The position numbers and the translations under genes are program-made. A stretch of DNA of 64,000 nucleotides from Mesorhizobium silamurunense. GTDB taxonomy: Bacteria > Pseudomonadota > Alphaproteobacteria > Rhizobiales > Rhizobiaceae. The stretch covers positions 62,001 through 126,000 of the forward strand of contig NZ_JHQR01000271.1 of the NCBI RefSeq assembly GCF_014843825.1, given 5' to 3'. Under the pieces are notes generated by a model. The model had not been told where the DNA came from, searched no databases, and saw only the letters and a program-made list of their open reading frames with translations. Position 1 is the first letter of the stretch. Each line of letters starts with the position of its first letter. Below are positions 1 to 64,000 of this stretch, piece by piece.

Positions 1-310
1 ACAGGGGAACAGCGCCCTTGAGCAGTAGTGGAACGATGCCGCGGCGATTAAGGGCCGCAACGGCTTCAAGCAGTTGGGCACGCAAGCGCAGGTTCCGCTC
101 CCGATTGCAGTCGTGAACGAACCGAAGGTACTCGTACACGTCCTGCGGCAATCGGTGGATCTGGCCGGCGCGCGCGAGGGACGAGAACAGGTCTGGCGTG
201 AGCAGAGTGCGATTGGCCAGGGCAATCACAGCATGCCAGTCGGCCCTGGCGGCCGGACTGCCGCGAAGTCCGGCGATCAACGCCTCGAGCGCGTTGCCCC
301 TGCGCATCAT
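1..310 (-). CDS. Nucleotidyltransferase family protein, partial (C-terminus outside window)
   Basis: The reading frame starts at an ATG at 310-308 and runs off the left edge, giving 103 visible codons. The start overlaps the stop of the upstream kinase gene by the ATGA arrangement, which supports translational coupling. The visible part has a helical N-terminus and ends in 'RRGIVPLLLKGAVPL'. The LLKG motif is typical of the uncharacterised nucleotidyltransferase family (NTP_transf_5 type) often found beside HprK-like kinases in polysaccharide and peptide-modification loci. The substrate is unknown. The catalytic acidic residues lie beyond the window, so activity cannot be judged. Confidence 0.75.
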   Translation of the reverse strand, partial: MMRRGNALEALIAGLRGSPAARADWHAVIALANRTLLTPDLFSSLARAGQIHRLPQDVYEYLRFVHDCNRERNLRLRAQLLEAVAALNRRGIVPLLLKGAVPL

Positions 311-1458
311 CGGCATGCCTTCGTGATCAGCTCCACCGCATCGCCGAGCTTCGAATAGGTCAGGCAATAGGTGCCCGCCGATCCGATTACCTGGGTCAGT
401 GCGTCGAAGGCGGCGCCGCTCAACTCTCGGCCTGGCGCGAACGCGCCGTTGAGCAGGACGCGCAATGCGTCGGCTGGGTCGACCGGCTCCAGGCAAGCTT
501 TCGCGTCGCGACCTCGACGAAGCTGGATCACGCAGCCGATCGGTATCGGAGAAGGCGGCGCGACCTCGCTGGGCACCGCAAACCGAACACGCCTGCGGTC
601 CGGTCGGCGACAGACCGGGACAGCATAGAGATCGGGGTAGTGCTCGGCCGCAAGCGGCCATGCTCCCGCCTTGACGGCGGGGGCAAACGGCAGACCAACG
701 CCATGCCCCCGGGAGTCCAGCAGCGTGACATCGTCAGAAGCGAAACCGAACCCTGCATGGACCAGCGCCAGGGTCAGCGTTGTCTTGCCTGCGCCCGGCT
801 TGCCGCAAAGAAGCACGATGCGTTCATTTCTGACAACCGCGGCCGCGTGCAGAGCAAGTTCGTAGGCGCCGCGATCGAGAACCTCGATCAGCAATTGCCC
901 TTTCAGCATGACGGGCAGCTCGTCGGGCGCGCAAGAGAGAATCCAGTCGCCATCCCGGAACAGGTGGACCCGCCCGTCGTGATCGACCAGTTGGAGAAGG
1001 ACGTCGGCCCTCTCCCTTCGCACCTCGAGATGCCGAAATACGGTGATCGCGGGAAACGCGCAGGCAGCCGGGTAGTCGATGCGCATGTTAAGGCCCGCAA
1101 TGGCGACCATCTGGCTCACAGGCTCTTGAGCCGACGCTGACAACGGCGCGTGAGGCCGTATCAGGCTCAGCTGCTGCCAATCCCTCAGCGCGGCCTCGAC
1201 ATGCCTGTCTGCCTCGAGCCTATCAACGCCGCCGCGCGCCATCTCGGCCGAGATGGCGTCCGGCGGCATGCCTCCTTCCAGCGAGCGCCAGATCTCGGCG
1301 GCAGTATCGTTGACGGCGAAAACGGCCTGCTGGGATGGACTGAACAGGATATTTTGCCCCCTGACGCGTGCCAGCCGCCCTTGGGTCACAAACGTCGCAC
1401 GACTGTGAGCGGCAGCGCCTGGCGCCACCGTTCTGCTGACCGCCTCGTGGTGATTCAT
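307..1458 (-). CDS. PqqD domain fused to HPr kinase-like P-loop protein
   Basis: A protein of 383 residues with two parts. Residues about 30-105 look like a PqqD/RRE-type winged helix (contains 'AVFAVNDTAAEIWRSL'). The C-terminal part is an HprK/PEPCK-like domain with Walker A GKPGAGKTT near residue 219 and a following 'FASDDVTLLD' segment typical of HprK-like kinases. The frame stays open upstream, but ATG 1458 is preferred because a GGAGG-type ribosome site sits about 9 bases before it and the PqqD homology begins soon after. The stop overlaps the nucleotidyltransferase start. Classical HprK phosphorylates HPr, but this stand-alone class in polysaccharide and lasso-peptide loci has no proven target. 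PqqD folds usually bind peptide leaders, which makes the fusion notable here. Confidence 0.85.
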   Translation of the reverse strand: MNHHEAVSRTVAPGAAAHSRATFVTQGRLARVRGQNILFSPSQQAVFAVNDTAAEIWRSLEGGMPPDAISAEMARGGVDRLEADRHVEAALRDWQQLSLIRPHAPLSASAQEPVSQMVAIAGLNMRIDYPAACAFPAITVFRHLEVRRERADVLLQLVDHDGRVHLFRDGDWILSCAPDELPVMLKGQLLIEVLDRGAYELALHAAAVVRNERIVLLCGKPGAGKTTLTLALVHAGFGFASDDVTLLDSRGHGVGLPFAPAVKAGAWPLAAEHYPDLYAVPVCRRPDRRRVRFAVPSEVAPPSPIPIGCVIQLRRGRDAKACLEPVDPADALRVLLNGAFAPGRELSGAAFDALTQVIGSAGTYCLTYSKLGDAVELITKACR

Positions 1459-1561
1459 CGCGATAGCCCCCTCCCCGTCTGCCGAAACGTGGCGACGGCC
1501 CAAGCTGCAAAGCATTTCTAAGGAACAGAATGACCGGCGACTTGCCGCCGGGTGCGCCTTC

Positions 1562-2578
1562 TCACAGCGCTTCGTCGGAGAACCGGGCCACGTTCTGATG
1601 TCCCGAGACCCACTGGAGATGCGCCTTGTTCCAGTATTCGCGCGCATCAGCCCCCGTCAGCACCTTGAAACCGGACGGCGGCATCGGCAATGCCGACGGG
1701 ATTGCCTCGTCGGGCAGCCACAGCAACACGTTGTCCCGGCTTTCGATGGCCAGCCGCCAGGTTCTTTCCAGGCGACGGAATCCGCGCATGTTTGCCGAAG
1801 CCAATGCAAAAACCGATCCCGTGATCCTCAGCCTGGGTGACTGATCGACAGCCTTGATCGGCGCCTGATGCGTGACTTCGCCCTTCGAGAGAAAGGCGTG
1901 CATACGGATGAGGGTACGGTCGATCAGCACGGTTTGCCCAGTTCCGTCCCGGTCGTTTGACGCAGGATCCACGCTGATCCCCGAGAAACAGCCGTCGAAC
2001 AGGCAATCTTCGACGGTGCCGCTGAGGAGGTAATCATTCTCCACCGCGTCATCCCTGACTTCGCTGAACCAGCACCCTTTTAGGCGAAAGCCATCGGCCC
2101 GCTCGGCGAAACGGATGGCGTCCCAGCAGCGCCGCACACGGACACCTTCTATTGTCGCATTGGCGGTTCCGTCCCTGACAAGCAGAGCCGCGCTGTTGCA
2201 GTAGGTATCCCGCCAATCGGAGGTTAGCGGCACCTGGCCGTCGAAGCGCCCTCCGATGAAGTGAACGCCGGGGCAGTTACGGATGACGACTGGATAGCGA
2301 TTGACCGGCAACGTCCCCTCGTCGCAGCCCATCATCGCGCTGGGATTGGTGTTTCTGCTGTTGGCAACTGTGAAGGAAGCATTCCGAGCGTCGATTGTTG
2401 CTCCGGCTTCGAGATTCCGAATGGATTGTTGCTCGTAGCCATGCTCACCTGTCAGAACGAGCTGCTTGCCCCCCGGCATTTGTCCGCCTTCGGCCCGGCA
2501 GAAGCCGGGCAGCAGAGCAAACACCGGATACAAACCGGCAAGGCATATGAGTGATCGGCGGTCCATCCCCGTACTCAT
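1562..2578 (-). CDS. Secreted right-handed beta-helix protein
   Basis: A protein of 338 residues with an N-terminal signal (twin arginine 'DRRSLICLAG', hydrophobic run, cut expected after about residue 29 near 'FCRA'). The body has short repeating turns such as 'VVIRNCPGVHFIGGRF', 'ATIEGVRVRRCWDAIRF' and 'GTVEDCLFDGCFSGISV', the pattern of pectate-lyase-like parallel beta-helix proteins. Such proteins act as polysaccharide lyases, epimerases or binding modules, and the position next to a polymerase suggests it trims or modifies the exported glycan. No catalytic residues can be assigned. A second in-frame ATG (2566) is also possible because the ribosome site is weak for both. Confidence 0.7.
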   Translation of the reverse strand: MSTGMDRRSLICLAGLYPVFALLPGFCRAEGGQMPGGKQLVLTGEHGYEQQSIRNLEAGATIDARNASFTVANSRNTNPSAMMGCDEGTLPVNRYPVVIRNCPGVHFIGGRFDGQVPLTSDWRDTYCNSAALLVRDGTANATIEGVRVRRCWDAIRFAERADGFRLKGCWFSEVRDDAVENDYLLSGTVEDCLFDGCFSGISVDPASNDRDGTGQTVLIDRTLIRMHAFLSKGEVTHQAPIKAVDQSPRLRITGSVFALASANMRGFRRLERTWRLAIESRDNVLLWLPDEAIPSALPMPPSGFKVLTGADAREYWNKAHLQWVSGHQNVARFSDEAL

Positions 2579-2594
2579 TAGTTGACGGACGTGC

Positions 2595-3428
2595 TCATCG
2601 ATCGACCGAGTCGTATCGCCGATGTCGTTCGAGACAGCCTAAAAGCACCGCCTCGAGCGCTCTTTCAGCCACGTCTTCGGGCGATGCCAGCCTTTCCACG
2701 TCGACTGACGCCAGTACGCCGACGTGATTCTCCGTGCCCATTTCCCTCTCAAGATCGGCGGCCAGCTCGCGGCAAGTTCGATCCGCAGTCGACCAGAGAT
2801 CAAGGTCGCGGTCGGCAGATGCCCTTTGCATCCGCGAGGACCGATCACTCCTCTTCAGAAGTCGATCCCGGGCCATGCCCGTCTCAGCGCGCAGATGGAC
2901 AAAGAGCATGTCATCGACGCCAATAGCGCACAGGATATCAAACCATTTTTCGGAAGTTGCCCGATGCTTGCTTTTAAAAAAAATAGACCAGAAGCCCTGC
3001 AGCAGCCCCTGGTCCATAATAGTGATAGTATTTTTCCGTGCCCTCTCGCTCTGGACATAGGCAACCAGAACCGACATGTTCCAGATGACCCTGACGACAT
3101 CGACAATCGATGATTGTCCGCTTTCGATGGCAAAGCGGGCTATTCGCATGAGCAGGGAACGGAACTCACGATCCTTAACTCTTGGGGCAACAATACCGAT
3201 CCTATGGATTTGCCGGCCGATGAAAGTTCTTGTCCCCGGCGACATTCGCACGTCACCTACCAGCGGGCCGCACCGTCGCAAGCCGTTCGCCAACAGGCTG
3301 CAGGTGGTTGTCTTTCCGACCCCGGGAAGACCGAAGAATTCCACAAATCGAATGTCCGTTTGAAGCACACGTGCTTCGGGGCTTGGCGGGAGGCCTCCCG
3401 CCAGGTCGCGAACGTTTTGCGAAGTCAT
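2595..3428 (-). CDS. P-loop kinase-like protein of a polysaccharide locus
   Basis: A protein of 277 residues with a Walker A motif GLPGVGKTTT near residue 33 and a later acidic 'ITIMDQGLLQGFW' segment. The arrangement recalls thymidylate-kinase-like and small-molecule kinase P-loop proteins. No membrane segments are seen, so it should be cytoplasmic. It lies 33 bases downstream of the polymerase gene and 16 bases upstream of the beta-helix gene, on the same strand, so all are probably cotranscribed. Proteins of this kind occur in exopolysaccharide loci without a defined substrate. The start ATG has no recognisable Shine-Dalgarno sequence. Confidence 0.65.
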   Translation of the reverse strand: MTSQNVRDLAGGLPPSPEARVLQTDIRFVEFFGLPGVGKTTTCSLLANGLRRCGPLVGDVRMSPGTRTFIGRQIHRIGIVAPRVKDREFRSLLMRIARFAIESGQSSIVDVVRVIWNMSVLVAYVQSERARKNTITIMDQGLLQGFWSIFFKSKHRATSEKWFDILCAIGVDDMLFVHLRAETGMARDRLLKRSDRSSRMQRASADRDLDLWSTADRTCRELAADLEREMGTENHVGVLASVDVERLASPEDVAERALEAVLLGCLERHRRYDSVDR

Positions 3429-3461
3429 TGGATTAAGGTGGTGAGGTTAACTCGCGGAGGA

Positions 3462-4772
3462 TCAACGACTGGGAAGAAGCTGTCTTATCTTTCCGTGTCC
3501 GAAGAGCTGAGACCCAGTCCCGGCGTACAACTTTGGGTTCTCGTTAGATCTGGTCTGCAATGATCGTTGCATGCCGCGGTAGAATATGAGCAAAGCCAGC
3601 GGCAGCCAGAAGAAAGCCGAGGTCGACGGACCGAAGGAATCGCTCATCTGGTTCGCGACGAGGTAATTCCACACGGCAACCGACGTTCCGAGCACCATCA
3701 CATTCACTTCGGTCGCTTGATCGCCCCTCCCTTTGTCGACCAGTGTGTGAAGAACGGCGCAGACCAGATATGCCACGACCAGCACAACGATAGTCAATAC
3801 CAACGCGAAGCCAGGCACTCCCAGTGTTCTAAAATAGTCGATGAACAGGTTATGGCTATGCGGAGCGATGTCTTCCACCCACTGCCCTGCCCCCACGCCC
3901 ATGAACGGATGCGCTAGGCCGAGATCGATCGATATGGACCACAGTCGTTGCCGCGACACGATCGAATGCGCCTCACCGCCGGAAAGCTGAAGTGACAGCA
4001 GCTTGTAGGCTCGCGGATTTAGGAACTGCAATGTCGCCAAGCTCGCTTGGAATAATATCGGAGCGGCAACCACCCCCGCGATCACTGTTATTGGCCGCTG
4101 CTTCCTTATCACCAGATAGATACTGTATAGCCCAAAGAACGTACCGAGACCTGCGACGCCAAGGACGAAATTCGTCTTGGATCCCGATTTAACCAGACCC
4201 AGGAGTCCCGCGAGCAGACAACCCGAGAGGAGGATTCGGTGCCTTCGAGAAGCGACCAGCTTCGCAGCGACAAGCGGCAGACCGGCCGACAAGGCAATTC
4301 CGAGCTGGTTTGCATGCTTGAAATAGCCTTCCGCCCGATCGGCGAATCGAGCGTCGCCCAGCCCGACAGCGACAAGGCAGGATGTAACAGCAACCATGAT
4401 GACCATGGCCATCCCAATCCTGTCGATTGCCTCGAACCCCCTGGGCCTCGTGGCGATCACTGCAATCGTTGGAATAATGGCGAAACCAAACACCTGCGCG
4501 AAGACCGCGCGCATGGTCCTGATCGGATTGTCCGCGTAAAGTGCCGACAGCAGGGACAGAATCATGATGACAGCAGACATCGTCAGCACGGCAGTCGCCA
4601 GGGCTGCGTCAGTCCGATGAAGGCGTCTTGTCGTTTCGGCGTAGGGAACGATGCTCAGCACGGCGCAGAACAAAGCCAGCAAAAAGGAAAGCGAGCCATC
4701 GGTGCCGGCTATCCGAGTGGCGCCGGGGAACCATATCGAAACGATAAGCAAAAGAATGGATGTCTGCAGCAT
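3462..4772 (-). CDS. O-antigen ligase / Wzy-type polysaccharide polymerase
   Basis: A protein of 436 residues made mostly of hydrophobic segments (about 10-12 membrane spans), so it lies in the inner membrane. It contains 'HPFMGVGAGQW' followed by 'HNLFIDYFRTLGVPG' in a periplasmic loop, the hallmark of the O-antigen ligase/polymerase (Wzy_C) family. This family joins repeat units on a lipid carrier or transfers glycan to an acceptor. It is the first gene of the leftward operon, with the priming transferase close upstream, so repeat-unit polymerisation resembling ExoQ is the likely role. Ligase and polymerase cannot be told apart from sequence alone. Confidence 0.85.
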   Translation of the reverse strand: MLQTSILLLIVSIWFPGATRIAGTDGSLSFLLALFCAVLSIVPYAETTRRLHRTDAALATAVLTMSAVIMILSLLSALYADNPIRTMRAVFAQVFGFAIIPTIAVIATRPRGFEAIDRIGMAMVIMVAVTSCLVAVGLGDARFADRAEGYFKHANQLGIALSAGLPLVAAKLVASRRHRILLSGCLLAGLLGLVKSGSKTNFVLGVAGLGTFFGLYSIYLVIRKQRPITVIAGVVAAPILFQASLATLQFLNPRAYKLLSLQLSGGEAHSIVSRQRLWSISIDLGLAHPFMGVGAGQWVEDIAPHSHNLFIDYFRTLGVPGFALVLTIVVLVVAYLVCAVLHTLVDKGRGDQATEVNVMVLGTSVAVWNYLVANQMSDSFGPSTSAFFWLPLALLIFYRGMQRSLQTRSNENPKLYAGTGSQLFGHGKIRQLLPSR

Positions 4773-5098
4773 GGATGGACATCACGCCGAAAGCGCTATG
4801 CAGCAACTGCGCGCCAATGCCGGATTGAAGGCGCGCTGCCGCACCGCGGGTGAATACTCCGCGTACCTATTTCATGAGCAGCGTAGGCGCAGCCGGTGGA
4901 CAAGGGAATGAGCGAAACCGGAGCATCCGGACAAGGTGCCCTACGCCTTTTGTGCAAGGGTCGGAGATACCGCGGTTCCCCGCTGCCACGTCGAGAGCCG
5001 GTCAGGCAGCGCAGCCGGGATTGGGTGTTGGTAGGGATTCGCAGATATGGGAGACTTGGGCGCGGCACACCGAGTCTTCCGCACCATAGGAGATCGCC
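4773..5098. promoter_or_regulatory. Divergent intergenic region between polymerase and small membrane protein
   Basis: These 326 bases separate the leftward polymerase gene from the rightward small membrane protein gene, so promoters for both should lie here. No convincing gene was found; the open frames have irregular composition. A strong ribosome site (AGGAGAT) for the rightward gene sits at its right end. No confident -35/-10 pair could be assigned by eye. Confidence 0.4.
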
Positions 5099-5347
5099 GT
5101 GCTTTGGGGCCTTGTCGCCGTCGGAGTGATCGGCATTTTGCTCGGATTTCGTGTTCGGGCACCGGCGCTCATCGTCATGACCGCGGTGATTGTCGCGTTC
5201 GGCGCGGCTGCAGGCGGCATCGGCAGCTTGTTCGACTGGGACCGTCTGCTTTCGATCCTGCTTTTCGTCGTCACGCTGCAGTGCGCCTACCTGCTCGGCG
5301 TCTTCCTCGGCGTCGTGTGGCGTCGCGGCATGACCCATGAGCAATGA
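5099..5347 (+). CDS. Small three-span membrane protein
   Basis: An 82-residue protein starting at GTG 5099 with a good ribosome site (AGGAGAT, 4 bases upstream). It has three hydrophobic segments, about residues 2-16, 22-42 and 49-72, and a short basic/polar tail ('WRRGMTHEQ'). It is probably an inner-membrane protein. No catalytic motif or family is recognised. It lies between polymerase and priming transferase genes but points the other way, so any link to polysaccharide export is only positional. The gene on the opposite strand that this region could encode looks like a shadow, being rich in Arg/Gln and lacking a ribosome site. Confidence 0.65.
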   Translation: MLWGLVAVGVIGILLGFRVRAPALIVMTAVIVAFGAAAGGIGSLFDWDRLLSILLFVVTLQCAYLLGVFLGVVWRRGMTHEQ

Positions 5348-5410
5348 CGGCCGGCGCCGGACCTGTTCGACGCGGCCGTGCCGCCCTAGGTTCGCTGCCT
5401 TTCTCGCCGA

Positions 5411-6091
5411 TCAAGACGCATGATCGAATCTCATCACGGCGAAGACCGTCCGGATGAGAATGACGACATCGGCCCATATGGACCAGTTTCGCACGTAGCG
5501 GCTGTCGATAGAGACACGGCCTGGATAATCTATTGCGTCCCTGCCCGTCACCTGCCACGCGCCGGTCAGACCGGGCCGGGTTCGAAGGTAGTCGATCGCA
5601 CAGGCGCCGTAACGTTGCAGTTCATCGGGGACGACCGGTCGAGGGCCGACGCAACTCATGTCGCCGCGCAGCACGTTGATGAGCTGAGGCAACTCATCCA
5701 GGCTCGACTTCCTGAGGATGTGCCCCAGGAATGTGACGCGCGGATCGTTTCTGAATTTCAAATTCTGCTCCCACTCCTTGGCGGCTTCGGGATTGCTCGC
5801 AAGATAGTCGGCCAGAACCTGCTGGGAGTTGGCGACCATGGTCCTGAACTTGTAGCAGGCGAAACGCTTGCCGTTGAAGCCGATCCGGGTGTGGGAGAAT
5901 ATCGCCGGTCCACCGTCGGTCACCAATATCAAGAGGGCAACCACAAGCATAATCGGTGCGGCAAGGACAAGCGCGACCGATGCGACGGTCACGTCCATGA
6001 TCCTCTTGGGCCGTCCCCCAAGCGGACGATGGTTTTGGCCGACGCGGATGCCGGGCCTGCGGGGGTTCATATCAAATGCGCTGATTGTCAT
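5411..6091 (-). CDS. exoY: ExoY-like undecaprenyl-phosphate sugar phosphotransferase
   Basis: A protein of 226 residues, the usual length of ExoY. One N-terminal membrane segment (about 32-58) is followed by the bacterial sugar transferase domain. Signature motifs are 'CYKFRTMV', 'DELPQLINVLRGDMSCVGPRP' cut to its core 'DELPQLINVLRGDMS', and 'RPGLTGAWQVTGR'. The family moves a sugar-1-phosphate from a UDP-sugar to undecaprenyl phosphate, the first step of repeat-unit assembly at the inner membrane. ExoY uses galactose in Sinorhizobium, but the sugar here cannot be read from sequence. It converges with the small membrane protein gene. A second in-frame ATG at 6070 is a possible alternative start. 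Confidence 0.85.
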   Translation of the reverse strand: MTISAFDMNPRRPGIRVGQNHRPLGGRPKRIMDVTVASVALVLAAPIMLVVALLILVTDGGPAIFSHTRIGFNGKRFACYKFRTMVANSQQVLADYLASNPEAAKEWEQNLKFRNDPRVTFLGHILRKSSLDELPQLINVLRGDMSCVGPRPVVPDELQRYGACAIDYLRTRPGLTGAWQVTGRDAIDYPGRVSIDSRYVRNWSIWADVVILIRTVFAVMRFDHAS

Positions 6092-6558
6092 GAGCTTCGC
6101 CAGGGAATACGGCTGGTTTCAACAATCAACTTCACAGCGGCGGCTCATTCCCGGCAAGAACCGCAAAGGAGGTAGCGCCGTATCTGGTACCGGTTACCCC
6201 CTTAGCCTGAACCGCGCATTGCCGGCGCGGTATCGATAAGCCTTCTGATCAAACGGCGTATCACCGGGCACCCGTTTTCTGCAGTAGCGGTTCGGGCAAG
6301 TTCGACTGTATTGCGTGATCGACGAATTGGAACTGGTTCGGCACCGGCGGTCGAGAGCGCCGACTGAATTCGGGCCCTACCTCTCGTGGCGAGGATGCTG
6401 AGAGAGTGTCTGGGGCCACTTTTGCCGAATGCAAGCCGGCAAAGCCGCATGGCAATGCGATGGATGAAAAGCAAGCGCGTCGCGTCCGGACGAGATCCGA
6501 CGGGCAGATCTTCCGCGTCAAGGAATGCCAGCCTGCCTGATAGTGGAGAGCACGTAAC
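6092..6558. promoter_or_regulatory. Intergenic region upstream of exoY-like gene and unknown Rossmann-like gene
   Basis: These 467 bases lie between two divergent genes. I see no credible gene on either strand. A 7-base inverted repeat (ACCGCGC at 6211-6217 and GCGCGGT at 6225-6231) is the only clear structure. Promoters for both neighbours are expected here. Confidence 0.35.
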
Positions 6559-7647
6559 GTGGCGCCCGTTCTGAAGCCTTGGTCCCGTGATTTCCCCGCA
6601 AGACCGGCTGCTCGTCATCTTCCCGAGATCGACCGTGCGGAAACACTTGCTATCGTGCGCAAGCAGATAGGCTTGCTCGATCTCGATCTCTCAGGCCTCA
6701 CCGTCGTGGTCGGCGCTGCGACAGGATATCAAGCAGTGACTGCGACGGCCGCGGCGCTCGCCAATGCCGACCGTGTCGTTGCACTCACTCGCGTATCCTC
6801 CAGACATCCGAGCCTGGCGGCAGCCGCAGATGCGACGTTGACATTTGCCGAATACGCCAAGGTCGCCGAACGCGTGGAAGTGACAAACCGCATCGAAAGC
6901 CGCAAATGGCAGGACGTCGACATCATCACGAATTGTCCCCAGGTCGGGCCGATTTCGAGATCGCTCATCGAGCTCTTGCCCTCTCATGCGGTTGTTTCGC
7001 TCATGGCTGAACCTTGGGAGCTTCGGCCAGGCGTTTTGGACTTCGACGCCTGTGACGAGGCCGGCATCAAGGTTGCGGCTCCAAATCTCAGCCACCCGGC
7101 CATAGGCCTGCTGCCGGAATTCGCGCGGCTGTGCCGGGTCTTGCTCGAGGATGCCGGCGTCGACCAGCGTGCCTCGAGGTTCGCCATCGTCTGCGACACG
7201 CCCTGCGCGCCATTCCTCGAGCATATGCTCGAGGAGCGTGGGGCAAGAGTCAGTGTTTTTTCGCATCCGGTGCTGCTGACCGATGATGCATGGGAGGTGA
7301 TCATCGTCGCGATGAGGCCCTCGGCCAAACCGCCAATGGACATCAACAGCCTGGGCCGTATTGCCAGGAGATCGCGCCAGGCGCTGCTGGTGCAGTTCAG
7401 CGGCGGGATCGACCGCTCGGCAGCCAGCTATTTCGGCCTCAAGGTTTGGCCGCCGAAGCGCCCCAACCGCGGCGAGCTGGGCCTGCCGCTCGAGATACTC
7501 GGAGCGGCTCCGGTGATCCGCAGACTGACGGGGGGCCTGAAGGCCGCCGAAGCCGCATATCGCGATGCGGAGTTGGGCGGAGACAGCGTTGGATTTCTCG
7601 TGAAGGCAGGATCGCTCGACCGGGAACATGCCTGCACATCGGCCTGA
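6559..7647 (+). CDS. Unidentified two-lobed Rossmann-like protein
   Basis: A 362-residue protein starting at GTG 6559 after a GGAGAG ribosome site. Residues about 45-60 read 'LTVVVGAATGYQAVTATA', resembling a nucleotide-binding beta-alpha turn, followed by alternating beta/alpha segments. A second lobe from about residue 205 ('RFAIVCDTPCAPFLEHML') has the same pattern. The overall layout is like two-domain dehydrogenases or type-II sugar-binding folds, yet no canonical GxGxxG or catalytic triad is seen, and I do not recognise the family. Codon use fits the neighbours, so it is a real gene. It is single, ended by a strong hairpin, and sits among polysaccharide genes. Confidence 0.6.
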   Translation: MAPVLKPWSRDFPARPAARHLPEIDRAETLAIVRKQIGLLDLDLSGLTVVVGAATGYQAVTATAAALANADRVVALTRVSSRHPSLAAAADATLTFAEYAKVAERVEVTNRIESRKWQDVDIITNCPQVGPISRSLIELLPSHAVVSLMAEPWELRPGVLDFDACDEAGIKVAAPNLSHPAIGLLPEFARLCRVLLEDAGVDQRASRFAIVCDTPCAPFLEHMLEERGARVSVFSHPVLLTDDAWEVIIVAMRPSAKPPMDINSLGRIARRSRQALLVQFSGGIDRSAASYFGLKVWPPKRPNRGELGLPLEILGAAPVIRRLTGGLKAAEAAYRDAELGGDSVGFLVKAGSLDREHACTSA

Positions 7648-7697
7648 GCGTATTCGTTTCATGGGCCCGGAGGGATCGTTCAAACTTCTGAACCTGA

Positions 7698-7737
7698 GAC
7701 GTGGAGGGTGGACCTGAAAGAGGTCCGCCTCCACGTC
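7698..7737 (+). terminator. Strong hairpin downstream of unknown Rossmann-like gene
   Basis: A 10-base stem (GACGTGGAGG with CCTCCACGTC) continues, after a one-base bulge, into a 6-base stem (GGACCT with AGGTCC) around a 5-base GAAAG loop. It starts 51 bases after the stop codon. No T-run follows, so it may act as a transcript-stabilising hairpin and not as a classic intrinsic terminator. Confidence 0.55.
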
Positions 7738-7776
7738 CGAGCATTGGCGTGCCGGTCGTTCTATTGCCAGGCGCTA

Positions 7777-7881
7777 ATGCATGTCGCGCAAAAGTGTGCA
7801 GCGGTTTTGCGAAAACGACATGCATAAAAACAAAGATCTAAAGCGCGTCGCGTGAATCCGTTTCAGCGCGACGCGCTTTAG
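7777..7881. repeat. Composite rhizobial palindromic repeat
   Basis: Two hairpins lie back to back. The first pairs ATGCATGTCG (7777-7786) with CGACATGCAT (7816-7825), with an inner CGCAAAA/TTTTGCG pair. The second is a perfect 15-base inverted repeat, CTAAAGCGCGTCGCG (7838-7852) with CGCGACGCGCTTTAG (7867-7881). AAAACAAAGA joins the two and recurs at 61199-61208 before another hairpin. The layout resembles dispersed palindromic intergenic elements of rhizobia. It lies between convergent genes and could also help stop transcription. Confidence 0.7.
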
Positions 7882-7893
7882 ACCGGGCAGCCT

Positions 7894-8649
7894 TCAAAGC
7901 ATCATCTGTCTAAGTTTGTAGGCTACCTCCGTGCGGTTCGTAGCTTTCAACTTTTTCATGATGTTGCGGATATGGACCTTGACGGTGCTCTCGCAGAGGT
8001 TGAGCTCATAGGCAATGATCTTGTTGGCCTTGCCTTTCCTGAGCGCCTCCACGACCGCGGCCTCGCGCAAGGTGAACATGCCGGCAAGCGGACGGGCCCC
8101 GTTTGCGGTCGAATGGATGACCTCGCGTAGCGCCAGCACGCAGCTGGCGGGCACGAAGATTCCTCCGGCGCGGGCGAGACCGATGGCCTCGGCAGCGACC
8201 TTCACCTTCACACTCGTGGGAATGTAGCCACGGGCGCCGCATTCGAGAGCCGCAAGAATCTCCCCTGGCTCGTCGGAATCCACCACGACGATTACTGGCA
8301 CGGCGCCAACCTCGGAGATGAGGTGCACAAGTTCCGCCCGAACGCTTTGGTCGGTAACCTTTCTGGCCCCGAGAATAACGAGAATGGCGGATGGCTCCGC
8401 CCCGCTGGCAATGTGCTGGATCTCGTCAAGAGATCCGACGGCGCTGACGCGCAAAGCCGGATTATGTTCGATAAGGCCTCGAGCAAGGCATTCGCGCTCG
8501 AGCGCTCGCTTGTCCACAATTACGACCAGGCCTTCGGTCTGATGTCCGTCTTCGAGAGCGGGCGTGCCGAGCCCGTTCACGTCCGTCAGATGCCCGTTCT
8601 GTAACCCCGTCGCGTCCTTCCAAGAATCGGAAATTTGAGCATGTCCCAT
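7894..8649 (-). CDS. LuxR-family regulator with degenerate receiver domain
   Basis: A 251-residue protein. Residues about 38-165 form a receiver-like alpha/beta domain, and residues about 185-248 form a LuxR-type helix-turn-helix ('LNLCESTVKVHIRNIMKKL'). The receiver lacks the usual phosphate-accepting Asp: the expected position reads 'AILVILGARKV', with Gly, and the N-terminal acidic pair is reduced ('VVIVDKRAL'). It is therefore probably not controlled by a histidine kinase. The place between polysaccharide genes and opposite the dehydrogenase gene suggests it regulates exopolysaccharide synthesis (inference). An AAGG site precedes the start. Confidence 0.85.
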   Translation of the reverse strand: MGHAQISDSWKDATGLQNGHLTDVNGLGTPALEDGHQTEGLVVIVDKRALERECLARGLIEHNPALRVSAVGSLDEIQHIASGAEPSAILVILGARKVTDQSVRAELVHLISEVGAVPVIVVVDSDEPGEILAALECGARGYIPTSVKVKVAAEAIGLARAGGIFVPASCVLALREVIHSTANGARPLAGMFTLREAAVVEALRKGKANKIIAYELNLCESTVKVHIRNIMKKLKATNRTEVAYKLRQMML

Positions 8650-9553
8650 CGCCTTATTTACTCCTCTCCGCCGCTGACTTTGCTCGCTCCCCCTTTATAT
8701 CTTGACCCTCGCAAGGCTTGTCAGAGGCATGAACTGATACGCTCGTTCCTACCGTGTGTCGGGCAACTGGTTGTCAACTGAGGAATAGATTCAAGGAGTA
8801 GTGCATACGCCGGCCCAACCCACGGACGTATGGCACCCCCGCTCCATTGAGGTAATCCAGCCTCAAATGCATACTACGATGCTGTGGAAAAGGTGCATTA
8901 ATCCGGGTTAACAATTTGGTAATTATATCTTAGGTGGCTAAATTAGCCGAAAGGATGACAACCTTAAATTGTAGCGAGGCAATTCAGCGTCCCAAAGCTG
9001 CGCGCGGGCCTGTCTCGACCTCATGGTGGAGATTTGCGACCCGGAGGAAATGGCGCCACAATTCCAGGAAAACCCATTGACCTCGGCTGCCAGTGTCCCC
9101 CACCCAACCGCTGCAGCCGGGGTTTCTTTTTGACCGGCAACTCGAACAAGAACCGCTTCAGACACTCGCCTGTCTTCGATAGCGCGACGCATTGCGAAGT
9201 CGCAGGTGCTGGCGCTTACGGCGGTGCACGAACACGCCTCGTTCGCTTACTCGAGCAGGCATTGTCGTTGACAGTCTCGCCAGCGGAAGACGGCCCGGGG
9301 CCTCCTGCCCATTGGCTCTATGAACTCTGCCACGCAGTGAATGCCAAGCCTATCGCGAGCGCCATTGTTCCGTACAGAACTGGCAGGGTCTTGGCGCTTA
9401 CGCCGACCCGCAGCAGAGTAGGGCCGAGGTGGTCCGTGCCGCCGATCCAGGGTTGAGTGGAGACTTCTCCTTCGCAATGGCGCATCGTTGAATTGAAACA
9501 CCGCCTGCCATACAAGCGCCTCGACTCAATAAATGACCTGAGGAAATCTGCGG
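8650..9553. promoter_or_regulatory. Long intergenic region between LuxR regulator and nucleotide-sugar dehydrogenase
   Basis: A gap of 904 bases between divergent genes. The stretch 8880-8960 is clearly more AT-rich than the surroundings and contains a palindrome GGCTAAATTAGCC (8936-8948). I found no open frame with gene-like codon use that is supported by a ribosome site. A short leftward frame (9318-9515) encodes a hydrophobic C-terminal segment but has no family resemblance. The size and AT-rich core suggest complex regulation of the polysaccharide genes. Confidence 0.4.
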
Positions 9554-10834
9554 ATGTCCGAACGCATTGCTGTAATCGGGTTAGGCTATGTCGGCTTGCC
9601 GGTAGCTGTCGCGTTTGGAAAGGTTTTCCCAGGAACGATTGCGTTTGATATCAGCGAACGTCGGATCAACGAACTGCGCGACGGCATCGATCGCACGGGA
9701 GAGGTCGACGCAACGGCGCTCAAGGAAACGTCGATCGTCCTCACCGCCGACCGAAAGATGTTGAAAGGCGCGACGTTCTTCATCGTCGCCGTGCCGACCC
9801 CTATCGATATCAACCGCGCCCCCGATCTTGCTTCTCTGAAGTTGGCATCCGAACTTGTCGGGGAAGCGATTGAGAAGGGCGCGGTCGTCGTCTTCGAATC
9901 GACGGTCTATCCAGGCGTGACGGAAGATTTCTGCGGGCCGATCATCGAGCGGATTTCAGGTCTTAGGCACCCTCATGGCTTCACGCTTGGCTATTCGCCA
10001 GAACGAGCCAACCCTGGCGATCGTGAACACTCGCTGCAACGGATCGTCAAAGTCGTCTCTGGCGAGAATACCGAGACGCTGGAGCGCGTGGCGGATATCT
10101 ACGGCCGCATCATCGATGCCGGTGTCTACCGCGCCCCCTCGATCAAGGTGGCCGAGGCAGCGAAAGTTATCGAGAACACCCAGCGCGATCTGAACATCGC
10201 ACTGATGAATGAACTGGCAATGATCTTCGAGCGGCTCGAGATTCGGACTCAGGATGTCCTCGATGCCGCGTCGACAAAGTGGAACTTTCTTCCCTTCAAG
10301 CCGGGTTTCGTGGGTGGCCACTGCATCAGCGTCGATCCATACTATCTGACCGCCAAGGCAGAGGCTGAGGGATACCATCCGCAGATCATCCTCGCCGGTC
10401 GTCGTATCAATGACGGGATGGGAGCCTTTGTTGCCCAACAGGTCGTCAAGCAGCTGATCCGCTCGGACATGCCCGTCAAAGGAGCTTCCATCGGCATTCT
10501 CGGGCTGACCTTCAAGGAGGACGTGCCGGATTTGCGCAACAGCCGCGTTTTCGACATGGTCAGGGAACTACGGCAGTTCGGCATTGTCCCCAAAGTCCAC
10601 GACCCGCTTGCCGATGCCGAAACCGCTCGACGCGACCATGGCGAAACAATCCTGCCGATTGAGGAAATAAAAGATTTGCAGGCGCTTGTTCTGGCGGTTC
10701 CTCACAAGCAATATCTGGAAGGTGGGAAGTCCCGCATTTTTCAGATGATCAGGCCAGGTGGAACGCTGTTCGACATCAAGTCTGCCTTCAAGCCGAATGA
10801 AATTCCTGGCACGATAAGATATTGGAGCCTGTGA
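9554..10834 (+). CDS. tviB: TviB-like UDP-N-acetylhexosamine 6-dehydrogenase
   Basis: A 426-residue nucleotide-sugar dehydrogenase. The N-terminal NAD domain starts with 'IAVIGLGYVGLPVAVAF'; the substrate domain has 'VVFESTVYPGVTEDFC', 'GYSPERANPGDREHS' and 'AAKVIENTQRDLNIALM'. The catalytic cysteine is in 'GGHCISVDPYYL' (about residue 257). These motifs match the TviB/WbpO branch, which oxidises C6 of UDP-GlcNAc or UDP-GalNAc to the uronic acid in two NAD-dependent steps in the cytoplasm. The epimerase gene follows 32 bases later. It would supply an acidic amino sugar for the polysaccharide. A separate enzyme of this class survives only as a fragment near 52.3 kb. Confidence 0.88.
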   Translation: MSERIAVIGLGYVGLPVAVAFGKVFPGTIAFDISERRINELRDGIDRTGEVDATALKETSIVLTADRKMLKGATFFIVAVPTPIDINRAPDLASLKLASELVGEAIEKGAVVVFESTVYPGVTEDFCGPIIERISGLRHPHGFTLGYSPERANPGDREHSLQRIVKVVSGENTETLERVADIYGRIIDAGVYRAPSIKVAEAAKVIENTQRDLNIALMNELAMIFERLEIRTQDVLDAASTKWNFLPFKPGFVGGHCISVDPYYLTAKAEAEGYHPQIILAGRRINDGMGAFVAQQVVKQLIRSDMPVKGASIGILGLTFKEDVPDLRNSRVFDMVRELRQFGIVPKVHDPLADAETARRDHGETILPIEEIKDLQALVLAVPHKQYLEGGKSRIFQMIRPGGTLFDIKSAFKPNEIPGTIRYWSL

Positions 10835-10866
10835 GGCTCGGCCCGAATCGACGCTGGGGATAAGCA

Positions 10867-11886
10867 GTGACATCAAGCAGGCCAATTCTGATCACCGGCG
10901 CGGCCGGTTTCATCGGTTTTCATCTCTGTCAGAGACTGCTCTCCGATGGCCGGCAGGTCGTCGGACTCGATTCCATGAACGAGTACTACGACGTCACCCT
11001 GAAGCGGGCGCGACTCGACCGGCTGAACGGGTTTCCGAACTTTCGGTTCGAGCATGTCGATCTCACGGAGCGCGACCGTATTTCGGCGCTGTTTCTGTCG
11101 GCCGCGCCGGAGGTCGTCGTCAATCTCGCGGCTCAAGCCGGCGTGCGCTATTCGCTGACCAACCCGCACGCCTATGCGGAAAGCAATCTCAGCGGCTTTC
11201 TCAATATCCTCGAAGGATGCCGGCACGCCTCGGTTGGCCATCTGGTCTATGCCTCCTCCAGCTCGATCTATGGCGGCAGTACACGAATGCCGTTCTCCGT
11301 TCACGATTCTGCCGACCATCCGCTCAGCCTCTATGCGGCAAGCAAGAAGGCCAACGAGCTTATGGCGCACACCTACAGCCATCTGTTCGGACTGCCGACG
11401 ACCGGACTGCGCTTCTTCACCGTCTATGGTCCTTGGGGACGGCCGGACATGGCTCTGTTCATCTTCGCCAAGGCCATCCTCGCCGGCGAGCCGATCGACG
11501 TCTTCAACTATGGCAACATGCAGCGGGATTTCACTTATATCGACGACATTGTTGAAGGCATTGTCCGCGTCATGCGGCAGCCCGCGACATCCAACCCTGA
11601 TTGGAAAAGTGCCGCGCCGGATCCGGCAACCAGCAACGCGCCGTTCAGGATCCACAACATTGGCGGCAATTCACCCGTTCAACTGAACCGGCTGATCGAA
11701 GTGTTGGAAGACGCGCTCGGGCGCAAGGCAAACCGCAACCTGATGCCGATCCAGCCGGGCGACGTTCCGTCAACTTCCGCCGATGTCAGCTCGCTCGAGG
11801 AGGCGACTGGATTCAAACCAGGGATTCCGATCGAGATCGGGGTTCCGCGTTTCGTGAAATGGTATCGGGAATTCTATCGGGTATGA
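10867..11886 (+). CDS. lpsL: NAD-dependent UDP-hexuronate 4-epimerase (LpsL-like)
   Basis: A 339-residue extended short-chain dehydrogenase/reductase. It has the NAD motif 'LITGAAGFIGFHL', the active-site 'ASSSSIYG' and catalytic 'YAASK' with Tyr near residue 156, and 'RFFTVYGPWGRPDMA', which is characteristic of the UDP-glucuronate 4-epimerase group. It should interconvert UDP-uronates such as glucuronate/galacturonate, fitting the dehydrogenase just upstream, which makes the uronate. GTG start at 10867. LpsL is the Sinorhizobium name; TviC-like substrate preference for an N-acetyl uronate is also possible given its partner. Confidence 0.82.
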   Translation: MTSSRPILITGAAGFIGFHLCQRLLSDGRQVVGLDSMNEYYDVTLKRARLDRLNGFPNFRFEHVDLTERDRISALFLSAAPEVVVNLAAQAGVRYSLTNPHAYAESNLSGFLNILEGCRHASVGHLVYASSSSIYGGSTRMPFSVHDSADHPLSLYAASKKANELMAHTYSHLFGLPTTGLRFFTVYGPWGRPDMALFIFAKAILAGEPIDVFNYGNMQRDFTYIDDIVEGIVRVMRQPATSNPDWKSAAPDPATSNAPFRIHNIGGNSPVQLNRLIEVLEDALGRKANRNLMPIQPGDVPSTSADVSSLEEATGFKPGIPIEIGVPRFVKWYREFYRV

Positions 11887-11919
11887 TCGACAGCTTCGGC
11901 GGACGACGGGTGAAAGTCC

Positions 11920-12378
11920 ATGAACGCGCGCTATGATTTCGGCCGCAACTGGTCTGAGCTCGCGGAGCGCTTCGAGCAGGAACACCTGGATCGCGCTTGC
12001 GAAGACCTTAGCCGCCTCGTCGGCGATGTGAAGGACAAGACCTTTCTGGATATCGGCTGCGGATCGGGTTTGCACTCGGCGGCCACCCTTCGGCTTGGGG
12101 CGGCGAAGGTCCAGGCGCTGGACTACGACACCGACTGCGTCGAGACGACGAAAGCCGTCCTTTCTCGGTTCGCGCCGACGATGATCGTCGTCACCGTCAT
12201 AGTATACTTTGTTGGCGGGCTGGCCGGCATTCTTGTCGGCCACGACATTCTTGATTCAACGCTGATGATATTCCTGATTTCTGGAACATATCTGGCTTGC
12301 GGGCGCACCGTGCCGCCGATCGAAAAAAGCTCCTATGACCATGGCCCAGTTCGGCAGTTGGGCTTCACCAAGACCTGA
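11920..12378 (+). pseudogene. Truncated class I methyltransferase joined to foreign tail
   Basis: The first about 87 residues are the start of a SAM-dependent methyltransferase, with 'FLDIGCGSGLHSAATLRLGA' shortened to the core 'LDIGCGSG' motif I and acidic 'ALDYDTD' motif. From about base 12180 the homology stops and a hydrophobic segment follows ('VVTVIVYFVGGLAGILVG', then 'LMIFLISGTYLACG') ending in a polar tail. No methyltransferase motifs II-IV remain, so it cannot be a working enzyme. An in-frame deletion or insertion joined two unrelated sequences, and the polysaccharide locus ends here. The tail could be the end of a membrane protein. The 152-residue frame could still be translated. 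Confidence 0.6.
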
Positions 12379-12561
12379 GGCCGGAGCTTCGACCGAAAGC
12401 GGTCCCTATGACTGCCGTTCGATATTCAGCGAGCCAGGCGGACAGTTTGTCCGACCACGTGCGGACGCGGCAGGTGCCGCATAACCAATTGCTGGTGCCG
12501 TCAATGATGGAGGGGCCGCATCTGCCCCGCGCGTGGTGCAGGGTGGCGAAGGAAGGACAGT

Positions 12562-13761
12562 TCAGTCGAAGAAGGCCGCATCCTCTTCCCTGAGATACTT
12601 CCTGGCCGCTTCGGCGTCGATATCGAGGCCAAGTCCCGGCGCTTCCAGCAGGTCCACCATGCTGTCCGTCACGATCTGCGGCGGCAGGCCGATTACGAGG
12701 TCCTCCCACCAGGGGTCGGAAGCGCTCGGATACTCGAAGGCGATGTAGTTGGCGGGCAAGGTGGCGCAGACATTGATCAGCGCGCCGAGGCCGAGCAGGC
12801 CGTTCGCGGTACCGTGCGGCGCCATCAGGATCGAGTGCATATAGGCGTGCTCGGCGACCCATTTGAGCTCCGCAATGCCGCCGACATCGGCCGGATCGGG
12901 GCCGATGACACGCACCGCCTGCGTCTCGATCAGTTCCTTGAAATTGTGCCGCAGGTAGATCTGCTCGCCAGTATGGATTGGCGTCGAGGTGGAGGTCGTC
13001 AGCTCCCGATAGGCCTGCGGATTGACCCACGGCACGTAGTCGCCAGTCAGCATGTCCTCGAGCCACATCAGATTGTACTTCTCGACCGCGCGAGCGAACT
13101 TGATCGCATCGGGCAGCATCCAGCCCGGACCGCAGTCGAGCGCCAGACTGACCTTGTCGCCCAGCACTTCCTTCATCGCGATCACGCAGTTGAGCATGTG
13201 ATTGAAACCGCGCTCGCTGATCACTCCCTGATCCATGGCGCCGTGGTAGCCGGCCTTCTTCTGCGTCACGCCGTAATGGAAGCCCTCGACGGTGTCCTTC
13301 ATGTTGGAGTGGAACGAGATTCCTTGCTTGATCATGAAGAAGTTCTGCGGCTGCTCCATCATCCATTTGACGTCGGCGGCGTAGTCCTCCGGCCGGTCGC
13401 CGGCGCGCTTCTGACGGATCGAGCCGTTGTAGACACGCACCTTGTCGCGCACCTTGCCGCCGAGCAGCTTGTAGACCGGAACGCCGGCCGCCTTGCCGGC
13501 GATGTCCCACAAGGCATGCTCGATGGCGGAGACGGCGGCGCCATAGGGCTTGAACGAGCCGCGCTGGCGGATCTTCAGCATCACGCGCTCGACATCGGTC
13601 GGGTCCTCGCCGATCAGCGCCTCGCGGAAATGCAGCACAAAGGGCTTGAGGTAGGTCTTGGTGAACTCGACTTCGCCAAGGCCATAGAGGCTCTCGTCGG
13701 TCACGATGCGGACGATCGGGTGCTTGCCGATAACAGCACAGCGCAGGTCGGTGATCTTCAT
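12562..13761 (-). CDS. Mandelate racemase/MLE-family enzyme 1
   Basis: A 399-residue enolase-superfamily protein: N-terminal capping domain (about 1-125) and a C-terminal barrel. Metal ligands are visible as Asp in 'LALDCGPGW', Glu in 'WLEDML' and Glu in 'HTGEQIY'; the general-acid/base His is in 'ILMAPHGTANG'. On the second barrel strand the motif is 'FFMIKQG', so a Lys is kept. Family members dehydrate or racemise sugar acids and other alpha-hydroxy acids in the cytoplasm. The nearest activities would be gluconate/galactonate-type dehydratases, but the substrate cannot be stated. It is the last gene of a leftward cluster of three such enzymes and a NIPSNAP gene. Confidence 0.85.
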   Translation of the reverse strand: MKITDLRCAVIGKHPIVRIVTDESLYGLGEVEFTKTYLKPFVLHFREALIGEDPTDVERVMLKIRQRGSFKPYGAAVSAIEHALWDIAGKAAGVPVYKLLGGKVRDKVRVYNGSIRQKRAGDRPEDYAADVKWMMEQPQNFFMIKQGISFHSNMKDTVEGFHYGVTQKKAGYHGAMDQGVISERGFNHMLNCVIAMKEVLGDKVSLALDCGPGWMLPDAIKFARAVEKYNLMWLEDMLTGDYVPWVNPQAYRELTTSTSTPIHTGEQIYLRHNFKELIETQAVRVIGPDPADVGGIAELKWVAEHAYMHSILMAPHGTANGLLGLGALINVCATLPANYIAFEYPSASDPWWEDLVIGLPPQIVTDSMVDLLEAPGLGLDIDAEAARKYLREEDAAFFD

Positions 13762-13770
13762 GGCGCAGTC

Positions 13771-14098
13771 CTATTTCACAGACGAGAAAGCTGTCGGCGT
13801 GAGCAGCTGGCTGCTTATATTGGCAATGATCTGCCCGTCGCGCTCGGACTCGTCCCGGGCCCTGTGCCATGCCGGATCGGTGACGAAAGTCGCCCATTTC
13901 GCCTCACGCTCGGCCAGCGATTCCCAGGCGAGGAAATAGGTGAGGCGATTGCTGCTTTCGCCGATCGCCGTGGTGAAAAAGCCCGGCTTGGCGGATGCCA
14001 TGCCTCTCCCAGATGGCCAGCGTTTGGTCGGAAAAGCGCTTGAGCAAAGCCGGCAGCCTACCCGGCAGGCAGTCATAGATACGCAGTTCGTAGATCAT
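13771..14098 (-). pseudogene. NIPSNAP family protein, single-base frameshift
   Basis: The protein start 'MIYELRIYDCLPGRLPALL' (shortened family signature MIYELRIY) and the downstream 'FLAWESLAEREAKW' piece are typical of the short NIPSNAP family (about 105 residues), but they lie in two different frames. The shift falls at the CCC run at 13982-13984 (plus strand), where one extra base is present; removing it restores a continuous frame to the stop at 13771. NIPSNAP proteins in bacteria often accompany sugar-acid or aromatic catabolic genes, and their function is poorly known. This may be a real pseudogene or a homopolymer sequencing error. Confidence 0.7.
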
Positions 14099-14200
14099 GG
14101 TTTCGTCCGTTTCTTTCTTCGCCTCTCCCTTGGGAGAGGTCGACACGAATGGTCGGTAGTTGGCCCTGCGAGCCTGGGGGAATGAGGGAAGGGGTCTGGG

Positions 14201-15559
14201 CTAACTCCAGGTCCGGTCCCAGCTATATTCATTGTTCCAATGCTCGGTGGATTGCCATATCCCCGTGACACCCGGTTGCAGGTGCAGCGAGATTACCTCG
14301 TCGACCACGTCGTCAATCCCCAGGCCCGGCTTGTCCAGAACAGTGATGAAGCCGTCCCTCACGAGCGGCTTGGGCAGGCCGGTGACGATATCGTCCCACC
14401 AGTTGACATCGGCGGAGTGGTATTCGAGCGCCATGAAGTTTTCGGTCGCGGTGGCGACATGTGCGGCGGCCATTGCGGCGATCGGGCTTTCTGCCATGTG
14501 GATCGCCATGGCGACGCCGTGGTCCTGCGCCATGTCGCCGATCTTCTTGGTCTCGAGGATGCCTCCGCTGGTGAGCAGGTCCGGGTGGACAATGGAGAGG
14601 CCGCCACTCTTGAGCAGAGGCTCGAAGCCCTCCTTAAGGTAGATGTCCTCTCCGGTGCAGATCGGCACGGTGGTGGCGGCCTGCAGCTGCCGGTACTGCT
14701 CGGTGTACTGCCACGGGATCACGTCCTCGAGCCAAGCAGGAACGTATTTCTCGATGCGGCGCGACAGGCGTATGCCGTCCTGCAGCGAGATGTGCCCGAC
14801 ATGGTCGATGGCCAGCGGGATCTCGTATCCGATGACCTCGCGAACCTCGTGAATGTACTGCTCGAGCAGGTCGATCCCCTTTTCGGTGAAATGCAGGCCG
14901 TTGAACGGGTGCTGCACGTTCTGCGCATCGTAGGCGAGATTGCGGGCCTTGCGCTCCTCGAGCGTGCCGCCACGGGCGCGCGGATTGGCGTGAAACCCTT
15001 CGAGCGCGCCGGCGGGTGCGACCACAGCACCCGGGACATGGGCGATCTGCATCAAGCCCAGGTCCATCTTGAGGAAGGTGAAACCGCGCTTCATGCGCTC
15101 CTTGAGGCGCTTTCCGGTTTCGGTGCCGCTCGGCTTTTCCGCATCGGTATCGCAATAGACGCGCACCTTCTCCCGAAACCGGCCGCCGAGCATCTGGTAG
15201 ATAGGGACGCCGTAGGCTTTGCCGGCGAGATCCCACAATGCGATTTCGACCGCCGAGACGCCGCCGCCTTGCCGGCCGTGCCCGCCGAACTGCTTGATGC
15301 GGCGAAACAGGCGATCGATGTCGCAAGGGTTCTCGCCAAGCAACCGGCTCTTCAGCATCAGCGCATAGGTGGCGCTGGCGCCGTCGCGCACCTCGCCAAG
15401 CCCGACGATCCCTTGGTTGGTGTAGATCTTGAGCAGCGCTGAGGTGAACGGCGCGCCGACGATTTCGGCTACCCGCATGTCGGTGATGCGAAGGTCGGAC
15501 GGCTTGGAGTTCGTGTTCACCCGATTGAGGGTCTCGCCGGCTCCACTCGTTCTTGGCAT
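14201..15559 (-). CDS. Mandelate racemase/MLE-family enzyme 2
   Basis: A 452-residue enolase-superfamily protein. The second barrel strand carries 'FLKMDLG' (KxD). Metal ligands are Asp in 'LAIDHVGH', Glu in 'WLEDVIPW' and Glu in 'CTGEDIYL'; the catalytic His candidate is in 'AMAIHMAES'. There is a polar N-terminal extension of about 20 residues, and residues around 170-215 form an extra loop ('[15 protein letters not shown]'). Expected to act on a sugar acid or hydroxy acid. It is separate in sequence from enzymes 1, 3 and 4, so these are diverged family members and not recent duplicates. The start at 15559 is the longest; 'ITDMRVAEI' homology starts near residue 24, so a shorter start is possible. 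Confidence 0.83.
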
Positions 15560-15621
15560 GACTTATCCTCGTTCTAGTCGGCGGGGGTATTCCCGCACGC
15601 GAGCCGACATAGAGCGCGTTG

Positions 15622-16713
15622 CTAGCTCAGCTCAATCTCATGGGCCTGAAGGTAGTCGTGGTTCATCTCGACACCGAGACCGGGTTTCGACGTCAGCTTG
15701 AGGCTGCCGTTCGAAACATCGAGCGGTCTGTCGATGAGATGATCGTATTTGCCCAGGTTCCACTCCGACGTTTCGAGTTTGTAGAAGTTGGGAACGGTCA
15801 TCATCACCTGCGCTCCCGCAACCACGTTGATTGGACCCGCGGCGTCATGCGGCGAGACCGGGACGTAGTAGGCTTCGCATAGGGCGGAAATCTTCTTGAG
15901 CTCGGTAATGCCGCCGGTCCAGGTGACGTCCGGCATGATGTAGTCGGCGAGCTTGTTCTCGAGTACCGGCACGAAATCCCACTTCGTGTGGCCGCGCTCG
16001 CCCCACGAGATAGCGGCGCTGACCTTCTCACGCACCTGCTTGAGGGCGTTAAGGCTCTCGGGCGGGCACGGCTCCTCGAACCAGTCGATCTGGCCGGCTT
16101 CCTCGAGGCTTCGACAGAGGCGAATGGCGGTCGGAACGTCGAAGCGGCCGTGCGCATCGATGAGAATGTCGACATCAGGGCCCGCCGTTTCGCGGATCAG
16201 AGCCGTGAGCTCGGCCGCTTCGCGCTCGTCCTTGCGGGTCATGCTGCCATCGAGGTAGCCGTCCCGCCGTTCGCGCGACAGGCCATCGGCGATGCGGCCC
16301 TGGTGGGGGAAAGGATCGAACTTGAGCGCAGTGTGTCCGGACTGGACGATGTCCTGAATTTCCCGGACCACAGCTTCCTTGCTGGTGAATTTGGCCTGGT
16401 TGGGGTGGGTGTAGAGGGCGATCTCATCGCGCACTGATCCGCCCAGCAACTCGTAGATCGGCTTGCCGAGGACTTTGCCGCGGATGTCCCAGAGAGCTAT
16501 GTCGATGGCGCTCACGCATTCGACGGCGGCGCCGCGGCTGCCCATGTAGGTGAAGCTGCGGAAGATCTTGTGCCAGAGATATTCGATACGCGCGGGATCC
16601 TCACCTGTCATGGCGGCACCGATCTGCCGCAGGATCGTGCAGAGAGCGCGGTTGGCCAGCTTTGTTGTGGTGGTGATTTCTCCCCAGCCGCTCACCCCCT
16701 CGTCGGTCGTCAC
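15622..16713 (-). CDS. Mandelate racemase/MLE-family enzyme 3, N-terminus affected by frameshift
   Basis: The open frame from GTG 16713 encodes 363 residues with all main motifs: 'TALKFDPF' (KxD), Asp in 'ILIDAHGRF', Glu in 'WFEEPCPP', Glu in 'ISWGERG' and His in 'VSPHDAAGP'. The normal protein start is missing from this frame. About 24 more residues ('ITSIRPWLIKSAASYW...') are encoded in frame upstream, but the ATG at 16787, which has an AAGGTAG ribosome site, is separated from them by a one-base deficit in the AAA run at 16782-16784. One added A would give a standard family N-terminus. The gene is either recently damaged, uses an internal GTG, or contains a sequencing error. Confidence 0.78.
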   Translation of the reverse strand: MTTDEGVSGWGEITTTTKLANRALCTILRQIGAAMTGEDPARIEYLWHKIFRSFTYMGSRGAAVECVSAIDIALWDIRGKVLGKPIYELLGGSVRDEIALYTHPNQAKFTSKEAVVREIQDIVQSGHTALKFDPFPHQGRIADGLSRERRDGYLDGSMTRKDEREAAELTALIRETAGPDVDILIDAHGRFDVPTAIRLCRSLEEAGQIDWFEEPCPPESLNALKQVREKVSAAISWGERGHTKWDFVPVLENKLADYIMPDVTWTGGITELKKISALCEAYYVPVSPHDAAGPINVVAGAQVMMTVPNFYKLETSEWNLGKYDHLIDRPLDVSNGSLKLTSKPGLGVEMNHDYLQAHEIELS

Positions 16714-16840
16714 TTCGACGAACAGGTACTCTCCCCAGTAAGAAGCAGCGGACTTGATCAGCCACGGCCGTATGCTCGTGATTTCATCTCAACTACCTTT
16801 GTCTGAATGGCCGGGCTGAAGATGTTCCGGACCGGGTGTT

Positions 16841-17578
16841 CTATCCGGCCCGTGCGGCGTTGCGGGCCCGCATATGTTCGAGGATGTGCCGGCCGGAGCC
16901 CTCGACATGGCGGGCAACGAGTTCGGCCGCCTTGTCGGCATCTCCCGCCTTTACGAGCGCGATGAGCTCGCGGTGCTCGCGAATGATCGCGGCACGTCGC
17001 GCGAGGGTGAAATCGAAACGCCGGCTCACGGCTCGCAGCACTTCCCGATGCTTCCACCAAAGCTCGGCGGCATGGCGGTTGTAGTGCCGCTGGTACATCA
17101 CGGTGTGGAAGGCGGTATCCAGCTCACTATGCCTGAATGTGTCGGCAAAGTTGTTCTCTTCGATCAGGCCCTGGATACGTTCGAGTTCGGCGATGTCCTC
17201 GCCGGTGGCCATGTTCACAAACCAGCGCGTCAGGGCCGGCTCGATGAGAACGCCGATCTCGTAGATATCGCGGACAAATTCCTGATCTATAGGCCGGACG
17301 CGCGCGCCCCGGTTGGGGGCAAAGATGACAAAGCCCTCGCCGCGCAACAGCTGCAGGGCCTCGCGCACGGGGTTGGTCGAGGTGCCGTGGCGCCGGGCGA
17401 GATCGGTGACCACAAGGCGTTCGTTGGCGGCGAGCCGCCCCTCAATGATGTCTTCCCTGATCAGTTCGTAAAGCGAGGCGCCTTCGCTGGAAGCCCCTAT
17501 GGGGTCAATTCCCGCAGGTGGTTTGGCTTTAAAATCGGTTGGTTCGGCCAAGGCCCCGCTCCCTGGATTAATACACAC
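16841..17578 (-). CDS. FCD-type GntR transcriptional regulator
   Basis: A 245-residue protein with an N-terminal winged helix (about 38-105; 'NPVREALQLLRGEGFV') and a C-terminal FCD-type all-helical sensor domain (about 115-230) with candidate metal/ligand residues in 'FRHSELDTAFHTVMY' and several later His residues. FCD regulators usually repress their catabolic operons and release DNA when a sugar acid or organic acid binds. It is divergent from the ABC importer operon and upstream of the three enolase-family genes, so it probably controls both. GTG start at 17578 with GGATAGA just before. Confidence 0.88.
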   Translation of the reverse strand: MCINPGSGALAEPTDFKAKPPAGIDPIGASSEGASLYELIREDIIEGRLAANERLVVTDLARRHGTSTNPVREALQLLRGEGFVIFAPNRGARVRPIDQEFVRDIYEIGVLIEPALTRWFVNMATGEDIAELERIQGLIEENNFADTFRHSELDTAFHTVMYQRHYNRHAAELWWKHREVLRAVSRRFDFTLARRAAIIREHRELIALVKAGDADKAAELVARHVEGSGRHILEHMRARNAARAG

Positions 17579-17763
17579 TCTATCCGATTATCATGCAAAG
17601 TTTCGGTAAACAATGTACGATCCAACGCGTTGACAGACAATTCACGATCTGAAAACGTACAATATGGCCGATGGGATACACGAAGCAGATGCCCCGCGGC
17701 CGAACGAGCAAGGACCGCTTGCCTCGGAGCGAAGCGGCGTGGGAGAGAACCTGGAGGATACCT
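17579..17763. promoter_or_regulatory. Divergent control region of GntR regulator and sugar ABC operon
   Basis: These 185 bases lie between the divergent regulator and binding-protein genes. TGTACGATC (about 17610-17620) and the reversed AACGTACAAT (about 17662-17671) share a TGTACG/CGTACA core on opposite strands and are candidate operator half-sites for the adjacent GntR protein. The binding-protein start at 17764 has a clear GGAGG ribosome site 6 bases upstream, which decides between it and an upstream ATG at 17671. Confidence 0.45.
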
Positions 17764-19245
17764 ATGACGAGGATTACACTCGGCGGTGCCGTCCTGCGCG
17801 GCGCTGTCTCCACTGCTTTAGTGGCATCGTTGATGTCGGCACCGGCGCTGGGCGCGCCGCCGGTCGACTTGAGCAAGTGGTCGCCGGAATATGTGCGCTC
17901 GATTGCGGGCACGCAGGATTTTGACACGGCGGGCGATTGCGCCAAGGTCACCCCGCTCGACTACAAGGGGCGACTGACTTTCTGGTACCAGGGCGTATTC
18001 GAGGGCGACCCCGACCTCCTGCGCCAATACTACAAGGATTTCTTCGCAACCTTCCGCAAGACATATCCGAACATCCAGCTCGAGGAACAGGCCCTCACCT
18101 ACAACGACCTCCTCGACAAGTTCCGCACGGCGCTCCTAGGCAATGCAGCGCCGATGGCGGTCCGCCTGCAAATCCTGGGTGGTACCGAGTTCGCCTCGAA
18201 GGGCTATCTGCAGCCGCTCAAGCCCGAGGATGTGGGGTATTCGACCGAGGATTTCTGGCCCGGCGCCCTGAAGGCCGTTACCTGGGACGGCGTGACCTAC
18301 GGCATTCCAACCAATAACGAGACGATGGCTTTCATCTGGAACGCCGACATCTTCAAGCGTGCGGGCCTCGATCCGGACAAGCCTCCGGCAACCTGGGACG
18401 ACGTCGTGAAGTATTCCAAGCAAATCCACGACAAGCTCGGCATTGCCGGTTATGGCCTCGTAGCTCGCAAGAACGCCGGCAATACGCCCTATCGCTTCAT
18501 GCCGCAGCTGTGGGCCTATGGCGGCGGGGTCTTCGACGAAGCCACGGCGAACCCGACCTATAAGCAGATCGAGCTCGACAGCCCGCAGAGCAAGGCCGCG
18601 CTGCAGGCCTCCTACGACATGTATGTTCGGGACAAATCGGTTCCGGTTTCGGCACTCACGAACCAGCAGGCCGATAACCAGCCGCTGTTCCTGGCCGGCC
18701 AGCTCGGCATGATGATCTCGCACCCGTCCGACTACAACGTCATGCTCGACCTGCAGAAGAAGGCGACGGGCACCGACAAGGACAAGGCGCAGACGGTCAT
18801 CGACAACATGCGCTACGGGCTCATTCCGACCGGCCCCGACGGCAAGCGGGCGGTGGTGTTCGGTGGCTCGAACATTCACATCCTGAAGCCCGAATATGTG
18901 GAGGGCGGCAAGGTAGACGAGCCGGCGGCAAAGGCCATCATCTGCATGTGGACGAGTCCCGAATGGTCGCTGAAGATGGCCTATGCCGGATCGAACCCGG
19001 GCAACCTTAACGGCTTCAAGACCAAATGGATGAAGGAGCGTCTGGACAACATAAAGTTCCTCGATGTCACGACTTCGATGCTGCCATACGGCATCCCGTT
19101 CCCAGCCCTGCCGCAGTCTCCCGAGATCATGAACATCATCGTCCCAGACATGCTGCAGAATGCCCTAACCGGAGCGATGACCGTCGACCAGGCAGCGGAC
19201 GATGCCGCCAAGAAAGTAAAAGACCTGATGGGCGGCGGACTCTAG
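17764..19245 (+). CDS. Sugar-type ABC importer, periplasmic binding protein
   Basis: A 493-residue secreted protein. A basic N-terminus and hydrophobic core (about 5-28) ending 'APALGA' give a Sec signal peptide. The body resembles family 1 extracellular solute-binding proteins (CUT1), including 'LLDKFRTALLGNAAP' and 'VTYGIPTNNETMAFIWN'. It captures a carbohydrate or sugar-acid oligomer in the periplasm and delivers it to the two permeases encoded next. First gene of a four-gene importer operon with GntR opposite. The uptake substrate is likely the precursor for the enolase-family dehydratases. Confidence 0.88.
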   Translation: MTRITLGGAVLRGAVSTALVASLMSAPALGAPPVDLSKWSPEYVRSIAGTQDFDTAGDCAKVTPLDYKGRLTFWYQGVFEGDPDLLRQYYKDFFATFRKTYPNIQLEEQALTYNDLLDKFRTALLGNAAPMAVRLQILGGTEFASKGYLQPLKPEDVGYSTEDFWPGALKAVTWDGVTYGIPTNNETMAFIWNADIFKRAGLDPDKPPATWDDVVKYSKQIHDKLGIAGYGLVARKNAGNTPYRFMPQLWAYGGGVFDEATANPTYKQIELDSPQSKAALQASYDMYVRDKSVPVSALTNQQADNQPLFLAGQLGMMISHPSDYNVMLDLQKKATGTDKDKAQTVIDNMRYGLIPTGPDGKRAVVFGGSNIHILKPEYVEGGKVDEPAAKAIICMWTSPEWSLKMAYAGSNPGNLNGFKTKWMKERLDNIKFLDVTTSMLPYGIPFPALPQSPEIMNIIVPDMLQNALTGAMTVDQAADDAAKKVKDLMGGGL

Positions 19246-19321
19246 CCGAAGCCTGACCTGCGATCCGACCGGCTGCGCCGCGAGCGTGGCCGGTTCGCTC
19301 CGAAAAACAAGGCACGCCAAA

Positions 19322-20281
19322 GTGACGATCGCGACCGGCCAGAAAGAGGCTAGGCGAGAATTGCAACCCGGTAGCTCGCGCCTGCTGCGCAATATCTGGG
19401 AGCATCGCGCTGACTACGCGTACGTCCTCCCGGCGATCGTCGTGATGCTGATCGTCATTGCCTATCCAATCTACTACACGATCGAGCTGTCGTTCTTCAA
19501 TACGCCGCCTGGCCTGCAGCTCCGGGACAAGAATTTCATCGGTCTCGATAACTACACGGCCATTCTCACCAGCGAGGTGTTCTGGAAGGTCACCTGGAAC
19601 ACTCTTATCTGGACGCTGGGATCCACTTTCATCTCCTTTGTCCTGGGCTTTGCCACCGCGCTGGCGCTCCATCGCGACTTTATCGGCCGTGGTGTCCTGC
19701 GCGCTATCCTGATCATTCCCTGGGTCATCAGCGCGGTCGCCGCCTCCTATATCTGGAAGTGGATCTACCATTCGGATTTTGGGATCATCGGCGCGGTGCT
19801 GGTCGAACTCGGATTGGCCGACCGACCGCCGAACTTCATCGACAGCGTCGGCACGGTGCTGCCCTCCCTGATCGTCGTCAATATCTGGCGTGAGTTTCCG
19901 TTCGCCATGATCATGATGATGGCCGGCCTGCAGACAGTCCCCGACCAGTTGCTGCGCGCCGCAAAAGTCGACGGAGCCAATGCATGGCAGCGCTTCTGGC
20001 ACGTAACTTTCCCGCACTTGAGAAATGTCTCGACGGTGACGATCCTGCTGCTGGCAGTGGCCAACTTCAATTCCTTCATCATCCCCTGGATCATGACCGG
20101 CGGCGGCCCGTCGAACGCATCGCATATCTGGATCACCCACATTTATGAGCTTGCCTTCGGCCGCCAGCGCTGGGGCGTGGCATCGGCCTATTCGGTGCTT
20201 CTGTTCCTCATCCTGATGACGCTCGGCTACTTCTACGTCCGTGCGCTCGGCGGCAACGAGAGGAAGGATGGGAGCGCATGA
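19322..20281 (+). CDS. Sugar-type ABC importer, permease 1
   Basis: A 319-residue inner-membrane permease of the MalF/UgpA type with six main hydrophobic segments starting near 'YAYVLPAIVVMLIVIAY'. The coupling loop 'LRAAKVDGANAWQRFWHVTFP' (core EAA-like 'AAKVDGANAWQRF') contacts the ATPase. A GTG start at 19322 with AAGG upstream is preferred over GTG 19286, whose extra residues are not family-like. The stop overlaps the ATG of permease 2 by four bases (ATGA). Confidence 0.85.
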   Translation: MTIATGQKEARRELQPGSSRLLRNIWEHRADYAYVLPAIVVMLIVIAYPIYYTIELSFFNTPPGLQLRDKNFIGLDNYTAILTSEVFWKVTWNTLIWTLGSTFISFVLGFATALALHRDFIGRGVLRAILIIPWVISAVAASYIWKWIYHSDFGIIGAVLVELGLADRPPNFIDSVGTVLPSLIVVNIWREFPFAMIMMMAGLQTVPDQLLRAAKVDGANAWQRFWHVTFPHLRNVSTVTILLLAVANFNSFIIPWIMTGGGPSNASHIWITHIYELAFGRQRWGVASAYSVLLFLILMTLGYFYVRALGGNERKDGSA

Positions 20282-21168
20282 GCACGATTGCCGAGACAGC
20301 CCCTCGGGACCAGACCAGTCGCCGCATGCGCGTCGACGGATGGCGGTGGGGCGGGCGCGTCTTCCTGGTGTTCATGCTGCTTTACACCGCGTTGCCGATG
20401 ATCTGGATGCTGCTCACCTCGATCAAGTCCGGCTTCGCGGCGATGCAATTCCCGCCGCAATGGTGGCCCGATCAGCCTACCCTTGCCAGTTACCAGAAGC
20501 TGCTCGATCCGCAGAACAGCGTCGGCCAGGACTTCCTCCGCTTCTTCTGGAACAGCCTTTTCGTTTCCACCGCCACGACGGTCCTTTCGGTGATCGTGGC
20601 GGTCCCCGCGGCCTACGCTTTTTCGCGCTTCACCTTCCCGGGCCGGAACTTCCTGTTCTTCGCCGTATTGCTGCGCAACATGTTCCCGGCGGTGATCTTT
20701 CTCGTGCCGCTCTTCATCCTGATGCGCGCGATCGGGCTGGTTAACACGCATGGGTCGCTTGTGCTCACCTACCTCACTTTTGGACTGCCGCTGGCGATCT
20801 GGCTGCTCAAGGGCTTCTACGACAACATCCCGATCCAGCTCGAGCAGGCGGCGCGCATCGACGGAGCGACGCGGTTTCAGGCCTTCATCTTGATCGTGAT
20901 GCCGCTCTCTGCGCCGGGAATCATCGCCACCGCCATCTATTCCTTCATCGGCGCGTGGAACGAGTACATCTACGCCTACACCTTCCTCTCCAAGAACGAG
21001 CAGTTGACCCTGCCGGTCGGCATCCAGCGCTTCTTCTCGGAAAATACCACGGACTTTCCAGGCCTGATGGCGGCCAGCTTTATGATGAGCGTGCCCGTCG
21101 TGGTCCTCTTCCTCGTCCTGCAACGATACTTCGTACGCGCCCTTACAGAAGGCGCGGTCAAGCACTAG
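20278..21168 (+). CDS. Sugar-type ABC importer, permease 2
   Basis: A 296-residue inner-membrane permease of the MalG/UgpE type with six hydrophobic segments and the EAA-like loop '[15 protein letters not shown]'. It pairs with permease 1 to form the channel of a CUT1 importer. Start overlaps the preceding stop (ATGA) and the ATPase gene follows 10 bases after the stop, so expression should be coupled. Confidence 0.88.
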
Positions 21169-21178
21169 GGAGTTGCCG

Positions 21179-22276
21179 ATGGCCCACGTGGTCCTCAAAG
21201 ATCTCGTCAAGACCTACGGCGGTTTCAAAGCCGTCAACGAGGTTTCACTGACGGTCAATGACGGCGAGTTCGTTGCGCTCGTCGGCCCTTCGGGGTGCGG
21301 CAAGACAACCACGCTCAATCTCGTCGCGGGCCTGACCTCAGTCACATCGGGCGACATATTCATAGGCGACCGGGTGGTCAACGACCTCGACCCCAAGGAC
21401 CGGGACATCGCAATGGTGTTCCAGAACTACGCGCTCTATCCGCAAAAGTCGGTCTATATGAACCTCGCCTTCCCGCTGCAGATGCGCAAGCTGCCCAAGA
21501 ACGAGATCGACAAGAAGGTCAGGGAAGCGGCGCGAGTGCTCGACATGACCCAGCTGCTCGAGCGCAAGCCGCGCGAACTTTCGGGCGGTCAACAGCAGCG
21601 CGTGGCCCTCGGCCGCGCCCTCGTTCGAGATCCGGCGGTGTTCCTGATGGACGAACCGCTCTCCAATCTCGACGCAAAGCTGCGCGTGCAGATGCGATCC
21701 GAAATCAAGCGGTTCCATCAGGATTTGAAGGCAACGATCATCTATGTGACGCACGACCAGCTCGAGGCCGTGACCATGGCGGACAGGATGGCCGTGATGA
21801 ACGGCGGCTTCCTGCAGCAATACGATTCGCCGGCGCAAGTTTTCGCCCATCCGGTAAACATGTTCGTCGCGAGCTTCGTCGGCAGCCCGGCGATGAGTCT
21901 TATTCCGCTGGAGGCATCGACGGCAAACGGCGACACCGTTCTGACGAGCGCGGAAGGCTGGAGCCTCGCGCTGTCGCAACCCAACGCGCGCAAGGTGCAG
22001 GGGGCGACCACCAGGAAGGTCGTCCTCGGTGCGCGACATTCGACGATCAAGCTGCACAAGAGCGCGGTGCCCGGCTCCATTCCGGCCAAGGCCTATACGG
22101 TGGAACCGACCGGAGACGTCACCTTTGTGCAGGCGTTCCTCTTCGGCGCCATCGTCAACATCAGCGTGTCTCCCAACATCGCCGTCACACCCGACGAGCA
22201 GATCTGGCTCGAGTTCGACCAGGAGCGCATGCACCTGTTCGACGGCGAAACTGAAATGGCCCTCAGGGCCAACTGA
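21179..22276 (+). CDS. Sugar-type ABC importer, ATPase (MsmX/UgpC type)
   Basis: A 365-residue ATP-binding subunit. Walker A 'GPSGCGKTT' near residue 38, Q-loop 'FQNYALYP', signature '[15 protein letters not shown]', Walker B '[12 protein letters not shown]' and H-loop '[12 protein letters not shown]' are all intact. The C-terminal third is the usual regulatory beta domain (from about residue 235). ATG 21179 is chosen over TTG 21173 because AGGGAG lies 6 bases upstream. It powers the import of the CUT1 system encoded just upstream. Confidence 0.9.
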
Positions 22277-22307
22277 CGCCGGCGGACGCGTGTGGAACGT
22301 GGCTTGA

Positions 22308-23471
22308 ATGATAACGAAGCTTAAGATCACCGCGATAAAGCCCTATCCGGTGTGGGTGGGAATTCGCAATCAGATGCTCGTCAAGGTCGAGACCGACCAA
22401 GGCATCTTCGGCTGGGGCGAGAGCGGCTTGAGCGGTCGCGAGAAGGCCGTGGCCGGCGCGATCGAGCACTATCGCGAGTTTCTCATCGGCCGCGACCCGA
22501 TGCAGATAGGCCGGATCTGGCAAGAAGTTTATCGCAGCCAGTACTTCGAAGGCGGGCGCGTTCTGCAGGCGGCGATCTCCGCCATCGACATTGCCCTTCA
22601 CGACATCAAGGGCAAGGCGCTGGGGGTGCCGGTCTACGAGCTGCTGGGCGGCAAACAGCGCGCCCGCATCCCCACCTTCGCCTCGACCGGAGACGAGGCC
22701 GAGGGCGATGTTGCCATCGAACGAGCCCGCGAACTGCGCGCACAGGGATGGCAGGCGATCCGCTTCTTCCCCGTCGGGCAAAGCAGCAGGGACATCTTCG
22801 AGCCGCGCGAGTCGATAGGCGTTACCGCGGGTATGCTGAACAAGGCGCGCGAGGCGCTTGGCGACGACGTCGTCCTCGGCATCGACTATCACCATCGGCT
22901 GTCGGTGGCCGAGGCGGCGAGCTTTTGCAACAAGCTCGACCGCGGCGTGCTTGATTTCCTAGAGGAGCCCATTCGGGACGAGACACCGGAGGCCTACGAA
23001 TCCCTGCGTACGATGACCGACATCCCGTTCGCCATCGGCGAGGAATTCGCCAGCAAGTGGCAGTTCCTGCCCTACATCGAGCGCGGCATCCATCAGTTCA
23101 ACCGGCTTGACGTCTGCAATGTCGGCGGGCTCACCGAGGCGATGAAGGTCGCTGGCTGGAGCGAGGCGCATTATGTGGACCTGATGCCGCACAATCCCCT
23201 TGGTCCGGTGTGCACGGCCGCGACCATGCATCTCGCCGCGGCGGTGCCGAACTTCGCGTGGCTCGAGACCAGGGCGCCCGAAATGAAGCTGGGCTTCGAC
23301 AATTCCGAGTTCTTCCCGGTACAACCCCGGCTCGACGGCGCCGACTATCCGGTCAGCGACCTGCCGGGACTGGGCGTCGAGATCAACGAGGCGGCGATCC
23401 AGGCGCAGAGTTTCCGCTTCTGGGAAGCGCCTCACCTCAAGCGCCGCGATGGTTCTGTTACGAACTGGTAG
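22308..23471 (+). CDS. Mandelate racemase/MLE-family enzyme 4 (galactonate dehydratase-like)
   Basis: A 387-residue enolase-superfamily protein resembling galactonate/gluconate dehydratases. Metal ligands are Asp in 'LGIDYHHR', Glu in 'FLEEPIRD' and Glu in 'AIGEEFAS'; the catalytic His candidate is in 'DLMPHNPLGP'. On the second barrel strand the usual KxK/KxD is replaced by 'AIRFFPV', with Arg, so the base chemistry may be limited to His. It lies just after the ABC importer and before the RraA-like gene in one apparent operon, which fits uptake, dehydration and aldol cleavage in order. Confidence 0.85.
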   Translation: MITKLKITAIKPYPVWVGIRNQMLVKVETDQGIFGWGESGLSGREKAVAGAIEHYREFLIGRDPMQIGRIWQEVYRSQYFEGGRVLQAAISAIDIALHDIKGKALGVPVYELLGGKQRARIPTFASTGDEAEGDVAIERARELRAQGWQAIRFFPVGQSSRDIFEPRESIGVTAGMLNKAREALGDDVVLGIDYHHRLSVAEAASFCNKLDRGVLDFLEEPIRDETPEAYESLRTMTDIPFAIGEEFASKWQFLPYIERGIHQFNRLDVCNVGGLTEAMKVAGWSEAHYVDLMPHNPLGPVCTAATMHLAAAVPNFAWLETRAPEMKLGFDNSEFFPVQPRLDGADYPVSDLPGLGVEINEAAIQAQSFRFWEAPHLKRRDGSVTNW

Positions 23472-23491
23472 TTCAATTTCAGGAGTCCACA

Positions 23492-24226
23492 ATGACGCAC
23501 ACTCCCGACATCACCCGGCCGCCCAGAGACCTGATCGACGCGCTAAGGGAGATCGGCGCCGCGACGGTTGCCGGCACCCTTGGCCACATGGGTTTCCGCA
23601 ATCCGCACATGGTCGGTCCGGTGGCGCAGAACCACGGGAAGTCGATCGTCGGGCCGGCGCTGACGCTGCAGTTCCTGCCGCAGCGGCCGGACCTCTTCAC
23701 CGAGGGAGAATATGCCGATCCGGAAACGCAACTGCACCGGCACGTGCTCTATCACGCGCGGGAGGGCGACGTGGTCGTGGTCGACGCGCGCGGCGACATG
23801 AGCTCGGGCGTCTTCGGCGATATGATGTCGACGTATTTCGAGGGCAGAGGCGGCGCGGGCATCGTCATCGATGGCTGCATGCGCGACAGGCCCAATGTCG
23901 AGAAGCTCGATCTGCCGCTATGGCTGCGCGGCTGGACGCCCAACTATCATGTTCAGACCAGCATCTATCCAAACGCCGTCAACGTTCCGATTGCCTGCGG
24001 CGGTGTCACGGTGATCCCCGGCGACATCATCGTCGCCGACGATGACGGGGTGGTGGTGGTTCCAGTCGCAATGGCCCCGAAGGTAATCGAAGAAGCGAAA
24101 AAGCATCACGATTGGGAAGAGTTCTCGCGAGAGAAGCTCATGCAGGGCGCGCCGTTACAACGCTACTATCCGCTGCATGACGATGCCCGCGGGGAATACG
24201 AGGAGTGGCGCAAAGCAAACCGCTAA
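23492..24226 (+). CDS. RraA/HMG-aldolase family protein
   Basis: A 244-residue protein of the RraA/4-hydroxy-4-methyl-2-oxoglutarate aldolase family. Motifs are 'ATVAGTLGHMGF', 'VVDARGDMSSGVFGD' and 'GIVIDGCMRDRP', the last with the substrate-binding Arg-Asp region. Catabolic members cleave 4-carboxy-4-hydroxy-2-oxo acids to pyruvate or related products, which would suit the product of a sugar-acid dehydratase. ATG 23492 has AGGAG 7 bases upstream; the frame extends upstream but overlaps the dehydratase. Regulatory RraA is shorter, so an enzymatic role is more likely (inference). Confidence 0.82.
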   Translation: MTHTPDITRPPRDLIDALREIGAATVAGTLGHMGFRNPHMVGPVAQNHGKSIVGPALTLQFLPQRPDLFTEGEYADPETQLHRHVLYHAREGDVVVVDARGDMSSGVFGDMMSTYFEGRGGAGIVIDGCMRDRPNVEKLDLPLWLRGWTPNYHVQTSIYPNAVNVPIACGGVTVIPGDIIVADDDGVVVVPVAMAPKVIEEAKKHHDWEEFSREKLMQGAPLQRYYPLHDDARGEYEEWRKANR

Positions 24227-24459
24227 CCCAAGTTAGCGGATTGATTACCTTGCAGCGGGCGGCAGCTCTTCTGGCGGTATCGCCGGGAGTCGGATTTTCG
24301 CCGTCGAACGTCCGCTTTCCGGTCTGGCAGTCGGGATCAGGCGCAGAGCTGCCGGTCAACGCCTGCAACCCGACCAGGTATTTACGCTTTGTACCTGGAG
24401 CGGCGCGGCTTCAACCAGAACCGGAGACCCGCTCCAAGACCTCCACTTCCTGCTCTGGA
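24227..24459. other. Convergent intergenic gap with weak hairpin
   Basis: The gap separates the rightward RraA-like gene from the leftward PfpI-like gene. A 7-base inverted repeat CCAGGTA (24374-24380) / TACCTGG (24392-24398) might form a weak shared terminator. No gene was found. Confidence 0.35.
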
Positions 24460-25053
24460 CTAGCCGTGCCGGATTTCCGTGCCGAGCACCTTCAGGCATT
24501 CCCGGATGAAGGCTGCAAGAGCGGTCCAGCCTTTGGCCGAAACCATTGTGCCGTCGACATATGCCTCAGTTGGCGACAGGTCGATGTAGGTGCCGCCGGC
24601 GAGCGTCACTTCCGGCTCGCAGGCCGCCAGCGCACCGACCTTTTTTCCGCGGACGACGCCGTCGACCGCGATCAGGATCTGCACGCCGTGGCAGATCGTG
24701 AAGATCGGCTTCCGGGTTTCGTGGAAATGGCGCACCATCGCCTGAACGCGCTTGTCGGTGCGGATGTACTCCGGTCCGCGCCCGCCGGCGCAATAGACGG
24801 CGTCGTACTGATCGAGCTGCTTCTCCGCGTCGGAGAACGTCTTATTGATCAACGCGTAATGACCGAGCTTCTCGGTGTAGGTCTGGTCGCCCTCGAAGTC
24901 GTGGAGCGAGGTCTTGATCAGGTCGCCGGCATTCTTGTCGGGGCAAACGACGTGGACGGTGTGGCCGACTGCCTCCATCGCCTGTTGGTATACGAAGATC
25001 TCGTATTCCTCGGTGAACTCACCGGTCAGCATCAGTATCTTCTTGGCTGGCAT
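24460..25053 (-). CDS. DJ-1/PfpI family protein
   Basis: A 197-residue flavodoxin-like fold protein. It has the acidic 'LTGEFTEEYE' near residue 12, 'YCAGGRGPEYI' and the nucleophile elbow 'TICHGVQIL' with the conserved Cys followed by His. Members act as glyoxalases, deglycases, chaperones or proteases, and this subgroup often lies in catabolic clusters. It is in the same direction as and just downstream of the second GntR regulator (68-base gap), so they may be cotranscribed. Confidence 0.85.
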   Translation of the reverse strand: MPAKKILMLTGEFTEEYEIFVYQQAMEAVGHTVHVVCPDKNAGDLIKTSLHDFEGDQTYTEKLGHYALINKTFSDAEKQLDQYDAVYCAGGRGPEYIRTDKRVQAMVRHFHETRKPIFTICHGVQILIAVDGVVRGKKVGALAACEPEVTLAGGTYIDLSPTEAYVDGTMVSAKGWTALAAFIRECLKVLGTEIRHG

Positions 25054-25121
25054 GACTTATCCTTTCGATTTTGGAGATGCCAAGGCGCGGGCGCGCCTTG
25101 GCTGTCGCAAGTTGGGAGCCG

Positions 25122-25817
25122 TTACTCGAAGGCGGGCAGGAGCCGGTCCCGCGAATTCTCGATGTGCGCGCGCATCGCCTTCTCGGCGGCGTCCGCATCG
25201 CCCGCCGCGAAAGCAGCGAGAATTGCCTCGTGCTCATCCAAGGCTTCTTCGGTGACGCGCGAATGGTACATCAGGCGGAAGATGTGGAAGTGGGTATGCT
25301 GGTGGTTCAGCGTCTCGCGGATGAGCTCGTTCTGCGCGAACTCCATGATCTTGTCGTGAAAGATCGCGTCCTGCCGTGCGAAATTGGCATAGCGCAGGCG
25401 CTCATCCTTCCCCACTCGCCGCGCCATGACGCCGGCCGCTTCCCGCAGGGCTGCAAGACGCTCCTCATCCAGCGCTGCCGTAGCCTTGGCCGCAGCGGCG
25501 GGTTCCAACAGAAGGCGCAACTCGTAGAGTTCGTCGAACCGGCGCCGGGTGATCTGCGGGGCGGCGCGATAGCCGATCAGATGGGTCTTCACCACCAGCC
25601 CCTCGCCTTCCAGCCTGCCGAGGGCTTCGCGGATAGGCGTGTGAGAGACGTTGAACTCCCTGACCAGATTATCGACGGTGATCCGCGACCCCGGGGGGAT
25701 CCTCAGCGACATCAACTGCGCGAAGATCGCTTCATAGACATCCCCGGCGAGACTGGCTCGCTGGATGCGGCCGCTTGGGCGGGCTTCGTTATCGACGGTC
25801 AGATCGGGGTCTTGCAT
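25122..25817 (-). CDS. FCD-type GntR transcriptional regulator 2
   Basis: A 231-residue protein: winged helix ('FNVSHTPIREALGRLEGEG', about 28-90) and FCD ligand-binding domain with 'ARQDAIFHDKIMEFAQN' and 'MYHSRVTEEALDEHEAIL' (His-rich metal site pattern). ATG 25817 is preferred over the longer frame because the region beyond is operator-like, and GAGG is 10 bases upstream. Divergent from the alcohol and aldehyde dehydrogenase genes, which it probably represses. Confidence 0.85.
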   Translation of the reverse strand: MQDPDLTVDNEARPSGRIQRASLAGDVYEAIFAQLMSLRIPPGSRITVDNLVREFNVSHTPIREALGRLEGEGLVVKTHLIGYRAAPQITRRRFDELYELRLLLEPAAAAKATAALDEERLAALREAAGVMARRVGKDERLRYANFARQDAIFHDKIMEFAQNELIRETLNHQHTHFHIFRLMYHSRVTEEALDEHEAILAAFAAGDADAAEKAMRAHIENSRDRLLPAFE

Positions 25818-25876
25818 CGCTTTTGCCTCTTGACAGGAGCAAGCCCTAACATGATGCTCTGGCCAATTCAATACTA

Positions 25877-25902
25877 TATCCTATACGATTTTATAGAGGA
25901 TA
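25877..25902. promoter_or_regulatory. Probable GntR operator
   Basis: An AT-rich inverted repeat lies between the divergent regulator and alcohol dehydrogenase genes. CTATA (25881-25885) pairs with TATAG (25892-25896) around CGATTT, flanked by TATCC (25877) and GGATA (25898-25902). Symmetry, position and AT content fit an FCD-regulator binding site. Confidence 0.5.
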
Positions 25903-26039
25903 CGAACGATGGGCTAGGAAGCCTTTATTGCATTACGGTTCGGACCGGCACGAAAGCTGAGCCAGGGAACTCGTTTAGGCCAGGCTCGGCGGCGGACGCG
26001 GCACTTAGCCAATCAATCTGTTTTGAAAGATCTCAGTCC

Positions 26040-27287
26040 ATGACCTTGTTTGCAGCCGCGCGCCTGCCGCGCGAAATTCTCTTCGGCAAAGGCCAGCGCC
26101 ATGCGCTGCCTGCCATTGCCAGCCGCTATGGCCGGCGCGCATTCATCTGCACCGACGAACGCCTCGCCGGGATGTCCGAGTTCACTGAAATCCTCGCTGG
26201 ATTGGAAGCTGCCCGGGTCGACACGCTCGTCTACGATCGAACCTTGCCCGAGGTGCCTCGCGACAGCGTCGGCGCTTGTATTGCGGAAGCGAAGAGCTTC
26301 AAGCCGGATATGGTGATCGGCGTTGGGGGCGGCAGTTGCCTCGACATGGCCAAATGCGCCGCACTTCTGCTCAGCCATGGCGGCAAGCTCCAGGACTACT
26401 ATGGTGAGTTCAAGGTGCCGGGCTCTCTTCCCTTGATTGCGGTGCCGACCACGGCCGGCACCGGCTCCGAAGTGACCCCGGTCGCCGTGATCTCGGACCC
26501 GGAGCGGACGCTCAAGGTCGGCATCTCCAGCCCGCATCTCATTGCCGCGGTTGCGCTTTGCGATCCAGACCTGACGGCGACCTGCCCGCCCTCCCTGACG
26601 GCCATCGCCGGTGCCGACGCGCTGACGCATGCGATCGAAGCTTTCACTGCGGCAAAACGCGGTGCCGATGCCGATCTGCCGCAACAGCATGTCTTCATCG
26701 GCAAGAGCGCATTGACCGATCATTTCGCCCTGCTGGCAATCAGGCTTTTGGGCCGCAGCCTCGAAGCGGCCTATCATGACGGAGCGAACGAGAACGCGCG
26801 CGCCGACGTCATGATGGGGGCGTTGGCCGCCGGCTGCGCCTTCGGCACCGCGGGAACCGCCGCTGCCCATGCCGTGCAGTATCCGGTCGGCGCGCTCACC
26901 CACACGCCGCACGGACTGGGCGTCGCGACGATGCTCCCCTATGTGATGAGCTACAATCTTTCGGCCGCAACGGAAGAGATTGCCGAACTCGGCGGCGCTC
27001 TCGGCGTGCCTCGCCAGGATCGCGACGCCGATCAGCTGGCAGATGCCACGATCAAGGAAGTTGCGCGACTCTTCAAGGCCATCGGCATTACACGGACGCT
27101 GGCTGATCTAGGCCTTCCCGAGGATAAGATCGACTGGACGGCCGAGCAGGCGCTAGGCATCGACCGGTTGATCAAGAACAATCCCCGCCCATTCGACTTG
27201 GCCGCGATGCGGCGCCTGGTCAGAGCTGCTTATGACGGCGACATGGCCGCCGCAGCAATTGTGAGGGACGGAGCCCGAGTCAAATGA
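26040..27287 (+). CDS. Iron-containing alcohol dehydrogenase
   Basis: A 415-residue group III (iron-type) dehydrogenase. The NAD-binding 'IGVGGGSCLDMAK' and 'AVPTTAGTGSEVT' motifs are intact, and the metal site is represented by Asp and His in 'ALTHAIEAF' and 'THTPHGLGVA' plus a later His ('HAVQYPVG'). It oxidises or reduces a small alcohol, aldehyde or hydroxy acid. The stop overlaps the next ATG (ATGA), coupling it to the aldehyde dehydrogenase, so the pair may convert an alcohol to an acid. A second GntR gene is divergent. Confidence 0.88.
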   Translation: MTLFAAARLPREILFGKGQRHALPAIASRYGRRAFICTDERLAGMSEFTEILAGLEAARVDTLVYDRTLPEVPRDSVGACIAEAKSFKPDMVIGVGGGSCLDMAKCAALLLSHGGKLQDYYGEFKVPGSLPLIAVPTTAGTGSEVTPVAVISDPERTLKVGISSPHLIAAVALCDPDLTATCPPSLTAIAGADALTHAIEAFTAAKRGADADLPQQHVFIGKSALTDHFALLAIRLLGRSLEAAYHDGANENARADVMMGALAAGCAFGTAGTAAAHAVQYPVGALTHTPHGLGVATMLPYVMSYNLSAATEEIAELGGALGVPRQDRDADQLADATIKEVARLFKAIGITRTLADLGLPEDKIDWTAEQALGIDRLIKNNPRPFDLAAMRRLVRAAYDGDMAAAAIVRDGARVK

Positions 27288-28771
27288 ACATCTCCCCAGA
27301 GCTATTCGACCAGGATTCTGACATGTCTGACTACATTCCGTTTTCGCACGGGCTCTATATTGACGGGAAATGGCGACCCTCGTCCGACGGCCGCGTCATC
27401 GAGGTGGTCGATCCTTCGACCGAGGCCGTGATCGCGGCGGTTCCCGATGCCACGCTCGCCGACGCTGCTGCCGCCGTCGATGCGGCCGAGAAGGCGGCAA
27501 CAGGCTGGCGCGATACCCCGCCGCGCAGGCGATCAGAGATCCTGAGGCGCTGCTTCGAGCTTATGACCGAACGGGCGGAGACTCTGGCCGCGCTGGTCTC
27601 CCTGGAGAATGGCAAGGCGCTGCGCGACGCGCGCGGCGAAGTCGCCTATGCGGCCGAGTTCTTCCGGTGGAACGCCGAGGAAGCGGTTCGTATCAGCGGC
27701 GAGTTCGGCCTTGCGCCGTCCGGCGCAAACCGGATCGTGGTCGACTACCTGCCCATCGGCATTTGCATTCTGATCACGCCGTGGAATTTCCCGGCAGCGA
27801 TGGCGACACGCAAGATCGCGCCGGCGCTTGCAGCCGGCTGCACCGTGATCCTGAAGCCCGCCAGCGAGACGCCGCTGACAGCCTACGCACTTGCCGCTCT
27901 CTACGAAGAAGCCGGCGTGCCGCCTGGTGTCGTCAACGTTATCACCACCTCCAATCCAGGCCCGGTGGCGGCGGCCATGCTTGCTGATGCGCGGGTGCGG
28001 AAGCTTTCGTTCACCGGCTCGACCGGCGTTGGCCGCGTGCTTCTTGCCGAAGCGGCAAAACACGTCATCTCCTGCTCGATGGAGCTTGGCGGCAATGCGC
28101 CGTTCATTGTGTTCGATGATGCCGATCTGGAGGCAGCCCTCGATGGCGCGATGGTCGCGAAGATGCGCAATGCCGGCGAGGCCTGCACGGCCGCTAATCG
28201 GCTCTACGTGCAGGCGGGCATCCATGACGCTTTCGCGGAAGGGCTGCGCAAACGCATGGCAGCGCTCAATATCGGCCCGGGCACAGACTCAGAAACCGAA
28301 TGCGGGCCGATGATCACCAGGAAGGCTGTCGACAAGATCGATCGGCTCGTCCAGGACGCGGTTGCCCGCGGCGCGAAAGTTCTGTGCGGCGGAGCTGCCT
28401 CTGAAGGCAGAGGCTACTTCTATCCGCCAACTGTGCTTCGCGACGTACCGGCTGACGCGGCAATGGCGCATGAGGAGATATTCGGCCCCGTGGCTCCGAT
28501 CAGCCGCTTCGAACACGAGGCGGAAGCAATCGCGAGGGCGAACGATACCGAATACGGCCTGGCCGCCTACATCTACACGCGCGACCTGGCGAAAGGCATG
28601 CGTGTGGCATCGAAGATCGAGTCCGGCATGATTGCGCTCAATCGTGGCCTGATGTCGGATCCGGCGGCGCCCTTCGGCGGCGTCAAGCAGAGCGGGCTGG
28701 GGCGAGAAGGCGGCCAGAAGCACGGCATAGCCGAGTTTATGGAGGCGAAGTACATCGCCGTGACGATCTGA
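27284..28771 (+). CDS. NAD(P)-dependent aldehyde dehydrogenase
   Basis: A 495-residue aldehyde dehydrogenase. Key motifs are 'ITPWNFPAAMATRKIAPALA', shown here by its core 'TPWNFPAAM', 'FTGSTGVGRVLL' with the glycine turn, 'MELGGNAPFIVFDD' with the general-base Glu, and 'NAGEACTAANRLYV' with the nucleophilic Cys. It most resembles the succinate-semialdehyde/glutarate-semialdehyde group. A second ATG at 27323 begins at the family core ('MSDYIPF'), so the true start could be either. It is translationally coupled to the alcohol dehydrogenase. Confidence 0.88.
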   Translation: MNISPELFDQDSDMSDYIPFSHGLYIDGKWRPSSDGRVIEVVDPSTEAVIAAVPDATLADAAAAVDAAEKAATGWRDTPPRRRSEILRRCFELMTERAETLAALVSLENGKALRDARGEVAYAAEFFRWNAEEAVRISGEFGLAPSGANRIVVDYLPIGICILITPWNFPAAMATRKIAPALAAGCTVILKPASETPLTAYALAALYEEAGVPPGVVNVITTSNPGPVAAAMLADARVRKLSFTGSTGVGRVLLAEAAKHVISCSMELGGNAPFIVFDDADLEAALDGAMVAKMRNAGEACTAANRLYVQAGIHDAFAEGLRKRMAALNIGPGTDSETECGPMITRKAVDKIDRLVQDAVARGAKVLCGGAASEGRGYFYPPTVLRDVPADAAMAHEEIFGPVAPISRFEHEAEAIARANDTEYGLAAYIYTRDLAKGMRVASKIESGMIALNRGLMSDPAAPFGGVKQSGLGREGGQKHGIAEFMEAKYIAVTI

Positions 28772-28779
28772 GCAGACAG

Positions 28780-29594
28780 ATGCCGAAAGATCCGTTCCGC
28801 ATTCGTGATCACGTCGCCGAGTTCGACGACATCGTAGCCGAGATCGTCCGCCGCAGCGCAGAGACCAGGGCGAGAGTTCCGATGGTCGCCGATGTCGCCT
28901 ATGGGCCGGACAGCACCGAAACCCTCGACCTGTTCTTCCCTGAAGGCAAACGAGATCGCCTGCCGGTGCACATGTTCATTCACGGCGGCTACTGGCGCAT
29001 GTTCTCCAAGCGCGACTATTCCCATGTCGCCGAGACAGTCACGAATGCGGGAGCGATCGCGGTCATCGTAGACTATGCGCTGATGCCCGCGGTGAGGATG
29101 GCTAGGATTGTCGACCAGGTACGCCGCGCCAGGCAATGGGTGCATGACCACATCGCAAACCACGACGGTGATCCCGGCCAGCTAACCGTTAGCGGCCATT
29201 CCGCCGGCGCGCATCTCGCGACGATGCTTTTCGATGACGACAGCAGGCCTTCAGGCATCAAAGGTGCTCTCCTGCTCGGGGGCATTTACGATTTGAAGCC
29301 GTTGCAAGCGTCTTTTCTTGCCGCCGAGATCGCGATCACCGATGAAGAGGTCCAGCGGTTCTCGCCGATCGATCATCGCTTCGATCATCCGTGAGCGTCA
29401 AGATTTCTGTTGGGGCGGACGAAACGCCGCCCTTCCACGGTCAAGCCGCGACTTTCGCAGAAAGTCTCGAAAAGCAAGGGCTGGTCGTCTCGCGCACGAG
29501 CCTTGCAGCGGCCAATCATATGAGCAGCGTCCGTGACCTTGGCTTGGCCGGCACGCAGGCGGCGGCATTGTTGGCTCGTGTGCTGGCCATGTGA
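28780..29594 (+). pseudogene. Alpha/beta hydrolase, frameshifted
   Basis: The first frame (204 codons) encodes an alpha/beta hydrolase with oxyanion 'FIHGGYWRMF' and nucleophile 'VSGHSAGAHLA', ending at a stop at 29392-29394. The next frame, from GTG 29391, continues the same fold with the acid ('SVGADETPPF') and catalytic His ('AAANHMSSVRDL'). Together they give about 271 residues, the normal size of kynurenine-formamidase-like hydrolases. One missing G at 29390-29391 explains the break. Nine bases follow the aldehyde dehydrogenase, so it belonged to the operon. A sequencing error cannot be excluded. Confidence 0.72.
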
Positions 29595-30087
29595 AAGGCC
29601 CACATGGCCGGAGGTCGGCAGATCCGCTTTCGGGAAGCGGCAGAGCCTGCCTCTACGGACGACATGAGGCGCAAAGCTGCCCTCCAATTGCCACGGGCGG
29701 AAGTCGATAGCGCAGACTCAGATCGGTAGAGCGCCCTGCTCGGGTTGCTTGCTTCCCAACACGCATCACACGCTTCGGTTTCGACCACTCGCAGGTCGAT
29801 TCGTGACGCTTGCGGAGATGTATGTGCAGGGCGTGTCGGCCAGGAAGGTCAAGGCGACCACGGAAGAGCTGGATCATTGCAGTCATTTCTACGGTCTGGT
29901 CCATTCACCAAAACAAGATGGGGTGGAACGGCTCCCGCTGCCGTTGACGGCATTCCGACGGTTGGAAGGGGTGCTGTCGCAGCGACCCCACGATACAGGA
30001 GCCGTCCACGGAGGACATCGCTAGTCCAAAGGCGACAGAGAGCATTGCCGCTTTTTGTTCAGTGTCGTGTTTACCTCGTTCGCAAGT
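29595..30087. other. Gene-poor junction with transposase scrap
   Basis: About 490 bases lie between the broken hydrolase and the leftward peroxiredoxin gene. Apart from the transposase fragment listed separately, no gene-like frame was supported; the open frames are rich in Arg/Ser and lack ribosome sites. The stretch marks the right edge of the catabolic island. Confidence 0.45.
29806..29871 (+). mobile_element. IS256-type (Mutator) transposase fragment
   Basis: A short stretch reads 'LAEMYVQGVSARKVKATTEEL', a signature segment of IS256-family transposases, in the frame of a 91-residue reading frame (29749-30024). Sequence before and after has no transposase similarity and no terminal inverted repeats are visible. 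It is a degraded remnant and not an active element. Confidence 0.6.
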
Positions 30088-30768
30088 CTATTGGGCGACC
30101 TGGGACACAGCTGACATCAGCTCCTGCGGGCTTGGCGCCGCAAACATGTATCGCCCACCCTCTGGAACCTCCGTGAAGCTCCAACGGACGATCCCCTGCC
30201 GGTCCAGTAGGAACTGACCGATCAGTTGTCCGTGTCCCGTTGCCATCATCTGCTCGTCGGCTTCGGTCACTTCGTAATGGTCCCTCTTGTCGAGGAATTC
30301 GCTGGCCGCAAAAGGATCCATTGGACCGGGCAACTCGCCTGGTACGTCGACCCGCATATCCTTTGCCACTGCCATCGAGACCTTGTACGGCCAGTTCGTC
30401 TCGTTTTCGGTGAATTCGAGATTGGGCAGTCCAAAAGCACGATGTGAAGCGCGTTCAGGGTCGGAGGCCGCGAGCAGATTAGGCATCGGGTGGTAGCGGA
30501 AATAGAGACGCGCCCGCTCGATCGGCGTGTTGACGACCGTCAGGCTCCCCACGCCCTTTTCGCGCAGCTCCGGATCAAGCCGCGCCTGGGCGGCGATATG
30601 GCGCCGGCAAAACGCACAATGCAGACCTCGAAACAAGCCGACCAGCACCGGCTTTTGTCCGCGAAAGTCGTCAAGCGCGATCTTGCCTTCCTGGGTAATG
30701 GCGTCGAGTACCACGTTTGGAGCACGATCGCCCGGTTGAAGCGGTACCAAGTCAATACGCGCGGACAT
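30088..30768 (-). CDS. Peroxiredoxin-like (AhpC/TSA) protein
   Basis: A 226-residue redoxin. A thioredoxin-fold N-terminal half carries 'GLFRGLHCAFCRRH' with CxxC near residue 52, as in AhpC/TSA-like peroxiredoxins and DsbA-like redoxins. The remainder holds conserved family elements ('FAASEFLDKRDHYEV' and a Pro-rich tail). It probably reduces peroxides or disulfides in the cytoplasm, with no signal peptide. ATG 30768 has GGAGG 5 bases upstream. It lies 18 bases downstream of the large cyclase gene, so cotranscription is likely; a redox link to cyclase signalling is inferred from position only. Confidence 0.8.
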   Translation of the reverse strand: MSARIDLVPLQPGDRAPNVVLDAITQEGKIALDDFRGQKPVLVGLFRGLHCAFCRRHIAAQARLDPELREKGVGSLTVVNTPIERARLYFRYHPMPNLLAASDPERASHRAFGLPNLEFTENETNWPYKVSMAVAKDMRVDVPGELPGPMDPFAASEFLDKRDHYEVTEADEQMMATGHGQLIGQFLLDRQGIVRWSFTEVPEGGRYMFAAPSPQELMSAVSQVAQ

Positions 30769-30786
30769 TTCCACCTCCCACCCCGG

Positions 30787-33700
30787 CTAGTCGAGAAAAG
30801 GCAGCACCACAAGCGCTTCCGGGTCGAGCCCGTGCTGGGCGCATATACCCTGCGCCAGGGAAAAGTAGCGTTCGGCCTCGGCCAGATTGTCGAGGTCGAG
30901 ACTAAGCGTTGCAAGACCATCATAGCACGGAAACAGCAGTTGGGGTTCGCCCGTTTCGCGGGCTACGTCCAGTGCTTCGTTGAACAAGCCAACCGCCAGT
31001 TCCGGACGGCCGTTGCACTGGTGGATCTGCCCAAGCACGATCAACGGCACCGGCAGGTGCTCGCGCTGGTCGAGCGCGCGGTCGATCTCGATGGCCTTCT
31101 CGGCAGCAGGCACGCCCTCCGTTGGACAGCGATCCGTGAAAGTACAGCAAGCGACCGCCAGATTGGCAAGCAGGCGCGCCTGGAAACCCAAATCACCAAT
31201 ATGGCGCGCCACTTCAAGACCGCGCCGACAGACCTCCATCGCCTTTGCCGGATCGATTGTCGTGTAAAGCACGCCGAGATTGGTGTAGCCGCGGCAGGCC
31301 GTGCCCAGCAGACCGGCTGCTTCGGCCAATTCAATGCTACGCTCAATCTGACGCACGGCTTCATGGTTTCGCCCAAGGCGAGCCAGCGCAACAGCCTTGG
31401 TATTGAGTGCCTCGGCGGTCACAAGAGTGGCATCACGCCCCACCTCGGAGACATGCTCTGTTGTCAGAGCGCGTACGCAATCCAGCGCCGCGTCTGCCCA
31501 TTTTGCCGCGAGAGCGTGATCTCCGCTACGGAACGCCTGTCGGCCACGTTCTTGCCAGAGATGCGCCTGCTCGACCGGGGCATCCGCGCCATCGAGAAGC
31601 GCTGCCGCTTCGGCATAACGGGATTCCGCGTTGTCCCGCTTGCCGACGTCCCAGAACAGCCGACCGATCTTACGCAAAACTCGCGCCGAAGCGACGCGAT
31701 CGGCCGACTCGCGGTATGCCTGCAATACCATCTCGTAGTGCTGGTGCGCGATCTCGCGGCGGCCCAGCGGGCCGCTCAAATCGGCAATGCGCTCTGCAAT
31801 TGCCAGTTTGAGCGGTGTTTGCCCGACCGCGCCCAACGCAGTCATTGCTCGTTCGTAGAAACGAAGGGCGTCGTCGTTGGCATATATCATGCGAGCGCGA
31901 TCGCCCGCCGCCTGCAGGTAATGCGCGCCCCTCTCCCGCTCAGCGCTCTGTGCGAAATGATGACCGAGCACGGTCAAATCCTCGAGCCGTTCCGGCTTGT
32001 CGCCGTACAGTTGCTCCAAGGCAGCACCGACCCGCCCGTGGATGTCGGTCCGGCGCTGCAGGAGCAGATTCTGGTAGATCACGTCCTGCAGCAACGTTTG
32101 CGTAAAGCGGTAGCTTTGCGACGAGACCGAGCCTGATCCGGCAACTTCCTCGATGATTTCCGCATCGCAAAGCAGTTCGCAGCCGGCCTCCAGGCGGCCG
32201 GGATCGGCTGTCACGGCTTTCAGAAGTGTGGCATCGAAGCGCGGACCGATTACCGCAGCCTCCTGGGCCAACCGGCGCACCTCTTGGGGCAGCCGGTCGA
32301 CGCGGGCAAGCAACATTGCCTGGATAGTGGCGGGAATGCCGGTTGCGACTTCGCCTGCCACAGTCCGCCATCGCTGGCCCTCGCGCACCAGTATACCGCG
32401 ATCGATAAGGCCGCGAACGATCTCTTCTACAAAAAGGGGGTTGCCGCCTGCGCGCTCGAGGATCTGGTCGGGAAGCACTCCTGCGGAGTTTACCCAGCTC
32501 TCGCCGAAAAGCGCCGCCAGCAGGCTGCGTCCGGCATCACTGTTGAGCGGCGAAAGCCTGAGCGCTGTATGACTGACCCGACTTGAATCGAGCTGGTCGT
32601 TGTGCGGCGCCGGACGATGCGTGACCAGCAACATCAACCGCGTGCGTTCCAACCTATCCATCACGAAACGCAGTGCCTCGAGCGACACGGCGTCGGCCCA
32701 GTGCAGGTCTTCGACGACAATCAACAGCGGCGACAACGCAAGCCGCCGTTCGATGATCGTGCGGACTGCGTAGAGAATTTGCCGCCGCAGCTGCTCGGGC
32801 TCGACATGCTGCAAGGTGGCATCGGGGTCGCCAAGGCCAAGCACATGGTAGAGCAAAGGCATCAGCCGCTTCGCCTCCTCGCCCTGCAGGCCGAGATCGT
32901 TAAGCAAGGCCGCGAGCTTCCCCCGCATTTCGTCCCCACTGTCGTTTTGCATCATCCCGGCAGCGCTGCGCACCACTGCGCCCAAAGCGCCAAATGATTG
33001 TTCGCCCAGCGGTGAGCACGTGGCCTGCCGCACGACGACGTTGCGAAAACGATCCTCGTCGCCGACGCGGGCGACGAACTCCTTCACCAGCCGCGATTTC
33101 CCGATACCGGCTTCTCCGACGAGGCGGACAAGTTGGGCCGAGCCGCCGCACGCCTGATCAAGGCTCGCCAGCATTCTATTGAGCTCCGCACCACGACCTA
33201 TTATCGGCGCACTGAGGCCGAGCGCCTCGAGCCCACGCGCTGCACGCGGCGCCGCAAGCGGTCCATCCAGTCGATGGACGAGCACGCTGCCAGCCTTGCC
33301 GCGAAGCACGACATCACCCAGCGACTCATAAGAGAAGGCATGCCGGGTCAGCCTGTGAGTGAGCTCGCCGACCAGCACCTCACCCGGTGCGGCCAGCGAT
33401 TGCAGGCGTTGCGCCGTGTTCACTGTGTCGCCGGTCACCGAATAGGATTTGGCGGTGCCAATGCCCAATCCCCCAGTAACGACCGGACCAGTGTTTATGC
33501 CGATGTGGAGTAACAGAGGCGAAACGGATTGGGGGGCGCTTTCGCCGAGCCGCGCCGTCCGGGCGATCATGTCGAGAGCGGCGCGAAGCGCACGTTCCGG
33601 ATCGTCCTCATGCGCGACCGGCGCACCGAATAATGCGAGCAGTGCATCGCCGATGAATTTGTCGACGAAACCCCCAAAGTTTCGCACGGCCGCCGTCAAT

Positions 33701-34086
33701 TCCTTGAACAGTTCGTTCTGCAGCGCTTGCATGACCTCGGGGTCGAGCTGCTCGCTGAGTGTCGTGAAGCCACAAAGGTCGGCAAACAGGACCGTTACCG
33801 TCCTGCGATCGGCGTCAGAGACGGGATGCAGCCTCTCTTCGCTTTCGATGTTCGCAAGCAGCGACGGAGTCCGGGATGGCGGCACCATGGTCCGGCTTGG
33901 TGTCGGAGCAGGTCGTTCGACGGCTTTTTCAGGCGCACCGACGCTTGCCCCACATTTCGGACAGAACTCGAATTCAGGTGCGCAGGGGTAGCCGCAATTG
34001 GCGCATGGCATGGGCTGGCGCCGGCCACACCTCGGACAGAAGGCGTAACCGCCCTCAACCTCGAAACCGCAGCCCGAGCAGTCCAT
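30787..34086 (-). CDS. Zinc-ribbon/class III cyclase/AAA ATPase/TPR signalling protein
   Basis: A 1099-residue multidomain protein. Two zinc ribbons at residues about 3-45 ('CSGCGFEVEGGYAFCPRCG' and 'CANCGYPCAPEFEFCPKCG'), a class III cyclase domain (about 95-260) with metal Asp residues in 'LFADLCGFT' and 'FIGDALLALF' and the catalytic Asn/Arg pair in 'VNTAQRL', an AAA/STAND-like ATPase (Walker A 'GEAGIGKSRL' near residue 330, Walker B-like 'LLIVVEDLHWAD'), and C-terminal TPR repeats from about residue 700. These probably sense a state through the TPR and ATPase parts and make cAMP or cGMP. ATG 34086 is favoured over GTG 34101. It diverges from the second cyclase gene. Confidence 0.85.
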   Translation of the reverse strand: MDCSGCGFEVEGGYAFCPRCGRRQPMPCANCGYPCAPEFEFCPKCGASVGAPEKAVERPAPTPSRTMVPPSRTPSLLANIESEERLHPVSDADRRTVTVLFADLCGFTTLSEQLDPEVMQALQNELFKELTAAVRNFGGFVDKFIGDALLALFGAPVAHEDDPERALRAALDMIARTARLGESAPQSVSPLLLHIGINTGPVVTGGLGIGTAKSYSVTGDTVNTAQRLQSLAAPGEVLVGELTHRLTRHAFSYESLGDVVLRGKAGSVLVHRLDGPLAAPRAARGLEALGLSAPIIGRGAELNRMLASLDQACGGSAQLVRLVGEAGIGKSRLVKEFVARVGDEDRFRNVVVRQATCSPLGEQSFGALGAVVRSAAGMMQNDSGDEMRGKLAALLNDLGLQGEEAKRLMPLLYHVLGLGDPDATLQHVEPEQLRRQILYAVRTIIERRLALSPLLIVVEDLHWADAVSLEALRFVMDRLERTRLMLLVTHRPAPHNDQLDSSRVSHTALRLSPLNSDAGRSLLAALFGESWVNSAGVLPDQILERAGGNPLFVEEIVRGLIDRGILVREGQRWRTVAGEVATGIPATIQAMLLARVDRLPQEVRRLAQEAAVIGPRFDATLLKAVTADPGRLEAGCELLCDAEIIEEVAGSGSVSSQSYRFTQTLLQDVIYQNLLLQRRTDIHGRVGAALEQLYGDKPERLEDLTVLGHHFAQSAERERGAHYLQAAGDRARMIYANDDALRFYERAMTALGAVGQTPLKLAIAERIADLSGPLGRREIAHQHYEMVLQAYRESADRVASARVLRKIGRLFWDVGKRDNAESRYAEAAALLDGADAPVEQAHLWQERGRQAFRSGDHALAAKWADAALDCVRALTTEHVSEVGRDATLVTAEALNTKAVALARLGRNHEAVRQIERSIELAEAAGLLGTACRGYTNLGVLYTTIDPAKAMEVCRRGLEVARHIGDLGFQARLLANLAVACCTFTDRCPTEGVPAAEKAIEIDRALDQREHLPVPLIVLGQIHQCNGRPELAVGLFNEALDVARETGEPQLLFPCYDGLATLSLDLDNLAEAERYFSLAQGICAQHGLDPEALVVLPFLD

Positions 34087-34326
34087 AGAACAAGACCTCA
34101 CTAGGGGCCGTGACGGCGTGATCTCGCCACGCGCTTCACGGCCAGGGTATTCACAAGAATGGACCTATAGCCGTCGACCAGCAAGCGGCTGCGCAAATGG
34201 GCATCGAGCGATCGGGTGGGTCCTGTGGCAGAGCGCTGCCGATTCGGGCGGCTGCGTGGCCGTCGTTTGCGAAAGTTCCCTCTTGCCTCCGTCTTCCTGC
34301 TATCGTGGAGATGAGGAGACGGACCC

Positions 34327-36099
34327 TTGAGCGAGAATCGTAAGCTAGCCGCAATCCTGGCTGCAGATGTGGTCGGATACAGCCGGCTCGCGAGCGCGGA
34401 CGAAGATCGTACTTTGGCGAGGTTGAGGGCACTGCGCAGCGACCTGATCGATCCGACCATCGAAGTGCACCACGGGCGGGTGATCAAGCGCACCGGGGAT
34501 GGGGTGTTGGTTGAGTTCCGCAGTGTGGTGGATGCGGTGCGCTGCGCCGTTGAGGTTCAGAATGGCATGGTTGAGCGCAATGCCGGCGTGCCGCAGGACC
34601 GCCGCATCGAGTTCAGGATCGGCATCCATCTGGGGGATGTGGTCGAAGAAAGCGACGGCGACCTGATGGGCGACGGCGTCAACATCGCCTCGCGTTTGGA
34701 GGGCGTCGCGGCGCCCGGCGCCATCTGCCTTTCCGAGGATGCCTATCGCCAGGTCAAGGCGAGGCTCGACCTCTCGGTCAGCGATCTCGGCAGCACGCAG
34801 CTCAAGAACATCGCCGAGCCGATCCGGGTCTATTCGCTGCAAGTCGGCGGCGCCGGGACCAAGGCGGCCGCGACCTCGGAAACCGCGACGAGCCGGCCGG
34901 CGATGGCAGCGCCGCCGAAGCTGTCGATCGCCGTCCTGCCGTTCGCCAACATGAGCGGTGACGCCGAACAGGACTACTTCGCCGACGGCATCTCTGAAGA
35001 CATCATCACGGCGCTGTCCAAACTGTCGCAACTCTTCGTCATCGCACGCAATTCGTCGTTCACCTTCAAGGGCCAGAACGTCCATGTGCAGGAGGTGGGC
35101 ACGAAGCTCGGCGTGCGGCATGTACTTGAGGGCAGCGTACGCAAGTCGGGGAACAAGGTGCGCATCACCGCGCAGCTCATCGATGCAACCTCGGGCGGCC
35201 ATCTTTGGGCGGAGCGGTTCGATCGCGACCTGACCGACATATTCGCCGTGCAGGACGACGTGACGCAGCAGATCGTCGGTGCGCTGGCGCTCAATCTGAC
35301 TGAGGATGACCGTCAGCGGCTGGCGCCCGAGCGCCCGCGCAACACGGAGGCGTATGACTGTTTCTTGCGGGGCCGGGAGCTGTGGCACCGGCTGACGAAG
35401 GAGACGAACGTCGCAGCCCGCGACCTCTTGCAACGTGCCATCGAACTGGACCCGAAGTTTGCCTCTGCCCACGCTTTCCTCGCCCTCACGCACGGGCTCG
35501 ATTACCTGAACAGGTGGAGTGCATCGCCGTCGGAATCGATGGCGCAAGCAGAAGAGGCCGCAACGCGAGCGGTAACGCTGGATGGCAGCGATCCCTGGGC
35601 GCACTGGGCGCTGGGTATAGTCAAGCTGTACACACGACGGCACGATGGGGCCATCAACGAGGCCGAGCGCGCGATAGTCCTCAATCCGAACTTCGCCGAA
35701 GGGCACGTCATCCTCGGCGAGGCGCTGTACTATTCGGGCAGATCCGAGGAGGCCCTCGAGAGCTTCGCCCGGGGGAAGACCTTGAATCCATACTTTCCGG
35801 ATGTGCTTCTGCACTTCCAGGCTTTAGCCTCGTTTCAACTAGGAAGGTACGAAGAGGCCGTTGACCTCTTGATGCAACGGCTGGCTCGCAACGCTGTCAC
35901 CGACGTCTCACGCGCGCTTCTGGCCGCCAGCTACGGCCATTTGGGCCGTTTCGCCGAGGCCCGCGCGGCATGGCAGGAGGTGCTTCGCGTCAATCCCGAC
36001 TATTCGCTGGAATACCGTCGCAAAGTCTTGCCCTACAAGAACCCTGCCGATTTCGAACGCGTGGTGGACGGGCTCCGCAAGGCCGGCGTTGTGCAATGA
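34327..36099 (+). CDS. Class III adenylate/guanylate cyclase with TPR repeats
   Basis: A 590-residue protein starting at TTG 34327, with GGAG about 9 bases upstream. The N-terminal cyclase domain (about 7-175) has metal Asp in 'ILAADVVGYSRL' and 'RTGDGVLVEF' and 'VNIASRLEG' with Asn and Arg. Residues about 200-340 form a TolB-like/adaptor region ('VLPFANMSGDAEQDYFADG'), and the rest holds tetratricopeptide repeats. This cyclase-plus-TPR architecture is common in rhizobia, where many copies exist. It is divergent from the large cyclase, sharing the 240-base gap at 34087-34326. Confidence 0.86.
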   Translation: MSENRKLAAILAADVVGYSRLASADEDRTLARLRALRSDLIDPTIEVHHGRVIKRTGDGVLVEFRSVVDAVRCAVEVQNGMVERNAGVPQDRRIEFRIGIHLGDVVEESDGDLMGDGVNIASRLEGVAAPGAICLSEDAYRQVKARLDLSVSDLGSTQLKNIAEPIRVYSLQVGGAGTKAAATSETATSRPAMAAPPKLSIAVLPFANMSGDAEQDYFADGISEDIITALSKLSQLFVIARNSSFTFKGQNVHVQEVGTKLGVRHVLEGSVRKSGNKVRITAQLIDATSGGHLWAERFDRDLTDIFAVQDDVTQQIVGALALNLTEDDRQRLAPERPRNTEAYDCFLRGRELWHRLTKETNVAARDLLQRAIELDPKFASAHAFLALTHGLDYLNRWSASPSESMAQAEEAATRAVTLDGSDPWAHWALGIVKLYTRRHDGAINEAERAIVLNPNFAEGHVILGEALYYSGRSEEALESFARGKTLNPYFPDVLLHFQALASFQLGRYEEAVDLLMQRLARNAVTDVSRALLAASYGHLGRFAEARAAWQEVLRVNPDYSLEYRRKVLPYKNPADFERVVDGLRKAGVVQ

Positions 36100-36317
36100 C
36101 AGGTGAGTCAAGTCAGGCCTTGAACTGCAGCCGATCCTTTTTGCCCGCTTCTAATCCGCCTCGATCTTGACAGAGCAGTGCTGCCATCCGATGCCGTCAT
36201 CGTTTTTGACATTCGCCGACTCTTGCCGAAGAAAACGAAAGCTCGATGATCCAGGAAATCGCCGGCTATGTTTCGGGACTCTTGTTCTCCCTTCGAACCA
36301 GGCGCGGGTAGGACGGC

Positions 36318-39254
36318 GTGGCGCATAATCCCTTGGTTTCAATCGTCGTTCCTGCGCACAACGCGGAGGTAACCCTGGCGCGCGCACTCGATTGCCTTCT
36401 CGATCAGGAAATAGTGGATTGGGAGGCAATCATCATCGACGACGCCTCCACGGACCGCACTCCCGCGATCATCGCCGGTTATGTGCAGCAGGATGCCCGA
36501 TTTCGGACGTTGAGGTCTTGCGCGTATAGCGCCGCCGGCGCGCGCAACAGCGGGATTTCGACAGCGCGCGGCCGCTGGCTGATGTTTCTGGATGCGGACG
36601 ATTGGGTGGATGCCAGCTTCCTTGCGAAAATGCTGGCCGCGCTGAAAACCGCTCCCGATGCTGTGGCCGCCTATTGCGGTTCTCGGCGCGTGATGCCCGA
36701 TGGCGAACTCACCCCGTCGAGCATCTCAACGGAGGTTGCGATCCAGCCCTTCGAAACATTCGCCCGCCGATGTGCCATTCACACCCACGCGCTGCTGGTC
36801 GACCGGGAGACAATTGTCGAGTTGGGCGGTTTCGATGTGTCGCTGCGCACCTGCGAGGACTGGGATCTGTGGCAGCGCCTCGCGCGTCTAGGCAAACGTT
36901 GGGTGATGGTCGACGAGCCGCTCGCTTTCTATCGGGTCAGCCCCAACTCGCTCTCCCGCAATTCGACGCAGATGCTGGCAGATGCGGAAATCGTGATCGC
37001 CCGCGGCTTTTCGCCTGATCCCAGGGTCAAATATCCGGCATCGGCCCACGCCAATGGAGCGATCGAAGCGAACGGCCGCCCCGCTTCCGAGGCACTCGCG
37101 TGGTTTGCGCTGTGGAACACCGCGTCGGATTGCGGCCGCGGCTCGCGCTCGATCAACCCGCAGTCCCTGTGCGCGCTCCCGGCAGGACGTAAGTGGGCGC
37201 ATGAGATCGCCAAGGTGGTCTTCGATGGCCTTATGGTAGGAAGCCTATCGGTGCCAGCGCAATTGGCTGCCAGGTGGGACAGGTTCGGCGGCTCCCTCAC
37301 CGAGTTAATCATCGAACTCGGCAAGGTCTGGGGCGATCCCGTAGCGGGTCGCCGCGTCCAGTATCACCTTGAGCAAATGCTTCTCGACTTCGATGACCTT
37401 GCCACGCCACGCAGACTGGGGCGGACACTCGGAATTCGCGTCGACGCTCGAAATCCGACCCCGATCGAACTTCCGGAAGTCATTGATCAAATTTATGCCT
37501 ATCTGATGATCGATGGCCGGATCGAGGCTCGCGTGCAGTTCGGCGCGCTCGGGACTGTGACAAGGCGTCATTGGATTGAATTGATCCTGAATCTCGTGCC
37601 CCCCGAGCGGCTTGCACCGCAAAAGGGCGCCGGTGCCGACACGTCGAACATGTTTGCAGCCGAGGCATTGTTGTCCACAGCGGGACGCCGGTCTGATCGG
37701 GACAGCCACTTCGGCAAACTCGCGCGCTTGGCCGCGGAAGCGCAGGAGCTGGTTCGGTCGAGCGCCGAAGCTACAGATACAGAGCCTCTTGCAGCGCCGC
37801 GCCGTGCACCGGCCGCGGATGACCACGACAATGATCGCACGTCGTTCTGGAATCGCCGTTTCGCGACCGAGGACCCCTGGAACTACGGTTCGCCCTATGA
37901 GCAGGAAAAATATCAGCGGCAGCTCGAAATTCTGCCTGCCGGTCCCATCGTACGGGCGCTTGAGCTGGCCTGCGCGGAGGGCCAATTCACGCGACAGCTG
38001 GCGGCGCGCGTGGGCCATTTGACCGCAACTGACATCTCCCCCATAGCCATCGGGCGGGCGCGCGCGCGATGCAGCGATCAGCCGAATGTTGAGTTCGGCG
38101 TACTGGATTTCTCTGCCGACACGCTGCCGGGTGAGATGGATCTGATCGTCTGTTCGGAAGTGCTCTACTACCTGGATGATCTCGCCGAGTTGCGGCGCAT
38201 CGCCAAAAAATTCGTTGAGGCGTTGGCGCCTGGCGGCAGTTTCATCAGCGCGCACGCATTCGTGCTAGGTGACAATGTTGAAAGGACCGGCTTCGACTGG
38301 AACACATTCGGTGCACAAGCGATCTCAGAGACGCTGGCAGCGACCGAAGGCCTCGTCCTCGAGCAATCGATCCAGACCGAGCTCTATCGCATAGACCGCT
38401 TTCGCCGCCTGTCACCAGACGACGTGGCGACGGAACCGATGATTGATCAAGTGCCAATCCGCGCGCCCATCGGAATAGGGGTCGCGCGAAATATCGTCTG
38501 GGGCGGAGCGCGGGCCTTGCGCCGCGACGTCGCACGTAGCGAGCGGCGGCAGCGTATCCCTGTCCTCATGTATCACAGCGTCGCCGATGATGGTCCGGCC
38601 GCGCTCGCCCGTTATCGGTGCACGCCCGCCGCATTCGGCAGCCAGATGGCATGGCTGCGCGCCAATGGCTTTCACGCGATTATGTCGGAGCAGCTGGAAT
38701 GGTTCATCGCCAGCCGTCAGCCTTTCGTTGGCCGCCCAGTGCTCATCACGTTCGATGACGGCTTCCAGAACTTTGCCGACCATGCCTGGCCGACCTTGCG
38801 CGCGAACGACCTGACCGCGGAAGTTTTCCTGGTGACGGACCTGGTGGGTGAAAGTGCACAGTGGGACGCCGTCAGCGGTCCGCCAACGCCGCTTATGGAC
38901 GCCGGGACGGTGCGACGCCTCACCGGCGAAGGTGCGTTCTTCGGAAGCCATCTGGCGACGCATCGCGCGATCGATGGTCTGTCGAGCTCCGACTTGGCCG
39001 CCGAACTCCTGCGCTCTCGTATGTTCATCGAACGGTGGACCGGTCGGCCAACCACGGCGTTCGCGGCACCCTACTCCGTCACCGACCGACGGCTTGGCCG
39101 GCTGGCCAGGGAGTGCGGCTATCGGATCGGCTTCGGCGGTAGACACGGGCCGGCGGGCCTCGATTGCGATCCCATCGACCTTCCGCGCATCGAGATTCGT
39201 GGGGATCGCTCGCTCGATGACTTTGTTGCCATTGTCGAGGCGGTGCTCGAATGA
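36318..39254 (+). CDS. Trifunctional glycosyltransferase / NodS-like methyltransferase / polysaccharide deacetylase
   Basis: A 978-residue fusion with GTG start (AGGA 6 bases upstream). Part 1 (about 1-215) is a family 2 glycosyltransferase: 'VSIVVPAHNAEVTLARAL', acidic 'IDDASTDRT' and 'FLDADDW'. Part 2 (about 508-700) is a class I methyltransferase closest to the NodS type ('FATEDPWNYGSPYEQEK', motif I 'ALELACAEGQFTR'). Part 3 (about 745-975) is a NodB-like deacetylase with 'TFDDGFQNF' near residue 811 and the zinc HxxxH in 'GSHLATHRA'. A stretch at about 230-500 between parts 1 and 2 has no recognised domain. The three activities parallel NodC, NodS and NodB of Nod-factor synthesis. No signal peptide; likely cytoplasmic/membrane-peripheral. 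Function is not established. Confidence 0.85.
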   Translation: MAHNPLVSIVVPAHNAEVTLARALDCLLDQEIVDWEAIIIDDASTDRTPAIIAGYVQQDARFRTLRSCAYSAAGARNSGISTARGRWLMFLDADDWVDASFLAKMLAALKTAPDAVAAYCGSRRVMPDGELTPSSISTEVAIQPFETFARRCAIHTHALLVDRETIVELGGFDVSLRTCEDWDLWQRLARLGKRWVMVDEPLAFYRVSPNSLSRNSTQMLADAEIVIARGFSPDPRVKYPASAHANGAIEANGRPASEALAWFALWNTASDCGRGSRSINPQSLCALPAGRKWAHEIAKVVFDGLMVGSLSVPAQLAARWDRFGGSLTELIIELGKVWGDPVAGRRVQYHLEQMLLDFDDLATPRRLGRTLGIRVDARNPTPIELPEVIDQIYAYLMIDGRIEARVQFGALGTVTRRHWIELILNLVPPERLAPQKGAGADTSNMFAAEALLSTAGRRSDRDSHFGKLARLAAEAQELVRSSAEATDTEPLAAPRRAPAADDHDNDRTSFWNRRFATEDPWNYGSPYEQEKYQRQLEILPAGPIVRALELACAEGQFTRQLAARVGHLTATDISPIAIGRARARCSDQPNVEFGVLDFSADTLPGEMDLIVCSEVLYYLDDLAELRRIAKKFVEALAPGGSFISAHAFVLGDNVERTGFDWNTFGAQAISETLAATEGLVLEQSIQTELYRIDRFRRLSPDDVATEPMIDQVPIRAPIGIGVARNIVWGGARALRRDVARSERRQRIPVLMYHSVADDGPAALARYRCTPAAFGSQMAWLRANGFHAIMSEQLEWFIASRQPFVGRPVLITFDDGFQNFADHAWPTLRANDLTAEVFLVTDLVGESAQWDAVSGPPTPLMDAGTVRRLTGEGAFFGSHLATHRAIDGLSSSDLAAELLRSRMFIERWTGRPTTAFAAPYSVTDRRLGRLARECGYRIGFGGRHGPAGLDCDPIDLPRIEIRGDRSLDDFVAIVEAVLE

Positions 39255-39349
39255 AGCGGCCGGATCAGGCGCCAGAGGCTAACCGATAGTCGCCGTCGCT
39301 TGCGGTTGCGCATCAGAAAATCAACCTGAAAAAAGGCCTGAAGTGAGGC

Positions 39350-40735
39350 TCAGGTCGCCTTGATCTCTGCCTGGCCGATCTTGCGCCATCGGGCGTTTTC
39401 GCGAACCAATTTCAGGTCGTCGGTCGTCTCGGCAAATGTCCGCAATCGGTATTGCCGTAGCAGGTCCGGGAAGAGCGCCCCTTCCGGCAGGCCGGCAAGC
39501 TGCTCCCGGACCGAGATCTTTTCATCGATGACCCGCGTGCCCCAGGCATTTTCCCGAACTTGCAGCTCCGCAGCCAGGTCGCGCTCTTCCGGCGCGTTTT
39601 CGTCTAGCACTGCCAGCAGGATCGAGTGGAAAAGCGCTACATAACCAATCTGTCTCAGGCCACCCACAACCCGCACCCGCGGCAATATAGCAAGCACAAG
39701 GAACATCAGGAACAAGTTCGGCAGCAGCACGCCGTTGAGCAGCGCCTGCTTGAGATGCGGCCGCTCGAAAGGGATTGAAAGACCGTGCGGCCTGTCAGGC
39801 TCGATCAGGTGCCCGTTCTTGAGGACGAGCTTGCGCACGCGCTCCTCTCGGATGCCCCAGAAATAGTCCGTGGCGTCGGGCAGGAATCTGCCAAATGGGC
39901 CCGATGCGGCCTCTTGCAAGGCATGTTCGAGACGCTGGCGTCTTGTGGGCTCGATGAGCAGCTTGGAAAGAAGGCTGCCGTCGTACTCTAGATGCCGCGC
40001 CATGGCAGCCGCGCCGAGCCGATCATCGATGAAAACCGGCAAGGCCATGCCGGAACGATCCCAATTGGCGACCAGATCCTCGTTGAGGGCTGTCAGCGCA
40101 TCGGCGGCGGTTCCAAACACCTTGTCCTGACTGGCAAGCAGTGTGCCCAGCCAGCGGTTGGCATCCGTTTCATCGCCCACCGCTTCGAGCGCTCGCTTGT
40201 TGAGGGAGACGGGACCGGCCGCGCAGGCGCTTTTGCGGCACAGTTTGTGGCGCCCCATGCCAAACAGGTTGACCTTGTCGTCGCCGACATCGAGCCAGCC
40301 CGGACCTTCCCGGCCAATTGTCTCCATGGTCATCGTCGTTCCCATGAAGCTGACGAAGGCCGACAGCCCGTTTTCGACCGCGCCGAGCCAGGCAAGCAGC
40401 AGGGCATCGAAGGTGATCCGGTCCATCAGAAGCAGGCAGTGCAGGCCGGACTGAATTACCGGTCTGTGCTCGAACTCTTCGAGGGCCTTGCCGATCTCCT
40501 CAGGCTGCATAATCACACCGAGGCGCTGATGCAGGACTTCGCGCAGGATCGAGCGGGCGGCGATCGCCGGGCCCGATGCAGGCCTTGCCACCGGCCGCCA
40601 CAGATGGCGGGCGTAGTCGGAAACCGGTGCATTCCAGTTCAGCTCGATGTCACGCACGACTTCCGGGCAGAGCAGCGACAGCACAGCCAGAATTTCCACC
40701 GGAGGCTTAGGGGTCGGATCAACGACGGCGGTCAT
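39350..40735 (-). CDS. Hypothetical protein, 461 residues
   Basis: No family recognised. The protein is mostly soluble in pattern, with one strong hydrophobic stretch near residues 330-355 ('VLLPNLFLMFLVLAILP'). It contains a Cys-rich turn 'GRHKLCRKSACAAG' around residue 160 and the unusual run 'FVSFMGTTMTMETIGREG'. Codon use is normal and the length is stable, so it is a real gene. It is leftward, with the acetyltransferase gene 50 bases upstream, suggesting an operon. The function is unknown and no guess is justified. Confidence 0.7.
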   Translation of the reverse strand: MTAVVDPTPKPPVEILAVLSLLCPEVVRDIELNWNAPVSDYARHLWRPVARPASGPAIAARSILREVLHQRLGVIMQPEEIGKALEEFEHRPVIQSGLHCLLLMDRITFDALLLAWLGAVENGLSAFVSFMGTTMTMETIGREGPGWLDVGDDKVNLFGMGRHKLCRKSACAAGPVSLNKRALEAVGDETDANRWLGTLLASQDKVFGTAADALTALNEDLVANWDRSGMALPVFIDDRLGAAAMARHLEYDGSLLSKLLIEPTRRQRLEHALQEAASGPFGRFLPDATDYFWGIREERVRKLVLKNGHLIEPDRPHGLSIPFERPHLKQALLNGVLLPNLFLMFLVLAILPRVRVVGGLRQIGYVALFHSILLAVLDENAPEERDLAAELQVRENAWGTRVIDEKISVREQLAGLPEGALFPDLLRQYRLRTFAETTDDLKLVRENARWRKIGQAEIKAT

Positions 40736-40785
40736 TGGTCCCGTCTAGCCGCATGTGGTGCAAACGCCAAGGGGAACAGCGGATC

Positions 40786-41310
40786 TTAGAACCGCAGCCG
40801 GGCCATGCTCAGGAGGTCGTGGTACTGCCCGTCGGTAAAGCCGGCCTTCACATGCCGACCTTCGACCTCGAAGCCGTGGCTGGTGTAGAGACGGACGGCC
40901 GGTTCGTTGTCGGCATAGACGGTCAATTCGACCCGCTTCAGGGCCCGCCAGTTATCGGCCACGTCAAGCAGCGCGCCAAGTATGGCGGAGCCGATGCCCT
41001 TGCCGACGAAGGCATCGTCAAGGCCGATATTGATCTCGCCGACATGCGAACGGCGCGGCGAACCCTGCACGACCAAGCTGCCATGGCCGACGATCTTGCC
41101 GTCCACCTCCGCGACGATCCAGGTGGTTTCCTGGCCGGACTTGGCGATGCGCCGCTCCACCTGCTCCACCCTCTCGAAGGGCATCCTCAACGTGCCCGAG
41201 CGGAAGCCCGGCATGTTGAAGATGGCGCAAAGCGCCTCCGCATCGCTTGGCCGGACGGATCGGAGTAGCGGCTGGATTTTCTCGGAGGATGGCGAGGTCT
41301 TGCTGGTCAT
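40786..41310 (-). CDS. GNAT family N-acetyltransferase
   Basis: A 174-residue GNAT protein from ATG 41310. The acetyl-CoA-binding P-loop is in 'VGKGIGSAILGALLD' (core Q/RxxGxG/A, here KGIGSA) and the C-terminal 'VRLYTSHGFEVEGRH' is typical of the RimI/PhnO-like group. It moves an acetyl group from acetyl-CoA to an amine of a small molecule or protein; the substrate is unknown. Same strand as the neighbours on both sides. Confidence 0.82.
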   Translation of the reverse strand: MTSKTSPSSEKIQPLLRSVRPSDAEALCAIFNMPGFRSGTLRMPFERVEQVERRIAKSGQETTWIVAEVDGKIVGHGSLVVQGSPRRSHVGEINIGLDDAFVGKGIGSAILGALLDVADNWRALKRVELTVYADNEPAVRLYTSHGFEVEGRHVKAGFTDGQYHDLLSMARLRF

Positions 41311-41384
41311 GGCGTTCCCGGCGAAGGCAATCGGCCCGGCACGATGCACCGGACATCACCCGAAAATCCAGTCGTCTCCGTAAT

Positions 41385-42209
41385 CTATGATGCCGATTGC
41401 GAGCTAAAATACCGGGAGGCGGCGTAGAGTTTGAAGACACCGCTGATGCCGATCCAGCCGAAAAGGGCGAGCCAGCACAATGTCCCGGTCGCCATCCAGT
41501 CGATCCGGTGCACCGCAGCGTCGGTGATGACGAGGCCAAGGATGGCAAGCAGGCCAACCAGAAACTGCGCCAAGCCCAGCACCAGCAGCTCCTCGCGCGG
41601 CGCGCTTCTCCAGACGAGATATATACCGCCCGCACCGGCGAGGAAGATGGCGCTGTAGACCTGAGCGTGGAAGGCATCGACCGGCCATGGCCAGATGCTG
41701 CTGAATGTCAGGGGAAACAGCAACAGGCCGACGCCATAGAGCCCGAGGATCGCCGATTCCACCGGCATGTAGCCGCGCCATGTGGGGTTTAAGGTCACGC
41801 CTTTTGCGGAAGGACGATCCCTGGCCCGCCACAGGAACAGCCCGGATACCGCGACCGAGCCAAGATAGACCAGAAACCAGAGCCAGGGCGCTTTGCGCTC
41901 GAAGTTGAAATAGCCGAGATTGATGAACGAAGCCGCCGACACGATGACGGTGAAGATGAAGGCCATGACGAGCACGAGCCTGCCGGGCGACCAGCGATTC
42001 CAGAACAGCAGCGCCGCCATCACGACCATTTCGGCGGTGTAGAAGCCGCCGAGGAAGCGGGCATTGAACGGCGTGACGGCCCAGGGCCAGCGCGGCTTGA
42101 CCAGCACAGGCGCGAAAAACAGGCCGGCGCCTACGATCAGGACAATGATGACCACCACAGAGAAAAGGCGCAGGGCCGCGGGAAATGGCGGATTGCTGGA
42201 TGTCGGCAT
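41385..42209 (-). CDS. Multi-span membrane protein, unknown function
   Basis: A 274-residue protein with about seven or eight hydrophobic segments, e.g. 'LFSVVVIIVLIVGAGLFF', 'LVLVMAFIFTVIVSAASF', 'GSVAVSGLFLW' and 'LGLAQFLVGLLAILGLVI'. No transporter or enzyme motif is seen. ATG 42209 is chosen since the family-like hydrophobic start follows it; ATG 42245 and the longer frame to 42302 are alternatives. It is divergent from the DUF5939-like cyclase gene. Confidence 0.6.
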   Translation of the reverse strand: MPTSSNPPFPAALRLFSVVVIIVLIVGAGLFFAPVLVKPRWPWAVTPFNARFLGGFYTAEMVVMAALLFWNRWSPGRLVLVMAFIFTVIVSAASFINLGYFNFERKAPWLWFLVYLGSVAVSGLFLWRARDRPSAKGVTLNPTWRGYMPVESAILGLYGVGLLLFPLTFSSIWPWPVDAFHAQVYSAIFLAGAGGIYLVWRSAPREELLVLGLAQFLVGLLAILGLVITDAAVHRIDWMATGTLCWLALFGWIGISGVFKLYAASRYFSSQSAS

Positions 42210-42412
42210 GGGAGAAAGTCCCAAAGATGAATGCCTATCTACCATCATAGTGCCGCTTGCGGCCGGTGAAAATCTGCCGAATGGAAATTGAACTCTCACC
42301 ATGCCTATCTATTCGAATGGCCGTAGGGTCAGTTTCGACGTAAAATGGGGTACTCGGACCAAAGCGCGGTCCAGTCAACACGCCTCGGAGCGCATTTTCC
42401 GGAGCCTGCACG

Positions 42413-43828
42413 ATGAACGAAGCTCAGGATCTGTTCTCGCTTCTGCGGCAATCGACCGATGTCGATCCACTGGCAATCGACGCGATCAAGCGAACCATCG
42501 CGGAGGGCGAGGACCACGAACTTTGCCGCATCAATGCGCTAGCCTTCGCCAGCAAGCATGGCCTCGACGAGGAGCGCGCCATAAGCGCCTTTCTCCATGC
42601 GGCGCGGGTGGGCATCTTCGACATTTCCTGGAATGTTCTGTGCCCCGGCTGTGGCGGCGTGCTCGACACCAACGCCACGCTGAAAACCCTGCAGAAGGAC
42701 GAATACACCTGCGCGCTGTGCTCGCAGGGCTATTCGCCGACCCTCGACGAGATGGTCGAGGTGACATTCACCGTCAGTCCCCGCATGCGCAGGATTGCCG
42801 CTCACAATCCACACGAACTGCCGCTGGTGGAATATTTCCGCCAGATCTACTGGGCGTCCGGCGTCGACGTGCCGGATGAGGATTTCGCGAAAAAAATGGA
42901 AGCGTTCTCGCTGGAGGATATCGAGCTTGCGCCCGGTGAAAAGGCGGTTCTGCCCATACAGCTTCCGTCCGAATTCGTCATCGTCTTCGAGCCGGTCACC
43001 CATTCAGCGCAGTTCATCGACGTGAAGGGCGAACCAACAAAGGAGCGCCGAAGCCTCTCTTTGGTCTTCGACCGCGACCATGTCCAGAACCAGACGCTGG
43101 AGATGCAACCCGGCCCCTTGCGCATTTCGCTGGAAAACAGGACCGACACCCGCGTGCTGCCGACGGTCTTCATCGCCGGCCAGGCATTGCATGATTTCCT
43201 GGGCAAACGCCGGCCCTTCCTCACCGCCAAGCGCCTGCTCACCAACCAGACGTTTCGCGATCTCTATCGCACGGATACGCTCGACATCAACCAGCGCCTG
43301 AAGATTACCAGCCTGACCTTCCTGTTCACCGACCTGCGCGGATCGACCGCGCTTTACGAGCGGGTGGGCGACCTTTCTGCCTTCGATCTCGTGCGCGCGC
43401 ATTTCCAGGTTCTGCACGAGATCGTCGCGGCGGAGGCAGGCGCGGTGGTGAAGACGATCGGTGATGCGGTGATGGCGACCTTCGCGACGCCCGATCGTGC
43501 GATTGCTGCGGCCCTCAGGATGCGCGATGCCATGCGTACGCTCAACGACAAGAGCGGGCGCGAGGATCTGCTGCTCAAGATCGGAGTCCATGCCGGCCCC
43601 TGCATCGCCGTGTCTATGAACGAGCGACAGGACTATTTCGGCCAGACGGTCAACATTGCTTCGCGGGTCCAGAACCTTGCCAACGCACAGGCGATCTTCG
43701 CCACTCGTGCGGTGGTCGACGACAATCTCACCGCCGATCTGTTGCACAGGAACGCGCTGACGCCCGTGCCCCACGAGGTCTCGCTGCGCGGCATTGACCG
43801 AGAGATAGCAGTATATACGATCCCCTGA
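42413..43828 (+). CDS. DUF5939-type class III nucleotide cyclase
   Basis: A 471-residue cytoplasmic protein. The N-terminal part contains a zinc-finger-like pair ('LCPGCGG' and 'YTCALC', about residues 77-103) and a long DUF5939-like region. The C-terminal cyclase domain (about 300-471) has metal Asp in 'LFTDLRGST' and 'TIGDAVMATF' and the Asn/Arg pair in 'VNIASRVQN', so all key residues are kept. It is expected to make cAMP or cGMP. ATG 42413 lies close to the divergent membrane gene. It begins the signalling-rich block. Confidence 0.85.
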   Translation: MNEAQDLFSLLRQSTDVDPLAIDAIKRTIAEGEDHELCRINALAFASKHGLDEERAISAFLHAARVGIFDISWNVLCPGCGGVLDTNATLKTLQKDEYTCALCSQGYSPTLDEMVEVTFTVSPRMRRIAAHNPHELPLVEYFRQIYWASGVDVPDEDFAKKMEAFSLEDIELAPGEKAVLPIQLPSEFVIVFEPVTHSAQFIDVKGEPTKERRSLSLVFDRDHVQNQTLEMQPGPLRISLENRTDTRVLPTVFIAGQALHDFLGKRRPFLTAKRLLTNQTFRDLYRTDTLDINQRLKITSLTFLFTDLRGSTALYERVGDLSAFDLVRAHFQVLHEIVAAEAGAVVKTIGDAVMATFATPDRAIAAALRMRDAMRTLNDKSGREDLLLKIGVHAGPCIAVSMNERQDYFGQTVNIASRVQNLANAQAIFATRAVVDDNLTADLLHRNALTPVPHEVSLRGIDREIAVYTIP

Positions 43829-43850
43829 AGACTTGGGTCGTCTTGGCCGC

Positions 43851-44330
43851 TCACACGCGCCTACAGATAAAATAACGATCGGCGGGCACCGAAGGCGGCG
43901 GCGGCAGGCGTTGCAACTGCGGGTGATCGAGCGGCGTGCCGCTGACCGCGATGCCGCCGACGCGAAGCAGGCGCGCGGTCAGATCGGGAAGCCAGGTAGA
44001 GGTCACTGCATCGAGATCTTCATAGCCGGTGCCGATGTCGGCATGAACAAGAGCGGCGTCGATGCCAATGAACCTGCTCGCCGTCTCGCGTATTTCGCCG
44101 AGCACGAGGTTTTCAGCTTCGGGAATTGAGCTGGAGTGTGCGGCTAGTGCGCGATCGAACGCCACGATCCGGCGTCCGGGCAGGCGCTCACGCAGATGGT
44201 GGAACGTCCGGCCATTGCCGAGGCCGAGCTCGAGGATGGGGCCCTCGATGTTCGCCACCTGCGCGCAGACTTGATCGAGAATGTCGCGCTGTGCGGTCAG
44301 CCTGCGGATGAAACTCTCGAGGCGAGACAT
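43851..44330 (-). CDS. Class I SAM-dependent methyltransferase
   Basis: A 159-residue protein from ATG 44330. The SAM-binding motif I is 'GPILELGLGNGRTFHHL', followed by 'IVAFDRALAAH' (acidic ribose-binding position) and later 'LLRVGGIAVSG'. It is smaller than average, matching the compact class of methyltransferases. Substrate unknown. It is convergent with the cyclase gene (22-base gap) and is the last gene in the leftward transcription direction of the ABC importer region, though 210 bases separate them. Confidence 0.78.
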   Translation of the reverse strand: MSRLESFIRRLTAQRDILDQVCAQVANIEGPILELGLGNGRTFHHLRERLPGRRIVAFDRALAAHSSSIPEAENLVLGEIRETASRFIGIDAALVHADIGTGYEDLDAVTSTWLPDLTARLLRVGGIAVSGTPLDHPQLQRLPPPPSVPADRYFICRRV

Positions 44331-44540
44331 ATGCGTTTGTGTGTCCTGAACCAGCTCAAGAGATCGGCAATGCCCGGGACCGGAACGATTCGCGGGTGAA
44401 ACCCGAGGGCGATGTATTAACCCCGATCGAGCCTCGCCGCATATAGAGGCGAACGATGAACACTGCAATAACTGAACAGGCTGCCGACAAGGATCATACC
44501 AGGCAGAGCCGGCGGCCCGGCGCGCAGCGGAATAGCGATG
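44331..44540. other. Gap between methyltransferase and importer operon
   Basis: This 210-base gap holds the promoter or ribosome site for the methyltransferase. AGGACACACAAACGCAT precedes its ATG but the spacing of AGGA is long. No gene and no strong terminator were seen. Confidence 0.3.
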
Positions 44541-45722
44541 TCACTTGTAGGGGTCTGCGGCGTCCCGCAAGCCGTCGCCGAGGAAGTTGAACGCCAAGAT
44601 GACGAGAATGACGGGGAGGATCGGCAAAAGCAGCCATGGATAGAACGCGATCACGCTAACGCTGCGCGCCTCGGTGAGCAGGATGCCCCAGCTGGTTATC
44701 GGCGCCCTCAGGCCGAGCCCGAGGAAGCTCAGCGCCGTCTCGCCCAGGATCATGCCGGGGATGGAGATCGTCGCCGTCGCGATCAGATGCGACATGAAGC
44801 CGGGAATGAGGTGCCGCCGGATAATGCGGCTGCTGCTGGCGCCCATCAATTGCGCGGCCAGAACGTAATCCTCCTCGCGCAAGGCTAGAAGCTTTGAACG
44901 CACGGCCCGCGCCAGCCCGGTCCAGTGGAGCAGCCCGAGGATGACGGTGATGCCGAAATAGATCAGGATCGGACTCCAGGTTATCGGCATGATCGCCGCC
45001 AGAGCCAGCCACAGCGGAATGCTGGGGATCGATTGCAGAACTTCGATTATCCGTTGAACGATCAGGTCGAAGATACCGCCGTGATAGCCGGCCAGCCCCC
45101 CGATGACTATGCCGAGCAGGAAGCTGAAAGCGATGCCGACGAGGCCGATTGTCAGTGAAATGCGTGCGCCATAGATGATGCGCGAGAGCACATCGCGCCC
45201 CAGCCTGTCGGTGCCGGCCAGAAAGAGCTGGCCGTTTTCGGCAGGGCAGACAAGATGCCTGTCGCCTTCGATCAGGCCCCAGAACCGGTAACTGTCGCCC
45301 TTGCAGAAGAAACGGATCCGCTGAACATCATCCTGTTTATCGGTGTAGTTCCGCTTGAGCGTGTCCATATCCAGCGTCATCTGGCGGCCATAGACAAACG
45401 GCCCGACGAGCTTGCCGTTGTGGAACAGGTGCACCCGCTGCGGCGGCGAATAGATGTAGTCCATGTTGCGCGTGTGCAGATTGTAGGGCGCCAGGAACTC
45501 GCAGATCAGTATCCCGAAATAGAGTGCTGCCAGGAATATGCCGGATACCACGGCAAGCCTGTGCCGTCGGAATTTCCACCACATCAGCCGCAACTGCGAC
45601 GCCTGAAAGACCTTCGACTGCTCCGCCGTCATCGCCTCGACGGACTGCAGGTCAAAGGGCGCGATGGAAACGTAGTGTTGCAGCGGGGCACCCGGAGCGG
45701 GCAGCGGCGATTGCGTATTCAT
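44541..45722 (-). CDS. Peptide-type ABC importer, permease 2 (DppC/YejE-like)
   Basis: A 393-residue inner-membrane permease. After one span (about 57-77) there is a periplasmic stretch of about 100 residues ('IYSPPQRVHLFHNGKLVG'), then five spans with the coupling loop 'AAQLMGASSSRIIRRHLIP' (shortened: 'QLMGASSSRIIRRH') of the oligopeptide class. The periplasmic insert makes it larger than the usual 300 residues but is seen in YejE-type permeases. Its start overlaps the stop of permease 1 by four bases. Confidence 0.86.
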   Translation of the reverse strand: MNTQSPLPAPGAPLQHYVSIAPFDLQSVEAMTAEQSKVFQASQLRLMWWKFRRHRLAVVSGIFLAALYFGILICEFLAPYNLHTRNMDYIYSPPQRVHLFHNGKLVGPFVYGRQMTLDMDTLKRNYTDKQDDVQRIRFFCKGDSYRFWGLIEGDRHLVCPAENGQLFLAGTDRLGRDVLSRIIYGARISLTIGLVGIAFSFLLGIVIGGLAGYHGGIFDLIVQRIIEVLQSIPSIPLWLALAAIMPITWSPILIYFGITVILGLLHWTGLARAVRSKLLALREEDYVLAAQLMGASSSRIIRRHLIPGFMSHLIATATISIPGMILGETALSFLGLGLRAPITSWGILLTEARSVSVIAFYPWLLLPILPVILVILAFNFLGDGLRDAADPYK

Positions 45723-46717
45723 TTGGTGCTGCCGCCCTGCAAACGAATTCGCGGATCAAGCAGCGCCAGCGCGAGGTCGGAAATCAGGACGCCGATGACC
45801 GTCAGGAAGGCGAGGAACATCAGGAATGACCCCGCCAGATACATGTCCTGGCTTTGCAGCGCCTTGATCAGCATCGGCCCGGTCGTTTCCAAAGACAGCA
45901 CGATCGCCGTGATTTCGGCGCCGGAGATGATGGCCGGCAGGATAGAGCCGATGTCTGAAATGAAGAAATTGAGCGCCATGCGCAGCGGATATTTGACCAG
46001 CGCCTTGAAGGGATGAAGGCCTTTGGCGCGCGCGGTCACGACATATTGCTTGTGGAGCTCATCGAGCAGATTGGCGCGTAGCCGCCGGATCATGCTTGCC
46101 GTGCCCCCGGTGCCGATGATCAAGACCGGGATCCAGAGATGGGCGAGGATCGACTTCGCCTTGGCCCAGCTCATCGGCTCGCCGAGATATTGCTGGTCCA
46201 TGAGATGGCCGATGGACGTGCCGAACCAGATGTTGGCGAAATACATCAGGATCAGTGCCAGCATGAAGTTTGGAATGGCAAGGCCTAGAAGGCCGAACAA
46301 CGTCAGGCCGTAGTCGCCCCAGCTGTATTGATGCGTGGCGGAGTACATGCCGATCGGAAAGGCGATGAGCCAGGTGAAGATGATCGTGACGAAGGAAACC
46401 AGCACGGTCAGCCACATTCGGTCACCGATGACATCGCGAACCGGCAGCTCATATTCGAAGGAATAGCCGAAATCGCCGTGCAGCATTCCGCCGACCCAGT
46501 AGAAGTAGCGAATGACCGGCGGCTTGTCGAAACCATACTCCTTCCGCATCATCTGGATGCGATCGGAATCCACCGCTTCGCCCTGAGCCCGAAGCTCGGA
46601 AACATAGCTGTCGAAATAGTCGCCTGGGGGAAGTTCGATGATCGTGAACACCAGCGCCGATATGATCAGCAGCGTTGGAACCATCACGGCGATGCGCCAG
46701 ACAATATATCGAAGCAC
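45719..46717 (-). CDS. Peptide-type ABC importer, permease 1 (DppB/YejB-like)
   Basis: A 332-residue inner-membrane permease of the DppB type: six spans, N-terminal 'YIVWRIAVMVPTLLIISAL' and coupling loop 'VTARAKGLHPFKALVKYPL' near residue 220. GTG start at 46717, 2 bases after the binding-protein stop. It forms the channel with permease 2. The order ATPase, binding protein, permease 1, permease 2 is a single leftward operon. Confidence 0.87.
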   Translation of the reverse strand: MLRYIVWRIAVMVPTLLIISALVFTIIELPPGDYFDSYVSELRAQGEAVDSDRIQMMRKEYGFDKPPVIRYFYWVGGMLHGDFGYSFEYELPVRDVIGDRMWLTVLVSFVTIIFTWLIAFPIGMYSATHQYSWGDYGLTLFGLLGLAIPNFMLALILMYFANIWFGTSIGHLMDQQYLGEPMSWAKAKSILAHLWIPVLIIGTGGTASMIRRLRANLLDELHKQYVVTARAKGLHPFKALVKYPLRMALNFFISDIGSILPAIISGAEITAIVLSLETTGPMLIKALQSQDMYLAGSFLMFLAFLTVIGVLISDLALALLDPRIRLQGGSTK

Positions 46718-46719
46718 GC

Positions 46720-48618
46720 TCAGGTCTCTCCAAGCCAGAATGTGTCCGGCATGTAGACACCGAAATAGGCGGTCGGGTCGTAGCCGTAGAGCGCCTTGTC
46801 AGGCAGATTGCGCAGCCGCGAGGACGCTAGAACCGGCTGATGCGTTCCGTTCACCGTGCCGATCGAAAACACCTGATCGGTGTAGATCGACAGCATTGAA
46901 TTCCAGATTTCGGCGCGCTCCGTGGCTTCGGTCGATTCGTTCCAGCGCTTGAGCAAAGCCATCAACTCGACCACAGGTGGAAGGTCGGGCGCCTCGCCGA
47001 CCGTGCCGTGAGACAAGTAGTGGGCACCCCAGAGCGGCCATTGCAGTTGGTCGTCGATGGTGGGGGCCAACTGGTACGGGTTCATGTCGGCGGTCGGCAC
47101 GCCATTGTCGATGCCCGACCAAATCGACATCATGATCTCGCCACCTAGCGCGCGGCTGCGGAAGATGTCGCGCTGCGAAGTCCGGACGAACAGGGCGATG
47201 CCGACCTGCCGCCAGTGATCGGTGATGAGTTCGAGCGCGTCGGTTTCCAGCGTGCTTTCGCCGGCCGTTTCCACGATGACCTGCGCCGGGCGTCCATCGG
47301 GAAGGATCCGCAGACCGTCATCGTCGCGCGCCTTAAGCCCGACCTCGTCGAGCAGGGCGTTGGCTCGGTCGGGATCGTGGGCGACCCAGGCTTTCGCGAA
47401 TTCCGGCCGGTAGAGCGGGCTCTCCGGCAGGACCGTATCGGCACTTTCCTGAGCCAATCCGTAGAACACGGCCAAATTGATCTCGCGCCTATCCACTGCG
47501 AGCGAAAGCGCGCGGCGCACGCGTACGTCGCGAAGAAGGCCACGCCACACCGGGTCGGCACAATTCAGATTGGGCAGCAGCGCCAGCCGCGAACCCTGTG
47601 TGCGTTTCCACAGGTGCATCTTCACCGGGTAGCGCTTCTCCGCGTCCTTCAGGAAGGCGTAGTCGGCAAAGTCGATTCCCATGCATTGCAGGTCGCTCTC
47701 GCCCGCACCGGTCTTGGCGGAAATGATCGCCGACGAGCTGACATTCATGACAACCCGGTCAATGTACGGCAGTTGCCGGCCATTCTCGTCTATTCGATGA
47801 AAGAACGGGTTCCGCTCGAAGACGAACTGCTCAGCCGGCGGCTTGGTCCGGTTCCGCCAGGGATCGAGCGTCGGCAGTTCCGGGTTCTCCGGTCGATACT
47901 GCCGCGACATGCGGATATGCAGGAGCGTCCATTTCTGGGCCCGGTTCTCCTCCATTAGGCCGGCGAGCCGGAATGGATCCTGGTATTTCTTGTGGAACTG
48001 CTTGAGATAGGCGGCCGGCAGAACAAGCGATAACGGCGAAGCAGCAGCGAGCTTGGGCAGGAAATCGGGATTGGGCGCATCCCAACTATAGCGGACCGTC
48101 AACGGATCGACGATCTCGAAGCGTGGCGGCTTGCCGTCCGCCAGCAGCGCCGGGGCGAGCCCGCCTTGCGAAAGCTCATCGTTGAGCCAGACATCTTCCC
48201 AGCAATAGCGAAAATCCTCCGGCGTCAGCAGGCTGCCGTCAGACCATTTATGTCCTTCCCGTATTTTGAAAGTGAAGACGCGATCATCCGCTACGTCGAA
48301 ACTTTCGAGAATGTCGGCTTGCAAGTTAAGCTTTTCATCATAGCCGACCAGGCGAGCATATCCGTAGATCGTCATCATCCGGATATCTTTCTGGCTGCCG
48401 ATGATCGTGCGCAGCGTGCCGCCATACTGGCCGGGCTGCCGGCCCATCGCAGCGAGATTCAACGCGCGCGGGCGCTTGGGCAGGCGTTCGGCGAGTGCCG
48501 GCAGCGCCCTGGCCTTCAGCTGCGGCTGAAGAAATTCCGGCTCCAGATCGCCGGCGCGCAACGTGCCCGGCAGAAATGCCGAAGCCATGAGCCCAAGGAC
48601 GGTGCGCCGGCTGATCAA
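46720..48618 (-). CDS. Peptide-type ABC importer, Tat-exported solute-binding protein
   Basis: A 632-residue family 5 extracellular solute-binding protein. It begins at TTG 48618, which overlaps the ATPase stop (TTGA); the frame upstream is the ATPase shadow. The signal '[17 protein letters not shown]' has a twin-arginine motif, so export by Tat is likely. Typical segments are 'RVRRALSLAVDRREINLAVF' shortened to 'ALSLAVDRREI' and 'EDFRYCWEDVW' in the ligand-binding domains. It binds a peptide or similar compound in the periplasm. Its size is larger than Dpp/Opp proteins and closer to YejA. Confidence 0.86.
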   Translation of the reverse strand: MISRRTVLGLMASAFLPGTLRAGDLEPEFLQPQLKARALPALAERLPKRPRALNLAAMGRQPGQYGGTLRTIIGSQKDIRMMTIYGYARLVGYDEKLNLQADILESFDVADDRVFTFKIREGHKWSDGSLLTPEDFRYCWEDVWLNDELSQGGLAPALLADGKPPRFEIVDPLTVRYSWDAPNPDFLPKLAAASPLSLVLPAAYLKQFHKKYQDPFRLAGLMEENRAQKWTLLHIRMSRQYRPENPELPTLDPWRNRTKPPAEQFVFERNPFFHRIDENGRQLPYIDRVVMNVSSSAIISAKTGAGESDLQCMGIDFADYAFLKDAEKRYPVKMHLWKRTQGSRLALLPNLNCADPVWRGLLRDVRVRRALSLAVDRREINLAVFYGLAQESADTVLPESPLYRPEFAKAWVAHDPDRANALLDEVGLKARDDDGLRILPDGRPAQVIVETAGESTLETDALELITDHWRQVGIALFVRTSQRDIFRSRALGGEIMMSIWSGIDNGVPTADMNPYQLAPTIDDQLQWPLWGAHYLSHGTVGEAPDLPPVVELMALLKRWNESTEATERAEIWNSMLSIYTDQVFSIGTVNGTHQPVLASSRLRNLPDKALYGYDPTAYFGVYMPDTFWLGET

Positions 48619-50507
48619 TGGCGTAGCTCGCTGACATCGGCCGAACGTCGGGCCAGCACGAGGTGGCCGCCGCCAAGATCGAGCGGCGACAGCATATCCT
48701 CGTCGCCCTCGTCGCGGAATTGCGGTCCCCATGCGCTGGTGTCGGAAGCGCCGCTGAGCTTCAGCGTCTTGAAATCCATCGGCCTGTCGAGATCGGGGAA
48801 AGGTACTGCGGCGACCAGTGAGCGCGTGTAGGGGTGGACCGGTTTCCTAAGCAGAATTTCGCGTGGCGCAAGCTCGACGATACGCCCGCCGCACATCACC
48901 GCGATGCGGTCTGCCATGTAGTCCACCACTGCCAGGTTGTGGGATATGAACAGGTAGGTCAGGCCCAGTTCCTTCTGCAGGTCCTTCAGAAGGTTCAGGA
49001 TCTGCGCCTGGACAGAGACATCGAGCGCCGAAACCGGCTCGTCGCAGATCAGTAGTTCAGGCCCCAGCGCCAACGCGCGCGCGATGCCGATACGCTGACG
49101 CTGCCCGCCGGAGAAACTATGCGGATAACGTTTGATGAAGCGCGGATCGAGCCCGATTGCCTGCATCAGGCTCTTGACCGTGGCGAGTCGGGACGCGGCA
49201 TTGCCGCGTTGATGGATTTCCAGCGGCTCGCTCAAGATGTTCTCCACCGTCATGCGAGGTGAAAGCGACGAAACCGGATCCTGGAAGACCATCTGGATTT
49301 TCGCGCGCATGCGCAGGGCGTCCCCCTCGCCTTCCAGGACGTCGATCGGTCCATCGCGGCCGTTGAAGATCACGGAGCCGCCGCTAGGGGTGACAGCCCG
49401 CATGAGGATCTTGCTGACGGTGGTTTTGCCGGAGCCGCTTTCGCCGACCAGACCCAGGCACTCACCCCGCCTGATATCGAAGCTCACGCCGTCCACGGCG
49501 CGAACGGAGGTTTGATGATCGCCGCCGAACCATCCGGACTTGCGGATGGTGAAGGTCTTTTTCAGATCCCTGACCGACAGCAGAATGTCGTCCGGCCCCT
49601 GCGATGCCGGCGCCGTCTGCTTGCCGAGCAGATTCTCGACATTCACCGGCACCTCGCGGAGCGCCTTTAGCCTTTCGCCAGGCTTCAGGTCGAAATGCGG
49701 AACGGCTGCCATCAGGCCCTTCAGGTAAGGGTGACCTGGCCGGCGGAATATCGCCTCGACAGGTCCCGCTTCCATGATCTCGCCATGGTAGATGACCACC
49801 ACCTCGTCGGCGACATTGGCGACCACGCCGAGGTCGTGCGTGATCAGCAGCATCGCCATGTTCAGCTTGGTCTGAAGCCCGCGCAGCAATTGCAGGATTT
49901 GCGCCTGGATGGTGACATCCAACGCCGTCGTCGGCTCGTCAGCGATCAACAGGGCGGGCCGGCAGATAAGCGCCATGGCGATCATGGCGCGTTGACGCAA
50001 CCCTCCCGAAAGTTCAAAGGGATACATGTCATAGGCGCGCTTGGGATTGGGAAAGCCGACGAGGCTGAGCATTTCCTCGGTCCGCGCCTTGCGCTCCGCC
50101 CGAGCCATGGGCGTATGAATCTGCAGGGATTCACTGACCTGGTTGCCGATCGTGTGCAACGGCGACAGCGATGTCATCGGCTCCTGAAAGATCTTGCCGA
50201 TACGGCTGCCTCTCAACGCGCGGATTTCGGGTCCATCACGCGGCATCTGCAGGATATCCTGCGTCGTGCCGGGCTTTTCAGGGTCGGAAAACAGAATACG
50301 GCCGCGAACATGGGCTGTGTTCGGCAAAATGCCCATCACTGCCTGGCTGAGAACCGATTTTCCGGAACCTGACTCGCCCACAAGCGCGGTAACCTTGCCG
50401 GGCAGGACGCGAAGATTTGCGCGCCTGACGGCATGCAACGGTCCCCCGATAATGGCAAAAGAGATGCCAACATCCTCGATCCGCAGCAGATCAACGCCCG
50501 AATTCAT
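48615..50507 (-). CDS. Peptide-type ABC importer, fused double ATPase
   Basis: A 630-residue protein with two complete nucleotide-binding domains, like YejF/DppD-DppF fusions. Domain 1: Walker A '[12 protein letters not shown]' near residue 45, signature '[15 protein letters not shown]', Walker B '[12 protein letters not shown]'. Domain 2: '[12 protein letters not shown]', '[15 protein letters not shown]', '[12 protein letters not shown]'. It powers the importer encoded downstream. Start at ATG 50507 or GTG 50513 cannot be decided; the ribosome site is weak. Confidence 0.88.
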
Positions 50508-50650
50508 TCTCACACCAGCCCCACTCTGGCAGGTCCAGAAAGCGAGACTAGCGCATTGCCAGCCTAGAGCAACTTGGATTCGAAACGGACGCCGGCGGCG
50601 GGACCGGCGACCGGACGCCTACCAAAGGCGTTCGGATCAGATCGTGGCGG

Positions 50651-51991
50651 TTACTGGAGCTTCCTCGGGTCGCCCGCCGATAGCCGCGCGGCATCACGGT
50701 GAAGCAGCATGACCTGCTCGGCGTCCGATCTTCGGTCGTAAATCGGCTCCAGCGCACCGTCTTCATCGAGTGCGAGAGCACCCGACAGATCGGGTGAAAG
50801 CACCGTCAGCTTCTGCTTGATGCCTGCCAGTTCCTCGTTGCCGAGCGTCAGCCAGCTGTTGGCGCCGCAATAGCTGGCGAAGTCTTTGCTGGCGAGAACG
50901 CTGTGCGGATATTTCTTGGTCAGGATCTGGAGACGCTGGACCTCGTTTACAGCCGAGCCGAAGACAGAGAATGTGAGCCGGTCGGTAAGCCCGACATTGC
51001 CGAACATCACATTGCCGACATGCAGGCCGATACCAAATTTTATGTCGGATAACCCCTTTTCCTTTCTTCGCAGATTGAGATCCATCATGCGCGCGGTGGC
51101 CTTGTGCGCTGCCGTAAGAGCAGCCTGGCAGGCGATCTCGGACTGCGAGCGGTGCCTTTCGCAAGGGTAGACGGCAATGAAGCCGTCCCCTATGAAACTC
51201 ATGATCTGCCCGCCTTTGCGATTGAAAGGTGCAGCAACGGCGTCGAAAAACTGGTTCAGCGTATCGATATAGATTTCGCGGCCGGAGGTTTCGGCAAGCC
51301 TTGACGACCCGCGCATATCGCCCATGACCAGTGCGGCCCGGATTGTATCGCCCTCGCCGCGCTTGATCTGACCGTCAAGCACGCGCCTGCCGGCGTCGCC
51401 GCCGAGATAAGTGGTCATCATGTTGTCGGCGAGCTTGGTGAGCACCGCCATCTTGGTTGCGATCGCGAGATGGCTCTGAATGCGCAGCAGCGCCGAAATC
51501 ATGCTCTCGCTGAAGCCTGCGGCGCTGTCGGTGGACCAAGACCCCATCATGCCCTGACTGGTGTTGCCATTGAAGGGAAGGACGAAAGCCATGTAGTCGG
51601 TGACGCCCATAAGCCTGAGATCATCGAAAACAGGAAACTCCGGCGGCACCGACGGGTCGAGCCGGCGTCGCAGATGGTCGAGCTTATTGCTCAGCAGATG
51701 GTAGTATGGGCTGGTCAGGAATCTGTCAGACGGCACGCCGGGCTTACTGCGGAAGCTTTCCACTTCCATGCCCTGGCCGCGAGCCCAGGTGAAGCCAAGC
51801 GCATCATAAAGCGGATGAAGCATCGAAAAGCTCAAATGCACCCGCTTCAGCGGCAGGCCGGCAGCAGCCAGCCGTTCGCAAAAGCCTTTTACCAATGTTT
51901 CCAGGTCGTTGCCCGCAAGCGCCGATTGGTTCAGCCAATCGGCAACCTTATCCATGAGAATGGTGGAAATTTCTGCTTGCGCTGTACTCAT
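50651..51991 (-). CDS. Class III nucleotide cyclase with GAF-like N-terminus
   Basis: A 446-residue protein from ATG 51991. Residues about 1-200 form a sensor region with GAF-like pattern; residues about 225-400 hold a class III cyclase domain with metal Asp residues in 'VMGDMRGSSRL' and 'FIGDGFIAVY' and the Asn/Arg pair in 'SAVNEVQRLQ'. All core residues are kept. It is leftward, 143 bases upstream of the importer operon, and could report on a cytosolic signal linked to peptide uptake (inference). One of five cyclase-domain genes in 22 kb. Confidence 0.85.
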   Translation of the reverse strand: MSTAQAEISTILMDKVADWLNQSALAGNDLETLVKGFCERLAAAGLPLKRVHLSFSMLHPLYDALGFTWARGQGMEVESFRSKPGVPSDRFLTSPYYHLLSNKLDHLRRRLDPSVPPEFPVFDDLRLMGVTDYMAFVLPFNGNTSQGMMGSWSTDSAAGFSESMISALLRIQSHLAIATKMAVLTKLADNMMTTYLGGDAGRRVLDGQIKRGEGDTIRAALVMGDMRGSSRLAETSGREIYIDTLNQFFDAVAAPFNRKGGQIMSFIGDGFIAVYPCERHRSQSEIACQAALTAAHKATARMMDLNLRRKEKGLSDIKFGIGLHVGNVMFGNVGLTDRLTFSVFGSAVNEVQRLQILTKKYPHSVLASKDFASYCGANSWLTLGNEELAGIKQKLTVLSPDLSGALALDEDGALEPIYDRRSDAEQVMLLHRDAARLSAGDPRKLQ

Positions 51992-52256
51992 GCTCTCTCG
52001 CAACCCGCCGAAAACGGAGCCATTATCCGTTGATCCGCCATAACACAGTTCGCCAACGACCCAAAGGTAAGCCCCCGGAAGTCAAAGAGGCAGGCTTCGG
52101 CGGCAAAAGCGGCGAAGAATTTCCCGGATGACTGTCTTTGCGGCCAAGGAGCAGGCGCAACTGCATCTATGTTCTGTGGCGTTATGTGGCGAGGCTGCCG
52201 GCGGAGTGCAATCATGATCCTGACATCGGGCAAAAAATTCGCCGGCTCAGACGCCG
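51992..52256. promoter_or_regulatory. Region upstream of GAF-cyclase gene
   Basis: About 265 bases between the cyclase start and the nucleotide-sugar dehydrogenase remnant. No gene seen. It should contain the promoter of the cyclase gene. Confidence 0.35.
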
Positions 52257-52497
52257 TCAGGCCTTCAAGACCGTCTCTCCGTCCAGCCCGAGGCTGCCAA
52301 AAACATTGCGTGTGTCGACGATCAGAAGGGCGTGATCAGCGATCGTCTGATAGTCGATCGCGTCGTGGTCGGTTGCAGCGACGACAGCACCCGACATAGC
52401 CTAGTCCGATCACGCCGGCTTGCGCGGCGCGCGTATCGATCGTGAGGCGTCCAAAAATCTGCTTCCCGTCAAATTCGGACAGGCTGTCCGTTCCCAT
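52257..52497 (-). pseudogene. Nucleotide-sugar dehydrogenase remnant with internal deletion
   Basis: Reading leftward from ATG 52497, the first codons give 'LTIDTRAAQAGVIGLGYVG', the N-terminus of a UDP-sugar 6-dehydrogenase with the NAD-binding GxGxxG. At about 52395 the sequence jumps, with a frame change, to 'GAVVAATDHDAIDYQ' and 'ALLIVDTRNVFGSLGL', the end of the same kind of protein, with TGA at 52257-52259. About 350 codons in the middle are missing. It is a scar of a deleted gene of the WbpA/WecC class, different from the intact enzyme near 9.6 kb. Confidence 0.7.
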
Positions 52498-52568
52498 GGC
52501 GAGGCTCACTTGGTTCTAAGAACCATGGCCGAGGCATATTGCGGAAGATCGATTTCCGCAGGCCGTCA

Positions 52569-53735
52569 TCAAACCGGCACCTTCGCCTTCAGGCTTGCGG
52601 CAGCCATTGCATAGCCGCCGGCGGCGCCATCGATGAAATGAACGTGATCGCGCTGCAGCGGCGAGGCGACGAGGCATGTCATCAAGGCCGATTTCTGGCG
52701 GTGCAGGCCATAGGTGCAGATGCCGGCCTCTTCCGCCTGTTTCAGCCGGTTCTCGATCCGTTGCAACACATCCGCGTCAACGTCGATGGTCATCTTCAAG
52801 CCGTCGTCGAACTTCCGGAAATCCGAATTGCTCGCCACGTCGCGTTTGTAGATCTTGGGATCGAAACGGCCGATGGTCCAGCCATATCTATCGGTGACAG
52901 CCGTAAGCGTCATCAGGAACACTATCCACAGCTTCGACAGCCACCGCCGTCCTGGCGGCGCCACGGCCCGCGCCTCGATATCCAGGCCGGCGGGCAGCAA
53001 ACTGTAGCCCGGCCCGTTCACTGGCACCGGGTGGCCATCGCGTTCCTGCCTGCCGGCAAGGGCGATAATGTCGGAAGCCAGGAACTGAAAACCGCGCAAG
53101 TCGCGCGACGCCCCCGGTATGGCTATGATCGAGACGATTTCGCCATGCCGAGCTTCGATTGGGTTCCAGCGGCAGGAGAGGCCGGTCAGGTCCGGCCGCG
53201 TGCCGGCCGGCGCAGGATCGATGCGGTAGCGCCCCGCTTTCATCTCGGCTTCCGCCCAACTGCCGCCACCGCCGGCGAACATGGCATAGAAGACCGCTTC
53301 GGAGGCCTGGAACCTCGCCACGCGAACGTCGAGGCCTTGCGCTCTTATATCCTTTATCGGCACGATTGCGGCACGCAAGGTCAGGTCCAGTTCGTCCGCC
53401 ACCCATCTTTGGACAGCGGCCAGCGCGTTGCGGGTGATCTCCAGCGCCGAGCCGGGAAACGCCACGAGCGCGCCGTCGCCGCCGAAGACAAAGGGAAGAT
53501 CTTGCCGACGCAGCGCATTGAGCAGCGCCGAAATGACGCTGGCGCCGGCCATATTGACGGTTTTATAGCGCCCAGCCTCGATCGCCTTGGTCGAGCCGAC
53601 GATGTCGGCGGTGGCCAGCGCCCAGCCATCGGGGAGAGGCCGATAGTTGTCGATATCGGCAACGCTTTCGAACTTTGCGAAGACCGGCAGAGAAGCGACA
53701 AACGGGTCGGACGCGGCAGGTGTTTCCATGAGCAT
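52569..53735 (-). CDS. DUF3095 family protein (nucleotide-cyclase-like)
   Basis: About 388 residues from ATG 53735 (53729 is equally possible). Its N-terminal half resembles a cyclase homology domain, with Asp in 'LATADIVGSTKAI' and 'FVFGGDGALVAFP', and it matches the DUF3095 class, which is annotated as adenylate cyclase-like. The Asn/Arg pair typical of active class III cyclases is not obvious. A hydrophobic segment ('LWIVFLMTLTAVT') lies near residue 280. It may be an active cyclase or a nucleotide-sensing relative. Divergent from the GT4 gene, sharing an 86-base gap. Confidence 0.78.
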   Translation of the reverse strand: MLMETPAASDPFVASLPVFAKFESVADIDNYRPLPDGWALATADIVGSTKAIEAGRYKTVNMAGASVISALLNALRRQDLPFVFGGDGALVAFPGSALEITRNALAAVQRWVADELDLTLRAAIVPIKDIRAQGLDVRVARFQASEAVFYAMFAGGGGSWAEAEMKAGRYRIDPAPAGTRPDLTGLSCRWNPIEARHGEIVSIIAIPGASRDLRGFQFLASDIIALAGRQERDGHPVPVNGPGYSLLPAGLDIEARAVAPPGRRWLSKLWIVFLMTLTAVTDRYGWTIGRFDPKIYKRDVASNSDFRKFDDGLKMTIDVDADVLQRIENRLKQAEEAGICTYGLHRQKSALMTCLVASPLQRDHVHFIDGAAGGYAMAAASLKAKVPV

Positions 53736-53821
53736 CAAATAGCACATTCCACTGCTTGAAGGTGAAGTCGATCGTGCTTCGAAATTGACTTGCGCTGGCG
53801 TTCCGATGATAGGGTTCGGCG
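53736..53821. promoter_or_regulatory. Short divergent promoter gap
   Basis: The 86 bases between the DUF3095 gene and the glycosyltransferase gene must contain both promoters. 'TGATAGGG' next to the glycosyltransferase start is AT-rich. No dyad or operator was seen. Confidence 0.3.
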
Positions 53822-54910
53822 ATGCGAATTGCCTTCTACGCGCCGCTGAAGTCACCCAATCATCCCGTCGCCTCCGGCGACCGCCAGATGGCACGGATGC
53901 TGGTCAAGGCGCTGGAGCATGGAGGGCATAGCGTCGAACTGGCATCCGAATTGCGCTTCTATCTACGGGAACCGGAGTCGAAAAGTTTCGATGCGCTCAA
54001 GATCGAGGCCGAAGATGAAGCCGCGCGGCTGACAAGGCTTTGGGATCGTGACGGCAAGCCCGATCTGTGGTTCTCCTATCATCCCTATTACAAGGCGCCC
54101 GACCTGATCGGGCCCGCGCTGGCATCGGCCTTTGCTGTCCCCTATGTGACAGCGGAAGCCTCCTATTCGAGGCGGCGCAATGCCGGTTTGTGGGCCGATA
54201 CGCAAGCGTTGGTGGCGCGAGCCGTCGAACAGGCGGCGCTGAACGTCTGCTTCACGCAAAGGGATCGTCAGGGACTGGCAGATGCGATACCCGGCGCCGC
54301 TTTCGGCATGCTTTCGCCCTTCATCGACACATCGGTATTCCGAGAGACGCCGGCTCGGGGTAGTCCGACGCGCCTCGTTACCGTCGCCATGATGCGCCCG
54401 GGCGACAAAGTCGAAAGCTATCGCATGCTGGCGCAAGCGCTCGGTTCGATCGGCCACCTGCCCTGGACCATGTCGGTCGTCGGGGACGGGCCTGCCCGTG
54501 AAGAGGTCAAAGCGCAATTCGTCGGCTTGCCCGCCGACCGTATCGAATGGCTTGGCGCGATCGAGCCGGCCGCCGTGCCGGATGTCCTCTACAGCGGGGG
54601 AATTTACGTCTGGCCGGGTTTCGGCGAGGCCTATGGCGTTGCCTATCTTGAAGCACAGGCCGCCGGCCTTCCGGTGGTGGCTCAGGACATCGCGGGCGTG
54701 CCGGAGGTCGTGCGAGATGGCCAGGCTGGGTTTCTCACCCCGCCGGACGATGTGGCGGCGTTCGCTTCTGCCATTGAAAGGCTTCTGGTCCGTAACGACG
54801 AAAGAACCATCATGGCTGCAGAAGCCAGACGTTTCATCCTCGAAGAACGTTCCCTCGGTGCTGCGGCGGCGCGTCTGGCCGAACTTCTTGCGAGGATCCC
54901 GGCTTCATGA
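53822..54910 (+). CDS. Family 4 glycosyltransferase
   Basis: A 362-residue GT-B enzyme. The N-terminal half begins 'MRIAFYAPLKSPNHPVASGD', the C-terminal half has 'VVGDGPAREEVKAQF', 'WPGFGEAYGVAYLEAQAAG' (the E-x7-E motif, core 'GEAYGVAYLEA') and 'GLPVVAQDIAGVPEVV'. It moves an activated sugar to an acceptor and keeps the anomeric configuration. The stop overlaps the next ATG (ATGA), so it is coupled to the deacetylase gene. Confidence 0.88.
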   Translation: MRIAFYAPLKSPNHPVASGDRQMARMLVKALEHGGHSVELASELRFYLREPESKSFDALKIEAEDEAARLTRLWDRDGKPDLWFSYHPYYKAPDLIGPALASAFAVPYVTAEASYSRRRNAGLWADTQALVARAVEQAALNVCFTQRDRQGLADAIPGAAFGMLSPFIDTSVFRETPARGSPTRLVTVAMMRPGDKVESYRMLAQALGSIGHLPWTMSVVGDGPAREEVKAQFVGLPADRIEWLGAIEPAAVPDVLYSGGIYVWPGFGEAYGVAYLEAQAAGLPVVAQDIAGVPEVVRDGQAGFLTPPDDVAAFASAIERLLVRNDERTIMAAEARRFILEERSLGAAAARLAELLARIPAS

Positions 54911-55671
54911 CATCCGATCAGATCTGGCAACCCTTGGTGGAAGAACTGGCGTGCCGGCAACGGGCGGACCGTAAGGCAGAATTCTGGCTGCGCGACGATG
55001 ACGCCGTGGATCCGACGCCTGCGCTTGATCGGCTGCTCGACCTCACCGGTGAATTCGCGGTTCCGGTCACTCTGGCCGTCATTCCGGCCATGACTGATGA
55101 GAAGCTTGTCACCCGGCTTGACGAGGCGCCGCATGCCACGGTCGCCATCCATGGCTGGGCGCACCGAAATCATGCGCCCGAGGACCAGAAAAAGCAGGAG
55201 CTCGGCCCGCATCGGCCACGCGAGGCGGTGCTCGATGATCTGGCTCGCGGGCTGTCGCACGTAACCGGCCTGCACGGCGCACGTGCCGTTCCGATGCTGG
55301 TGCCACCCTGGAACAGGATCGACGCCGGCTTGGTATCCGACCTTGGATCGATAGGATTTGCGGCATTGTCGGTCTATGGGCCGCCGAAGCCGGCTTCGCT
55401 GGCGGTCATCAACAGCAATGTCGACATCATGGATTGGCATGGCACGCGCGGTTGCCGCGATCATGGCGTGTTGGTTCAGGCCATTATCGCGCAACTGCGG
55501 CATGCATTCGACGGCGGCGAACCGGTCGGCCTGCTCACCCACCATCTTGTACATGATGAATCGGCCTGGCTTTTCCTCGAACGGCTGTTCACAGTCACCG
55601 CACAGACTGAAGCCTGCGCATGGCTTCCGATCAAGACATTGATTGGGCGCTATGCCGGTGGAGGAAAATAA
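54907..55671 (+). CDS. Polysaccharide deacetylase-like protein
   Basis: A 254-residue protein of the NodB/CE4-like fold family. 'EFWLRDDDAVDP' supplies an acidic motif near residue 27, 'VAIHGWAHRNHAP' gives the metal-binding His-x3-His pattern near 79, and 'LVPPWNRID' resembles motif 3. It probably removes an acetyl group from a sugar in the cytoplasm, as no signal peptide is seen. Translationally coupled to the GT4, so both act on one intermediate (inference). Confidence 0.8.
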   Translation: MTSDQIWQPLVEELACRQRADRKAEFWLRDDDAVDPTPALDRLLDLTGEFAVPVTLAVIPAMTDEKLVTRLDEAPHATVAIHGWAHRNHAPEDQKKQELGPHRPREAVLDDLARGLSHVTGLHGARAVPMLVPPWNRIDAGLVSDLGSIGFAALSVYGPPKPASLAVINSNVDIMDWHGTRGCRDHGVLVQAIIAQLRHAFDGGEPVGLLTHHLVHDESAWLFLERLFTVTAQTEACAWLPIKTLIGRYAGGGK

Positions 55672-55672
55672 C

Positions 55673-56527
55673 TCATCGCTCTTTGTGCAATGAGACTGGA
55701 AATTTGAGCGTCTGGCCATCCCGCGCGGCAAATGCGCCGGCAAACCTGTCTTTAGCCAGTTTCTCGATCTCGTCCAGTTGCTCGTCGGTGCGTGTCGGAT
55801 CGTGGTGAAACAGCGCAAGCCTCCGCGCACCGGCCGCCTCACAGAGCTTGACGCCGTGTTGCCATGTCGAGTGCCCGTCACCGCGGTGGCGTTCCATTTC
55901 CTCCTCGGTGTAGGTGCAGTCGTAAATGACGAGGTCGGCATCTTCGATCAGGCCGAGCACCGTCTGATCGAGTTTGTCCGGCTCGTGCTCAGTGTCTGTG
56001 ATCACCGCCACGACGCGGCCACCCCATTCCACCCGGTAGCCTATGCAGCCGCCCGGATGGATAAGACTGCCGGTTCGGACCACCACGCCTTCGCGCGGCC
56101 GAAGCACGTCTCCGGATACGAAATCGCGGCAGTCGAGGCTTGCCTTGCAGACATCCAGTTTCACCGGAAACCACGGCGGCCGCATGAACTCGTCGACCAT
56201 CTGCCGGGTCGTCACGCGTCCTGCAAGATGCCCGGACCAAAGCGTAACCTTGACGCTCCGGTCATAGATCGGCACAAAAAATGGCAGACCGATGATGTGA
56301 TCGTAATGGCAGTGGGTGAAAAGCAGGTCGAAATCGGTCACGCCCGACGCCCGAAGCGCCCGGCCCGCAGCCCGTAGGCCAGAGCCCGCGTCGAAGAGAA
56401 GCGTATGCTTACCGCATCGCATCTCAATGCAGATTGTGTTGCCGCCATAGCGAGAGAATTCTGGCCCCGATACCGAAATACTGCCGCGCACGCCCCAAAA
56501 CCTGACCAGGAAAACGTCGTCGTCCAT
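55673..56527 (-). CDS. Metallo-beta-lactamase-fold hydrolase
   Basis: A 284-residue MBL-fold protein from ATG 56527. The zinc motif is 'FTHCHYDHIIGLP' (HxHxDH), with further ligands in 'VITDTEHEPD' and 'ALFHHDPTRTD'. The class includes phosphodiesterases that open cyclic nucleotides and RNase Z-like enzymes. In this setting a cyclic-nucleotide phosphodiesterase or related role is plausible, but not proven. It is convergent with the deacetylase gene with only one base between the stops. Confidence 0.8.
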   Translation of the reverse strand: MDDDVFLVRFWGVRGSISVSGPEFSRYGGNTICIEMRCGKHTLLFDAGSGLRAAGRALRASGVTDFDLLFTHCHYDHIIGLPFFVPIYDRSVKVTLWSGHLAGRVTTRQMVDEFMRPPWFPVKLDVCKASLDCRDFVSGDVLRPREGVVVRTGSLIHPGGCIGYRVEWGGRVVAVITDTEHEPDKLDQTVLGLIEDADLVIYDCTYTEEEMERHRGDGHSTWQHGVKLCEAAGARRLALFHHDPTRTDEQLDEIEKLAKDRFAGAFAARDGQTLKFPVSLHKER

Positions 56528-56663
56528 GCTAGCCCTTCGCAGTCCCCGTCGCCCATCGTAGCCAAACAACTGCTGCTAAGCGAGACAAGGTTTTTCTCCT
56601 GGTGACCTTATCAATAAGAGGACAGTGCCATCACGACAGCGAGGATCGAGCCCAGGTCATTCG

Positions 56664-57113
56664 TTATTTGGCGCTTCGTGCGTCGATCAGATCCGCAGTC
56701 GTATGGCTCAGGCGATCGGCAAGAACCCGCACCATCTCGATGGTCATTTCCGGGAACTCCTTCATAAGCCTCAGGAAATGATCCTTGCGGATTCTCAAGG
56801 CTTCCAGCGGACATGCCGCTCTGACGGTGGCCGTGCGGGAGCTGTTGCACAATATGGCGATCTCGCCAACAATCGAATTTGGCACCAGTTCGGCAACTTT
56901 TATCGGTCCGCTGTCGGAATCGACCAGAATATCCGCCCTGCCTGAAAGGATGACATAGGCGGCGTCTCCCTCGTCGCCCTGCCGGAAAAGGATCTGGCCG
57001 GCGCTATAGCTCACGCGATCGGATGTGAACGCAAGCAGCTTGAGCTTTGTCGGCTCTATGCCAGAGAACAAGGGAACGCGTTGCAGCATTCCAACCTCAT
57101 CCTTGAGCAGCAT
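56664..57113 (-). CDS. Cyclic-nucleotide-binding domain protein
   Basis: A 149-residue protein from ATG 57113 (GGGAAGG 9 bases upstream). It is almost entirely one CNB domain: 'VPLFSGIEPTKLKLLAF', the phosphate-binding cassette 'NSIVGEIAILCNSSRTATVRA' (shortened: 'VGEIAILCNSSRTATV', with the Glu and Arg that bind the cyclic phosphate), and a C-terminal helix. It has no DNA-binding domain, so it is a stand-alone receiver and not a CRP-like regulator. It likely relays the cyclic nucleotide made by nearby cyclases to a partner; the ABC-like gene next door is a candidate. Confidence 0.85.
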   Translation of the reverse strand: MLLKDEVGMLQRVPLFSGIEPTKLKLLAFTSDRVSYSAGQILFRQGDEGDAAYVILSGRADILVDSDSGPIKVAELVPNSIVGEIAILCNSSRTATVRAACPLEALRIRKDHFLRLMKEFPEMTIEMVRVLADRLSHTTADLIDARSAK

Positions 57114-57304
57114 TGTCGCAAACCTTCCCAAAATTCGCGTCTGCGAGACTAGAACAACCGACACCCAGATGGAATCAATTCTGTTTCCGGATGGCGAGAC
57201 GAACCACGCGAAAGGTGGCGAGCCCGATCAGCCGGAAACCCGAATCCCTTGACCTTGCAGCAAGTTCCCACCGGCAGAACGATCCCATCTGAATGTCCAA
57301 TGCT

Positions 57305-60019
57305 CTATGACAGCAGTTCCTTGAAAATACCGTTCCCTGCCAAAAGTGTCTCGTGTGTTCCGTCCTCCACCAAACGACCCGAGTCGAAGACGACAACGCG
57401 ATCGAACATCATCCCCATTGCCGGATTCGTCACGACCCACACAATTGCCGGCGAATGGCCGTCGCGTCTGGCTTCCTCGAGCACGTTTCGCAGCACCTTA
57501 TCCTGCATGCGCTGGTCGAGCGCCGACAGCGGCCGGTTGAGAATGAGAAAATCGGGACGCTTGAGCAGGGCCCGGGCAACATCGAGCTTCTGTCGCTGTC
57601 CACCGGTCAACCGCCTGCCGCCGGCACCGACGTTGAAGTCCAGGCCGACATTCAAAAGTTCGGCATAAAGTCCCAGTTCGTCAAGAATGTCGTAGACGAT
57701 GGAGCGTATGCGGTCCGGTGCGTCGGGATGGTTGTTGCCCACACGCCCGAACAGGACATTGTCCATGACGGTAGCCGCGGCAATGTATCTGGCAGGATCA
57801 TACCGTTCGACCGCATTTTGCAGCTCGGACGGCAGGTTTTCATAGAACCGGTTGCGTGCAGCCACGATCTTGCTCATCAGCTCGTCGCTCAGCAGGCCGA
57901 AACGGTGCCGGGGCTCGATATAGGCAAAGCTCAAGGTGACGATCATGGCGCGGTCGTTCTCCGAAACCGCCTCGTAGGGACGGTTCTTGAGCCGTTGCAG
58001 CAAGGTTTCGTAGGCGGGTATCTCCTCGGCGCTCATGAAGGCGAGCTGCTGGAAGAACTGGTGATCGGGCGGCAGGTCGGCAAACAGCTCGATCGCCTGT
58101 TCGGCGATCTCCATGCCCATTTCGTAGAGCGTGCGGTCGAGGCCGGCTTGCCTCAGCACAGAAGCAAAATAGGAATTGGCCGCCAGGGCCCTGTCGGCCA
58201 ATTCGGGGCCGGCGGCGGCGCCGAAAAGCAGGTTTTGGCCGATCGTTGCTTCCTTGTTGTAGGCGCCCGGTTCGAAAGGAACCACAAGTCCGCTCAGCCC
58301 TTCGTGTTCCAGCCGCGTTCGCAGCGCCGCACGCAGTTCGACGATCCGCCCGGCAAGCTCCGTGTGACGCGTGAGGTCGGCCGAAGAGCGCAAGCCAAGA
58401 TCCAGGATATCGCGCGACAGAACAACCGCGTCGAGCACCCGGCGCACGGGTTCAATGAGGTCGTTCGGGCCGGTAGCGCCGGCGGAAGCATAGTTGATCC
58501 AGTCGCTGTGGATATCAAGATCCGGATTGCCCGACCGGCGCGCCTCGTGGATGTTCCAGCGGTTCTGGTCTGCCGCAGCACCATCGTAAGTCACTGATGT
58601 CAGCGGCGCATGCTTCAACCCGTAGAGCAGGTTATCGCGGAGGCTCGCCTGGAACAGGAAAACATCCGACGAGGCATAGGACATGCGCCGGCCGGTCACT
58701 GCTTCGGGGAGTTCAAGCAGGTCGTCGGCGCCCGAAGCCACCTTTCCGCTGTCCGGCCAATTCAGCCGCGCGAAGGCCTCTGCAAGCGCCTCCGCTCCGC
58801 CTGTTGCGGTACTGACCAGCGCCACCGTCTCACCAGGCTTGACCTGGAGGGAGATACGGTCGAGGAGCATTGCACCGCCATCGTCTGCTATGGACAGACT
58901 GATCGCCGACAGGGGGTTGGTCATCGGATCTGGATCGTCGATCGTCAATGCCCCGATTCGCGGCGCAATGAGACCCTCGACGGTGAACTGTTCAACGACC
59001 TGTTGATATTTGACCTGGACATCCTGCCGGTCCTGATCCCAGTCGATCAGTTCCTTCATCGGTCCGGGCAGGTCCTTGTAAGCGCCGATCACGGCCACGA
59101 GCTGGCCGACGTCCAGCCGCCCCTGGATAACCAGATACCCGCCGATCATGTAGAACAGAAACGGCGTGACCTGTGCGAGAAAATTGTTGAGGAACTTCAC
59201 CATGAATTTCCATTGGTAAAGATCGAAGCGGATCTTAAAGATGAGCCCGAGCCGGGCAGCTATGTCGGCGCGCTCGTAGTTTGATGTATCGTGGACGTGA
59301 ACCGCGCCGATGCCGTCGACGATTTCGCCAACGCGGCCCGAAAGCGCGCGCGCCGTCAACTGCCGTTTGCGCCCGAGCACGATCAGCCGCCGCCGCATTC
59401 GCGGGATGAGCACGATCTGGATCACCACGATCATGGCCGCTACCATTCCGAGCCAGAGGTTCTGGACCAGGATGAACAGCATGGCCGTCAGCGCCTGGCC
59501 GCCGAGCAGTACTGGCTGCAGGAAGGCATCGCCGATGAAGCCGCCCAGCGGCTCCACCTCGTCCTTCACCATGGTCGCCACTTCGGCGGATTTCACCCGC
59601 TTGAAGTAAAACGGCGGAAACCGCAGCACACGATCGACCAGTTCGAAGCGGATACGCCGCAGCATGCGTTCGCCGAGGCGGCCCTTGTAGGTGTTGATGT
59701 AGAGTTTGAACAGGCCGTTGATGACGACTAGCAAGAGGAACACAAGGCTCAGGGCAAACAGCGTCGACGTGCGGTCGAGCTGAAAACCGGAGAAGAACTG
59801 GACCTCTCCAATGAACGGCAGGTTATAGTGTAGCCTCATGAAGGGCTGGGTCGCGCCCGGTTGCTCGAAGCCCTTACCTTGGATCGGGCCGTTGACGATC
59901 AGCTTCGGCAGGTCGAAGGACATGAAATACGGGATCATCGAAAGCAAGACGATCATCAATATCCAGACCTGCTGCTTCTTGGTATGCGTCCAGATATAGC
60001 GGGCTAGGCTGGGTTCCAT
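57305..60019 (-). CDS. ABC-exporter-like protein with degenerate, expanded nucleotide-binding domain
   Basis: A 904-residue protein. Residues about 1-340 are an ABC exporter membrane domain with six predicted spans. The nucleotide-binding part has lost its motifs: the Walker A position reads 'VALVSTATGGAEALA', lacking GKS/T; the Q-loop reads 'YASSDVFLF'; Walker B is 'FLILNRPLSALD', with Asn for Asp and Arg for the catalytic Glu; the switch His is Asn ('VVTNPAMG'). The signature 'LTGGQRQKLDVARAL' is kept. Walker A and signature are about 400 residues apart, not about 100. The extra part repeats the 'xxxNLLFG' helix start three times. It is probably a pseudo-ATPase transporter or regulatory subunit. 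ATG 60019 is used. Confidence 0.82.
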   Translation of the reverse strand: MEPSLARYIWTHTKKQQVWILMIVLLSMIPYFMSFDLPKLIVNGPIQGKGFEQPGATQPFMRLHYNLPFIGEVQFFSGFQLDRTSTLFALSLVFLLLVVINGLFKLYINTYKGRLGERMLRRIRFELVDRVLRFPPFYFKRVKSAEVATMVKDEVEPLGGFIGDAFLQPVLLGGQALTAMLFILVQNLWLGMVAAMIVVIQIVLIPRMRRRLIVLGRKRQLTARALSGRVGEIVDGIGAVHVHDTSNYERADIAARLGLIFKIRFDLYQWKFMVKFLNNFLAQVTPFLFYMIGGYLVIQGRLDVGQLVAVIGAYKDLPGPMKELIDWDQDRQDVQVKYQQVVEQFTVEGLIAPRIGALTIDDPDPMTNPLSAISLSIADDGGAMLLDRISLQVKPGETVALVSTATGGAEALAEAFARLNWPDSGKVASGADDLLELPEAVTGRRMSYASSDVFLFQASLRDNLLYGLKHAPLTSVTYDGAAADQNRWNIHEARRSGNPDLDIHSDWINYASAGATGPNDLIEPVRRVLDAVVLSRDILDLGLRSSADLTRHTELAGRIVELRAALRTRLEHEGLSGLVVPFEPGAYNKEATIGQNLLFGAAAGPELADRALAANSYFASVLRQAGLDRTLYEMGMEIAEQAIELFADLPPDHQFFQQLAFMSAEEIPAYETLLQRLKNRPYEAVSENDRAMIVTLSFAYIEPRHRFGLLSDELMSKIVAARNRFYENLPSELQNAVERYDPARYIAAATVMDNVLFGRVGNNHPDAPDRIRSIVYDILDELGLYAELLNVGLDFNVGAGGRRLTGGQRQKLDVARALLKRPDFLILNRPLSALDQRMQDKVLRNVLEEARRDGHSPAIVWVVTNPAMGMMFDRVVVFDSGRLVEDGTHETLLAGNGIFKELLS

Positions 60020-60035
60020 ATGCGACTGAGGACCT

Positions 60036-60398
60036 TCAGTTGGAAGGATGGATGTAAAAGCACCTGCCGGGGGACGGCGTATCGGCGATTTCTTCGCCGC
60101 CAGCGACAAGTTCGAAACTGCAGTGCGCGGAGGCTGTCCTGCGATCAGCGATGGAAGGAACCTGCGAGGCGGCGCGATCCAGTTCCGGCGCAGGGTCGAT
60201 GACAACGACATGGGCATTGTTCATCGGCGAAGAAAGCAGCCGGCCAAACGGATCGCGGCTTCCGTAGGGTTTTGACGAATAGCCGAGCAGCACGAGGCCG
60301 CAGCTGCGCCGCTGGTGCTGGCGGATGGACGCCGATGGTCCGAACAGATGCAACAGGCTCTCTCCGGCACCGGGCAATGGCGAAGCGGCTTGCGGCAT
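60036..60398 (-). CDS. Possible small hypothetical protein
   Basis: A 120-residue frame from ATG 60398 (GTG 60404 also possible) with GC-rich third positions resembling real genes here. Its stop is 16 bases before the ATG of the ABC-like gene, so it could be the first gene of that operon. Notable segment: 'GLVLLGYSSKPYGSRDPFG'. No family recognised. It is on the same strand as the ABC-like gene and diverges from the methyltransferase-like gene. Evidence is codon use and spacing only. Confidence 0.45.
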   Translation of the reverse strand: MPQAASPLPGAGESLLHLFGPSASIRQHQRRSCGLVLLGYSSKPYGSRDPFGRLLSSPMNNAHVVVIDPAPELDRAASQVPSIADRRTASAHCSFELVAGGEEIADTPSPGRCFYIHPSN

Positions 60399-60478
60399 AA
60401 TCACGTCCGCGGATCAAACAGCCTTGCGGGAGGCAAGATTGCGTTGTGTCGCCCAAAATCCCAACATACAAGGCGAAT

Positions 60479-61153
60479 ATGATGGATGTCACGCAACCAC
60501 GCAATGCCGGCATGGACCAGCACGAACAAGCCTTGGACCTCACGCGGGGAATTGCTGCCTATGTCAACCACCCTCTCGTCGCAGGGCTGGCGCGCGTCAT
60601 CAGCAAGCATCCGAAGGCCGATATCGCCAACGCCTTCAACCACAAGCAGGTCGCCTGCAAGATGTGGGCGCTCGACAGGCTGTTCGAAAGCTGCGGCGGC
60701 CGGTTCGGGCGCATATGGGTTCTGGGTGGATGGTACGGCGTATTGCCGGCAATGCTTTTCAACGACGCCCGCTTCGACATCGCGGCGATCGATAGCATCG
60801 ACATCGATCCCGAAGTCGCGCCGGTCGCCCGGACCCTCAACCGGGAAGCCGGCGACCGGTTCCGGGCGCTGACGGCAGATATGTACGCACTCGACTATGC
60901 GGCCGGGCGGTCCGACCTGATAGTCAACACGAGCTGCGAACACATAGCCGATCTGCGCGCCTGGCTTGCTCTGCTCCCCCGGGGCACGAATGTACTGCTG
61001 CAATCCAACGATTATTTCAGCGAGCCGACGCACATCAACTGCGTGGCTTCACTTGCAGCCTTCGAAGCAATGGCGGCGCTACGGGAGACGCGGTTTTCCG
61101 GCGAACTGCCGACAAAAAATTATACGCGCTTCATGCTGATTGGAACTGTTTAA
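60479..61153 (+). CDS. Class I methyltransferase-like protein
   Basis: A 224-residue protein; ATG 60479 with AAGGCGA just upstream. The SAM-like motif I is altered ('IWVLGGWYGVLPAMLF'), followed by 'DSIDIDPEVAPVARTLN' (core 'IDIDPEV') and 'DLIVNTSCEHIADL'. The fold looks like a class I methyltransferase, but the glycine-rich loop is unusual, so the activity is uncertain. Rightward, divergent from the ABC-like gene. Confidence 0.72.
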   Translation: MMDVTQPRNAGMDQHEQALDLTRGIAAYVNHPLVAGLARVISKHPKADIANAFNHKQVACKMWALDRLFESCGGRFGRIWVLGGWYGVLPAMLFNDARFDIAAIDSIDIDPEVAPVARTLNREAGDRFRALTADMYALDYAAGRSDLIVNTSCEHIADLRAWLALLPRGTNVLLQSNDYFSEPTHINCVASLAAFEAMAALRETRFSGELPTKNYTRFMLIGTV

Positions 61154-61198
61154 TGCATTCGGCGACTTCGCCGTAGCCTTCCGTCCGGAATTGCGTCA

Positions 61199-61250
61199 AA
61201 ACAAAGAGATAGAGCGGTTCTGCGTTTCCGTGAAACGATGAACCGCTCTA
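61199..61250. repeat. Palindromic repeat overlapping a stop codon
   Basis: AAAACAAAGA is followed by a nested hairpin: outer TAGAGCGGTTC (61210-61220) with GAACCGCTCTA (61240-61250), inner CGTTTC with GAAACG. The leader sequence matches the leader of the repeat at 7827-7836. The right arm covers the TAG stop of the neighbouring glycosyltransferase gene. Same repeat family as the 7.8 kb element, likely acting as a transcription end or a mobile intergenic element. Confidence 0.65.
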
Positions 61251-62438
61251 GGATCCGTCGTCTGTTTGATCATGCCCTTTTCCGAAACCAGGCCCCATTT
61301 TTAGGAACCATGTTCGATACCTCTCGCGCAGGATTTGCGCCGAGTGACGCGCGCCTTCCAGATCGAGGCGATGCGCGGATGGCCTCGGTCTCACAAGCGC
61401 CTGTTCGATCGCTTGCGCCAAACCTTCAGGCGTTAGGTCCTTTTCCATCAGCACCGTTGCAAGACCGAGTTCTTCGAGCATCAGGGCGCGAACCGTTTGT
61501 TCGGTTTCCCCGCCGGCTGCAAATGGAACAAGCAGGGAGCGACAACCCGCGCGCAGGACATCGCAGACCGTGTTGTAACCCGCCTGCGAGACTGACAGGC
61601 GGGCGCCGGCTAGCAGGCTGGCGAAATCCTCGCGGAACCGAAAGATGGACAGGCCCGGCGTGGCATCGCGTGCGATCGCGTCAAACTCGTCTTTCGGCAG
61701 GTTTGGGCCGGTGATCAAACACCATGTCCAACCGTTGTTGGCATTCCGCGCCGCTGCGATGGCGGAGCTGACAAGGCTCTTTCCGGCAGCCCCGCCGCCA
61801 ACCGACACCAGAACGTCGAAGCGCTCGGAGGCCGCGGGCGATGGCGGCGCGGCAACGAGCCCTGTGTAGGTGACCTCGGCCCTGATCGCCCCAGCCAGTG
61901 GAAATGTCTTGTCGATGGTTGCGAAAGCCGGATCGCCGTGGACCATAACAAGGTCGAAATGCCGGTTGATGAGATCGACCGTTTCCTCATTTCGGCCCGG
62001 CTTGACGCGCTCCTGAAGGATATCACGGACGGACGTCGCCAGCAGCGGTCTGGGCGACGTCGCGTCGATGGCCTCGATCAGCGGCAAGAGTTCGAAGCGC
62101 ATCTGCCGGCGTCCAAATGGAAACGCCTCGACAACGACGATATCAGGCCTGCAATCCCGGTATGCCTGCAGCAGCATCTCTGAACGCCGTTTCTTGAAAT
62201 CATCGTCGATGGGTTTGCCCTGCAGGTCGACAAGTCCGGAAAATCCTTCATCACCGGAGGTGACAGGTGGCAGGGTTACAGATTTTACCCCAAGTCCCGG
62301 AAACCCCGCCATCGGCGCTCCGCCGGTCACGACGGTTACGTCGAACCCGTCATCGACCAGAGCCGCCGCGATGCGGCTGGAGCGCGCGAGATGGCCGATA
62401 CCGAGCAGGTGCTGGACATAGAGGAAGACGCGCTTCAA
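61248..62438 (-). CDS. MurG-like (GT28-type) glycosyltransferase
   Basis: A 396-residue GT-B protein. The start TTG 62438 overlaps the stop of the upstream gene (TTGA), and the protein then begins 'KRVFLYVQHLLGIGHLARS', the family N-terminus with GxGH. C-terminal motifs are 'VLVSVGGGAAGKSLV' and 'LSVSQAGYNTVCDVLRAG' with the 'AGYNT' donor-binding segment seen in MurG-like transferases. It transfers a sugar from a nucleotide donor to a lipid or glycan acceptor, with no membrane segment. Its stop codon lies inside the palindromic repeat. Confidence 0.83.
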   Translation of the reverse strand: MKRVFLYVQHLLGIGHLARSSRIAAALVDDGFDVTVVTGGAPMAGFPGLGVKSVTLPPVTSGDEGFSGLVDLQGKPIDDDFKKRRSEMLLQAYRDCRPDIVVVEAFPFGRRQMRFELLPLIEAIDATSPRPLLATSVRDILQERVKPGRNEETVDLINRHFDLVMVHGDPAFATIDKTFPLAGAIRAEVTYTGLVAAPPSPAASERFDVLVSVGGGAAGKSLVSSAIAAARNANNGWTWCLITGPNLPKDEFDAIARDATPGLSIFRFREDFASLLAGARLSVSQAGYNTVCDVLRAGCRSLLVPFAAGGETEQTVRALMLEELGLATVLMEKDLTPEGLAQAIEQALVRPRPSAHRLDLEGARHSAQILRERYRTWFLKMGPGFGKGHDQTDDGS

Positions 62439-63679
62439 TCGGCGGCCCGCCACTCGCGCTCGAACAGTTCCTTGAGCTGTCCAATGCTTGCCATATGATC
62501 GAAATTGCCGCGCACGCGCCGCTCTGCGGCGTCGCCGAGGCGGGCGCGCAGCACGGGATCACGGATCAGGCGCTCCAGCGCCTGTGCCAGGGCAATTGGG
62601 TTTTCCGTCGGAACCAGCAGCCCGGTTTCATCCGGCGATAAAAGCTCCGGCACGCCGGAAATATCGGTCGACACGCAGGCAAGCCGCTGGCTAGCCGCCT
62701 CCACCAGAACATTCGGCAGACCGTCCCGGTCGCCATTTGCGGTGATCCTGCAGGCCAGGGCGAAGATGTCGGCGCGGCGGTAGTGCTGAAGCACCTCCTC
62801 CTGCGCAAGCGCGCCTTTCCAGGAGACGCGACCATTCAGCCCGAGCTTTTGCGCAAGCGCCTTGAGCCGTTCTAGTTCCTCGCCGCTGCCGATATGCTCA
62901 AAACGCCACGCCAAATCGCCAGGCAAGAGGGCAAGGGCCTCCAGTAAGGTATCGTAACCTTTCTTTTGAACGGCGCGCCCGACACTCAGAACGATAACCG
63001 GTTCGTCCGGCGCCGAGCCGTCATGCTGTTTTCGCGCCTCGCCGAAACTGCCGAAGCGGTCAAGGTCGAGCCCATGATAGCTCAGATGCACAGACGAGTT
63101 GCCGTTGGAGAGTTCTTTCAGACGGTCGAAGCCGGTTTTCGTGCAAGTAACCGTCCAGCGCGCCGAGGCAAGCTTGCCAGCCAGATCCCAGTCCGCCGAA
63201 GTCCAGATGTCCTTGGCATGGGCTGAGCAGCTCCAGGGCAGGCTACGAAGCTGGCTGGCATAGCGCGTCACCGATGCCGGCGTATGTGCGAAATGTGCAT
63301 GCAACCATCCCGCGCCTTCCGGCCATTCGGCCGCCAGCACAAGCGCTTGCCCGAAGCGGCGCACGCGATTGCGCGTAAAGTCGCGGGGGATATCGGTAGC
63401 CAGCGATCCGAGCGCGCGCCAGAAGCCCGGCCGCAGCAGATGAGCAAACAGCGAGCGAACCACGCGCAGCGGCTCTTCATGCAGATATTCCGGCAGATAG
63501 TGGACGGGCGCTTTGATCTCGTCATGCACGGGGTGGCGTTTTGCGTCGGTCGGCCGCCTGAGCGCGACGAGTATCAGCTCGAACCCCGCACGCTCCAGAC
63601 CGAGCAGTTCCTGCGCGATGAAGGTTTCCGACAGCCGCGGATAGCCCTTCAGAACCACCACGATCTTGCGATGTTGCAA
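62435..63679 (-). CDS. Family 4 glycosyltransferase 2
   Basis: A 414-residue GT-B enzyme starting at TTG 63679. The N-terminus 'VVVLKGYPRLSETFIAQE' and the C-terminal 'VLSVGRAVQKKGYDTLLEAL', 'RITANGDRDGLPNVLVEAASQ' (shortened 'DGLPNVLVEA') and 'VCSTDISGVPELL'-like region are family 4 signs. The gene begins one base after the stop of the upstream gene and overlaps the next gene, so three glycosyltransferase genes form one leftward operon. Confidence 0.87.
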   Translation of the reverse strand: MQHRKIVVVLKGYPRLSETFIAQELLGLERAGFELILVALRRPTDAKRHPVHDEIKAPVHYLPEYLHEEPLRVVRSLFAHLLRPGFWRALGSLATDIPRDFTRNRVRRFGQALVLAAEWPEGAGWLHAHFAHTPASVTRYASQLRSLPWSCSAHAKDIWTSADWDLAGKLASARWTVTCTKTGFDRLKELSNGNSSVHLSYHGLDLDRFGSFGEARKQHDGSAPDEPVIVLSVGRAVQKKGYDTLLEALALLPGDLAWRFEHIGSGEELERLKALAQKLGLNGRVSWKGALAQEEVLQHYRRADIFALACRITANGDRDGLPNVLVEAASQRLACVSTDISGVPELLSPDETGLLVPTENPIALAQALERLIRDPVLRARLGDAAERRVRGNFDHMASIGQLKELFEREWRAAD

Positions 63680-63680
63680 C

Positions 63681-64000
63681 TCAATTCAGCCCTTCAATGA
63701 CCGAAAGGTGATGGCCGGCCCGCCGGTCGAGCAGTTCCGCGACGATTTCGGAAATATGAGGCAGCCCTTCCAGCGTCAGATGCGGATTGCTCTGTGATGG
63801 GCGGGGCCGGTCCGGCAGTACCACCAGTGCATCGGCAAACCGCTGGGAATCCTTGGCTTCTTCCGGCAAAAGCATCTCGATGAGGCCGAGTTCGGCTGCG
63901 CGCCGAGCGCGGATCAGTTGTTCCTCACGCGGCTCGACGCGCGGCACGATCAGCGCCGGCTTGTCGAAAGATAGTATCTCGCAATAGGTGTTGTAGCCGC
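63681..64000 (-). CDS. MurG-like glycosyltransferase, partial (N-terminus outside window)
   Basis: The C-terminal part of a glycosyltransferase that enters from the right edge; about 106 codons are visible. It reads 'GYNTYCEILSFDKPALIVP' at the edge, then 'EQLIRARRAAELGLIEML', closely parallel to the donor-site 'AGYNTVCDVLRAG' region of the 61-62 kb gene. It is therefore a second GT28-like enzyme and probably a diverged paralog. TGA at 63681-63683. Confidence 0.8.
   Translation of the reverse strand, partial: GYNTYCEILSFDKPALIVPRVEPREEQLIRARRAAELGLIEMLLPEEAKDSQRFADALVVLPDRPRPSQSNPHLTLEGLPHISEIVAELLDRRAGHHLSVIEGLN

Follow-up and report, generated by a model that had tools for sequence, protein, structure and literature searches.

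A dehydrogenase scar between two cyclase-like genes

The window, by which we mean the whole 64,000-nucleotide stretch of Mesorhizobium silamurunense DNA that was analysed, comes from a 7.04-Mb draft genome of 493 contigs (G000). On its minus strand, a 198-nt remnant of a dehydrogenase gene (198 of the original 1344 nt) lies among genes for cyclase-like proteins, glycosyltransferases and an ABC transporter. A second dehydrogenase gene, paired with an epimerase gene, is located elsewhere in the window. The features are listed in Table 1.

Table 1. Scar, neighbouring cluster genes and the paired TviB-like and epimerase genes, in window positions
Feature	Position	Strand	Remarks
Dehydrogenase scar	52257..52454	-	TTG start 52454-52452, TGA stop 52259-52257; from alignment with intact orthologues
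28-base deletion junction	52434..52435	-	Gene positions 21-48 gone; measured against G101, G078, G011
1118-base deletion junction	52388..52389	-	Gene positions 95-1212 gone; about 1 base of microhomology
Cyclase downstream of scar	50651..52003	-	Guanylate_cyc, Pfam 31.8 bits (cut-off 21.9); in 89/89 locus-bearing genomes
DUF3095 protein upstream of scar	52569..53894	-	Pfam 435.9 bits; predicted cyclase-like fold
GT4-type glycosyltransferase	53822..54910	+	In 89/89 locus-bearing genomes
Weakly polysaccharide-deacetylase-like protein	54907..55671	+	Pfam E 0.0016, below cut-off; syntenic elsewhere
Metallo-beta-lactamase-fold hydrolase	55673..56569	-	Cluster member
Cyclic-nucleotide-binding protein	56664..57164	-	Cluster member
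ABC transporter permease/ATPase	57305..60217	-	Cluster member
GT28-type glycosyltransferase	61248..62453	-	Matched in 89/146 genomes of the genus, a set identical to that of DUF3095
TviB-like dehydrogenase	9554..10834	+	TIGR03026 352.8 bits (cut-off 189.8)
NAD-dependent sugar epimerase paired with TviB-like gene	10867..11886	+	

When positions 52030-52569 were used as a DNA query against 61 genomes, 24 matched, the source genome included, with identities of 83-94% downstream of the junction and mostly 73-83% in the upstream part. The two halves of the query, which abut in the window, were found about 1.1 kb apart in 19 of these 24 genomes, where they flank a gene of 1344 bases. Of the remaining genomes, two have a shorter gap (G014 and G029), one has a different deletion (G026), and G013 gave no more than a weak paralogue match. 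An earlier note on this DNA, made from its letters alone, had recognised the start and the end of one dehydrogenase here; both pieces are indeed present, reading ...RAAQAGVIGLGYVG in one frame and GAVVAATDHDAIDYQTIADHALLIVDTRNVFGSLGLDGETVLKA followed by TGA in another. That note let the scar begin at 52497. Since the relatives start with TTG at 52454 (71 of 72 genomes whose match is nearly full-length), we place the scar at 52454-52257; the sole exception among the 72, G072, is frameshifted early in the gene.

In the alignment with intact orthologues, gene positions 1-20 correspond to 52454-52435, positions 49-94 to 52434-52389 and positions 1213-1344 to 52388-52257. The size of the larger deletion, 1118 bases, was the same against each of five intact relatives (G125, G163, G101, G078 and G011), and the 28-base deletion is a separate event near the gene start. 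The two add up to 382 missing codons, more than the roughly 350 estimated earlier. Either deletion alone shifts the frame and both together restore it, with stop codons between the two. A check for direct repeats at the large junction had been proposed, and none was found; neither do the repeat families of an intact locus (L006) match the breakpoints. Since the ends have only about 1 base in common and no longer repeat was found, the sequence suggests that the 1118-base deletion arose by illegitimate end-joining without repeats.

Searched alone against family models, the C-terminal piece reached 15.5 bits with PF03720 (cut-off 30) and the N-terminal piece had no match. The pieces are too short for such models, and the identity of the scar therefore rests on its relatives. 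With so little of the gene left, it does not hold the complete NAD-binding, central and UDP-binding domains. No Rfam match was obtained for the scar or the spacer (50500-54000 searched). A conserved element was also considered as a cause of the high identity downstream of the scar and was rejected: among gene-bearing genomes, the spacer to the cyclase gene can be as short as about 35 bases or as long as about 280, and is thus not tightly constrained.

The source genome being a draft of many contigs, the scar could in principle be an error of assembly. We regard this as extremely improbable, since the remnant carries two separate frame-breaking lesions, its junction is embedded in a contig of 138 kb and has conserved flanks, and other assemblies, several of them of one to five contigs, have lost this gene too.

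The intact gene and its conserved neighbourhood

The intact orthologue (L006) matches the TIGR03026 model of the WbpA/WecC/TviB/UDP-glucose dehydrogenase superfamily with 431.9 bits (cut-off 189.8), the match spanning positions 2-413 of the 413 in the model. The window copy differs from members of this family in being a remnant and not an enzyme. No curated substrate-level model was reached by the intact orthologue, which scored 225 bits against a cut-off of 592 for the TviB equivalog (NF011729) and 240.7 bits against 459 for the UDP-ManNAc dehydrogenase WecC (NF008286). Its best relatives of solved structure are annotated as dehydrogenases of the UDP-ManNAcA and NDP-GalNAcA types. C278, K223 and N227 are invariant in the six sequences of alignment A1; the Cys of GGHC.P and the Lys and Asn of K.TEN are what we take to be the catalytic residues of NDP-sugar dehydrogenases. 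The median dN/dS of intact copies against their nearest intact relative was 0.144 (n=69), and the gene is thus under purifying selection where it is present. On these alignments, the scar is what is left of a formerly functional NDP-sugar dehydrogenase gene.

The downstream neighbour of the scar is a cyclase by its Pfam match. For the DUF3095 protein upstream, a structure model (pLDDT 87.8) was compared using Foldseek, and the best PDB matches were soluble domains of adenylyl cyclases (E 5e-5, probability 1.00, but with a TM-score of only 0.40 and an rmsd of 13.8). The modelled fold suggests that DUF3095 may itself be a cyclase, or else a regulator derived from one, and it makes 'between cyclase genes', the location given by the earlier note, a fair description. 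Its D39 and a GGDG motif are invariant in 18 aligned sequences. A search of openly accessible papers found none on DUF3095.

Of 552 confirmed relatives, the best 80 were taken, as loci from named genomes. Among these 80, the dehydrogenase gene lies at most 700 bases from both a cyclase and a DUF3095 homologue in 27, including loci of Sinorhizobium, Rhizobium, Phyllobacterium and Mesorhizobium; it adjoins the GT4 gene instead in 15 (Agrobacterium and others), and at least three cluster genes were found within the fetched stretch in 48. Since the same order is seen in Sinorhizobium, Rhizobium and Phyllobacterium, the dehydrogenase is an old member of the cluster. The comparison of flanks with complete relatives, which had been recommended as a check, thus holds beyond the genus. 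Within Mesorhizobium, the matching of GT28 and DUF3095 in the same genomes (lists compared by eye) suggests that the cluster is passed on or lost as one unit. The tie between signalling and acidic sugar synthesis that had been drawn from this arrangement is borne out as a conserved gene neighbourhood, and no further than that. As far as the sequence comparisons go, they confirm that the scar is real and that its first interpretation was right in the main points.

Repeated loss of the dehydrogenase in Mesorhizobium

The DUF3095 locus was present in 89 of 146 Mesorhizobium genomes, and GT4, DUF3095 and cyclase genes were found in all 89. The other 57 genomes were left out, and deletions that reach into DUF3095 would escape this count. 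An ancestor had been expected to carry the complete gene at this place, and 69 of the 89 genomes do so, with the same pair of cyclase-like neighbours; in the other 20 the gene is deleted or broken. These 20 losers comprise 17 genomes plus three recognised by inspection of starts and stops, namely G009 (early stop), G072 (frameshift) and G081 (internal stop).

Among the losers we counted 16 or 17 different lesions, made up of 12 deletions and five small lesions (in G009, G019, G072, G081 and G092); the count is given as a range because the sisters G080 and G099 may share one deletion. One deletion is common to G014, G029 and G104, and one is probably common to G121 and G134. Breakpoints were taken as the ends of local alignments and are exact to a few bases only. 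By parsimony on the locus tree, loss requires 15 changes, at least nine of which are forced by well-supported branches. The large deletions end before reaching either neighbour in the 89 DUF3095-bearing genomes.

We compared dN/dS of the neighbouring genes between losers and intact genomes, counting a gene in two pieces by its longer piece where that was long enough (88 of 89 genomes for GT4 and DUF3095, 89 for the cyclase). The values were 0.216 vs 0.246 for GT4 (p 0.27), 0.173 vs 0.174 for DUF3095 (p 0.92) and 0.165 vs 0.147 for the cyclase (p 0.53). For GT28, every one of the 20 losers had a match; stop codons were flagged within it in 4 losers and in 7 of the 69 other genomes. The losers have thus kept the four pathway genes compared here, GT4, DUF3095 and the cyclase being present with unchanged dN/dS and GT28 being matched throughout. 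Gene loss is a known kind of event; what is unexpected here is the frequency with which this gene is lost and the strong link of its loss to a distant second dehydrogenase.

Loss goes with the TviB-like gene

The intact enzyme near 9.6 kb shares 36% identity with the lost one, and is, as had been stated earlier, a different member of the family. In the Salmonella Vi capsule pathway, TviB is described as oxidising UDP-GlcNAc and TviC, a C-4 epimerase, as epimerising the product (PMC3448643). The window pair resembles this arrangement in that a TviB-like dehydrogenase adjoins an epimerase, but the dehydrogenase scores 450.5 bits against the TviB cut-off of 592 (NF011729), and we therefore call it TviB-like only; the epimerase scores 106.6 bits against 760 for TviC. 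Neither family models nor solved structures fix the substrate of either dehydrogenase, curated substrate-specific cut-offs not being reached.

Orthologues of the TviB-like gene (at least 87% identity) were found in 19 of the 146 genomes, 18 of which have the locus, and the epimerase stands beside it in 16 of the 19. Of 27 other window proteins, none gave a match of more than 40% identity up to about 9 kb away from it in the carriers; it thus behaves like a small unit whose surroundings vary. The associated epimerase family is widespread also in genomes devoid of the TviB-like gene (match in 139 of 146). In 394 sampled genomes of the bacterial family, the close type of the TviB-like gene (at least 87%) was not found in other genera, where the best match was 59%.

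The dehydrogenase was lost in 13 of the 18 carriers of the TviB-like gene vs 7 of the 71 genomes that lack it (Fisher 3e-7). In a likelihood comparison on the tree, dependence of loss on this gene was favoured over independence with a likelihood ratio (LR) of 28.9 (p 7e-8), the loss rate being about 37-fold higher in its presence. Single-gene trees gave LR 27.0 (GT4), 28.1 (DUF3095) and 25.6 (cyclase), the four trees thus spanning 25.6-28.9; all of them are trees of this locus and not of whole genomes. In 200 simulations under independence, the LR stayed below 28.9 throughout (maximum 7.3). With deletions only, loss was seen in 11 of 18 carriers vs 4 of 71 others (LR 27.1). A conservative independent-pairs sign test was only borderline, with about 4.6 vs 0.1 of 11 pairs and a median p of 0.0625 (17 losses), and p was 0.125 with the traits exchanged (17 losses). 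Loss is thus concentrated where the candidate substitute is present; it is non-random and goes with the TviB-like gene.

Exceptions occur on both sides. Five of the 18 carriers have an intact gene (G011, G028, G061, G156 and G163), whose dN/dS is not raised (p 0.77), and seven of the 20 losers have no orthologue of the TviB-like gene. These seven, together with the borderline paired test, would fit a gene under weak selection in the whole genus, its loss following the TviB-like gene through shared ancestry or common ecology alone. We consider this highly improbable, in view of the LR obtained on the tree, the simulations, the low dN/dS of intact copies and the lack of a tree-based link for two other dehydrogenase types.

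As for those types, a 52% relative of the TviB-like enzyme (12 of 89 genomes) and a 60% paralogue of the lost enzyme (13 of 89) gave LR 0.70 each on the concatenated tree, and the two control types showed no significant link on any of the four trees (LR 0.06-2.80). With the tree left out of account, the 52% relative gave p 0.13 overall and p 0.009 in genomes that lack the TviB-like gene (loss in 4 of 11 vs 3 of 60); three of these four losers form one clade, and the tree-aware test gives no support. Among homologue matches down to about E 3e-63, the TviB-like gene, a 51-52% relative or a 59-64% paralogue was found in 20 of 20 losers vs 20 of 69 intact genomes (Fisher 3e-9), and at least three further family members were counted by eye in 36 of the 69 intact genomes. 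We have set aside the claim of a general effect of any extra dehydrogenase, since this grouping is post hoc, such members are common and the two other types by themselves have no significant link on any of the trees. In three losers devoid of the TviB-like gene, L133 (G092), L134 (G167) and L135 (G019), much of the dehydrogenase gene is kept, the damage being small lesions or a short deletion; among the matches listed, each of the three has an approximately 60% paralogue of the lost enzyme elsewhere.

Models of the reverse dependence are nearly as good, with LR 23.9 for loss favouring gain of the TviB-like gene and 25.5 for loss favouring its retention, against 28.9. Their log-likelihoods of -74.98 and -74.15 compare with -72.45 when the TviB-like gene comes first. 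We thus prefer, though not decisively, the order in which the TviB-like gene came first and loss second.

Possible replacement of the lost activity

Gene loss after functional replacement is the well-known phenomenon of non-orthologous gene displacement. The present case is like it in that one enzyme is repeatedly lost where a distant member of its family is present, and the pathway neighbours are kept. It differs in that a common reaction is here only presumed, and five genomes retain both enzymes.

The explanation that we favour, and hold to be fairly probable, is that the cluster dehydrogenase has been lost many times, chiefly in carriers of the TviB-like gene, because the TviB-like enzyme makes a replacement product, the rest of the cluster being kept. 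A functional dehydrogenase was originally part of the conserved cyclase, glycosyltransferase and ABC transporter cluster. The TviB-like enzyme, usually with the adjoining epimerase, would then have been acquired elsewhere in the genome before the loss, and would make the same or an interchangeable UDP-sugar acid. The cluster's own enzyme would thereby become redundant and decay. In the window, the two frame-shifting deletions broke the gene after the split from the nearest relatives in the set.

The same association between loss and the TviB-like gene would fit a switch of glycan, in which the carrier lineages make a different surface glycan and give up the cluster dehydrogenase since its product is no longer needed, rather than since another enzyme provides it. 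The frequent pairing of the TviB-like gene with an epimerase is in keeping with such a switch, since a pair of this kind is known from capsule synthesis (PMC3448643). However, the glycosyltransferase and cyclase-like neighbours are undecayed in the losers, as expected of a running pathway, and a switch appears rather unlikely to us. The state of these neighbours favours a pathway that still runs, with its acidic sugar supplied from elsewhere. Replacement is thus the reading that we retain, and it is most likely the TviB-like enzyme that would supply the lost activity.

If the TviB-like enzyme of the window acts as Salmonella TviB does, the lost enzyme would, under replacement, have done so too, and from this we infer that the product of the cluster is UDP-GlcNAc-derived. 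A wider statement, that a TviB-type dehydrogenase, usually with its epimerase, has repeatedly displaced the resident dehydrogenase in trans across one genus, is offered tentatively, as we would put its chances somewhat below even. Were it true, the cluster would make a HexNAc-uronate glycan, produced and exported among genes of cyclic-nucleotide signalling. In any case the locus is a replicated natural experiment, in which one cluster gene has been lost by 16 or 17 different lesions, mostly in genomes that carry a distant relative, and its neighbours remain under selection. From it, functions open to test can be proposed for two uncharacterised dehydrogenases and for a rhizobial cluster of cyclase-like proteins, glycosyltransferases and transporters. 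Among openly accessible papers, we found none that joins Mesorhizobium with a nucleotide sugar dehydrogenase or a UDP-N-acetylglucosamine dehydrogenase.

Further observations on the region

Many orthologues of DUF3095 have a frame break or a stop near the start of the open reading frame of the window (53720-53894, minus strand), and for this reason its first 25-50 residues are probably untranslated. Four cyclase-type genes lie within about 23 kb of the window (30787-53894), these being 30787-34101, 42413-43828 (with DUF5939) and the two that flank the scar. An open reading frame of 978 residues at 36318-39254 on the plus strand fuses a GT2 glycosyltransferase, a NodS-type methyltransferase and a polysaccharide deacetylase.
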